Shown: piece after piece, positions 1 to 37,485 of the stretch
How positions within the stretch are numbered: the stretch's first letter is position 1
Layout of the letters: every line of letters begins with the position of its first letter
Assembly (NCBI GenBank): GCA_903884115.1
Contig: CAISDH010000051.1
Span: forward strand, 1-37,485
Length of the DNA stretch: 37,485 nt
From: an uncultured Microcaldota archaeon
GTDB lineage: Archaea > Micrarchaeota > Micrarchaeia > Micrarchaeales > Micrarchaeaceae
Reading direction: 5' to 3'
Notes under the pieces: model-generated
Told to the model about the DNA's origin: nothing
What the model saw: only the letters and a program-made list of their open reading frames with translations
The model's database searches: none
Position numbers and translations under genes: made by a program

Positions 1-329
1 GCCTTGATATATTTACTGATGTCGGCATATATATAGGTCACTTACAGCTCAATATTCCCTCCGCAACGAGCCTTTTGCTTTTTTTTGGCGGCGGAGCGTA
101 TCTTATTTTTGAATCGGTTTTGTATAAACGCATTGTAGTAGATAAAATCGCCAAGTGCTTTTTATTTTTGATCGTCATTATTTCATTTTGGGTGCCCTCT
201 GTAAACCAAAATGTATTGGAGCAATCCCTGAGGGCTCAAATCCATCGTATGCTATGGGGTGGCTATTCGTTTCGAATACTGCCCTTAACTCTTCTTCCGT
301 TATTGTTTCCTCGGCGAACTCCTTTATGA
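1..329 (+). pseudogene. 3' part of a membrane-protein frame, cut off at a junction near 180-200
   Basis: An open frame enters from the window edge (codons from position 3) and runs to a stop at 327-329. Its first ~58 codons look like real membrane-protein sequence: hydrophobic runs (LLLFFGGGAYLIF, then CFLFLIVIISF) separated by a short basic loop (YKRIVVDK). From about position 180 the frame becomes the antisense of a tyrosyl-tRNA synthetase 5' end (see 178-354), so the remaining ~45 codons are probably not native. I do not recognise the family. The likeliest reading is the 3' end of a polytopic membrane protein that lost its true C-terminus at a rearrangement; a chimeric assembly joint is the alternative. 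The region is more AT-rich than metK next door. Confidence 0.4.
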
Positions 330-354
330 TTGAGACTTTAGTTTCAACATCCAT
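178..354 (-). pseudogene. tyrS: Tyrosyl-tRNA synthetase, N-terminal fragment only
   Basis: The minus-strand frame starting at ATG 354 reads MDVETKVSIIKEF and continues through AYDGFEPSGIAPIHFGL, which is the start of archaeal/eukaryotic-type TyrRS: an N-terminal helix, then the first Rossmann strand with YxGFEPSG and the HxG-type class I signature region. A full enzyme has about 330-360 residues. Here the frame stops (TAA TGA) after about 58 codons, and no other frame up to position 1 continues the family. An in-frame GTG at 369 adds five residues, but a TATA-like TTTAAA at about 373-383 fits a near-leaderless ATG at 354. The fragment is divergent from metK. TyrRS is essential, so a complete copy should exist elsewhere or the fragment marks a bad assembly joint. 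Confidence 0.7.
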
Positions 355-477
355 GCTAGAAGCACGCACTTAAAGGATTTAAAGCTATTCTGCTATCCGC
401 AAAAATTTTACTTCTGGAAAAATAAACCGCGATGCCGTTTTTATTAGTTGCCTTCTTCTCACTATCCTGGTGTTGAG

Positions 478-1674
478 ATGGCCATAAATGTCGAACAGTT
501 CGAGCGTCCTCTGGTGTCTGAACAGTATGTCGAGTTTGTAGAAAGGAAGGGCTTGGGGCATCCGGACAGCCTTATAGACGGGATCGTTGAGAACGTCAGC
601 CTCGCACTCGGAAGAGCGTACACCAAAGAAGCAGGATTCATACTTCATCACAACGTGGACAAAGGCCTGATAGTTGGCGGTTCGTCGGAAGTGAGCTTTG
701 GCAAGGGCGTCATAACAAAGCCGATAGAGATAATCATTGCAGGGAGGGCCACGGATGAATTCAAGGGCAAGAAGATAGACGTCGACGGCATAGCTGCAGA
801 GGCAACGAAGGATTACCTGCGTGCGCACACGAGATTTCTCGATATAGATAAAGAGGTAATGATAATCTCAAAAATAAGAAGGGGCTCTGCAGATCTTGGA
901 TCCATATTCAAAAGAGATTCAGATGTTCCTCTGGCCAACGATACGTCTTTCGGAATAGGTTTTGCGCCGTTCACAGATACCGAAAAACTCGCCCTGGAAA
1001 CAGAGCACATGCTGAACAGCAGGCAGTACAAGAAAGCATTCCCGATGGTCGGTGAAGACATAAAGGTTATGGGCGTCAGGGAAGAAGGATCAATATCGCT
1101 GACGGTCGCAATAGCGTTCGTCTCGAAATACATAAACGACATAGACGAATATGTGAAAATAAAAGAAAAGGTCGCCAAGGACATACTGAGAAATGCGAAA
1201 AGCATCACCAACAAGAATGTCGAAGTGTCGATAAACCATGGCGACTCGCATGAAAGTGGCGAGGTGTACATCACGAAGTCTGGGCTCAGCTGCGAGGCTG
1301 GGGACGACGGCGCTGTTGGCAGGGGCAACAGGGTAAACGGGCTGATAACTCCTTTCAGGTTCATGTCTCTCGAGGCCGCAGCAGGGAAGAACCCAGTGAA
1401 CCATGTCGGGAAGATATACAACATAGTCTCAAAGAAGATTGCAGAGGACATAGTTGCGAACTATCCAAGCATAAAGGAGTGCAATGTGTCGCTGGTATCA
1501 CAGATAGGGCGGCCGATCAACGACCCAAGGAGCACCTCAATAAGCGTGGTGATGGAAAAGGGTGCAAAGATCGACCCGATAGCATCAAAGGTCGGCGGAA
1601 TAGCAAGCGAGAACCTCAGGAACATAGCAAGCATAACCAAGGACATCGCGAACGGCAAATACGAGATGTTCTGA
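478..1674 (+). CDS. metK: S-adenosylmethionine synthetase, archaeal type
   Basis: Makes S-adenosylmethionine from methionine and ATP in the cytosol, the methyl donor for enzymes such as KsgA and Trm1 in this window. The 398-residue length matches the archaeal MAT family (about 400), which is only distantly related to bacterial MetK. Visible family motifs are GLGHPDS at residues ~25-31, the aspartate/glycine-rich GDDGAVGRGNRVNGL near 275 and GKNPVNHVGKIYN near 305-315. An in-frame ATG exists at 448, but ATG 478 is preferred: it has GGTGTT three bases upstream, the spacing seen at many genes here, and it removes ten residues with no family counterpart. The gene is divergent from the tyrS remnant and appears monocistronic. 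Confidence 0.97.
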   Translation: MAINVEQFERPLVSEQYVEFVERKGLGHPDSLIDGIVENVSLALGRAYTKEAGFILHHNVDKGLIVGGSSEVSFGKGVITKPIEIIIAGRATDEFKGKKIDVDGIAAEATKDYLRAHTRFLDIDKEVMIISKIRRGSADLGSIFKRDSDVPLANDTSFGIGFAPFTDTEKLALETEHMLNSRQYKKAFPMVGEDIKVMGVREEGSISLTVAIAFVSKYINDIDEYVKIKEKVAKDILRNAKSITNKNVEVSINHGDSHESGEVYITKSGLSCEAGDDGAVGRGNRVNGLITPFRFMSLEAAAGKNPVNHVGKIYNIVSKKIAEDIVANYPSIKECNVSLVSQIGRPINDPRSTSISVVMEKGAKIDPIASKVGGIASENLRNIASITKDIANGKYEMF

Positions 1675-1844
1675 TCCGGGCTGCATTAAACTTTGCGGAT
1701 AACGTTTGAGGCTAATCTCCCCCTGCCACAAGCCAAAGTATCCTGGCATGCAGATTAATAGAAATAGGCCATCTGTACTCACATACTGCGTCTTCTGTCG
1801 TCTGTCATCATAAAATATATTCCACTATCCTCTGTCATTCACAA

Positions 1845-1856
1845 AGTATATATATG
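1845..1856 (+). promoter_or_regulatory. TATA box for the GNAT gene
   Basis: AGTATATATATG lies about 26 bp before the expected start site near 1877, eight to nine bases upstream of ATG 1886. The rest of the 211-bp gap between metK and this gene holds only AT-rich sequence and two short repeats of CTGTCAT, with no coding signal. Confidence 0.55.
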
Positions 1857-1885
1857 TATTAAATCACAGGGATGCCCGTGAAAAA

Positions 1886-2539
1886 ATGCATTTAAAAAAA
1901 TCACAAGTTCATGAGTCAAATACTTCAACGCTTGTGAGTTTAAAAAGGGGACAGGAACCTTCCACTCAGGTGACGTTCCTTGTTGATGGCAAACCGCTTC
2001 ATCTTGGAAGGGCCACACTAAGTCAAGTTGATGAAATTTTTGATATGATCAATGATTATGCCAAACCCGAGAACAAAGGCAATCTTGTACCCGTAGCCAG
2101 AGATGAGGTAGAGGCCTGGGTATCAAAGGGCCTGGATTTCATCGTAATGGACAAGGAGAATAGGGTAATAGCGCATACTGCGGTTGACTGCTGGCCTAAA
2201 GACGCCGAGAAGCCCGCATCTCGCGAACTTCGTTCTGTCTTAGTGGCAGATGAATACAGAGGAAAATCAGTATATACCTGGTTGACCGTGGCTGTAATCG
2301 AGGAGATGCTCGCACAGGATTCCAAAGCAACGCTGATAGAGGTCAAAGGCGGGGAGCACGGCTGTGGTCTGTTGAAAGCACTGGGCTTTGAAAAGTACGA
2401 CTATGCAAAAGCACAAGAGCTAGGTATGGATTTTCCTGGACTGGCTGAAGGAGAGTGGGTCGTGTACGGCCTAACAAAGACTCCAGAGTACGAATCAAGA
2501 ATGCATGAAGTGAAACTTGGACTGTCAATCAGAGTATGA
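1886..2539 (+). CDS. GNAT-family N-acetyltransferase
   Basis: A 217-residue protein with the GNAT fold signature in its second half: strand ELRSVLVADEYRGKSVYTWL, where V-x-x-x-Y-R-G-K corresponds to acetyl-CoA-binding motif A (usually R/Q-x-x-G-x-G/A), followed by strand TLIEVKGGEHGCGLLKALGFEKYD, which matches motif B. It would transfer an acyl group from acyl-CoA to an amine; the substrate cannot be read from sequence. The first ~30 residues (MHLKKSQVHESN) precede the domain and look flexible. ATG 1886 follows CGTGAA by three bases. Transcribed alone; the 3' end converges on the M20 peptidase gene. Confidence 0.85.
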   Translation: MHLKKSQVHESNTSTLVSLKRGQEPSTQVTFLVDGKPLHLGRATLSQVDEIFDMINDYAKPENKGNLVPVARDEVEAWVSKGLDFIVMDKENRVIAHTAVDCWPKDAEKPASRELRSVLVADEYRGKSVYTWLTVAVIEEMLAQDSKATLIEVKGGEHGCGLLKALGFEKYDYAKAQELGMDFPGLAEGEWVVYGLTKTPEYESRMHEVKLGLSIRV

Positions 2540-2590
2540 GAACAGTTTCGCTGGTTCTCGGATATTGCCATAGGCCGTCTCTGATTCTGC

Positions 2591-3745
2591 TTATGCTTTT
2601 GGATTCCTCATAGAAAGAATCTCGGATATGGCAACTACAAGCCTCTTGCATTTTACGAGCTCTTCTGTGGTGGTGTACTCGTTTGTAGAGTGAGGATTCC
2701 AATAACCAGGCCTCATCACAATCGCGTTGTGCCCTTTTCTGTGGAGTATGTTGGCCTCGCATGTAGCGTACATGTCCTCGGAACGGAAAGTAACGTTTGC
2801 CCTCCTGGCTGCGGCTTCCGCAATCCTCATAAGACGCGGGTCTTCCGAGTTGAGTGGATAAATAAGCATCCTCTTCTTAAAGGCATAGCTGCACCCTGTG
2901 GCCTTGCACGCTTTTTTGGCGCATCTATGGACTAGGGCCAGCTGCCTGAGCATTCTTTTGTATTCGAATGCCCTTAACTCGCCTGTAACGGCCGCATTGG
3001 CAGGTATGACATTATCAAAAGTGCCTCCGCTCACCGTACCGATGTTCAGGCAGTCCCCTTCCTTGCTCCTGCCAAGTCTTAGGCTGTTTACAAAAAGCGT
3101 GGCTGCCTTTATCGCATTTATCCCCTTTTCTGGATTTGAAGCGGCATGCGCGCCTCTGCCCTTGAACGTTATCTTGAAATCCAGGCACCCCAGCGCACGC
3201 GATGCGAACGATCCGGCCTTCCCTTCGTCATCAATTACGAACGTGTAGTCTGGTTTCTTCCTGGGCGAAAGGAACCTTGCACCCAGGTCGCCCTCCTTCT
3301 TACCTGGGCCTTCCTCCTTGGTGGTAAACGCAACAACTATGGTTGGATGCTCCTTCTCCTTGATTTCCTTCAACGCAGAGATCAGCGCGGCCACGCCCGT
3401 CTTGTCATCGGCACCCATTATTGTGCCGTTAACGCTTCTTATGGCTCCCTTATCTTCGACTATTTCTGCTTTTGTTAGGTTAGGGGCCACTGTGTCCATG
3501 TGCGCATAAAACATGACCGTGCATTTTCCGCTGCCATTCAGTGTCGCAATGACGTTGCCAGTATTGCTGTGGTTCTTCTTCCAGGAATCGTCCGTGTAGT
3601 ATGATATTCCTATTTTTGAAAGTTCCTTCTTTATGAATTCTGCAACCTGTTTCTCCTCGCCACTGGGTGAAGGTATCGATGCAAGTTTCTTGTACAGCTC
3701 CACAGTATGATCCTTGCCTTTCCTATCTGGATGTTGCGCCACCAT
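2591..3745 (-). CDS. M20-family zinc metallopeptidase (PepT-like)
   Basis: A 384-residue two-zinc exopeptidase or amidohydrolase of the M20/M25/M40 clan, probably cytosolic. Zinc-site motifs are AHMDTV (H82, D84), MGADDKTG (bridging D113), TKEEGPG (E144 base, E145 ligand), IDDEGK (D172) and the late NPHSTNEY (H352). The inserted lid/dimerisation domain is recognisable from GRGAHAASNPEKGINAI to VTGELRAFE (about 197-270). The PepT-like HSTNEY form of the last motif suggests a di- or tripeptidase, but carboxypeptidase-type activity is not excluded. AAGGAT lies directly before ATG 3745; the next codon is GTG (3742), which would have the usual three-base spacing, so the start is uncertain by one codon. 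Confidence 0.93.
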   Translation of the reverse strand: MVAQHPDRKGKDHTVELYKKLASIPSPSGEEKQVAEFIKKELSKIGISYYTDDSWKKNHSNTGNVIATLNGSGKCTVMFYAHMDTVAPNLTKAEIVEDKGAIRSVNGTIMGADDKTGVAALISALKEIKEKEHPTIVVAFTTKEEGPGKKEGDLGARFLSPRKKPDYTFVIDDEGKAGSFASRALGCLDFKITFKGRGAHAASNPEKGINAIKAATLFVNSLRLGRSKEGDCLNIGTVSGGTFDNVIPANAAVTGELRAFEYKRMLRQLALVHRCAKKACKATGCSYAFKKRMLIYPLNSEDPRLMRIAEAAARRANVTFRSEDMYATCEANILHRKGHNAIVMRPGYWNPHSTNEYTTTEELVKCKRLVVAISEILSMRNPKA

Positions 3746-3918
3746 ATCCTTCTTTCAAATCATATTCCTGCATCTTATTAAGCGTAAGCCCTAGGAGGGA
3801 TTGGCAATAAAAGCTAATTCTAAATCGATATATGCCGATATACTCCCTCCTTATATTGCGCAGCGGTCTATGCCTGTGATTACTAGGGCCGTGCCAAACG
3901 GATAACAGAAAGATTAAT

Positions 3919-3950
3919 ATATTAATCAATTGATATATTAATCAATTGAT
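3919..3950 (+). repeat. Two perfect 16-bp tandem repeats, probable operator of the winged-helix gene
   Basis: The unit ATATTAATCAATTGAT occurs twice without change at 3919-3934 and 3935-3950, ending four bases before ATG 3955. Each unit contains the perfect palindrome ATCAATTGAT, so a dimeric repressor could bind both in phase at 16-bp spacing. The repeats cover the place where the TATA box and start site must lie. This fits autorepression by the adjacent winged-helix protein, as is usual for toxin-antitoxin operons; binding is inferred. Confidence 0.6.
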
Positions 3951-3954
3951 ATAC

Positions 3955-4245
3955 ATGAACACGCGTGTAGTTGCTGTTTTTCGAACAAGGTCGATAGATA
4001 GATCTCCTCGACTAGAAACAATACTCATGATTGAGCAAGCTCTTTATAGATACAGAAGTGATAAGACAATAACTCAGATCTGGCGCACTCTGCCGAAGAA
4101 AGTAATGTGGACCACTTTCACTACAACATTAAGGTACCTCGAGTACTCTGGCAAGATATATCTAGAGAAAGACAAAACAGTAACGTGGTTATGGAATCCG
4201 AGTGTAATTGAAAAACTGAAGAAGCAACACTTGATGGTGAGATGA
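3955..4245 (+). CDS. Winged-helix DNA-binding protein, probable antitoxin-like regulator
   Basis: A 96-residue basic protein. Residues ~18-80 (SPRLETILMIEQALYRY, then KTITQIWRTLPKKVMWTTF, then LRYLEYSGKIYLEKDKTVTWLW) have the helix-helix-helix-wing pattern of small archaeal winged-helix proteins that are often encoded just before RelE/ParE-like toxins. An in-frame TTG at 3946 lies inside the tandem repeats, so ATG 3955 is preferred. Its stop overlaps the start of the next short frame (ATGA at 4242-4245), an operon arrangement. Likely role: DNA-binding antitoxin or repressor acting at the two upstream repeats. The function is inferred from fold and context. Confidence 0.7.
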   Translation: MNTRVVAVFRTRSIDRSPRLETILMIEQALYRYRSDKTITQIWRTLPKKVMWTTFTTTLRYLEYSGKIYLEKDKTVTWLWNPSVIEKLKKQHLMVR

Positions 4246-4340
4246 ACAACACAAGAACGATAAGGGTCGCATTCGCCGATGCCAAACTACTCGAAGCTTT
4301 TAATGAACTTAAGTCAGGAAGGTTCAAAGGTGCTATATAA
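4242..4340 (+). pseudogene. RelE-like toxin stub (N-terminal ~32 residues)
   Basis: A frame starting at the ATG of the ATGA overlap reads MNNTRTIRVAFADAKLLEAF and NELKSGRFKGAI, then TAA. The pattern (strand I-R-V-A-F-A-D, then a helix LLEAFNELKSG) resembles the first strand and helix of archaeal RelE-superfamily toxins, which normally have about 90-120 residues. The +1 frame just after the break reads LYKCTN before its own stop, reminiscent of the LYKxIN that follows in family members, so a frameshift plus further loss is likely. The remaining ~35 bp to the end of vapC show nothing. Best read as a toxin remnant that leaves its regulator orphaned. Confidence 0.4.
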
Positions 4341-4375
4341 GTGTACCAACTAACAGCAAGCTCGCGAGAGTATGT

Positions 4376-4798
4376 CTAAGGAAGGATAAGTCTTTCACGT
4401 TCCAAGTCCTTTATAGTGATTGCTGTTTTGCACTTCCTTAGAAGGTCTGCATCCTCAGTCACAAGCTTCATACCTTCCCGTTCTGCGATGTGCGCATAAG
4501 ATGCATCGTAGAATGTGAGGCTCCTTCCAACCGCAATCACCAGGACATCAGATATTGCGCTTATCTCCATCTCGTGCATGCCGCTTATCGCTTCGGAGAA
4601 GATCGCGGCTATTCTTTTCGGGTCCTTGAGCTTCCTCTGTCTGTACTCCCTCCAAAGTGCATTCCCAATCTCATATTTAGTCAGGGAGCTTACCGCACAT
4701 TCATCGCTGTCGAATGCCATGCCAGAAAGCAGCATAGGGTACAACGCTGACGTGTCTATGAGATATTTACATCTCGTGCCTTGTCGTTCTGATGTCAT
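4376..4798 (-). CDS. vapC: VapC-type PIN-domain ribonuclease toxin
   Basis: A 140-residue PIN domain. The acidic metal-binding residues are visible: D15 (YLIDTSAL), E43 (KYEIGNALW), D98 (TFYDASYAHIA) and E115/D116/D118 (LVTEDADLL). Family members cleave RNA, often tRNA or rRNA, and are neutralised by the cognate VapB. ATG 4798 lies 32 bp inside vapB in another reading frame with AGTGGG three bases upstream. The ATG at the vapB stop is not in the vapC frame, so the long overlap is genuine and implies translational coupling. All catalytic residues are present, so the module looks active. Confidence 0.92.
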   Translation of the reverse strand: MTSERQGTRCKYLIDTSALYPMLLSGMAFDSDECAVSSLTKYEIGNALWREYRQRKLKDPKRIAAIFSEAISGMHEMEISAISDVLVIAVGRSLTFYDASYAHIAEREGMKLVTEDADLLRKCKTAITIKDLERERLILP

Positions 4799-4994
4799 TT
4801 ACCCACTCCTCCGGTTTGACGTCCATTAGGTTGTGTAACTCTTTCGCTACCTTTTGCGCCCTCGCTTTCCGCTCTGCCACCAGCTCCTCAAGAAGTTCTT
4901 CAAGCGCTGCTTTGAGGTCGACCCCGAGCTTATCTGCCTCGTCCTTCAGGTTTTTCCTTACCCTTATTGATAGAACCTCTGTTTCGCTCTTCAC
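4767..4994 (-). CDS. vapB: VapB-type antitoxin
   Basis: A 75-residue protein: N-terminal strand TEVLSIRVRKNLKDEADKLG is the ribbon-helix-helix DNA-binding and dimerisation motif, followed by a highly charged helix (ALEELLEELVAERKARAQKV) and a tail VKPEEWVNDIR expected to wrap the VapC active site. GTG 4994 is chosen because GGTGGG lies exactly three bases upstream; the ATG one base away is out of frame. It sits first in the operon, as usual, and should repress its own promoter through the GTATAC palindromes just upstream. Confidence 0.88.
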   Translation of the reverse strand: MKSETEVLSIRVRKNLKDEADKLGVDLKAALEELLEELVAERKARAQKVAKELHNLMDVKPEEWVNDIRTTRHEM

Positions 4995-5004
4995 ATGCCC
5001 ACCT

Positions 5005-5033
5005 TTGTATACATTTCACATATATTGTATACA
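5005..5033 (-). promoter_or_regulatory. vapBC promoter and operator
   Basis: Two copies of the 9-bp palindrome TTGTATACA (5005-5013 and 5025-5033) are spaced 20 bp centre to centre, about two helical turns, and flank an AT-rich TATA-like core (CAATATATG on the minus strand). A ribbon-helix-helix dimer on each palindrome would block the promoter. The GGTGGG ribosome-binding site and GTG start of vapB follow directly. Confidence 0.65.
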
Positions 5034-5168
5034 GAAGAATATATAAGGCTAGCGCATGCGAGAGCAGGTGGCCATTATTTGGATCACATATGTGGTGTGT
5101 ACAATCGTAGTCCCGGACGCACAATTTGGGGAATCGGACCCTAATTCTACGTCGTGTAACTTCAGGAA

Positions 5169-5256
5169 AGCCCCAGGAGGGAATTGGACCCACAACCTAC
5201 TGCTTTATGGTCTGTTCCGTTACCATGCAGTCGCTCTGCCACTGAGCTACTGGGGC
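5169..5256 (-). tRNA. tRNA-Thr(GGT) with a 16-nt intron at 37/38
   Basis: Minus strand. Acceptor stem GCCCCAG/CTGGGGC (7 bp), D-arm GCTC-AGTGGCA-GAGC, anticodon stem ACTGC/GCAGT, T-arm GTGGG-TCCAATT-CCCTC with one mismatch, discriminator T as in archaeal tRNA-Thr. The interval between the anticodon strands has 23 nt, so removing 16 nt leaves loop ATGGTAA with anticodon GGT. TGGT can pair with ACCA inside the intron, giving a relaxed bulge-helix-bulge for the archaeal splicing endonuclease. Mature length is 71 nt plus discriminator; CCA is not encoded. G26 is present (Trm1 substrate). The 5' end lies 7 bp after the upstream protein gene on the same strand, suggesting co-transcription. Confidence 0.93.
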
Positions 5257-5263
5257 ATTATCA

Positions 5264-5515
5264 TCAGACGATCTTGTAGACGTCACTGCCTTCCTTGACC
5301 TCATGTTCTGTCTTTATGCCTACAGAATTGCCACTTGATGCCTTGTCGACGTTCGCATGCTCTATCTGGATGTTCATGACCTTCTGCTCGACCGCGGTCC
5401 CGTCCTTCTCTATCGAGACCGTGTCTCCTGTAGCAAGCTCCTCGAAAAGCTCTACTGTTGCAACGCCAACCTTGCTGTAAAAGTGCTTCACCTTCCCAAC
5501 AAGGATCTTTGGCAT
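5264..5515 (-). CDS. Small EF-Tu-domain-2-like beta-barrel protein
   Basis: An 83-residue protein that resembles the second (beta-barrel) domain of translational GTPases and the C-terminal domain of some U32 peptidases: GKVKHFYSKVGVATVEL, then LATGDTVSIEKDG, then GNSVGIKTEHEVKEGSDVYKI, where the G-D-x-V/I and late V-G-I-K turns are typical of the fold. There is no GTPase domain. Such stand-alone proteins are usually annotated as translation-factor-like; their role is unknown, perhaps RNA or tRNA binding. ATG 5515 is chosen over an in-frame TTG one codon earlier. It lies immediately upstream of tRNA-Thr on the same strand. Confidence 0.75.
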   Translation of the reverse strand: MPKILVGKVKHFYSKVGVATVELFEELATGDTVSIEKDGTAVEQKVMNIQIEHANVDKASSGNSVGIKTEHEVKEGSDVYKIV

Positions 5516-5598
5516 CAAATCATGCTAAATATATGAACCAACCTATAAAGAATTTGCTGTTTGCTAGGCTATAGCGCATTCAGCGATCGAATGATTGA

Positions 5599-6396
5599 AT
5601 GGAGGGGACATCTTACGTCAGTGTGATAAGGAGTCTTCGGCTATCGAAGCGCATGGGCCAGACATTCCTTGTGAACGCGGGCATAGCAAGGCAGGAGGCT
5701 GCGCTCGCCACAGGCAGGCGCGTTGTGGAGCTCGGCGCAGGCCTAGGGATACTTACAAGGGAGATATGCGCGGTTGCAAGCAGCGTCATGGCCGTGGAGA
5801 TTGACGCTGTGCTGTTCGATCACCTGCAGAGCGAGCTGCACTTCGACAACCTGACGCTGGTGCACAAGGACTTTTTCAAGCTCTCGGACAGCGAGATGGA
5901 CGGCGTAGACATGCTGGTGTCGAATGCCCCATACAGCCTGTCAAGCAAGACGATCATGTGGGTATGCGAGCACCGCATGCGAGCAGTGCTGTGCCTGCAG
6001 AGGGAGTTCGTGGAGCACATGCTGGCCAAGCCCGGCACGCGGGACTATTCCAGGCTAAGCGTCATCACCGCGCTGCAGCTGGATGTCGAACGCGTAAGGG
6101 ATGTTGGAGCAGGGAACTTCTACCCGAAGCCCAAGGTCGATTCCTGCGTGATAAGCATCAAGCCGAGGGGCATCCTGGACAAGGGCGTCGCCGGCATTAT
6201 AGGGATACTGATGTCTCACAAGAAGCGCACGCTCAAGAGCGCGCTTATCTCATCAGCAAGGCAGTTGAACATAAGCAAGAAGCGTGCACACGAGCTGTCC
6301 AATAAAATCAAGTTAAAAGCGGAGCGCGTCTTCAAGCTCAGGCCTGAAGTGCTGCTGTCTATCGCAGAGCAGCTTGAGAAAGAGCTCACTACCTGA
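5599..6396 (+). CDS. ksgA: 16S rRNA adenine dimethyltransferase KsgA/Dim1
   Basis: Dimethylates two adjacent adenines near the 3' end of 16S rRNA using SAM, a late step and checkpoint of small-subunit assembly. The 265-residue length is typical. Motifs: GQTFL (20-24), motif I VELGAGLGILT (43-53), acidic E67/D69 (VEID), motif IV NAPYSLSS (109-116; the usual NLPY has become NAPY) and FYPKPKVDS (174-182), then the C-terminal helical domain. ATG 5599 with AATGAT three bases upstream adds about nine residues before the family core; GTG 5623 is the alternative. The 3' end overlaps the convergent metallo-hydrolase gene by 8 bp. Confidence 0.95.
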   Translation: MEGTSYVSVIRSLRLSKRMGQTFLVNAGIARQEAALATGRRVVELGAGLGILTREICAVASSVMAVEIDAVLFDHLQSELHFDNLTLVHKDFFKLSDSEMDGVDMLVSNAPYSLSSKTIMWVCEHRMRAVLCLQREFVEHMLAKPGTRDYSRLSVITALQLDVERVRDVGAGNFYPKPKVDSCVISIKPRGILDKGVAGIIGILMSHKKRTLKSALISSARQLNISKKRAHELSNKIKLKAERVFKLRPEVLLSIAEQLEKELTT

Positions 6397-7057
6397 ACGC
6401 ATAGGTGGGTTCCTGCACCTCCTTCATTATCATCGCGTTGCTCATGCTCTTCCTGATCTGCTCCTCTGCCTCTCTTGAGCCATCCTTGCCGAGCAGGTTC
6501 TTGTAATGCATGGGCACGAAGAACTTCGGGTTCATCTCCTTTGCAGCCTCCATCGCCTCAGCAACGTCCATCGTGAAGGTGCCGCCGACAGGCAACAGCG
6601 CGGCATCCATGCCTTTCAGGTTCTTCATCTCAGGTATGTAGTCAGTGTCTCCCGCATGGTATATGTGCATGCCTCCAATATTGATCACGTAGCCGACCCA
6701 GCCGTTCTCGCGCGGATGGCACTGCAGCCTCTCGCTCTTTATGTTGTATGCGGGCACTGCCTCTATTTCCGCGCTGCCGGCCCGCTCTCTGAATCCATGT
6801 CCTGCCACAGTTACGCCGCCGTACTCATTATCTTTGAGGCAGCCCTTGGCAGCTATGACCTTGGTTCCGCTTTTCACGACCTTGTCTATGTCTTTCCTGC
6901 TGCAGTGGTCAAAATGCGCATGTGTAATCAATACAAGGTCGGCGCGTTCCTTTACGCTCTCGGGAAGATTGAACGGGTCTATGAAGACGGTCATGCCCTC
7001 TGCCTTGATGTAGAAGCTTGCATGGCCGAACCAGAACAACATGTCTTTCAGCTCCAT
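6389..7057 (-). CDS. Metal-dependent hydrolase, UPF0173 metallo-beta-lactamase fold
   Basis: A 222-residue metallo-beta-lactamase-fold protein of the UPF0173 type. The metal motif ITHAHFDHC gives H46, H48, D50 and H51; further ligands are the histidine in VTVAGHGF, the aspartate in IYHAGDTDY and the late VPMHYKN. The strand FWFGHASFYIKAEGMTVFIDP is typical of the family start. Substrate unknown; cytosolic. The frame is open to 7255, but ATG 7057 is chosen because CGTGAT lies three bases upstream and the 66 extra residues look non-coding (C- and W-rich, no family match). ATG 7081 is a second option. Confidence 0.9.
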   Translation of the reverse strand: MELKDMLFWFGHASFYIKAEGMTVFIDPFNLPESVKERADLVLITHAHFDHCSRKDIDKVVKSGTKVIAAKGCLKDNEYGGVTVAGHGFRERAGSAEIEAVPAYNIKSERLQCHPRENGWVGYVINIGGMHIYHAGDTDYIPEMKNLKGMDAALLPVGGTFTMDVAEAMEAAKEMNPKFFVPMHYKNLLGKDGSREAEEQIRKSMSNAMIMKEVQEPTYAFR

Positions 7058-7236
7058 GGCATCACGCACACTATTCGGCATTGCAAAAGAAATACCTTGC
7101 GCATGCAATACTCGGATGACCTGCTGCCATGCTCCAATCCTCCTGCAAGTCACTTGGTCCGAACAGCACAACCTGTTTATTAAATCGTGCCGGTTGCGCA
7201 TCCAGAAACTGCTGTCGCATCGCCAAAAGCCAAAGG

Positions 7237-7284
7237 ATAAATATGTTAAGTGCAAGCATATGCCTGACTGTACGTAGTGATTCG
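7237..7284 (+). promoter_or_regulatory. TATA box and ribosome-binding site fixing the start of the giant surface protein
   Basis: ATAAATAT at 7237-7244 predicts a transcript start near 7266. AGTGAT at 7276-7281 plus three bases then places translation at TTG 7285. The in-frame ATG 7243 would overlap the TATA box, and ATG 7321 has no ribosome-binding site. Confidence 0.5.
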
Positions 7285-10200
7285 TTGCCTCTGACCGCGA
7301 ACAAGAGCGCCAATGCAGCTATGTTGCTTCTACTGTCCGCAATCTTCCTATTGATGATGCTGCCTCTAGTGCATGCGCAAGTCGCAGCAGACTATGCATG
7401 GGTCCAGCCAACCAACTCTCTTGCCGTTGGAGGTGCGGGCGTGTTTGGTGAGAGCTGTGTTGTTGCGAGCGGCACCGGCACTGCGAACTTCATCTACTGC
7501 ATGGGTGGTCTCTCTACCAATCCTTCCTCTTCTTATGATACTGTGGTTCAATACGCACAAATTTATCCCAACGGTGACATTTCCCCATGGATCCAAAGTG
7601 CAAATTCGCTTTCTGTTGGAGAAACACGCCCGAGCTGCGTCACTGGGGAAAACTATGCCGCGATAAATGGTGCGTCAACCGTAATCGCCACGGGAAACTA
7701 CCTCTACTGTATAGGTGACTTCGCTGGGAGCGGCTTCAGTGTCCAATATGCACAGATCCTGCCCGACAACGACGTTTCCGCATGGACGTCTGCATTTCCT
7801 GGCACGTTTTCAGCCTATTCTGAAAATACTGTGGGTTGCGTCTTGATACCCATACCCTACACTCCTTCAGAGACACAATCAAACCCTGTAAATCCTCAAT
7901 TTGCCACCATCTACTGCATATCCTCCGACGTACTATACTCTATGGCTGTCTTGGGCTGTAGTGCCTATAGCCAGCAATCCTATGGTATAACTTGTAACCT
8001 TAACAACATTATAGAATATGATGGTACGGTTGGAATTTGGAATCCTAACTATCTCCCTCGCACTGCTCTGACGTGTGCGTCGGCAAGTCTCGTAACTGCA
8101 AACAACTACCTCTATTGCCAGAACCAATATGCACAGATCGAGACCAGCGCCGAGGTCGGCATCGCCACCACTCCATGGTCTTCTGGTCCCTCACCTGATA
8201 ATACTAATCAGTTCGGCAGCACCTCCGCTGGTATTTTTGGCTGGACTACTGGTTTTAGCTGCGTAACATCGGCGGGTGCCCTCTATTGCATGGGAGGCCA
8301 GTATTATGAGTACAGTTTTAGAGCGGGGCCAAGTAACCCCCTGCTCTCAAACCCATTTGTATCTGCACAGATCCTGCCCAACGGCGCCGTTTCTACATGG
8401 ACCCAAAGCGTCAATTCGCTTGCTGTTGGAGAAATGTACCCGAGCTGCGTCACCTCTAATGGCTACATCTACTGCGTTGGCGGCGGCACCACCTGCACCG
8501 GTGATTATTGCTATGACACTAGTGGCGGCAACTACAATAACGATTTTACTCCGTCAACTGCTGTCCAAATCGAAGGGCCTCCGGTATTGTTCTCACCATG
8601 CCCCCCGCCAGTTCCCACGCCCTCAACCCAGGCAACCACCTCTTACACTAAATGGAGTACTCAGGTTGGCGGCGGCACCATATCGCAGAGCAGCTCTGGC
8701 CTGCCAAGCAACACGCCCGTAATAGGTACTGTGCTGCAAAACAACGCCAACAATGCCCAATGGCTCATATCCTGTCCTGTAGCGCCTGACACCAAAAACA
8801 CAATCCAATACTTCACGACGTTACCTGGCTCTCCGTTCATGGGAAACAGGTGTCTTGCAAACGATGCGCCGCTCACCACCAATGCGATATTTACAGTTAG
8901 CGTGACCTGCGGTGCAAGCAACGTGGCAAGCGGAACGCCTTATCTCGCATTCCAGAATATCGCCGCAGGCAATGTATTCAACCTTGCATATTCTGGCACG
9001 ACGAGCTACCAGAATACTGGAATCAACGATATATCGAATGGTTACGATTCCGAGTCGTACATATTCGGCCAAGTGCCTTATAGCACGGAGAATGGCTTGT
9101 GGACGTGGAGTGCGAAGTACGCAGACCTCTCGCAATTTGGAGCCGGCAACCTGGCGCAACTGAACCTACCTATCCAGACATATTTCTTTAAGTATGATCA
9201 GCAATATACCTGTCAGTATCGAAATCCAAACCCCTCCGTAGGCGGAATGCTTACAACCACTTATACCTGCGAATATCCTTATGTGTACACAGTCTCATCC
9301 AGCGTCACTTCCCTCTCCCCAATGACCATCAATGTGCCGACCCTTGAAGGGCCAGCTACAAACTTTGCGCTCATAAATGGCGCTTCCTATGGCTCATTCA
9401 CCGAGGACGATTCGATGTCCAGCCACATCGGCGTAGATGTGGACTGGATCTGCGCAGAAGCAATCCAAGACGGCCAAGGTGTCGGCACCTGGTGCGCAGG
9501 CACTGATTTTGCATCCGCTACTAAGGTATCTGGCGTCACGCTCTATCTTCCAGGCCAAAGCCCAAAGAATAACCTTTATGCGTACCTGATAACTGACAAT
9601 GGCCAACAGCGATATTATATCATATATTCCATAAACAACTATTACGGGATCGTAGATGGATTTAGTGGCGGATGGGTCCCTGCCAGTGGCACCACACTTC
9701 AGTATGCCACTCTTGGCGCCATTCCATATCTGCTGTACAATCTTAGCATGCCTGCCACATACAGCATGATAAACAGCCACGAGCAGTTCCTGAACCTGTC
9801 ATTTGACCTGTACAGCGAGCACAATTATATGGACCCTACTGATTATCTGGGCCAGCTTCCGCTGTACACTAACTCTAGCTTCTTTGCAACAGAGGGCAGC
9901 AGCACCCCCGAGCTGAACGTGTTTCCCGGAGCGCTTGCTACTGCAGGCGCGCAATCAGCAGCTTCAATCGCACTGCGGGGCGGCAATGCTGTTTTCTTGA
10001 GTTCGCTGACGCAGATCCAGGCCCCTTCGCTCCTTTCTAATCTCGGCAAGGTCGGGAACTATCTCACATACACTCTGCAAAATCCAACATACATCGCCTC
10101 GGCGCCTGACGACTATGTGTATGTGCTCACCAGCCAGACTGAGTCCGGCTCATTAGCATACTTCGCAACAACAACAAACACATTCCTCTACACAATGCGT

Positions 10201-13200
10201 TTAATACCCCCTGGCTACTACAACCTCAGCAACTATTCGCCTGCAAGCGTCACCGCAAGCTCGCCGGGTTCATGGAACTCTGTATGGGATGATTATTGGT
10301 TGAGCACCACCGAGCAGCAGCAGCCGGACCTGTACATAACCTCCATACTTGATTTGAGCGGCTGCGTCCAATTCCTCTGGAAGCAAACCTGCGCTTCAGG
10401 TAGCGGTGCAGTCAATATGAATCCGGTCGCGGTAGCTTCAGACTACGCATCTGACATATTTATGCTGGGCACATATCCCTCATTTTCGTGGAGCTCCTCC
10501 ACAGGGAGTTCCGGACTCTATTTAGCAGAGATACCAAACAATCCACAGGCTTCCACAATCATAAGTCCTGACCTCTCTGGGCAGCTACCCTCAGGATTCA
10601 GCCTGTCCGGGCCGGAATTCGCGTCAGCGCCGTCAGGCCAGTACGTATACGTCGCAAGCGCTTCTGACAACAACGGCAACGTGTACCTCTTCCAGACCCC
10701 GACAGGCGGAAACAGCGGAGGCTCTGGCTTCGGCTATGCTAGCAGCATACCTCTATCATACTCAAATTCCACATACAACATGATCATAACTAAATATCTC
10801 GCTAACGGAGGCCCGTTCGGCAATGCACAGGTCGCTTCTGCATATGCAGGGGCTGCAACAGTCAATGATGTGGCAGGCAACCACCATCCTGTCGCGCTTG
10901 CCGATGTGCAAGGTGTTTTGTACGTGCTTGACAACTGGACATTTACGGTGAATAACAAGCAATCAGCGATTCTAATGCTTAGGGCATTCAAGAACGGTAC
11001 GGAGGAGATACCGATTGACGGATCATCGCACAGCTCGATGCTTCCTGTAAGTTCCACGCAGATCACCACTTCACAGGGAACCGGCGCATCACCGAGCGGC
11101 GGATGGTCTCCTTATGGCTGGCCGCTATCCGCAACGATAACCACGTCTTCAGGCCTGATAACATATTGTGCTGCCAACTGCACTTACACGCCAAGCACGC
11201 TATCTTCTGCATATCCGCCAATAGGTCCACAGATTGCCCCCGACGGCTATGTCAATGGTTTTGGATTCTCAATGGATTTTAACGGCACGGCATATCTGAT
11301 AGCAAACTCCCACTACATGTACTGTGATGGCACACAGTCCAATGGCCAATGCCAATCCTATTACGGCTCTCTGCTGAATCACATGTATACTGAATTGGTT
11401 GCGTTCAAGATGACGCTCGCGAACTACACGCAGACCTCGCTGGGCGCGTACTCCCCATATGCCTGCTACATCGACACGTCTTATTCTGACTCGCCGTGCA
11501 CATATGTCAACAACCCTCTCCTGACTAACATGCAGCCGCCGGTAGAGGGCGTGCCCAGCTCTTTCGCGTATGACACGAGCGAGGGATCCCCTGAGCAGTA
11601 TCTCTCGATTCAGAACGTACTTTCATCGGCGGTGCCGTCAGGGATCGCAAGCAGTTGCAGCGGAAACAGCTGCCAAACACAGGCAAACCAACAGGAGAGC
11701 TCAGGTAGCATATCGACAGGCAACGGCAACATCGCCCCCCAGTCTAGCTACTCCAACCTGCAAGGCACCAGCACGGTGTCCCAGCCCTCCGCACTCTCTC
11801 CCATATACATCAACAGCGTGATAACGGGCAGTCTGATTGTGCCTTACTGCGCTTCATACAATTTGCGGCAGACGTGGAAAGCAAAGAAGCCGTACATCAT
11901 CGAGGGAGGGCCGGGAGGGCCTGAGTGTTATAACACACTAATAGGGACGGGTACAAATCTGTATCAGACGCCTTGCCCGTTGCCGCCAAACCCTGCGCCC
12001 CTCATGCCTGCAGGTGCAACGTTTCCGAGTGCGGTGGACTCCTCCACCACTCTGTCAAGCACAGTCAGCACCTGCGCGAGCGCGACCGCCCCATTGCAAA
12101 GCAATTACCTCAACGACACCGTAGAAGGCGGAGGCACCTATTTGCAGTCAATGCCAAACCAGCAATACTATGTTGCAAACCTGTCCGATGCAAGCTCAAT
12201 AGGCCTGCCTTATATAAACTACAACATCTTCACTAGCAGGATATTCGGAGAGGCATACGTCAACATCACGATAAACCCCACGGACTATGGCTTCTATACG
12301 ACCTCGTCAGCCCCAACCGAAACAGTTCCGGCCACATGCACTCCGTCTGGCTTCTACTCTTCTCAAGCTGGAAAACAAACGTCCATTTATATCTGTCCAA
12401 CTGACTTTTCACCGTCCTCGTGTATTGGACCTGTCACTACTTACGTATTCAGTGTTGCTTATTTTGAATCTAATCCTGCCTCTTTTGGAGAAGAACCTGA
12501 AACCAACTACTACTGCTCAGTGCCCCTAGGTCCCGGTTCCTCGCCATGGGTGATAAACGCTGTGCAGGCCTATACATACTCTCTCGTAAATAATGAGTAT
12601 ACTGCCTTCGGAAAAACTTATTCTGCGTACTACTACCAGAGCGCAGTACCCCTCAATCCGCCAACAGGCTCCGAGGGTATTTCAAATTGCGGCGCAGCCT
12701 GCACGGGATACTATTACAATCCCCTCAACTCCTTCGCAGGCACAAGCATGCTGACCTATTCAAGCAATACGCAGATCAACTTTGTTACTACGCTGTCTGC
12801 GTATGAGCAGACCTCGCAGCTTGACAGCATTATACTTGACCAGACCGCCAATCCGAGCATACTGGGCTACAATAGGCTGATATACACGTTCGTAGACGCC
12901 TTCAACAACACCATATGGGCGCCTCTCGACACGGACCTCGCGCACACGACCCAGATAACGCTCGCCCCGCTCGTTTCCATCGACCCCACCAATGCGAACG
13001 AGTCTTATGTGGATGTGGCCGGTACTGCCACATACACGACCCTGAGCGGAGGATCGGACCCTCTCTATCCTGCCAACGTGTATATCTATTACAACACTAA
13101 CCTCAACTACTACGATACGGCGAACACGATAAACACAGGTCTATCCAGTGACCACACAATAGGATACTACTGGGATTCGCTTCTCTGCGCATTCAATCCG

Positions 13201-13848
13201 GGAGGCGGTCCTGCCTGCCAGCTCGCAAATCCCCTCTATGCGATAGTACAGACGCAGCCTACCGGCTATGACGAGTCGGGTGCCGTCTCATTCAATCCCG
13301 AATACAACTCCTTATCGAACCCTGAGCAGTGCTATCCGGAGCCTGCGAGCCTGCTAAACACAGCAAACATCGTGTACAACTGCAACATATACCACAGCTA
13401 CGGCCTGCCAGCTGTGTACAAAAACCCCGGCACCGGCTTCTACCAATACTGCCTGCCCTACCTTTCAAATGGCAACGGCATATTGACCTCGCAGCTCGGC
13501 CTCGTGCAGATGGTGCAGACTGACAGCAACGGCAACTTCGACTATAAGTTAAACACGTGCGGCAACGGCAATGCGCAAGTGATTGCAGCCTATTATGGCT
13601 ACCCTCCTCCGCAGCCTCTCAGTGTGACGCAGACGCTGCTTCCCCAGAGTGGGGGTCAGTCGGAGTTTGTAACGAGCCCTGTGACTTCGACATCGTATGA
13701 ATTCACATACACGTATGCGCCAGCCTCTACCGCTATGACGATAACGATAGGCTCGTTTGCGCTTGGATTCGGCAACCTAGGCATGCTCTCTGTGCTGGCG
13801 CTCGCGATAGCAATAGTAGTAATAGTGTGGCGTGCGCGCTCATCATGA
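7285..13848 (+). CDS. Giant secreted, membrane-anchored surface protein with N-terminal Kelch-like propeller
   Basis: A protein of about 2187 residues. From TTG 7285 the N-terminus is a signal peptide: short n-region with one Lys, hydrophobic core MLLLLSAIFLLMMLP, cleavage after VHA. Residues ~36-432 hold six Kelch/galactose-oxidase-like blades with recurring AQI-PNG-V-W, NSL-VGE and a cysteine pair SCV...Y-x-YC-x-GG (second cysteines near 7498, 7708, 7915, 8115, 8286 and 8473). A Pro/Thr linker follows (about 8595-8640), then about 1400 residues rich in Ser, Thr, Tyr, Asn and N-glycosylation sequons, a late Ig-like/carboxypeptidase-regulatory-like segment (about 12960-13610) and a C-terminal membrane anchor (GMLSVLALAIAIVVIVW) with basic tail RARSS. 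Likely adhesion, host contact or envelope function; not an assignable enzyme. The 3' end overlaps the convergent RCK gene by 6 bp. Confidence 0.85.
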   Translation: MPLTANKSANAAMLLLLSAIFLLMMLPLVHAQVAADYAWVQPTNSLAVGGAGVFGESCVVASGTGTANFIYCMGGLSTNPSSSYDTVVQYAQIYPNGDISPWIQSANSLSVGETRPSCVTGENYAAINGASTVIATGNYLYCIGDFAGSGFSVQYAQILPDNDVSAWTSAFPGTFSAYSENTVGCVLIPIPYTPSETQSNPVNPQFATIYCISSDVLYSMAVLGCSAYSQQSYGITCNLNNIIEYDGTVGIWNPNYLPRTALTCASASLVTANNYLYCQNQYAQIETSAEVGIATTPWSSGPSPDNTNQFGSTSAGIFGWTTGFSCVTSAGALYCMGGQYYEYSFRAGPSNPLLSNPFVSAQILPNGAVSTWTQSVNSLAVGEMYPSCVTSNGYIYCVGGGTTCTGDYCYDTSGGNYNNDFTPSTAVQIEGPPVLFSPCPPPVPTPSTQATTSYTKWSTQVGGGTISQSSSGLPSNTPVIGTVLQNNANNAQWLISCPVAPDTKNTIQYFTTLPGSPFMGNRCLANDAPLTTNAIFTVSVTCGASNVASGTPYLAFQNIAAGNVFNLAYSGTTSYQNTGINDISNGYDSESYIFGQVPYSTENGLWTWSAKYADLSQFGAGNLAQLNLPIQTYFFKYDQQYTCQYRNPNPSVGGMLTTTYTCEYPYVYTVSSSVTSLSPMTINVPTLEGPATNFALINGASYGSFTEDDSMSSHIGVDVDWICAEAIQDGQGVGTWCAGTDFASATKVSGVTLYLPGQSPKNNLYAYLITDNGQQRYYIIYSINNYYGIVDGFSGGWVPASGTTLQYATLGAIPYLLYNLSMPATYSMINSHEQFLNLSFDLYSEHNYMDPTDYLGQLPLYTNSSFFATEGSSTPELNVFPGALATAGAQSAASIALRGGNAVFLSSLTQIQAPSLLSNLGKVGNYLTYTLQNPTYIASAPDDYVYVLTSQTESGSLAYFATTTNTFLYTMRLIPPGYYNLSNYSPASVTASSPGSWNSVWDDYWLSTTEQQQPDLYITSILDLSGCVQFLWKQTCASGSGAVNMNPVAVASDYASDIFMLGTYPSFSWSSSTGSSGLYLAEIPNNPQASTIISPDLSGQLPSGFSLSGPEFASAPSGQYVYVASASDNNGNVYLFQTPTGGNSGGSGFGYASSIPLSYSNSTYNMIITKYLANGGPFGNAQVASAYAGAATVNDVAGNHHPVALADVQGVLYVLDNWTFTVNNKQSAILMLRAFKNGTEEIPIDGSSHSSMLPVSSTQITTSQGTGASPSGGWSPYGWPLSATITTSSGLITYCAANCTYTPSTLSSAYPPIGPQIAPDGYVNGFGFSMDFNGTAYLIANSHYMYCDGTQSNGQCQSYYGSLLNHMYTELVAFKMTLANYTQTSLGAYSPYACYIDTSYSDSPCTYVNNPLLTNMQPPVEGVPSSFAYDTSEGSPEQYLSIQNVLSSAVPSGIASSCSGNSCQTQANQQESSGSISTGNGNIAPQSSYSNLQGTSTVSQPSALSPIYINSVITGSLIVPYCASYNLRQTWKAKKPYIIEGGPGGPECYNTLIGTGTNLYQTPCPLPPNPAPLMPAGATFPSAVDSSTTLSSTVSTCASATAPLQSNYLNDTVEGGGTYLQSMPNQQYYVANLSDASSIGLPYINYNIFTSRIFGEAYVNITINPTDYGFYTTSSAPTETVPATCTPSGFYSSQAGKQTSIYICPTDFSPSSCIGPVTTYVFSVAYFESNPASFGEEPETNYYCSVPLGPGSSPWVINAVQAYTYSLVNNEYTAFGKTYSAYYYQSAVPLNPPTGSEGISNCGAACTGYYYNPLNSFAGTSMLTYSSNTQINFVTTLSAYEQTSQLDSIILDQTANPSILGYNRLIYTFVDAFNNTIWAPLDTDLAHTTQITLAPLVSIDPTNANESYVDVAGTATYTTLSGGSDPLYPANVYIYYNTNLNYYDTANTINTGLSSDHTIGYYWDSLLCAFNPGGGPACQLANPLYAIVQTQPTGYDESGAVSFNPEYNSLSNPEQCYPEPASLLNTANIVYNCNIYHSYGLPAVYKNPGTGFYQYCLPYLSNGNGILTSQLGLVQMVQTDSNGNFDYKLNTCGNGNAQVIAAYYGYPPPQPLSVTQTLLPQSGGQSEFVTSPVTSTSYEFTYTYAPASTAMTITIGSFALGFGNLGMLSVLALAIAIVVIVWRARSS

Positions 13849-14541
13849 GGCTCTCTTTGCGATTTCGTCGCCCACGCTCTCCCCCGCTATGACCTCGGGC
13901 ATCACCACCTTGTACGCGCCCGCTATGTTGAGCTTGGGTATGTTCGCCTCGCTGCTGACCTTTGCTATGACCCCTATGTGCGGATTGGCTGTCTTCGCAG
14001 TTATCGCTATCATGGCGTTGTGCATGTCGTTATCGCTGCACGCGACAACGAAGCTTGCTTTGCCTATTCCGACGCTATCGAACGTATCCGCATATTTGAT
14101 GTCCCCGAGCAGCGCAAGCTCCCTGGCGTCGTAGAGCCTGGAAAGCGCATTCCTGTCTGATGTTATTGTCACTGCCTTTATGCCCTTTTTATGCATATCT
14201 TCCATAAGGAGCTTTGCGAAGCCGTTGAACGGTACCACTATGACATGGCCGCTCAGGTTGCGTATCTTTGATAGCACTATCTTCTCCCTTACGTGCACGT
14301 TGCTCATAAACCTGTAGAACCACGCCGCGAATACCACGGTCAGAAGCGCGAACACGAAGACATTGAGTATGTCTGCAATGACCAGCAGCGTGTTGCTGAG
14401 CATGCCTTCTGGTATCAGAAGGTAATTGACCTGCAGCGCCTCCAGTATGCTCTGCGCCACAGCTATTCCGAAAGGCACGTGTGCAAGCAGCATCAGTATG
14501 TTTGCAGTTATGAATAGCGTAAGCGCTACGATGATGACCAT
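13843..14541 (-). CDS. Two-TM protein with a degenerate RCK/TrkA-N domain (B)
   Basis: A 232-residue protein: TM1 about 1-22, a reentrant-like hydrophobic segment (SILEALQVNYLLIPEG), TM2 about 50-75, then a TrkA-N/RCK domain from LSGHVIVVPFNGFAKLL. The nucleotide-binding GxGxxG is lost (VPFNGFA) and the acidic residue after strand 2 is only partly kept (TITSDRN). There is no TVGYG-type selectivity filter. This looks like a channel-derived subunit that no longer binds NAD(H) and cannot select potassium in the known way. The start is uncertain: ATG 14541 has no ribosome-binding site, while GGTGGT plus three bases points to ATC 14568 in frame, which would add nine residues (PIQKNAWY after the start) and give a natural cytosolic N-terminus. 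Confidence 0.75.
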   Translation of the reverse strand: MVIIVALTLFITANILMLLAHVPFGIAVAQSILEALQVNYLLIPEGMLSNTLLVIADILNVFVFALLTVVFAAWFYRFMSNVHVREKIVLSKIRNLSGHVIVVPFNGFAKLLMEDMHKKGIKAVTITSDRNALSRLYDARELALLGDIKYADTFDSVGIGKASFVVACSDNDMHNAMIAITAKTANPHIGVIAKVSSEANIPKLNIAGAYKVVMPEVIAGESVGDEIAKRAS

Positions 14542-14568
14542 GTACCATGCGTTCTTTTGTATCGGGAT

Positions 14569-15333
14569 TCAACCACCTGTTATCCTCTTTCCGAGCTCTA
14601 TTCCTGCGACTTCTTCCGGAACCAGGCAGAAGTTGGCGCCGCCGCGGTGCATCTTGGTTATGGCAGACTCTTCTCTGGCCCTTGCGATTATCTCCACTTT
14701 CTGGTTGATGTGCCTTGCGGTGACTATGCCAAGCAGATTTATGAAGTCGCTTTCCGTGGCGAACACGATGGACTTTGCATACGCTATCGACGCTTCCTCG
14801 AGCACTTGCTTGTCCGTGAAGTCGCCGTTCACAACGGAGTATCCCAAATCACGGAGCGTGTTTGCCTTTTCAGGATCCTTCTCGATCACAACGAACGGCC
14901 TCCTCCTTTCCTTGAGGTCCCTGCACAGTTTCTCCGCCAGCATGGAGTAGCCGCACACGATCACATGGTTCTTCGAGCTCTTCATCGCTATGAATCCGAA
15001 CTTCGACCTTACATCGATGCTTGTTATGAAGCTTATGAATGTGGCTAGCACGAAACCGACTATGACCGACTTCGCAACGCCGTCGACTACCGCAGTGCCC
15101 ATCACAATGTAGAACGCGTTGCTGAACGGCGCCACCTGCGACGCTATGCTCGCATCTGCCCCGAATCCGCTGGCATCGAGAAGCGACTCTGCAGTGAAGT
15201 AGCTTGCAACGAACGCGTTGTGCGCCACCCTCGTAATAACAATGATCGAAGCTACGAGTATGGCTGCAGCTACAACGAGAAGCGCCACGATCATCCTGCT
15301 GGTTACTTTTTCTGGCTGGGGTCCTGCAGGCAT
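14569..15333 (-). CDS. Two-TM protein with RCK/TrkA-N domain (A), no potassium filter
   Basis: A 254-residue protein arranged like a two-TM RCK channel: TM1 about 13-36 (MIVALLVVAAAILVASIIVI), a 45-residue loop where pore helix and filter would be (SYFTAESLLDASGFGAD), TM2 about 83-107, then TrkA-N from KNHVIVCGYSMLAEKL with conserved FVVIEKDPEKA. The loop contains no TVGYG or variant filter. GxGxxG is partly eroded (GYSMLA). It could be a transporter-regulating subunit or an unusual pore. ATG 15333 has ATGAT three bases upstream and follows the soluble RCK gene by only 4 bp, so the three RCK genes form one operon. Confidence 0.85.
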   Translation of the reverse strand: MPAGPQPEKVTSRMIVALLVVAAAILVASIIVITRVAHNAFVASYFTAESLLDASGFGADASIASQVAPFSNAFYIVMGTAVVDGVAKSVIVGFVLATFISFITSIDVRSKFGFIAMKSSKNHVIVCGYSMLAEKLCRDLKERRRPFVVIEKDPEKANTLRDLGYSVVNGDFTDKQVLEEASIAYAKSIVFATESDFINLLGIVTARHINQKVEIIARAREESAITKMHRGGANFCLVPEEVAGIELGKRITGG

Positions 15334-15337
15334 TCCA

Positions 15338-15757
15338 TCATGCCCTCTCTAGCTCCTTGATGATCTCTGCGCTGGCGGCCCTCTGCGGCATCACTATGAA
15401 ATCCGCACCGGCCTCTATGAGCTTCTCCCTGACGAACTCGTCGTTTGCCCTGGCTGCTATGAACAGCTTCTTGTTGATGTCCCTTGCTGTGAGAACTGCA
15501 AACAGGTTCTTCGCGTCGTCATCAAGGCATATCGCGATCGCCCTTGCGCGCTCTATGCCGGCGTCTCTCAGCACCTTGGAATGCGTGGCATCGCCTTCGA
15601 TCGCGGTGTATCCGAGCTCATTGAGGCGCACGACCTTCTTTGGATCGTTTTCTATGACAACGAACTTTATGTCTCTCGATACCAGCGTTTCAACAACCTT
15701 TCCGCCTACGACGCCGTAGCCGCACACGATCACGTGGTTATCGATCTCCTTTGGCAT
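15338..15757 (-). CDS. Soluble RCK/TrkA-N regulatory protein
   Basis: A 139-residue stand-alone TrkA-N domain with an intact dinucleotide-binding motif, VIVCGYGVVGGKVVETL (GxGxxG), acidic cap after strand 2 (FVVIENDPKKV) and GDATHSKVLRDAGI, the usual regulatory-domain signature. It would bind NAD(H) or ATP and gate or assemble with the membrane partners encoded directly downstream. An in-frame GTG at 15778 gives seven more residues, but TTTAAAA at about 15789-15795 puts transcription start near 15767, so ATG 15757 (MPKEIDNHV) is preferred. It is first in the three-gene RCK operon. Confidence 0.88.
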   Translation of the reverse strand: MPKEIDNHVIVCGYGVVGGKVVETLVSRDIKFVVIENDPKKVVRLNELGYTAIEGDATHSKVLRDAGIERARAIAICLDDDAKNLFAVLTARDINKKLFIAARANDEFVREKLIEAGADFIVMPQRAASAEIIKELERA

Positions 15758-15848
15758 AGCACCAGCGCTTACAATCACGTGCCTATCCTTTTAAACTTTC
15801 TCGTTTAATGGGTGGTTGCCGTGAGCAGTCTGCTCCGCTGTGACTCGC

Positions 15849-16373
15849 ATGAAAAAGATTTCAATAGGATCCGAGAATCCTGCAAAAGTGGCCGCGGTCG
15901 AGAACGCAGTGAAAAGGATATGGCCCGATGCCGCGGTCGTAGCCGTAAAGGTGGCAGCAGGAGTGAACGAGCAGCCCAGATCCGACGACGAGGCGATAGA
16001 GGGCGCAACCAACAGGGCGAGGCTGTCCCTGCAGAAGACCGGTTCAGACATAGGCATCGGCCTGGAGAGCTGCACCCTCGACACAAGATACGGCATGTTC
16101 ACCACCGGCTGGGTCGTCGCCGTGGGGCGCGGCAATGAGGCGGGGATGGGCAGCACCGGCAGCATACTGCTGCCCGAGAGGGTCGCATCCGAGATAAGAA
16201 ACGGCAAGGAGCTCGGACCTGTCATGGATGGCCTGATCGGGGGCCATAACACTAAGCAGAAGCAGGGCGCCATCGGGATACTTACGGGCAACAGGGTCAC
16301 GAGGACCATGTCCTTCGAGAACGCCGTGATCTTCGCGCTTGCCAAGTTCATCAATCCTGAGTACTACGAATGA
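15849..16373 (+). CDS. Inosine/xanthosine triphosphatase, DUF84/YjjX family
   Basis: A 174-residue house-cleaning enzyme expected to hydrolyse non-canonical purine nucleotides (ITP, XTP) and protect nucleic acids. The family pattern is clear: SENPAKVAAVENAVKR at the start, GVNEQPRSDDEAIEGATNRARL, GIGLESC (the GxE motif), PVMDGLIGG and GAIGILTGNRVTRTMSFENAV near the end. ATG 15849 is preferred over GTG 15840. It is divergent from the RCK operon with only 91 bp between starts. Confidence 0.9.
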   Translation: MKKISIGSENPAKVAAVENAVKRIWPDAAVVAVKVAAGVNEQPRSDDEAIEGATNRARLSLQKTGSDIGIGLESCTLDTRYGMFTTGWVVAVGRGNEAGMGSTGSILLPERVASEIRNGKELGPVMDGLIGGHNTKQKQGAIGILTGNRVTRTMSFENAVIFALAKFINPEYYE

Positions 16374-16432
16374 CGGTGCCGCACAACAGCAAAATATATG
16401 TATTAAGACAGCCCAAATTATGTTGTGAGTAT

Positions 16433-16669
16433 ATGCCAACAGTCTCCAAGTCCGTGGCAGAAGATGCGGCAAAGGGCATAGTCAACGAAATAAGAAAGAC
16501 TGATTTTCTTTTCAGGAAGCAAGAATTTTATTACACTACGATGGCAAGGGCCAAGATGTGGGTTGAGAGGTCAAATCCTTCCATCTCCGCAGTAGCAAAA
16601 AACGAGTTGGAGAAAACAAAAAATGAATTAGCGAATATATTAAAAGAGCCTGCCTTTGAAAAATCCTAA
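16433..16669 (+). CDS. Hypothetical small basic helical protein
   Basis: Not recognised. A 78-residue charged protein predicted to be mostly helical (SKSVAEDAAKGIVNEIRKTD, AVAKNELEKTKNELANIL), without membrane segments or cysteines. Support for it being real: TATA-like AAATATATG at 16392-16400 and TGTGAG three bases before ATG 16433. It sits 59 bp after the DUF84 gene with its own promoter. Confidence 0.55.
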   Translation: MPTVSKSVAEDAAKGIVNEIRKTDFLFRKQEFYYTTMARAKMWVERSNPSISAVAKNELEKTKNELANILKEPAFEKS

Positions 16670-16729
16670 CGCCTTCAACGTATATGGTGGGAGGAAATAA
16701 ACAGGATATGCATAGATATCTGTACTAAA

Positions 16730-16975
16730 ATGTCTCCAGACGAGAAAGCATCATTTAAACTGGATCTGGTTAATGCGGATACCCCTGAAAAAATGCATGT
16801 TGCGGATGCAAGGTGGATGCGATGGTATGTGTGCAAATTCAAAGAAGGCGTCTTTCGCATCGACCCTGCGGTGCAAGGCAGCCAGTATTTCGGATATTTG
16901 GCGGGAAAAATAAACGATCAGGCTTATCTAGAAGCAAATGGCGACTGGTACTGGAATACCTGTCCCACATGGTAA
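16730..16975 (+). CDS. Hypothetical protein, 81 residues
   Basis: Not recognised. Soluble, rich in aromatic residues (ARWMRWYVCKFKEGVFR, then GDWYWNTCPTW at the end) with two cysteines that are not spaced as a metal site. A possible TATA (GTATATGG at 16680-16687) lies about 45 bp upstream of ATG 16730; there is no clear ribosome-binding site. The upstream small gene is on the same strand 60 bp away. Confidence 0.45.
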   Translation: MSPDEKASFKLDLVNADTPEKMHVADARWMRWYVCKFKEGVFRIDPAVQGSQYFGYLAGKINDQAYLEANGDWYWNTCPTW

Positions 16976-17092
16976 ACGAGACTGCACGGCTATCTGTGAA
17001 AGGATCTCCTGCGTTTGCCCATTAAAGGCTTCACATTGCTGGATTTTTATCTAAAGCACGTTCGCTGCACAGTCTGCCCATCATGAGAGTGC

Positions 17093-17785
17093 TCATGCGA
17101 ATGTCAGCACCTTGCCTATCCCAAAGACAATAAGCGAGGCAACAATGCCGACCAAAAGCATCTCGCAACCAGAAGCAAGGATGTTCCTCTTTGTCATCTT
17201 CCCTTTGATGCTGCCTATGATAAACAGGCTGCTGTACGCAATTATGATGGAAGTGGTGATGGCGGTTGGAAGGCTGCCCACAAATACGTACGGTGCAAGC
17301 GGCACAAAGCCCCCTACTAAGCAAGCGAGGCCCATGGTTGCCCCTGCCTGGATTGGAGATCCAAGCTCATCCTTATGCACGTGCACTTCGTTGAGCAGCA
17401 TGTCTTCCAGCCATTTTGTCTTGCTTTTAGTGATGCTGGAAACAATCCTTCTTGTATCTGCCTTGCTGAGCCCTTTCTTCGAATAGAACTCTATCATCTC
17501 CTGCCTTTCCTCTTCTGGCTCATTCTCTATCTCATAGAGTTCGCGTTTGTAATCCGCGTCGAACAGGTCTATTTCCGTGCGCTTGGCGAGAATCCCGCTG
17601 AAGAACATCGAGACCGTGCTCGATATGATTGCCGCCACGCCCGTCATAATTATTACCTTCGAATCAGCCAGGTTTAGGGATATTCCGGTTAGAAATGCTA
17701 GAGAGACTATCATGCCGTCTGAAATTCCCAGAATCAGGTTGCTCATGGTTCCGCGCAACTTTGTATGTGGATGCAGTTCTTTCAT
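17093..17785 (-). CDS. VIT1/CCC1-family iron/manganese transporter
   Basis: A 230-residue membrane protein: TM1 contains the family motif LILGISDGMIVSLAFLTG, TM2 carries GVAAIISSTVSMFFSGILAKRTE, followed by an acidic cytosolic helical metal-binding domain (YEIENEPEEERQEMIEFY), then three C-terminal TMs (ATMGLACLVGGFVPLAPYVF; ITTSIIIAYSSLFIIG; MLLVGIVASLIVFGIG). Five TMs and the central soluble domain match CCC1/VIT proteins, which move Fe2+ or Mn2+ out of the cytosol by proton exchange. A TATA-like TTATAT at about 17808-17815 lies some 26 bp before ATG 17785, so the mRNA is probably leaderless. Confidence 0.92.
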   Translation of the reverse strand: MKELHPHTKLRGTMSNLILGISDGMIVSLAFLTGISLNLADSKVIIMTGVAAIISSTVSMFFSGILAKRTEIDLFDADYKRELYEIENEPEEERQEMIEFYSKKGLSKADTRRIVSSITKSKTKWLEDMLLNEVHVHKDELGSPIQAGATMGLACLVGGFVPLAPYVFVGSLPTAITTSIIIAYSSLFIIGSIKGKMTKRNILASGCEMLLVGIVASLIVFGIGKVLTFA

Positions 17786-17904
17786 GACCGACTATAAAAC
17801 CAAAAAGATATAAGAGCGTGCACATGCTGCTGATTCCTGGGCCTGGCATGCATGCCCCTGGAAAGTTATAAATCTCCTAAATTGCAAAATATCTGTGCGA
17901 TTAC

Positions 17905-18240
17905 ATGCCTGTTTCGAAGACAAATGCACTTCCAACCACTCTTTCTGACGTGGCGAATGCTCTGAAGAAGGAAGCGGATAATTACGTTAGATGCAGCGAC
18001 CTTGATAGCCTCAAGAGTGCCGGACTTAAATACGCCGAGGCTGCGGTCATCTTGCGCTTCCAGGGGCTACTTAGTCCAGCCCGCGCGCTATTCGTCAAGG
18101 CCGAACAATATTATGACCAGGCAAATGCTCCTGAGGATGCACAGAAATGTGCCCAAATCTGCGAGGATATTGAAAAAGAAATTGTAGCGAAACCGAAGAA
18201 GAAAACGCATAAGATGCTTAGGACTGATGTTCCTTCCTGA
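17905..18240 (+). CDS. Hypothetical TPR-like helical protein
   Basis: A 111-residue protein that is nearly all helix: ALKKEADNYVRCSDLDSLKS, GLKYAEAAVILRFQGL, ARALFVKAEQYYDQANAPED and AQKCAQICEDIEKEI, with helix-turn-helix spacing and A/Y/A positions suggestive of about one and a half tetratricopeptide repeats, then a basic tail (KPKKKTHK). TTATAAAT at 17866-17873 and GCGAT three bases before ATG 17905 support expression. Function unknown; probably a protein-interaction module. Confidence 0.65.
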   Translation: MPVSKTNALPTTLSDVANALKKEADNYVRCSDLDSLKSAGLKYAEAAVILRFQGLLSPARALFVKAEQYYDQANAPEDAQKCAQICEDIEKEIVAKPKKKTHKMLRTDVPS

Positions 18241-18281
18241 ACCTGTTTGTTTAGAATTGTGCTTTACTGCCTTGTCTTACG

Positions 18282-18866
18282 TCATACGCTTGATATTGAA
18301 TTGCCACTTATGCTTATTATTCTTTTATTCTCGAAGTCTATCGTGGTCGCTGATGCCATAGCTATGGGCGTCGAATCATAGTAGTCATCATATTTGCTAT
18401 CAACAATTCCAAGCGCAGCCAGAATTGGATCGTGGTGTGTAACTGCAATCACTGTTGTTCCTTTTCTGACACTTTCTGCAAAACTTCTCAGTCGCTTCTG
18501 CAGGTCCTTCCAGGGCTCCATACCTTTCTTGTATCCTGACTTTATTTCTTCCATCATGGCATAGTTCATATCGTCTTGTGATCCAAAAGCCATGTTGTTT
18601 AGCTTTCCCATGCGTCGTTCCATCAATCTTTTATCGACCTTTGGTTTAAGGCCGCATTTTTCACTAATTATCTGAGCAGTTTCCACTGCGCGCAATATAG
18701 GGCTTGTATAGAGCCCGTCTATTCTTGCATTTCCAATCGTTTCGGCAATGCCTGCTGCCTGGGCCTTTCCAGTATCTGTTAATGAATAGCCGTTAATGTC
18801 TGAAGTGAGCATGTGTGTGGTATTTGCCAGGCTTTCTCCGTGTCGTATAAAGATTATGGTGCTCGT
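18282..18866 (-). CDS. Histidine phosphatase (phosphoglycerate-mutase-like), apparent ACG start
   Basis: The catalytic RHGES motif (phosphohistidine) is encoded just upstream of the first ATG (18812), so the protein must begin earlier. The frame is closed by TAA shortly before and contains no ATG, GTG or TTG. The sequence reads GGAGAT-AGT-ACG, then codons for STIIFIRHGESLAN, so ACG 18866 with a strong ribosome-binding site at three-base spacing is the best start, giving 194 residues. Other signatures: SPILRAVETAQII, the acid E in LMERRMGKL and THHDPILAALG (second catalytic His). Substrate unknown (sugar phosphate or similar). A base change from ATG or a sequencing error is the alternative. 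Confidence 0.85.
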   Translation of the reverse strand, partial: TSTIIFIRHGESLANTTHMLTSDINGYSLTDTGKAQAAGIAETIGNARIDGLYTSPILRAVETAQIISEKCGLKPKVDKRLMERRMGKLNNMAFGSQDDMNYAMMEEIKSGYKKGMEPWKDLQKRLRSFAESVRKGTTVIAVTHHDPILAALGIVDSKYDDYYDSTPIAMASATTIDFENKRIISISGNSISSV

Positions 18867-18875
18867 ACTATCTCC

Positions 18876-19496
18876 TGTGGATTAACCTTCTATATTTTGT
18901 TAGGTATTTAACTCTATTCGAACCTACCTCGAGGACAAGATTTCATTTAGCTTCGTCCTACTTGGCTTTCTTTAGAATTATGTTTTCCTATCTGTTTGAG
19001 GCATGTTTTATATCGAATATTTGTAGATTTCTGCAGTGCGCTGAAGTATATACTGCCTGAAATCGTCTAACCTGTCATAAAATAACTAGGTTGCAGGCCC
19101 TGATTGGACTCGGTTGGAAGTCTACTTAAAAAGAGAAGGGTGCGTTAAAAGACAAATCAGAAAGGGCCGGATCTCTCAAGGGCTATGTGCAATATGAGCA
19201 AAGTAATCCGCTTCGTAACAGAAAAGCTCTAAGATAATCAAATTACAAAGACATATGGTCTTATTACTTATACATAATTAGTACAATAATTAGTGGATAT
19301 CCTCCCTTATCAGTAGTATTGCTGTTCAATAGTTTTATATCGATTACATCTTTGTCTTCAATAAAACTATTTATTTTTTCTTCTGCTGTGCCTACCCCTG
19401 CGCTTAACAACATGGATTTTACTTTCATGAAATCACAAATAGCGTTGGTAAATAGACTATTAAAAGGCTTTGGTTTCTTCGATAGATATCAGAGAG
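18876..19496. other. Gene-poor AT-rich stretch
   Basis: About 620 bp with no frame I would call a gene. It holds a TATA-like AAAATATAG (about 18891-18899, minus strand) for the histidine phosphatase, a weak long-range hairpin at 19096-19168 and several A/T runs. A plus-strand open frame from 19319 is Phe/Ser/Ile-rich and overlaps a better minus-strand candidate, so it is not called. Confidence 0.5.
19096..19168 (+). ncRNA. Possible structured RNA (weak)
   Basis: GGCCCT (19096-19101) can pair with AGGGCC (19163-19168) and the adjacent GATT with AATC (19155-19158) across a 4-nt bulge; inside, GGACT can pair with AGTCT to form a second hairpin. The strand cannot be decided, and no clear promoter or T-run supports it, so it may be chance. 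Confidence 0.2.
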
Positions 19497-19721
19497 TTAC
19501 TCTGAATGAAGTGTGCTATCGCTGCTCTCCGACTTGCGTTGGCGTGCCCGCCATTCTTCTATATTCCTATCCACCGCTTCCTTAACTCTGAGCTCGTCAC
19601 AAAGCCTCTCTATCTTCTCGAAGTCTTTGGCGTTCCGTTTCTTATCTTCTGACACTAAATCACACTTTATTTTATGTTGGCAATGCTGATATGCTATAGG
19701 ATATATGCTATTTAGCTCCAT
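19497..19721 (-). CDS. Hypothetical charged helical protein, 74 residues
   Basis: Not recognised. The C-terminal two thirds is strongly amphipathic and charged (SEDKKRNAKDFEKIERLCDELRV, then EAVDRNIEEWRARQRK), as expected of a real small protein. ATG 19721 shares a bidirectional TTTTAAA with the surface-protein gene at 19797 and would have a leader of about 20 nt. The first codons overlap the 14-bp match to the tRNA-Gln 3' end. It is called with caution because the ribosome-binding site is poor. Confidence 0.4.
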   Translation of the reverse strand: MELNSIYPIAYQHCQHKIKCDLVSEDKKRNAKDFEKIERLCDELRVKEAVDRNIEEWRARQRKSESSDSTLHSE

Positions 19722-19723
19722 CC
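19710..19723 (-). repeat. 14-bp copy of the tRNA-Gln 3' end
   Basis: ATTTAGCTCCATCC is identical to 21226-21239, which is the last 11 nt of the tRNA-Gln gene plus 3 flanking bases, in the same orientation 1.5 kb away. It could be one boundary of a small element that integrated at the tRNA, or chance. Confidence 0.35.
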
Positions 19724-19763
19724 TAATCGGGTTCTTTAGTCTGCTATCCCTAAAATCAGAAAT

Positions 19764-19773
19764 CCTTTTAAAC
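19764..19773. promoter_or_regulatory. Symmetric TATA box between divergent genes
   Basis: CTTTTAAA reads as a TATA element on both strands. Counting 26 bp right gives about 19795, just before GTG 19797/ATG 19803 of the surface-protein gene; 26 bp left gives about 19742, 20 bases before ATG 19721. Confidence 0.45.
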
Positions 19774-19796
19774 TCTCCATCCGATAAGCTCTTAGT

Positions 19797-21161
19797 GTGG
19801 ATATGGGCGGCTTGAACGGTAAGGTTTTCAGCCTAATCATGCTACTGTCTCTTCTTGCTCTATTTGCAATAGTTCCTCTGGTCCATGCTCGCAATTACAC
19901 TGTGCTTGCCGGAGGAAGCGCACACGCACAGGTTTCGTTTTGTTTAAATGGCGCCGGAGGAAATTCGCACGTGGAAGCTTCGGCAGGAGGCGCCGCTGAG
20001 TCATGGGTGTCTCCCTCATACTTTGACTTTGGTGAGATAACTGCAGGAAGCTGTCCAGTAGGAAATTATATAATATCTGCCCCGCCAGAAACGCCAAGTG
20101 GCAATTATGCGTTGGATTGGTATGGCACCTGCCAGAATGATAACGGAAATGACTGCTATCCCTTCATCATAAACGAAACGATTCATGTTTTGGGTAGTGA
20201 GCCTGTTACAACTGAATACACTACAAGCGCAACTACTACCATCCCTCCAGGCGGTTGTGGGCCTCTCGAAACGGTGGGTGGTCTGCCTTCAAGCGTGATC
20301 TGCTATCCGTCAGACATGCGTATGGCGAAGAGCGGCAGTGCCTCCGTCGTAGATCTTAGCGATATGGAAACAGACACTTTCACCGTTGGTGACATCGCTT
20401 GGGTGAAGGCAGATTCCTCTGTCACTGTGAGTGCGCCTGAACTCGTGCCCGGATACTCTCTCTCGCTTGGCCCAGACACCCTCGGAGCCATGATTCAGGT
20501 CCTGGGTAACCCGACAAGTGGTTTTTCGAGCGCAGAAGACCAATATCCTTCATATTACCAAACGTTTGACGATGAGGCGCTGAACTTTGGGATGCACATC
20601 TCTTCTGCGCTTATTACACATACTGTGATGAACCATCTTTTGCTTCTGGCAGGATTAGGCGAGCTGACCACTACAATAGTGTCGGCGCCGACCGCCATGG
20701 TTGAAGTCGGTCATGGTGAGATCCATCTGAAAGAGAACACGCTGCATAAGGCAAACTGGGAAGCCGATATCCTCTCCTCGCCGCAGGTGGGGGTCTTGCT
20801 GAAGGGAACCAACGTCACGATGAATGTTACCGGCAACGGCACTACACTCACTGTCTTTACTGGCTCCGTTCTAGTTGATAGCCTTGCCGTGAACGGCCCC
20901 ACGCTGAAGTACATCACGCTTAATGCAGGACAACAGCTCTTCGTCCCGAGCAATTCGATTCAGGCTAACCAACAGAATCTCACCTCTAGCGTCAAAACAT
21001 TCACTCTGAGCACAACAAGCACCATATATCAAAGCACAAATTCCACAGCACCATCCATAACTATCGCAGGTATGTCAGAAACACAGACCATCGTAACCCT
21101 CTTTATTTTTGTAATGATTATTATCATTGCTTTGCGGTTGTACCGGCAGAGAAAGAAGTAG
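19797..21161 (+). CDS. Secreted, membrane-anchored protein with FecR-like domain
   Basis: A 454-residue protein. Signal peptide MGGLNGKVFSLIMLLSLLAL to cleavage after VHA (residues ~3-31). N-terminal beta-rich region (about 32-140) with four spaced cysteines, then a Thr-rich linker (TTEYTTSATTTIPPGG). Residues ~285-390 resemble FecR domains: a V/T-rich strand series with NVTMNVTGNGTTLTVF, TGSVLVDSL and LNAGQQLFVP, the usual ending of the domain. A C-terminal TM (TIVTLFIFVMIIIIALRLY) and basic tail RQRKK anchor it with the bulk outside the cell. Start GTG 19797 or ATG 19803; the transcript is probably leaderless. Role unknown; FecR domains outside iron signalling often occur in structural or sensor surface proteins. 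Confidence 0.8.
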   Translation: MDMGGLNGKVFSLIMLLSLLALFAIVPLVHARNYTVLAGGSAHAQVSFCLNGAGGNSHVEASAGGAAESWVSPSYFDFGEITAGSCPVGNYIISAPPETPSGNYALDWYGTCQNDNGNDCYPFIINETIHVLGSEPVTTEYTTSATTTIPPGGCGPLETVGGLPSSVICYPSDMRMAKSGSASVVDLSDMETDTFTVGDIAWVKADSSVTVSAPELVPGYSLSLGPDTLGAMIQVLGNPTSGFSSAEDQYPSYYQTFDDEALNFGMHISSALITHTVMNHLLLLAGLGELTTTIVSAPTAMVEVGHGEIHLKENTLHKANWEADILSSPQVGVLLKGTNVTMNVTGNGTTLTVFTGSVLVDSLAVNGPTLKYITLNAGQQLFVPSNSIQANQQNLTSSVKTFTLSTTSTIYQSTNSTAPSITIAGMSETQTIVTLFIFVMIIIIALRLYRQRKK

Positions 21162-21228
21162 TCTTAGTTGGAAATTGATAAAGAACAGCATGCGCTACTT
21201 TTGGATTATACTGTCTAAAGAATTCATT

Positions 21229-21322
21229 TAGCTCCATCCAGATTCGAACTGGAGTCTGCAGGTCCAGAGCCTGCCATCCTTTTATGGTTGCGCAATCGCA
21301 ATGACCACTAGACGATGGAGCT
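21229..21322 (-). tRNA. tRNA-Gln(CTG) with a 21-nt intron in the D-loop
   Basis: Minus strand. Acceptor AGCTCCA/TGGAGCT with discriminator A; anticodon arm GCAGG-CTCTGGA-CCTGC (anticodon CTG, Gln); T-arm TCCAG-TTCGAAT-CTGGA; G26 present. The D-arm begins GTCT-AGTGGTCA but is followed by 21 extra bases before AGGAT. Those bases form hairpin TTGCG-ATTG-CGCAA, a 3-nt bulge TCA, a 4-bp helix GTGG/CCAT and a 3-nt bulge AAA, a textbook bulge-helix-bulge for splicing endonuclease. Splicing restores a D-arm GTCT-AGTGGTCAA-GGAT and a 73-nt tRNA. CCA is not encoded. Confidence 0.93.
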
Positions 21323-21375
21323 AAACACTTATATTATCTGCGTCATATTTATAAGACGTTTGCAAGCGTGGTGCA

Positions 21376-22077
21376 TTGCCGATCAGGTACAACCTCTCTG
21401 TTACTGAAGAGCTCAAGGACATAGCAGTGGCAGATGCCGTGCTCATACTGGCTTTCTCGCTCACCATAGCTGGAGGCATAGGTGCGCTGGCTGCGAACCC
21501 TGGAAGCTTCCTGCAAAATCTTATATATTTCATACCGATAGCTGCCCTTGGCGTTACGCTGAGCTTCATACTGCATGAGCTGATGCATAAGTTCACAGCG
21601 CAGCATTACGGTGCGATCGCGGGATTCAAGGCTAGCCGCAATGGCCTGATGATAACCCTAGCGACCGGCTTTTGCGGCTTCCTGCTGGGCATTCCCGGAG
21701 CAACCATGATATACACGAGCCGCTTCACAATAAAAGAAGATGGCATAGTATCGCTGGCTGGGCCTCTGACAAACTTCGCAGTATTCGCTGTATTCCTGGC
21801 TGCGTTGTTGATCCTGGCTCCGCCGCAGGGTAGTTATGTCTACAATGCAATCCAGTTCACCTTCTTCATAAGCATCTTTCTGGCATTTTTCAACATGCTG
21901 CCCATCCCTCCTCTCGATGGCAGTAAGGTGCTGCGATGGAACAAGCCAGTGTATTTCGCGACCATGGGCGTCATACTCCTGCTCATGATCTACTTTGCAG
22001 GAGTGCCCCTGAGCACGATCATCTATATGATTGCAATTGCGCTGTTCTTCTCGTTCTTCTACAGGACGGTGTTCTGA
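21376..22077 (+). CDS. Site-2-protease-like M50 membrane metallopeptidase
   Basis: A 233-residue polytopic membrane protein with the HExxH zinc motif in a TM (FILHELMHKFTAQHYGA; H67, E68, H71) and the second motif FNMLPIPPLDGSKVL, supplying the third ligand D181. The AGPLTNFAVF segment between them is also typical. It would cut membrane-embedded substrates, usually releasing regulatory fragments; its target is unknown. The start is TTG 21376 (GTGGTG just upstream); no in-frame ATG precedes the first conserved helix. TTATATT near 21328-21335 can serve as TATA. It lies 53 bp from the 5' end of tRNA-Gln on the opposite strand. Confidence 0.92.
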   Translation: MPIRYNLSVTEELKDIAVADAVLILAFSLTIAGGIGALAANPGSFLQNLIYFIPIAALGVTLSFILHELMHKFTAQHYGAIAGFKASRNGLMITLATGFCGFLLGIPGATMIYTSRFTIKEDGIVSLAGPLTNFAVFAVFLAALLILAPPQGSYVYNAIQFTFFISIFLAFFNMLPIPPLDGSKVLRWNKPVYFATMGVILLLMIYFAGVPLSTIIYMIAIALFFSFFYRTVF

Positions 22078-22239
22078 CAGATAACATAGGGGCTTCGTTG
22101 ATTTAGTTGGACTTCTTCAACAGATTTCGGACTTTATCAACAAGGCAGAACATAGGCAAAGCCTTATAAACGCGTTCTAAGGCGCAGGGAAAAGCATTTA
22201 TAGGTTGACACCGTAAAGTCTTAACGAGAGGGGGATAAA

Positions 22240-22410
22240 ATGATAGGAGGATACACACATATAAACAAAGGTATGACTGTCTTTGTGGCCAGCGGGATAG
22301 CTGCAGAAGGTTGCCCTACAGCAAAGATAATAGTCGGAAATGTCCGATTTAAAGACGACTACTACGGATGCCTCAAGATATCAAAACTTCTGGCAAAGTC
22401 CATATTCTAA
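22240..22410 (+). CDS. Hypothetical 56-residue protein
   Basis: A short gene with strong signals. GGGGAT lies exactly three bases before ATG 22240, and TATA candidates occur at 22163-22170 and 22195-22204. The product (MIGGYTHINKGMTVFVASG, then GCPTAKIIVGNVRFKDDYYG, ending LAKSIF) alternates beta-type strands and has two cysteines; I do not recognise it. Its stop abuts the convergent stop of the regulator gene with no spacer. Confidence 0.6.
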   Translation: MIGGYTHINKGMTVFVASGIAAEGCPTAKIIVGNVRFKDDYYGCLKISKLLAKSIF

Positions 22411-23616
22411 TCATTTGCGCCCTATCAAGTCTATTATAGTCTCTTCTTCTTTTTCTTGAGCTTTTATTTCGTTGTATTTTATCTGCTCTGAAGGATTCAT
22501 CTTGTAATTTCTTACTAGCGCCCCATATTGCTGAGAGTATGTTCTGTCGAACCTTCTACAGCATAAATTACCATATAGCATCTTTGTCACGACAGATGCG
22601 GTTATCTCCACTCCTTTCATGTTCGATAGATCTCCTACTACTTCCTCTAGGCCTCCATCTTCAAACACCGGAACGAAGAAAACGAAACCATAAGGTTCGC
22701 CTATGTCTCCAACAAGAAGATACTTGCTCAACGGAAGCTCCGAATCTTCGATTATGCTCTTAAGGAGCTTCTCCCTGCTTTTTGCGAACTTTTTATGATT
22801 TGTTACAGTGGCGAATATGGTGCCTACATACTTCATCTGCGGGTTTTGCATTGTTATTGTTACTCTCTTAAGCAAGCCTGCCTCCAACAGCTTGTGATAT
22901 GCGTATTGCGCCCTGCCTATGTCAAACCCGTATTTGCTGTCAATATCTTTGAATTGGATCTTGCCGTCCAGGTTCAACTCCTTGAGAACTGCAAACTCCC
23001 TTCTGAGTATCTGCTTTCTTTTTCCAGAAGAGATGGTGGACCTTATCTCATATCTTTTCAGTACCTTGCTCTCCAGAGTATCCATGAAATCGTTCCTCAA
23101 TGGAACGAAGTTGTAGGTTTCCGTGAATGGCACAATATACCACTTAGCATCATACTTGTCCAAGCCCATCTTTACAAGGTTGTGCCTTACCTCTTGGATT
23201 TCCACGTTATTCTCTGCAAGCGCGTAGAAGAGCAGATCGTACGCGCCGCCTCGCACAAGTGATGCCAATTGCACTTTCGGCTCGCTTGCGACTGCCGATA
23301 TTATCTCTTCATCTGTTGGTATCTTCTTGTCGAACTTAACCATGATGAGGAACTTCAAATATCCCAGCATTTCCACGTCTATTTCTGCGGTATATCTTAT
23401 CTTGTAGCGCTTTTCAAGAATCTTCACGCGCCTGTAGACTGGCTGGTGCTCTATGCCTGCTAGGTCACTGAGGAAGTTGAATGATATCCTGCCGTTCATG
23501 CTAAGTGCAGTCAATAGTGCAGACTCTATGGATTCGTTGTACTTTCGCCTCAACCTTCTATCCCTAAAAGCCCTCATGCCCGGGCCAGCACCTTTCACAT
23601 TAGATTTATAACGCAT
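22411..23616 (-). CDS. Tandem Lrp/AsnC-like transcription regulator
   Basis: A 401-residue protein with two consecutive Lrp-like units. Unit 1: helix-turn-helix around ALLTALSMNGRISFNFLSDLAGIEHQPVYRRVKILE in short pieces (residues ~33-70), then a RAM-like ligand domain (YLKFLIMVKFDKKIPTDEEI, VQLASLVRGGAYDLLFYAL). Unit 2: REFAVLKELNLDGKIQFKDI and AQYAYHKLLEAGLLKRVTI, then KYVGTIFATV and YLLVGDIGEPYGFVFFVPV. A cysteine pair (NLCCRRF) lies near the end. It resembles the protein at 26907-27914. Start uncertain: the TATA-like CATATAAAT (about 23622-23630) predicts transcription from about 23598, exactly at an in-frame GTG; ATG 23616 and ATG 23577 are alternatives. Confidence 0.8.
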   Translation of the reverse strand: MRYKSNVKGAGPGMRAFRDRRLRRKYNESIESALLTALSMNGRISFNFLSDLAGIEHQPVYRRVKILEKRYKIRYTAEIDVEMLGYLKFLIMVKFDKKIPTDEEIISAVASEPKVQLASLVRGGAYDLLFYALAENNVEIQEVRHNLVKMGLDKYDAKWYIVPFTETYNFVPLRNDFMDTLESKVLKRYEIRSTISSGKRKQILRREFAVLKELNLDGKIQFKDIDSKYGFDIGRAQYAYHKLLEAGLLKRVTITMQNPQMKYVGTIFATVTNHKKFAKSREKLLKSIIEDSELPLSKYLLVGDIGEPYGFVFFVPVFEDGGLEEVVGDLSNMKGVEITASVVTKMLYGNLCCRRFDRTYSQQYGALVRNYKMNPSEQIKYNEIKAQEKEEETIIDLIGRK

Positions 23617-23633
23617 ACAATATTTATATGTTT

Positions 23634-23664
23634 CTAATAATAAACCGAAAATCTAATTTATTAG
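23634..23664 (-). promoter_or_regulatory. Inverted repeat upstream of the double-Lrp gene
   Basis: CTAATAA (23634-23640) and TTATTAG (23658-23664) form a 7-bp inverted repeat just upstream of the TATA box, at 24 bp centre to centre. This is a likely site for autoregulation by the Lrp-like product; inferred from position only. Confidence 0.45.
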
Positions 23665-23712
23665 GTAATTATGCTATATGTGCATCCCAGTTGAGTATTG
23701 CAGTTCAACTAT

Positions 23713-23866
23713 CTATATATGTAAGTTACTTCATATAGTACTCCGTGGGGGTCGCATGTCTAGCGGGATAAAAAATTGTGTATGCCATCTTATATCTATT
23801 TTTTCCACCACAATCGGCAACACCATCCCATCCACCCATCCGCTAGCATGCCTCCCGCAGTTTTCT
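23713..23866 (+). ncRNA. Candidate non-coding RNA with own TATA box, long hairpin and T-run
   Basis: CTATATATG (23713-23721) predicts a transcript start at about 23743. From there, 23749-23769 pairs with 23838-23856 over about 16-18 bp with two single-base bulges and one small internal loop (core CATG-CTAGCGG-AT with ATCCGCTAG-CATG). Nested inside, ATTGTG (23775-23780) pairs with CACAAT (23809-23814), leaving a C-rich single strand (23815-23837). TTTT follows the 3' arm at 23861-23864. No frame covers the region. It is not SRP RNA, RNase P RNA, 5S or a tRNA by length and motifs. The remaining bases to 24053 hold only promoter-like AT tracts and a CCTATA-CGA-TATAGG palindrome at 24001-24015. 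Confidence 0.4.
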
Positions 23867-24053
23867 CTGGATTAAAAAAGAGAATGAATGCAATTTCTTG
23901 CTGAAAGGGCAAGGCAACGGTGTGCGTCTTCTGTCTAAACCCTGCGAAAGGTTCTTAAACCTTCCTATTTTAGACCGGAAAAGTATATATATCTCAGAAT
24001 CCTATACGATATAGGCGCAAATATTTAACTTGCAAATACAAATCATGAGGCAT

Positions 24054-24150
24054 GCAGGGATAGCAAAGTCTGGTCAAATGCGATGGACTCAAGATCCATT
24101 GGCTTAGGCCTTCGAGAGTTCAATGCTTTGAGCAAATCTCTCTCCCTGCA
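24054..24150 (+). tRNA. tRNA-Leu(CAA) with a 12-nt intron in the T-loop
   Basis: Acceptor GCAGGGA/TCCCTGC with discriminator A; D-stem GCA/TGC with GG in the loop; anticodon arm ATGGA-CTCAAGA-TCCAT (anticodon CAA, Leu); long variable arm TGGCTTAGGCCTTC, typical of class II tRNAs; T-stem GAGAG/CTCTC. The T-loop has 19 nt instead of 7. Removing 12 nt restores TTCAAAT, the consensus loop. TCAA can pair with TTGA within the insert, giving a minimal bulge-helix-bulge. ATATTTAA at 24021-24028 is a TATA box about 26 bp before the predicted start. CCA is not encoded. A protein gene begins 21 bp downstream on the same strand. Confidence 0.93.
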
Positions 24151-24171
24151 TTTATGTTTTATGGTGATAGG

Positions 24172-24837
24172 ATGGCGAAGAAAACATCAATACGAATCAA
24201 CAAGACATCAAGACCCAAATTCCGCGAATCGAAGATTTTCGACGTTCCGAATTATGCGCAGAGCGAGGCATTTACCAGCTCTGCTGCGTGTGCGATGATG
24301 ACGCTAAAGTACCTGAACAAGGACATGCGCATGCGCAAGGAAACAGAGTTTGAAATCTGGCAGGAGGCGGTGAACGGCAGCGTATGGCACGGATCCAGGT
24401 ACGGTCTGGCGTACGCATTGACAAAGAGAGGTGCAAGGTCTCAGATAGTCAGCAATGCGAAGGATGAAGGTTATGAAAAGAAGCTTGCAGTTTATGAAGG
24501 CATAAATCTTGAAACTCTGTCTTCTTCTTTCAATGAAATAAAAAACAAGGCAAAATCGATGAAAATAAATGAGCAGAATGGCAACGTCACGCTCAGCATG
24601 ATAAAGAAGCAGCTCACTGCCGGGAAGATACCCATTGTGCTGATAAACGCAAACACGCTTAATCCTTACCTGGAGCCTTCTCCGCACTGGGTCGTGATAA
24701 AGGGCTATGACAAGGACGCGGTCTACATAAACGACCCGTATTCTGCCAATACCATAACAATGGAGCAGCAGGTGTTCAAGAGCGCTCTTGGCTATGAGGG
24801 CGAATGCCACATGATAGCCGTCAGCACAAGGAAATAG
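24172..24837 (+). CDS. C39-like papain-fold peptidase-family protein
   Basis: A 221-residue protein with the catalytic layout of peptidase C39-like domains: Gln30 and Cys40 (NYAQSEAFTSSAACAMM), His172 (PSPHWVVIKGYD) and Asp188 (VYINDPYS), with the typical H-W-V-V-I-x-G-Y strand. Family members cleave leader peptides or peptidoglycan-type and Gly-rich substrates, or act as cytosolic peptidases. No transporter domain or signal peptide is seen; the N-terminus is basic (MAKKTSIRINKTSRPKFR). ATG 24172 has a perfect GGTGAT three bases upstream, with the upstream in-frame ATG 24154 rejected. It probably shares the tRNA-Leu transcript. Confidence 0.8.
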   Translation: MAKKTSIRINKTSRPKFRESKIFDVPNYAQSEAFTSSAACAMMTLKYLNKDMRMRKETEFEIWQEAVNGSVWHGSRYGLAYALTKRGARSQIVSNAKDEGYEKKLAVYEGINLETLSSSFNEIKNKAKSMKINEQNGNVTLSMIKKQLTAGKIPIVLINANTLNPYLEPSPHWVVIKGYDKDAVYINDPYSANTITMEQQVFKSALGYEGECHMIAVSTRK

Positions 24838-24914
24838 CTCTTGTTGCTGGAAAGTACTGTTCTTGGACTTGGAGGATTCGTGGTTCGCAGAGAGCTGCAG
24901 GCCCATTCAGTTTC

Positions 24915-25253
24915 TTATTCTTGCAACGCTTTCAGAGAGACTCCTGACTGCATTATGCCGGGCATCCTGGTCCTGTTCCTGGTGGCAAAGCGCCTGTAGC
25001 AGTTCGTGCATATGAGCCTTTTTGCAAGCGGCAACGGCGACGCGCTGTATATTCTTGACGGCATCACGAACTTGACCTCTCCCTTGATGAATGTTCTTGC
25101 ACAGACTGAGCATGTGTTCTCTATAAGGTATTTCTTGTCCAGATACTCTGCGCATCTTATACAGTAGTAGAAGCCATCGCTTGCCGACCTCTTCTTTGAG
25201 AAACCGTAGACTGCGCTGCCGCATCTTTTGCAACATTCACTACTTTCTAACAC
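24915..25253 (-). CDS. Small zinc-binding protein with four cysteine pairs
   Basis: A 112-residue protein with four CxxC knuckles: CCKRCGSAVYG (near 7-11), YCIRCAEYL (near 31-34), CSVCARTF (near 48-51) and ICTNCYRRFATRNR (near 81-85). These would hold two zinc ions in treble-clef or ribbon-like folds. The family is not recognised; RNA, DNA or ribosome association is common for such proteins. GTG 25253 follows AGGTG closely. It converges with the C39-like gene. Confidence 0.65.
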   Translation of the reverse strand: MLESSECCKRCGSAVYGFSKKRSASDGFYYCIRCAEYLDKKYLIENTCSVCARTFIKGEVKFVMPSRIYSASPLPLAKRLICTNCYRRFATRNRTRMPGIMQSGVSLKALQE

Positions 25254-25511
25254 AACACCTACCCACTAAACATCCACCACGATGTTTGTTAACTGCCATC
25301 TAACACTGTATTATCCGTGTTAGTAATTTTCACTGAGGTCCTATTTATGCTTTACCTAACTGTGCAAAAAGAAAAGCGGAAGTGTGCCTTGTCGTCGAAA
25401 AATGTCAAAATTCTGATGCATAAGGTATTTATTGCTTGGCATTTATCGGGCTTCTTGAACGACGCCAGAAATAAATGCCGCAACGCTAAAAACCTTGCAA
25501 ACATGGCCAGC

Positions 25512-26792
25512 TTATGCTCTGCTATTGCGGCTCTTCCGGTTGCGGAGCGGTCTCCTTGCCTGCGAATCCAGGAACTCGCCGAATGCACTTTCCAGATGCT
25601 CCGGATTGCCTATGCCGACCATTATTGTTTCGCCAGTGCCAGGAACCATCATGTCATTCACGAACGCTATCTCATCGCTGCTCACGTGTTCGTGCGGATC
25701 CTTGTTCGTGAATACGGTGCAGCCGTAGGCTTCAAATATGCCGCTGTATGCGCTTCTGGGAAGCGTTTCGCTTTTCATCTTTATCGCGAGCGCCCTGTTC
25801 TCTGCTTTCAGCTGGCCTATCAGCTTTGAATTGGTGATGAATGCGCTCGTCACGTCAAACATTATCATCTGCGAGCCTTTCTTTGAGACTATGCGCTCAG
25901 GTGCCTTGTTGGAGAGGTGCCGTTGCACAATAACTGCGGATGCCATCAGCACAATCGCATAGATGTAATATGCCTTCATGGGCGTGAAGCCGAGCACTGC
26001 CCCGATCAGCACCGTTGCAAGAGGTATTGCAAGCGTGGCGTTGCCCACAAACACAGGATTCAGCACCTTGTACGCGTAGATGTACAGCGTGGACCCAATC
26101 CCGTATGTCACAACGCCCAGGAACAGCAAGACAAGCACAGTTCCGGGCGTAAAGCTTATCGTGAGAGGTATCCTCAAAACCAGGGCGAGCGCGGCGACCA
26201 AGGCAAACGAGGAGATGTTGAACACTGCGACAGATGCAGTCGTGCTCGCATTGTAGAACTTTATGATAAGCACTGCGAGCGTGGCCGCAAGCGCAGAGCC
26301 GAGAAGCACCAGCATGTAGGGCATCTCCGCCGCATTGGCCGATGGCAGAAGGGCGCCTTGAGATGCCACCAGGTACACTCCAATGAACCCGACCAGTATC
26401 GCCGCGATCTGCGCCTTGGTGACCTTTGTCCTCAGCACGAAAGGTATGAACAGCGCTGCGATCAGGACCCAGCTCCTGTACATGATTCCTGCTATGCTTG
26501 AATTGGTGCCCACTGTTCCGACTGCTAGAAGGAGCTGAGAGATTGCATTGTTGCACAGGCCTGCCACTGCTATTATCGGCAGTCCCTTCGTGGAACTGAG
26601 CAGCGACTTCAGGCCTTTCCTGTCATAGGTGTAGCTTATGCTGAACGATACAATCGAGGATATCAGGAACACGTAGAAAAGTTTGGTGATGGGGTTCACG
26701 TTGCTGAACGTGTTTCCGAGCAGTATCGGCACTAATGAGAGTTCTGCAAACGCGATTGCGAAAACGATGGCACCCTTCTGTGCAATCTTCAT
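25512..26792 (-). CDS. EamA/DMT transporter with an extra C-terminal soluble domain
   Basis: A 426-residue protein. Residues ~5-300 contain about ten hydrophobic helices in two repeats typical of EamA drug/metabolite transporters (for example AGLCNNAISQLLLAVG and GVVTYGIGSTLYIYAYKVL before the helix LATVLIGAVLGF). The extra part, ~310-426, is soluble and probably cytosolic: MIMFDVTSAFITNSKLIGQL, YGCTVFTNKDPHEHVSSDE, ETIMVGIGNPEHLESAF, with a basic tail. Ordinary DMT proteins end near 300 residues. I do not recognise the tail domain. ATG 26792 has AGGT just upstream and CTATAAAG (about 26814-26821) as TATA. Confidence 0.85.
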   Translation of the reverse strand: MKIAQKGAIVFAIAFAELSLVPILLGNTFSNVNPITKLFYVFLISSIVSFSISYTYDRKGLKSLLSSTKGLPIIAVAGLCNNAISQLLLAVGTVGTNSSIAGIMYRSWVLIAALFIPFVLRTKVTKAQIAAILVGFIGVYLVASQGALLPSANAAEMPYMLVLLGSALAATLAVLIIKFYNASTTASVAVFNISSFALVAALALVLRIPLTISFTPGTVLVLLFLGVVTYGIGSTLYIYAYKVLNPVFVGNATLAIPLATVLIGAVLGFTPMKAYYIYAIVLMASAVIVQRHLSNKAPERIVSKKGSQMIMFDVTSAFITNSKLIGQLKAENRALAIKMKSETLPRSAYSGIFEAYGCTVFTNKDPHEHVSSDEIAFVNDMMVPGTGETIMVGIGNPEHLESAFGEFLDSQARRPLRNRKSRNSRA

Positions 26793-26878
26793 ACCTGATA
26801 TTTAGTGCCCAAGCTTTATAGAGGGCTGCTGTTAGATAAAATTTGTTTGCAATTTTTTGCTGAATTGTAAAGAAAAGC

Positions 26879-26886
26879 TTATAAAT
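26879..26886 (+). promoter_or_regulatory. TATA box for a leaderless regulator mRNA
   Basis: TTATAAAT is centred 24-25 bp before ATG 26907, so transcription should start at the start codon. The 114-bp gap to the divergent transporter gene holds both promoters, so the Lrp-like product could control both. Confidence 0.6.
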
Positions 26887-26906
26887 TAGGATAGAGAAGC
26901 AAAAAT

Positions 26907-27914
26907 ATGGAATTCTTCTCAGGCATAGACAAGGAGATACTAAGGGGCATAAGCGAGGATTCTAGGGTCTCTGTCACGCAGCTTGCGAAACAGGCCCACT
27001 GCTCCCGTGTCACGCTGATGAAGCACCTGCACGAGCTTGAGCAGAAACTAGGCATCGTATACACCTTGGAGGTGGACGACGCGATGCTGGGCAGCATGGA
27101 AAGGCACATCATCGCTATGAAGTTTGCCGTGAAACCTGAGGCCAAGGTATTGGAGGAGATCTTCAAGGATGATTCGCAAGCCCAAGTCGTTCTTACTACC
27201 TCTGGTGATTTCGACCTGTTCATATACGCAAGGACAGGAAACCCTGTCAGGTACATAGTGTGGGAATCCCATATCGCAACCGAACTGGCCGAATTCAAGC
27301 CGCTGATACGCCCGTCGGAGTTCATAGTGGCGCACACGGGATTCTGGCCGCTGAACGATGGATTTGTCAGTGAAATGAGCAGCTCGGTCAAATTGGACGA
27401 CAAGGACAAGCGCCTGCTTGTGCAACTCAACAGGAATTCTCGGCGCTCCATACAGGAACTCTCAGAGCTCACAGGCATGAAGGGAAGCACCGTGCGCTAC
27501 AGGCTCACGAGGCTGATGAAGAGCAAGATAATAAAGCGCTTCACGATAGCTGTGCAGAGGCCCCCGCATCAGTGTGCAATGGTACACCTGGTAAACTACC
27601 GGTTCAGCAAGGGTTTCGGGGAGCGCATGCTTGAGATCAGGAAGGTATATCTCGGCATCGACGACAAGGAACCTCCGTTGCTCAACACTCTCCAGATGAT
27701 ATCTCCTATAAGCGGCAGCCACAGGTCCCTCGGGATCACGCTCACCGCGTCCGAGGAAGACGCCATCAAGGAAATAATCGAGCCTAACAAGCGCATATAC
27801 AAGAAGGACAGCATAGAGATAGAGCTCGCCAAGATAACAGGGGTGGTAAAAGGCCTGCTGCCTTTCAGGAACATAGACGTAAAGAAGAACTACCTGCGGA
27901 TAGAATGGCGCTGA
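26907..27914 (+). CDS. Tandem Lrp/AsnC-like transcription regulator
   Basis: A 335-residue protein with two Lrp-like units: helix-turn-helix ILRGISEDSRVSVTQLAKQA and VTLMKHLHELEQKLGI, RAM-like strands IIAMKFAVKPEAKVLEEIF and VVLTTSGDFDLFIYA; then KDKRLLVQLNRNSRRSIQEL and STVRYRLTRLMKSKIIKRF, and a second ligand domain (MVHLVNYRFSKGF). The same double layout is found at 22411-23616, so the two are paralogues. DNA-binding regulators of this type respond to small metabolites such as amino acids. It is divergent from the EamA transporter, a likely target. The mRNA looks leaderless. Confidence 0.85.
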   Translation: MEFFSGIDKEILRGISEDSRVSVTQLAKQAHCSRVTLMKHLHELEQKLGIVYTLEVDDAMLGSMERHIIAMKFAVKPEAKVLEEIFKDDSQAQVVLTTSGDFDLFIYARTGNPVRYIVWESHIATELAEFKPLIRPSEFIVAHTGFWPLNDGFVSEMSSSVKLDDKDKRLLVQLNRNSRRSIQELSELTGMKGSTVRYRLTRLMKSKIIKRFTIAVQRPPHQCAMVHLVNYRFSKGFGERMLEIRKVYLGIDDKEPPLLNTLQMISPISGSHRSLGITLTASEEDAIKEIIEPNKRIYKKDSIEIELAKITGVVKGLLPFRNIDVKKNYLRIEWR

Positions 27915-27917
27915 AAA

Positions 27918-29006
27918 TCACACGTGCTTAGAAACTTCTATCGCACGCTTCACTTTTGACAGATCTGCGCTGGTACGTATGGCATCGGGATCGATGTGGG
28001 TGAGCGAGGTTTCGAATCCTTCTTTCTCAAGCGCCTCCATCACTTTCACGGGGCTCACGGAGCTCATGTGCATGCTCTGCGTCAGTCTCGGCAGGTCATA
28101 GTAGAACGGTGTGTCAAGCTCCCCGTTTATGCGGTCCATGAGCGACGCTGCGCCCTTGTCTGCCCTGCTGTCCAGGCATTTCCTTACTGCGTGCGTTGTT
28201 TTCCTGTCGTACAGGCTGCCAAGCCACATCGCTCCGAATGTATCAAGCGCATTGCCGCACTCCGGGCATTTCCTGCTTGTTGCAATGAATGCTTTCTCGT
28301 ACATCCTGAAGCAGCATTTTTTGCAGTAGTACGCATAGCCCATGTTCGACAGCGATTCCATCGCCTTAAGCGAGCCATGGCGCAACCTGAGGAACACGTG
28401 CATGTAATGGATGCGCGACACAGACATCAGAACCTCAATGCCGAAATTGAACTGCGCCGCTGTCCTTGTGATGTAACCTGTGAGTATGCGCAGGCCAGCC
28501 TCATGGCACATCTCGTTGTGCATGGGCTTTGCGCCGTATATGCGCATGCACGCCTTAGGGCTTGCACCGCACAGCACCGCCGTGTCTGTTGCTGTTGCGA
28601 TGAGGTGCGTGCCGTCCCTTGATATCTTCATCAGGTCGTAGATGTACGGCGCAACCCCTCCAAAAGGGTCGAGGTCTATCACGTCAAACTGCTTATTGCA
28701 GGTGTTCGCGAATTCCTGCACGCTCGTGTTCAGTGCGGTCGCTTTCACTCCGTTGAACTTGAGGTTGCGCCTCATTGCCTTGTACGCGTTTGCGTTTATC
28801 TCGAGCAAGGTTAGGTCGCGTATGCCGTCCTCAAGGCAGTATCTTATGCCCCTTATGCCTGTTGCTGCGGTCGTATCCAGCACGCACGTGGTTTTCTTCG
28901 CCAGGCTCTTCACAAAAGCGATGCTTATCTCCCTGGAAATGGCGGCCTTGGGGTTCAGGAAAGCGCCGTCAGCGTACTTTATTCTTGCATCGCCCTCTTT
29001 GTACAA
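27918..29006 (-). CDS. trm1: tRNA (guanine26-N2)-dimethyltransferase Trm1
   Basis: Methylates G26 of tRNAs twice with SAM; all four tRNAs in this window have G26. A 362-residue protein: N-terminal EGDARIKYADGAFLNPKA, SAM motif VLDTTAATGIRGIRY (43-57), acidic LLEINANAYKAM, catalytic DLDPFGG (111-117) and a zinc-ribbon-like cysteine cluster (YYCKKCCF, then SRKCPECGN) before the C-terminal domain. TTG 29006 is the start: AGTGAT sits three bases upstream and overlaps the stop of DUF357, so the two genes form an operon. Confidence 0.96.
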   Translation of the reverse strand: MYKEGDARIKYADGAFLNPKAAISREISIAFVKSLAKKTTCVLDTTAATGIRGIRYCLEDGIRDLTLLEINANAYKAMRRNLKFNGVKATALNTSVQEFANTCNKQFDVIDLDPFGGVAPYIYDLMKISRDGTHLIATATDTAVLCGASPKACMRIYGAKPMHNEMCHEAGLRILTGYITRTAAQFNFGIEVLMSVSRIHYMHVFLRLRHGSLKAMESLSNMGYAYYCKKCCFRMYEKAFIATSRKCPECGNALDTFGAMWLGSLYDRKTTHAVRKCLDSRADKGAASLMDRINGELDTPFYYDLPRLTQSMHMSSVSPVKVMEALEKEGFETSLTHIDPDAIRTSADLSKVKRAIEVSKHV

Positions 29007-29010
29007 TTTA

Positions 29011-29259
29011 TCACTTCTTGTCTTTCAATTCCTTCAAGGCGTCGAGAAGCCCGTGCGCATAGCTTATGCAAGAGAACGCAGTGTAGAAGTCCTCCTTGCC
29101 AAGGTAGCTCTTCGCGTCGCTGGCATAGTCCATTGCCAATTCAAGAACATGCAGGGCAGAGACGCCTCTTTCCTCTACACTGCCCACTGCCCTGACAGAA
29201 TCTTCGAACATCGCGATGTCCTTTTCTATCCTTTTTCTTATTTCTTCATTTCCGCCCGT
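29011..29259 (-). CDS. DUF357 family protein, apparent ACG start
   Basis: A protein of 82 residues with the archaeal DUF357 signature: LELAMDYASDAKSYLGKEDF and YTAFSCISYAHGLLDALKEL. The N-terminal helix of the family (NEEIRKRIEKDIAMFEDSVRA) extends upstream of the only ATG (29211), and the open frame holds no ATG, GTG or TTG there. GGTGAT-TCG-ACG places ACG 29259 at the standard three-base distance from a perfect ribosome-binding site, and at the start predicted from the TATA element. Function unknown; helical, cytosolic. First gene of an operon with trm1. Confidence 0.82.
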   Translation of the reverse strand, partial: TGGNEEIRKRIEKDIAMFEDSVRAVGSVEERGVSALHVLELAMDYASDAKSYLGKEDFYTAFSCISYAHGLLDALKELKDKK

Positions 29260-29273
29260 CGAATCACCAAACG

Positions 29274-29290
29274 TTATTTATATTTATACT
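29274..29290. promoter_or_regulatory. Bidirectional TATA element between DUF357-trm1 and the 29310 gene
   Basis: TTATTTATATTTATACT reads as TATA on both strands. Counting 26 bp gives about 29308 on the plus strand (leaderless ATG 29310) and about 29257 on the minus strand (ACG 29259). Confidence 0.55.
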
Positions 29291-29309
29291 AAGTACTTAA
29301 ATCGGTTAC

Positions 29310-29909
29310 ATGGCCGACTTGTGGAGCGACTATAGCGATGGCATCATAAAGAACGTAGACAAACAGATCGGAGTGAAATACAAGCTCACATTGAGAAGCC
29401 TGCTTATGGATCCATCCAAGTACGTGTCACAGCCCAACATACAGATGACAATAGAAAACCTGAAGGAAGAAGTCGGAAAATACTTCGATGGGCGAGTCAA
29501 TGAAATGGAAGTCGAGAAGAAGGCTTTCGAAGACGCGGCGATGCGCTCCGATGCGTTGACGGGCCAGCTCAGCCAAAGCATATCAATACAGGCGAGGCAG
29601 AACAACGTGCCCATGATAAAGCCCGTGGCAGTGGAACGCGACACAGACGAGGAGGAGAAGATCTATATCGACTCCGTGGACAACAGCGTAATAGCGCTCG
29701 TTAGCAAGTTGGTGCTAAGCTCCCTGCTGATCGCAGACTTCACCACCACATACGGAAACTACAAGGCAGGGGAGTGGCTCTTCAGCGGCCACAAGAATTA
29801 TGTCCTTAGCGTGTACATGCCTTCAAACGGCTATCTCCAATTGCAATCCAGCAGGGATGAGATCATTGCCTTGCTAGACACGGCTTCAGGTTTCATCAAG
29901 GGGTTGTGA
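29310..29909 (+). CDS. Hypothetical protein, 199 residues
   Basis: Not recognised. The N-terminal half is helical and charged (NLKEEVGKYFDGRVNEMEVE, FEDAAMRSDALTGQLSQSI), followed by an acidic linker (RDTDEEEKIY) and a C-terminal half with mixed strands and helices (KNYVLSVYMPSNGYLQLQ). No membrane segments or cysteines. Its end overlaps the start of the Fap7-like kinase (GTGA at 29906-29909), so the two are probably translated together. Confidence 0.7.
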   Translation: MADLWSDYSDGIIKNVDKQIGVKYKLTLRSLLMDPSKYVSQPNIQMTIENLKEEVGKYFDGRVNEMEVEKKAFEDAAMRSDALTGQLSQSISIQARQNNVPMIKPVAVERDTDEEEKIYIDSVDNSVIALVSKLVLSSLLIADFTTTYGNYKAGEWLFSGHKNYVLSVYMPSNGYLQLQSSRDEIIALLDTASGFIKGL

Positions 29910-30481
29910 GCATAAATAAGCTCGTCGTTGCAGTGACCGGCACTCCTGGCGCCGGAAAGAGTCTATTCGCTAAACAGCTTGCAGGCAAAGCACGGCATGC
30001 AAGAATCATAGAGATAAATGACATAGTCCACAGGCACAAGCTGTATTCGAGTACGGACATGTTCGGCGCAAAAGTTGTTAAAATAGGCGCGCTCAACGCC
30101 GCGCTGAAGAAGGAAGTGCGCAGTTCTTCCGGCTTGGTCCTGGTTGTCGGCCACCTCGTTCCGGAGCTGAGCGCAGGTCAGCGCATAACCATAGTGTTGC
30201 GGCTGGACCTCAAGCGCCTCATAATGCGGCTGCACAAGAGGAATTACCCAAAAGAAAAAATCAAGGAGAATGTGCTTGCAGAGGCCCTGGACTACTGCGG
30301 CATAAGGGTCGCAGGCAAGTGCGCAGAAGTTTACGAGGCAGAGACCGACAGAGACAGAAGAATGCTGATGAGATACATACTTGCCGTGTATGCAGGAACG
30401 AAGCATGCCAGACCCAAGATACGAAGCATAAGCAAGATGGGCGAGCTGCTAAAGCTCATAAGCGAAGGTTACAGCTTGTAG
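29906..30481 (+). CDS. Adenylate kinase 6 / Fap7-like NTPase
   Basis: A 191-residue P-loop protein with GTPGAGKS at residues 12-19, the substrate motif IIEINDIVHRH, GHLVPEL (the switch-like region of the family) and an arginine-rich lid (LDLKRLIMRLHKRNYPKEKI). Archaeal/eukaryotic AK6 (Fap7, hCINAP) has about 170-190 residues and acts as ATPase/adenylate kinase in late maturation of the small ribosomal subunit, the same process as KsgA/Dim1. GTG 29906 overlaps the upstream stop; the 3' end overlaps the convergent cca gene by 13 bp. Confidence 0.88.
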   Translation: MSINKLVVAVTGTPGAGKSLFAKQLAGKARHARIIEINDIVHRHKLYSSTDMFGAKVVKIGALNAALKKEVRSSSGLVLVVGHLVPELSAGQRITIVLRLDLKRLIMRLHKRNYPKEKIKENVLAEALDYCGIRVAGKCAEVYEAETDRDRRMLMRYILAVYAGTKHARPKIRSISKMGELLKLISEGYSL

Positions 30482-31890
30482 TCTATCTTTCTGCCATTGT
30501 ATGCCTGATACACCAGCTTCGCTACGCTCTCGGGCATGCTGTTCACGTAGATTCGCATGTGCTTCTTCTCAAGGTATGATGGCAGCTCTGAGCTTTTCTC
30601 AGAGATGAATGCGTGCAGCAGCGCCTTTGGCGTAGCATATCTTGAAGAGTCTATCGCATACAGCCTGTCTCCCTCTAGGGATATCAGATGTGAGTTCCTG
30701 CGCGCAGCTACGAATCTTGATGCTGCATTGCCCATGAATACGCTGGGCCCTTTCGCTATGCCTGCCTTTATCACCGCGTCTCTTACAAAGAATGAGATGA
30801 GCGCTTCCCTCTTGTGAAGGCTCTGCAGGCTCAGCATGGTCACGAAGCCGTTTGACGAGAGCTCGCTGCCCAGCCGTGACGACAGTTTCTTGAGCTGCTG
30901 CCATATGATGTCCTCTGCTATGTCTGGCACCACGAAATGTATCGTGTATGTGCTTGCGCCAAGCCCCTTCCTCAAGGCAGAGAGCCGCGCATTTGCATCC
31001 AGATCAGAGTAGCCGCTCCTGTAGAAGGTGCCCTTGCTTGGATCCTTCAGCAGGGCCCGCGAAGCGAGCGCTGCCCTTGCAAGGGACTCTATTGAAACAT
31101 TCGCAGCGACATTCCTGTTGCTGTCTGTCGGGTCTATGACTATGAACGTGCTCTTGAACTTCTTTACAAGCGCTTCTGCCGATGCGCCGCCCATTTCAAC
31201 TCTCTTCTTTGCTTCAATAACCAATGGCACATTGACGTTTGAAAATGCAGTGATCGCCTGCAGGAACGAACCATAATGATAGATGAGCAGCTCGCACAGG
31301 TAGCCTGAGAAGCCCTCGGTCATCGCCTCTGCGCCGTACACGCCGTGCCCGTCGAAGAAAGCCTTCAGCAAACGCACGCAGTTGCGCTGCCTCTGCGTAA
31401 GGTTCGAGTTCACGAACTCGTTGTGCAGCTGCGTCCTGTCTACCGCGGTCGCCCTTTCATCTGCGGAGCTTATCTTGTAAGCGGGGACGACATCGACGGT
31501 CACCCCTGCGTCTTCAAGGAAGAGCTTCGCGTACGGGTGCTCTGCATATTTTATCTCGCAGCGCTCGTTCTTTCTCCTGTCGATCACGCTCTTCGCTATG
31601 CGCAGGCCCTGCGTCTCCAGCCTCTCCTTTTTCGCGCTTTTTGGAAACAGCAGGAATATGTCTATGTCCGAATTGCCTGACAGCTGCGTGCCCCGCGCAG
31701 TAGACCCCGCAAGCAGTATCTCAACATCCTTTGGCGCGGATTCCTTCAGGAGGCCCATTATCTGGTTAGCTATCCTGGTGGTGCCTTCTATCTCGCTCTG
31801 GGACGGCTTTACCTTTTTCAGCATCGCCGTTACGAGAGCATCGAATTTCTTGCTCCCTGATTTTCCGAGAGTGCACGCCTCCTCTTTCAC
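30469..31890 (-). CDS. cca: CCA tRNA nucleotidyltransferase, archaeal class I
   Basis: Adds CCA to tRNA 3' ends using CTP and ATP. None of the four tRNA genes here encodes CCA, so it is needed. 473 residues. The nucleotidyltransferase signature is LAGSTARGTQLSGNSDIDIF (GS at 62-63, D75 and D77) with the third carboxylate D133 in VTVDVVPAY; then LNEF-like LHNEFVNSNLTQRQRNCVRL and GFSGYLCELLIYHYGSF, the archaeal tRNA-binding region. The frame is open to 31923, but TATATATG at about 31908-31918 must be the promoter, and GGTGTG three bases before GTG 31890 sets the start. It is divergent from tRNA-Ala. Confidence 0.95.
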   Translation of the reverse strand: MKEEACTLGKSGSKKFDALVTAMLKKVKPSQSEIEGTTRIANQIMGLLKESAPKDVEILLAGSTARGTQLSGNSDIDIFLLFPKSAKKERLETQGLRIAKSVIDRRKNERCEIKYAEHPYAKLFLEDAGVTVDVVPAYKISSADERATAVDRTQLHNEFVNSNLTQRQRNCVRLLKAFFDGHGVYGAEAMTEGFSGYLCELLIYHYGSFLQAITAFSNVNVPLVIEAKKRVEMGGASAEALVKKFKSTFIVIDPTDSNRNVAANVSIESLARAALASRALLKDPSKGTFYRSGYSDLDANARLSALRKGLGASTYTIHFVVPDIAEDIIWQQLKKLSSRLGSELSSNGFVTMLSLQSLHKREALISFFVRDAVIKAGIAKGPSVFMGNAASRFVAARRNSHLISLEGDRLYAIDSSRYATPKALLHAFISEKSSELPSYLEKKHMRIYVNSMPESVAKLVYQAYNGRKIDYKL

Positions 31891-31938
31891 CAACACACCA
31901 ACATGCATATATATGATGCACATTTAATAATCTATTCT

Positions 31939-32010
31939 GGGCTCGTGGCTCAGTAGTAGAGCGCGCCGTTCGCAACGGCGAGGTCGCGGGTGCGATCCCC
32001 GCCGAGTCCA
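31939..32010 (+). tRNA. tRNA-Ala(CGC), no intron
   Basis: Acceptor GGGCTCG/CGAGTCC with the G3:U70 wobble that marks tRNA-Ala; D-arm GCTC-AGTAGTA-GAGC; anticodon arm CGCCG-TTCGCAA-CGGCG (anticodon CGC); T-arm GCGGG-TGCGATC-CCCGC; discriminator A. 72 nt, G26 present, CCA not encoded. The ccdA ATG lies 27 bp downstream on the same strand, so the tRNA may be processed from a shared transcript. Confidence 0.97.
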
Positions 32011-32037
32011 CTTAAGTCAAAAACAACGGCAGGTCAT

Positions 32038-32757
32038 ATGAAGAGACAAGAGATGATATTCCTAAGTTCTGTATTCTTCGTTATTGGGTTCTCCCTTGTG
32101 TTCTCAGTGCTCGGGATCCTTTTCCAGACCCTGCTTTCTCATGCGGCATTCGCCACGATGAACGCCATTCGGATAATAGGTGGCGTGATAATACTCCTGT
32201 TCGGAATACTAATGATTGCCTCTGTTAAGTACATAATACCCTTCTTCTCCACAGAGCACAAGATCCACGTAAAGCGGTTCAATAACAGTTACTTGACATC
32301 GTTTGTATTTGGCATCGCGTTTGCCATGGGGTGGACGCCGTGCGTAGGGGCAATTCTCGGCTCGATATATGCCTTCGCAGCGACATCACCTGGAATCGGC
32401 TTCCTTCTTCTGTTGGCGTATTCTCTTGGATTGGGCATACCTTTCCTGATGGTCGGAGCGTTCGTATCAAAGATTTCTAACTTTCTCACGAAGATAAGAA
32501 GGTTCATGAAATATTTCAGTGTGGTGAGTGGCATGTTCCTCATCGCGCTTGGAATCATGGTCGTTACGGGTTATATAGGCCTGATATCGATATTCCTTGT
32601 GGGCCCTAACAGCCCGATGCCGTTGAGCAACCAGCTCAACTTTCTCTTTGCGCTGGTCGCAGGCATACTCACGTTCCTTTCGCCGTGCATTTTGCCCCTG
32701 GTGCCTGCATATTTCTCGTACATGGCAGGAACAACAGCCGAACAGGTAAGAAAATGA
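32038..32757 (+). CDS. ccdA: Circularly permuted CcdA thiol-disulfide transmembrane transporter
   Basis: CcdA carries reducing equivalents from cytosolic thioredoxin across the membrane to an extracytoplasmic thioredoxin. Six TMs are seen in 239 residues, but the order is shifted. The protein begins at the usual TM2 (SVFFVIGFSLVFSVLG, 11-26), contains GWTPCVGAILG (C102, normally TM4) and YSLGLGIPFL, and ends with the usual TM1: FALVAGILTFLSPCILPLVP (C217) and SYMAGTTAEQVRK. Joining the C-terminus to the N-terminus (QVRK to MKRQ) recreates the canonical order. Both redox cysteines are kept. Upstream is tRNA-Ala, so no missing TM1 lies there. The stop overlaps the thioredoxin-like gene (ATGA). 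Confidence 0.93.
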   Translation: MKRQEMIFLSSVFFVIGFSLVFSVLGILFQTLLSHAAFATMNAIRIIGGVIILLFGILMIASVKYIIPFFSTEHKIHVKRFNNSYLTSFVFGIAFAMGWTPCVGAILGSIYAFAATSPGIGFLLLLAYSLGLGIPFLMVGAFVSKISNFLTKIRRFMKYFSVVSGMFLIALGIMVVTGYIGLISIFLVGPNSPMPLSNQLNFLFALVAGILTFLSPCILPLVPAYFSYMAGTTAEQVRK

Positions 32758-33827
32758 AACTCAACATTTACACGTTGGTATTCGGATTTATAGTGGCTTT
32801 GATAATTCTTGCTGCACTTTCAACAATGATATTCAACAAGAATCTTGCAACGAAGATATCGGCTGCAAACCTGAGCGACTATGGTCCTGCACCCAACATG
32901 CAAGGAATATCCTCATGGATAAACTCCCCGCCACTTAGCGTTCCCGAGCTAAAGGGCAAAATTGTCATAGTGGACTTCTGGACGTATTCATGCATAAACT
33001 GCATACGGTCCATACCTCATATTGAGGGATGGTACAAGGCATACGGCAACAATGGCCTGGTTATAATAGGCGTGCACACTCCTGAATTCCAGTTCGAGCA
33101 CAATCTTACAAATGTCGAGGCTGCTATCAAGAGGTTCAACATAACCTATCCCGTTGCACTCGACAACAACTACGCTACATGGGATGCATATGGGAACGAG
33201 TACTGGCCTGCTGATTACATAATAGACCAGAATGGAACTATCCGGTATGCAACGTTCGGTGAAGGAAACTACAATCAGACAGAAGAAGTAATAAGGTCAC
33301 TTCTTGTAGGTGCAGGATATGCCATTCAGCCTAATCTGACAAGCGTACCGCTTGGTGTGAATTTCGTCGGCATAGGCTCCCCAGAAATATATTTTGGATA
33401 TGCCGAAGTGAACGGTCACGGCAGCCATTTCAGCAGCAGCGACGAGCTATCCCCTAACAAGACAATGAACTACGCTGCGCCAAACGGTACGCAGCAGAAT
33501 GTGGTGTACCTATCAGGCAGCTGGTACGACGCCCCTGAAAGCATGGTGGCTGTCAACGGCTCAAAGATATTCCTCATGTACGAGGCTAAGAACGTGTACA
33601 TAGTCGCAAGCGGCAATTCAAGCACGATAACTGTCAAGCTTGACGGCAAGAACCTATCGCAATCTTACCTGGGCAGCGACATGAGACTGTCAAATGGAGC
33701 TGCAATAGCGACGATCAACTCGTCACGGCTCTACAGCTTGGTATCAGCACCATCCTATGATAGATGGCATACCTTGGAGATAGATGCCAACCCCGGATTC
33801 AGGATATACGCATTTACCTTTGGCTAA
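32754..33827 (+). CDS. DipZ/TlpA-like membrane-anchored thioredoxin
   Basis: A 357-residue protein. An N-terminal TM (7-28) anchors an extracytoplasmic redoxin domain with active site FWTYSCINCIRS (C80, C83), then VIIGVHTPEFQFEHN, YPVALDNNYATWDAYGNEYW and PADYIIDQNGTIRYATFGEG, all hallmarks of the thioredoxin part of DipZ-type proteins. Residues ~215-357 form a beta-rich C-terminal domain (STITVKLDGKNLS, IDANPGFRIYAFTFG) like the C-terminal module of DipZ. In bacterial DipZ, CcdA and redoxin are fused; here they are two frames sharing ATGA. It likely takes electrons from CcdA to reduce or isomerise disulfides in exported proteins. Confidence 0.92.
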   Translation: MKLNIYTLVFGFIVALIILAALSTMIFNKNLATKISAANLSDYGPAPNMQGISSWINSPPLSVPELKGKIVIVDFWTYSCINCIRSIPHIEGWYKAYGNNGLVIIGVHTPEFQFEHNLTNVEAAIKRFNITYPVALDNNYATWDAYGNEYWPADYIIDQNGTIRYATFGEGNYNQTEEVIRSLLVGAGYAIQPNLTSVPLGVNFVGIGSPEIYFGYAEVNGHGSHFSSSDELSPNKTMNYAAPNGTQQNVVYLSGSWYDAPESMVAVNGSKIFLMYEAKNVYIVASGNSSTITVKLDGKNLSQSYLGSDMRLSNGAAIATINSSRLYSLVSAPSYDRWHTLEIDANPGFRIYAFTFG

Positions 33828-33852
33828 AACCTAAATATGCCTGCAGTGCACA

Positions 33853-34254
33853 TCACTTTTTCAGGTCTTTCACCGCAAGCTCTTCGTAGCCTGTGCCCTT
33901 GTCGAATTCCCTTAGGAACGAGCGGTCTTCAAATTCGGCAATTACGACCTCTGCAGTGATGCCCACAAGACATCCGTCTTTCAAGTGCCCTCCTATGCAA
34001 TCGCCCTTAATGTTTGACAGGGACATGTGCAAATGCGCATCCTTATTTCCGACTGTGCCTACTAATGATACAATCTCAAACTCTTCCTCAAAGTCTCTGA
34101 TGATTTTTCCACCCGGCATCCTGAGCGTGGCTCTTGTTAGCTGCCCTACACAGGTGAGGACGCATCCTGCTCTCATCCCCTTCTCGCTGGTGAACCTGAT
34201 TATTTCCTTCTTCAGGTCTGCGCCTCTCGTAAGCCGGAATGCATGTATTTTCAT
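33853..34254 (-). CDS. PPC/DUF296 domain protein
   Basis: A 133-residue single-domain protein: FRLTRGADLKKEIIRF at the start, GCVLTCVGQLTRATLRM, then the conserved DAHLHMSLSN and GGHLKDGCLVGITAEVVI. These match the PPC (DUF296) fold, which forms trimers and in plants is linked to AT-hook DNA-binding proteins; the archaeal stand-alone form has no known function, and its histidines could bind metal. ATG 34254 starts divergently from the hydrolase gene. Confidence 0.88.
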   Translation of the reverse strand: MKIHAFRLTRGADLKKEIIRFTSEKGMRAGCVLTCVGQLTRATLRMPGGKIIRDFEEEFEIVSLVGTVGNKDAHLHMSLSNIKGDCIGGHLKDGCLVGITAEVVIAEFEDRSFLREFDKGTGYEELAVKDLKK

Positions 34255-34344
34255 GTTCTTATTTTCAAATCAACGCTTAAAGCAGTTGCTAAGGTAGTGG
34301 CCACGATGCATACGCATATAGAAGTTATTTTCTATATTTGGACT

Positions 34345-35133
34345 ATGAAGTTATACAGGGCAAGAGTAAGGTCTGGAAAGGTGTTCATAAGCTTCGCATA
34401 CTCCGATTTATCAAAACCAATCAAGGTCATAATCCTGGCTTATGGGCTGCCAGGCTCGCCGTCCAATACCAGTGACGAGTTCGTAAGAAGGTTTGTAAGA
34501 TGCGGATTTGTGGTGGCCATTCCAGAGTACATAGGGACTTTTGATAGTTATGGCAAGTTCACCCCCGAGAGCAGCGTTGACACGATACTCGGAACGATAA
34601 AGCTATTCAAGAAAGGCGGTGCAAAAGATCTCTTGACTATGGATACGCTTCATTGGAAAGCGAAGGAGATTGTTCTTGTCGGAGGCAGTTTCGGCGCCAG
34701 CGTGGCTCTGGTGGCAGGCGCGAAATCCAAGCTGATCAAGAAGATAGTATCACTTGCGGCGCCAACAAACTACGGAGCGCACACCGATCCGGACGAGGAG
34801 AGCGTCATTGACGATTATCATGTGCTTAAGAGGGCATTCCCATTCACTTGGCGCTTAACCTCCAAGAAAGTCTGGACAGACCTGTACAAAGGCAGGTTAG
34901 ACCTGAATGCCGTTGATCACACGAAGAGCCTTAAGGGCAAAAACGTGCTTCTAATACACGGCATGAAAGATAAAGTGGTGAATTTCAGGAACTCAACGCA
35001 GTTATACGGCCTTATTAAAGGCGGCAAAAGCCGAAAGAAACTGATTCTGCTGAAGCACGAAGGGCACTTCGGCCTCCGCGCATTGCGCAAGCCCAACGTC
35101 TTCAATCACGTCATCAGGTTCTTGAAGCGATAA
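34345..35133 (+). CDS. Alpha/beta hydrolase
   Basis: A 262-residue alpha/beta-hydrolase fold: ILAYGLPGSPS (oxyanion-hole region), nucleophile elbow VLVGGSFGASVAL (GxSxG with the catalytic Ser), LLIHGMKDKVV (acid Asp) and KHEGHFGLR (catalytic His). Probably a cytosolic esterase or peptidase of the S9/dienelactone-hydrolase type; substrate unknown. The frame is open from 34243, but ATG 34345 follows a TATA-like TTCTATATTT (about 34327-34336), and the upstream codons overlap the PPC gene start. Confidence 0.88.
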   Translation: MKLYRARVRSGKVFISFAYSDLSKPIKVIILAYGLPGSPSNTSDEFVRRFVRCGFVVAIPEYIGTFDSYGKFTPESSVDTILGTIKLFKKGGAKDLLTMDTLHWKAKEIVLVGGSFGASVALVAGAKSKLIKKIVSLAAPTNYGAHTDPDEESVIDDYHVLKRAFPFTWRLTSKKVWTDLYKGRLDLNAVDHTKSLKGKNVLLIHGMKDKVVNFRNSTQLYGLIKGGKSRKKLILLKHEGHFGLRALRKPNVFNHVIRFLKR

Positions 35134-35216
35134 GGCCTCACACAATCAGATCTACGCTATTCTCCGCCTGCAAAAGTATTATTAAACTTCCTTGAACCAG
35201 CTACTGTGGTGTGAAC

Positions 35217-35471
35217 ATGAGAGTCAGAAAAAGAGACGGAATAGAAGAAGACTTCATCAGGGAGAAGATAGTAGTGGCTATCGTGAAAGCGGGTGGAAGA
35301 GCCGATCTCGCAAGGACGCTCTCGCAGGAAGTCGAAGATTCACTGTCTAGGAATTCCGCAGTGACAACAGATCAGATAAGGACCGAAGTCTTCAACAGGC
35401 TGAAGAGCAAGGACGCAAAAACCTACAGCAGCTGGATTGAATACGACAGACAGACCAAGAACAGGAAATAA
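35217..35471 (+). CDS. Stand-alone ATP-cone domain protein
   Basis: An 84-residue protein that is just an ATP-cone: VRKRDGIEEDFIREKIVVAI at the start (K-R-D-G-x-E-x-F), VTTDQIRTEVFNRLKSKD, ending with YSSWIEYDRQTK. ATP-cones sense ATP/dATP in ribonucleotide reductases and NrdR. No reductase gene or NrdR zinc ribbon is adjacent, so the role is open; it might regulate a reductase in trans. ATG 35217 has GGTGTG three bases upstream. Confidence 0.85.
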   Translation: MRVRKRDGIEEDFIREKIVVAIVKAGGRADLARTLSQEVEDSLSRNSAVTTDQIRTEVFNRLKSKDAKTYSSWIEYDRQTKNRK

Positions 35472-35537
35472 TAACTGCCTTTCTTTGGCAAATTCCCTGC
35501 TGGCTGCCGAGCACGTGCCTTGACGCCGTAGCACAGG

Positions 35538-36041
35538 CTAGCTCGGAGTATCCTCTTCTTCCGTGTACGGATAGACCTGTTTACGGCCGCACTTGTTGCA
35601 CTTCTTAAGCACCCTGTAATTGCGCACGTTTTGTCCTTCTGTTTGCGATCTGTCGATAAAATACCGTTCTTCTTGTAACATCCGGAACGGCTCCTTGCAA
35701 TTCGAGCAAGCAGAGTCTGATGGTATTGTTATCATGGACAGTGTGAAATAGAGTACGATCACACAGGCGAAGAAGGGAAGCAGGTATTGTGCCCTGCCTG
35801 CCAGAGCAGTCACATTGCTTATTCCTCTGCCAAAGTTAAGCATCACGGCTAGCGCTATCGCTGCCCCTATGCCTGAAACTCCAGCAACGCCTTTTAATGC
35901 CGGATAATACTTCTTTCCCAGCAGTACGTGGAAGAATTTAGCGATGCCTAGTGCCACGCTGTAGTCCTCATCTAGTTCAACACTGGCTGGTCTGTTCTGT
36001 CCTCCTCCTGCAGCTTTGCTGCTCAATGTGTTCGTACCCAT
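35538..36041 (-). CDS. Two-TM protein with a cytosolic zinc ribbon
   Basis: A 167-residue protein: Gly/Ser-rich N-terminus, two TMs (GIGAAIALAVMLNFG near 57-72 and LLPFFACVIVLYFTLSMI near 87-104), then a zinc-ribbon-like pair of knuckles, SACSNCKEPF and KKCNKCGRKQVY. The acidic tail (TEEEDTP) follows. Family not recognised. ATG 36041 has GTGGAT three bases upstream and is preferred over the in-frame GTG 36050. Confidence 0.65.
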   Translation of the reverse strand: MGTNTLSSKAAGGGQNRPASVELDEDYSVALGIAKFFHVLLGKKYYPALKGVAGVSGIGAAIALAVMLNFGRGISNVTALAGRAQYLLPFFACVIVLYFTLSMITIPSDSACSNCKEPFRMLQEERYFIDRSQTEGQNVRNYRVLKKCNKCGRKQVYPYTEEEDTPS

Positions 36042-36221
36042 CCAATCCACCCTCGTATTATTGACTATAAGACTATTTAACGTTTATGTACAGGTGCGTC
36101 ATAAGCAGACTTTGTAAAGCATGTCCTTATGCGCGCCTTTGCCTTGCATACCGAGGCATCAATAGACCTTAACCGTGGCTGTGAGCTGCTGGTCAGACTC
36201 ACTGACAGTCAGTGCCAATCA

Positions 36222-36476
36222 TCATTTGCCTTTGCCGTATACTGCAAAAATCGCCACCACCAGGCCTATCACGGCTGCTATGATGCCGCCAATCTCCAGT
36301 ATCTGCGCATTGGAGCAGGCCTGCGCCCTCTGGCCGCCGAAAAGCGTACTGATGACAGTGGCTATGCTGCCTCCTGTCGAATTGCACTGGGTCACCGTGA
36401 GATAGCTCTGCCATGACAGCACAGCCCCGACCACCAGTAATATTATTCCAACAATCACCGTGCCTTCCTTGTTCAT
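36222..36476 (-). CDS. Small two-TM membrane protein
   Basis: An 84-residue protein with TM1 GTVIVGIILLVVGAVLSW and TM2 ILEIGGIIAAVIGLVVAIFA, a Ser/Thr/Gly loop with two cysteines (TQCNSTGG, QACSNAQ) facing outward, and a C-terminal GKGK. Not recognised. ATG 36476 is used rather than an upstream in-frame start that adds 11 residues. The 279-bp gap to the next gene shows no convincing frame on either strand. Confidence 0.65.
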   Translation of the reverse strand: MNKEGTVIVGIILLVVGAVLSWQSYLTVTQCNSTGGSIATVISTLFGGQRAQACSNAQILEIGGIIAAVIGLVVAIFAVYGKGK

Positions 36477-36755
36477 CAAAATACCCAGAGGTAGTGCTCT
36501 GAGAATCAATATTAACTTATCTGCTCCATCGGTCAGGAGTCATTGCAATTGTGCAATCATAAAGGACGAAAAACGCTTGGTCCTAAAGACGCCAGTTCTG
36601 ACCTTGATAGAGCTAACGGGCTTCTTGTCGTCGATAAGAACAATTCGAATCGGTATATGGGAACATGAGAGTCAGTGCTTGCGCGATATAAGCACGTATT
36701 TTTCAAGCTCATGACCGTAAGATAGGTTTAAATAATTTGGCTTAAGCGTATAGAC

Positions 36756-37337
36756 ATGGCAAAGCAGAAATCCACAACAAAGACGGTTACAAGATCAGCT
36801 ACGATGGCGGGTACCAGAACAACAACTACAAATAGGGTTAACGAATCGCGACCCAAGAAGAAAAGTCATGGGAAAGCAATAGCAGCAGGCATTGTTATTA
36901 TAGCATTGCTGCTTGCGGCAGCGTATCTCTTAGCAAATCCGATTCTAAGCCCTGCACAACAACAGAGCCAATTCGAGAGCCAGCTTGCCACAATGCAGAA
37001 CAATGAACAGAACCTTACTCTTTTCTACCTTGCCGATGCACCGAATTACAATATGCCTGTAAATACGAGCTGGTCAGTGCAGGTCACAGAGCAGAATCCA
37101 GGAAGCAGCTTCATAATCGGACAGCTTACGGTTAGCTGGAACGGGCAGAGCAAGAGCCTCTCGATACAGGACGGCATAGTGACCACGGGAATATCCCCCA
37201 CTTATGCGGTGACGCTTTCCCGTTCTGAATTCATGTCATTCTCACAGGCAGTCATCACAAGGAATACCGATGCCGGACTTGCTTATTATTCAGAGTACTA
37301 TCTTTCAGGAAAGCTGAACTATACACGAGTAAACTAG
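36756..37337 (+). CDS. Single-pass membrane protein with extracytoplasmic domain
   Basis: A 193-residue protein: a basic Thr/Lys/Arg-rich cytosolic tail (residues 1-41), one TM (AIAAGIVIIALLLAAAYLLA, ~42-61), then an outside domain starting with a Gln-rich helix (PAQQQSQFESQLATMQNNEQ) and continuing as beta strands (TSWSVQVTE, GQLTVSWNGQSKSLSI). It has several N-glycosylation sequons. Not recognised. TTTAAATA at 36727-36734 lies 26 bp before ATG 36756, so the mRNA is leaderless. The next gene starts 9 bp after its stop and is also exported, suggesting one surface operon. Confidence 0.75.
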   Translation: MAKQKSTTKTVTRSATMAGTRTTTTNRVNESRPKKKSHGKAIAAGIVIIALLLAAAYLLANPILSPAQQQSQFESQLATMQNNEQNLTLFYLADAPNYNMPVNTSWSVQVTEQNPGSSFIIGQLTVSWNGQSKSLSIQDGIVTTGISPTYAVTLSRSEFMSFSQAVITRNTDAGLAYYSEYYLSGKLNYTRVN

Positions 37338-37345
37338 GTATAACC

Positions 37346-37485
37346 ATGTCGTATAAAAATCTATTTGGAGGAACTGCGCTAGCCCTTCTCCTATCGCAGG
37401 TAGTTAGCGCAGCCAACGTAACGCCAGGGCAATCCACAATGGGCGGGCATCCTTATGGGACTCAAGTGCCTAATTACACCAATAC
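37346..37485 (+). CDS. Secreted protein, N-terminal part (runs off the window)
   Basis: The open frame from ATG 37346 to the edge encodes a signal peptide (MSYKNLFGGTALALLLSQVV, cleavage after VSA) and the beginning of a Gly/Pro/Asn-rich mature protein (NVTPGQSTMGGHPYG). Too little is present to name a family. It is the second gene after the single-pass protein. Confidence 0.65.
   Translation, partial: MSYKNLFGGTALALLLSQVVSAANVTPGQSTMGGHPYGTQVPNYTN

Follow-up and report, generated by a model that had tools for sequence, protein, structure and literature searches.

ACG as a probable start codon, behind Shine-Dalgarno motifs, of a DUF357 gene and other genes in a Micrarchaeota genome

The DUF357 gene of a Micrarchaeota metagenome-assembled genome is probably translated from an ACG codon, and it is one of at least five genes of this genome that read in this way, by what would be near-cognate initiation anchored by a Shine-Dalgarno (SD) motif and served by an ordinary Met-tRNAi. 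The genome (G000) comprises 57 contigs and 1024 kb; the window, the whole stretch of 37,485 nt that was analyzed, belongs to contig C51. The scan for starts covered ~437 kb of G000 and ~1.2 Mb of relatives' stretches: stop-to-stop frames with homology 5' of the first standard start (ATG, GTG or TTG throughout) were searched for an SD in register. The modal SD register of G000 is GTGAT ending 3 nt before the start codon (23 of 308 homology-backed genes). The features discussed are collected in Table 1.

Table 1. Features of the window and of contig C33 (positions without a contig name refer to the window)
Feature	Position	Strand	Details
DUF357 gene	29011..29259	-	82 codons from ACG + stop; Pfam PF04010
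Putative ACG start codon, DUF357 gene	29257..29259	-	aligned column = relatives' ATG/TTG; no upstream in-frame standard start
Shine-Dalgarno GGTGAT, 3 nt 5' of DUF357 ACG	29263..29268	-	sequence; modal register
First in-frame ATG of DUF357, within helix 1	29209..29211	-	rival start, would truncate fold
TATA-like TTTAAGTA, distal, DUF357	29294..29301	-	first T 42 nt 5' of ACG
Proximal TATAAATATAAAT	29275..29288	.	26-32 nt from + strand ATG at 29310
Divergent gene (MADLWSDYSDG...)	29310..29909	+	sequence
Trm1-like tRNA methyltransferase, downstream of DUF357, TTG start	27918..29006	-	Pfam PF02005, E = 1e-87
Histidine-phosphatase gene, GGAGAT-AGT-ACG	18282..18866	-	SD 18875-18870, ACG 18866-18864; Pfam PF00300
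Ribosomal eL43, GTGTGAT-TGT-ACG	C33:162924		family Ribosomal_L37ae
Exosome Rrp4, AGTGAT-TAA-ACG	C33:165080		family ECR1_N_2
Zinc-ribbon-like gene, GGTGAC-TGA-ACG	C33:160937		orthologue in G006 has GTG
ABC ATPase, possible sixth ACG start, GGTGA-AGAC-ACG	C33:192824

The stop-to-stop frame of the DUF357 gene runs from 29277 to 29011 on the minus strand and reads ITFGDS-T-GGNEEIRKRIEKDIAMFEDSV and onward. Its first standard start is codon 23, with none earlier; upstream, GGTGAT and ACG are separated by TCG (29262-29260), and the leader stands in the genome as GGTGATTCG. The translated frame matches the PF04010 profile with 56.4 bits against a gathering cutoff of 29.4 (E = 3e-15), and it matches the solved DUF357 structure 2PMR with E = 4.4e-12. 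As the latter alignment begins in the residue-6 region and runs from EIRKRIEKD onward, the residues between ACG and ATG are part of the DUF357 fold. The initial annotation had placed the N-terminal helix before the only ATG of the frame. Coding sequence does precede that ATG, but helix 1 spans it, and it is only the first of several standard starts in the frame, with another ATG and a GTG lying further on. Initiation at this internal ATG, which is the first standard start and the choice of ordinary gene callers, would remove most of helix 1, and we consider it improbable: the helix is conserved and lies within the 2PMR fold, and the ATG has no SD, whereas an intact one precedes ACG. The same logic applied to eL43 would remove the conserved RYGxSIRKR.

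DUF357 was found in 54 of the 60 relatives of the same order. In G028, GGAGAT-TTT-ATG aligns base by base with GGTGAT-TCG-ACG, and two further relatives (G017 and G021) carry TTG at the ACG column behind GGCGAT/GGTGAG. The GGTGAT-TCG-ACG stretch proposed in the initial annotation as the start signal thus lies at 29268-29257, precisely at the relatives' start position. Over 117 distinct DUF357 loci, starts were ATG in 85, GTG in 14, TTG in 14 and none standard in 4. Three of these four belong to Micrarchaeota, namely L270 of G094 with TGTGATGTC-ACG (cited also as TGTGATGTCACG), L272 of G092 with AGGTGTATTT-GCG, and L028 of G043 with ACG or ATA behind a weak signal; the fourth, L273, comes from another archaeon and has an ATG farther upstream.

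The same alignment bears on a most improbable reading in which the A run near 29240, assembled as GAAATAAG, has lost one nucleotide by error, so that an ATG-AAG-AAA-ATA start (MKKIRKRIEKD) is hidden. An extra A after ATGAAGAA would indeed give an in-frame ATG near the start of the relatives in family f2. The distance from SD to start would then be 13 nt and not 3, however, the alignment with G028 holds column by column through GGAGATTTTATG, and the other ACG genes would stay unaccounted for.

Those genes are the histidine phosphatase of the window, whose ACG is aligned with an ATG of its closest orthologue (L088), and three genes on contig C33: eL43, Rrp4 and an unassigned zinc-ribbon-like gene. 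In the relatives, the eL43 ACG column is a standard start in 29 of 29 (26 ATG, 2 TTG and 1 GTG), mostly with an SD in matching register, and the Rrp4 column is ATG in 27 of 29. Since both genes are essential and normally single-copy, a correct sequence would mean that their ACG start has to work. Initiation of the three C33 genes may be helped by coupling, since each has its SD in contact or overlapping with a stop codon that lies upstream. The ABC ATPase is only a possible sixth case, since its ACG is followed by a GTG in frame and the starts of the relatives leave the column unpinned. The earlier proposal that ACG initiation is real in this lineage, which had been based on two genes, is supported by these data: three more starts in G000 share the geometry, orthologue alignments put the ACG of eL43 and Rrp4 on the start column, and independent Micrarchaeota lineages show the like. 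Taken from sequence, the pattern suggests real ribosomal initiation at a codon that gene finders ignore.

Two relatives of the histidine phosphatase deserve mention in their own right. One, L093 (G002:C27), has no standard start, and its GTGAG-TCA-ATA suggests a start at ATA. The other is a second copy within G000 (L104, G000:C11:5839-6105) with 69% identity and a GTG start; it is frameshifted, which suggests a pseudogene or an assembly error.

In the sampled genes, codons lying ahead of the first standard start had an in-register SD in 5 of 54 cases for ACG and in 48 of 5645 for the other non-standard codons, the strongest association of all codons (Fisher p = 1.3e-4); CTG came next (5/108, p = 0.003). 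Without the two genes that had prompted the analysis, ACG falls to 3/52 with p ~0.01 by a hand Poisson estimate, which we count against the ACG reading. Separately, at position 16064 (+) of L069 (C33 at ~56 kb), GTGAT-TCA is followed by CTG (LPEKEPIKAESE...) with the first standard start 38 codons on, and this gene likely starts at CTG.

Crude motif counts gave no enrichment. Over the 1.02 Mb genome, GRWGATNNNACG occurs at 16 sites against 35 for a reversed-pattern control, and crude genome counts were 4 against 8 for GGTGATNNNACG, 9 against 25 for GTGATNNNACG and 10 against 34 for GGTGANNNNACG. Matches were mostly intragenic; only 2 of the 16 GRWGATNNNACG sites have start-site context, both within the window. 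The enrichment test therefore belongs on gene starts: the motif by itself is uninformative, and position in homology-backed genes is what counts. The test for ACG enrichment that the initial annotation had called for gives a divided answer: in its crude form the raw motif is unenriched over the genome, but in the form that matters, at the 5' ends of the sampled genes, ACG is enriched behind an SD.

All six candidate ACG sites of G000 fall within C33:160.9-192.8 kb and C51:18.9-29.3 kb (G000:C33:160937-192835 and window 18864-29268), that is, ~42 kb of 1024 kb, unlike GGWGATNNNATG sites, which are dispersed across many contigs. Random placement would give such clustering with a probability of ~4e-5 (a hand estimate, made post hoc), and this too is counted against the ACG reading. 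Neither a GC shift nor a regional T-to-C excess that could account for the clustering was found in the two stretches.

The clustering, the origin of the sequence in a 57-contig metagenome-assembled genome, and the low k-mer coverage of the contigs that hold several other-lineage cases are what favors an artefact or minority variant, in which the cells carry ATG and the consensus C stems from error or strain mixing. We judge this unlikely. It would require T-to-C error at ~1% of start codons, but T-to-C was seen at 0 of 140 T sites in columns invariant across at least 8 genomes and at 1 of 286 across at least 6 genomes, and stop-loss extensions were no commoner than in relatives. These tests bound error only to ~2% per T, a limit much higher than the usual rate of consensus error. 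T-to-C was also not raised in C51 or in C33:160-180 kb. Finally, random error predicts ATA as often as ACG, but no credible ATA start was seen in the G000 sample.

Other lineages, too, have non-standard starts that are backed by homology and preceded by an SD; family names there, DUF357 excepted, were assigned by eye. These are a fibrillarin-like gene of L276 (TIKEIFKGVFKVDNRIATKNL) with GGTGATTTA-ACG (cited also as GGTGATTTAACG), a PHP-domain gene of G021 (TRVIADLHTHSRFARACSS) with GGTGGTTAG-ACG (cited also as GGTGGTTAGACG), a DUF167-like gene of L250 (AIIKARVIPNSRSES, minus strand) with GGTGAGTGT-GCG, and an ATT start in L267. The rate of non-standard starts per sampled gene is low in the genomes of L276, G021, L250 and L267. 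In the L250 DUF167-like gene and in the L272 DUF357 gene, the start column holds a GCG preceded by GGTGA or AGGTG, the conserved sequence has no standard start ahead of it, and the GCG looks like a changed GTG. We put forward only tentatively, and do not favor, the broader idea that Micrarchaeota routinely initiate at NCG (ACG, GCG) behind a strong SD, even in a ribosomal protein gene and an exosome gene, through decoding or initiation machinery tolerant of C at the middle position or through C-to-U editing of mRNA starts.

C-to-U mRNA editing that turns ACG into AUG, as in plant chloroplasts, is itself a very doubtful explanation for G000. It would restore both the ACG and the GCG of the other lineages (to AUG and GUG), but conserved coding columns have no T-to-C excess, in a test of moderate power, and besides the SD no common context surrounds the C. 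C-to-U mRNA editing is not known in archaea. Chloroplasts do edit start codons in this manner, the starts of rpl2, psbL and ndhD arising from C-to-U edited ACG (PMC9845219), and there, as here, ACG stands in the DNA at a conserved start; such starts require editing machinery, whereas the conserved-column test gives no sign of editing in G000.

The promoter context is consistent with SD-led initiation at ACG. In G000, SD-led ATG genes mostly have TATAAA 37-43 nt upstream (few cases), and many genes with no SD have TATAAA at 27-34 nt. The TATA-like elements of the DUF357 gene (42 nt upstream) and of the histidine phosphatase (45 nt upstream) are placed as in SD-led ATG genes, and each of the two genes appears to head its own transcript. 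For DUF357, which is SD-led, the more distal element, TTTAAGTA, seems to be the one in use; it would leave a short leader holding the SD. The proximal TATAAATATAAAT probably acts as a TATA box for the leaderless gene on the other strand. Leaderless ACG initiation from the proximal TATA was considered and rejected, as DUF357, with its SD and its distal TATA-like element, is a better match to the SD-led class.

Several features of the surroundings were recorded alongside. In the divergent promoter (window 29275-29310), the palindromic TTTATATTTATA probably serves the leaderless plus-strand gene with its ATG at 29310. An adenylate-kinase-like gene lies 3' of the divergent gene, in the window region of 29906, and has a GTG available; in Micrarchaeota this gene often lacks a standard start (L229, L230, L240, L243 and L251) and there seems to start at ATA. 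Elsewhere on the plus strand of the window, a tRNA-Leu-like gene at 24054-24150 was missed by ARAGORN and has an apparent insertion in the T-loop region (GAGAGTTCAATGCTTTGAGCAAATCTCTC), with insertions also present in several other tRNAs of G000, and a very long open frame of 2242 codons occupies 7120-13848.

The initiation apparatus of G000 looks ordinary. The initiator tRNA (C33:31150-31224) has the anticodon CAU and the GGG/CCC anticodon stem, no initiator-type tRNA with CGU was found among the tRNA hits above the lowest-scoring ones, and tRNA-Thr(CGU) is an ordinary elongator; a changed initiator tRNA was rejected on these grounds. Loss of aIF1, reported to discriminate against non-canonical starts in archaea (PMC8211752), was likewise dismissed as a source of relaxed fidelity, the factor (SUI1) being present and intact with 101 residues (C33:76273-76479). 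With an ordinary initiator tRNA and intact aIF1, the simplest mechanism is SD-anchored near-cognate initiation. A short-leader mRNA would pair with 16S rRNA through GGTGAT, which would set ACG in the P site, where Met-tRNAi (CAU) would pair with A and G and the middle C.A mismatch would be tolerated, so the DUF357 protein would probably still begin with Met. That initiation actually occurs at ACG, that the first residue is Met and that the leader is short are what we infer. Such starts would have arisen by T-to-C change at a standard start where a strong, well-spaced SD keeps initiation tolerable.

Canonical SD-led archaeal initiation shares with the G000 genes the SD register, with GTGAT 3 nt ahead of the start codon, as well as the spacing of the promoter, Met-tRNAi (CAU) and aIF1, but it uses AUG, GUG or UUG where they have ACG. 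Rare bacterial genes also start at other non-AUG codons, such as AUU in infC and pcnB; these are likewise natural genes in which a good SD precedes a weak start, but AUU differs at codon position 3 and serves autoregulation or low expression, whereas ACG differs at position 2. Natural ACG starts have been described for eukaryotes and their viruses, among them mammalian ACG and the Sendai virus P/C mRNA (works cited in PMC9845219). The codon is the same there, and presumably so is the C.A mismatch with the CAU anticodon, but eukaryotic and viral ACG initiation depends on scanning, whereas here SD pairing would position the codon, which is the gene's only start. A 2020 review of archaeal initiation lists AUG, GUG and UUG, with ACG unmentioned (PMC7531240), and keyword searching of partial literature coverage found no archaeal ACG start. 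In one reporter set in E. coli, ACG gave 0.1-1.5% of ATG (PMC6925171), which we count against the ACG reading.

Standard prokaryotic gene calling omits ACG, and such proteins are truncated or lost in annotation; that of eL43, for example, would drop its conserved N-terminus. Routine NCG initiation, if true, would mean that starts are missed by gene finders and translation table 11 phylum-wide. ACG initiation in G000, if real, would add to the start codons known from archaea, bear on gene counts in those DPANN genomes for which metagenomes are the sole source, and offer a natural test of aIF1 and SD pairing as setters of start-codon fidelity.
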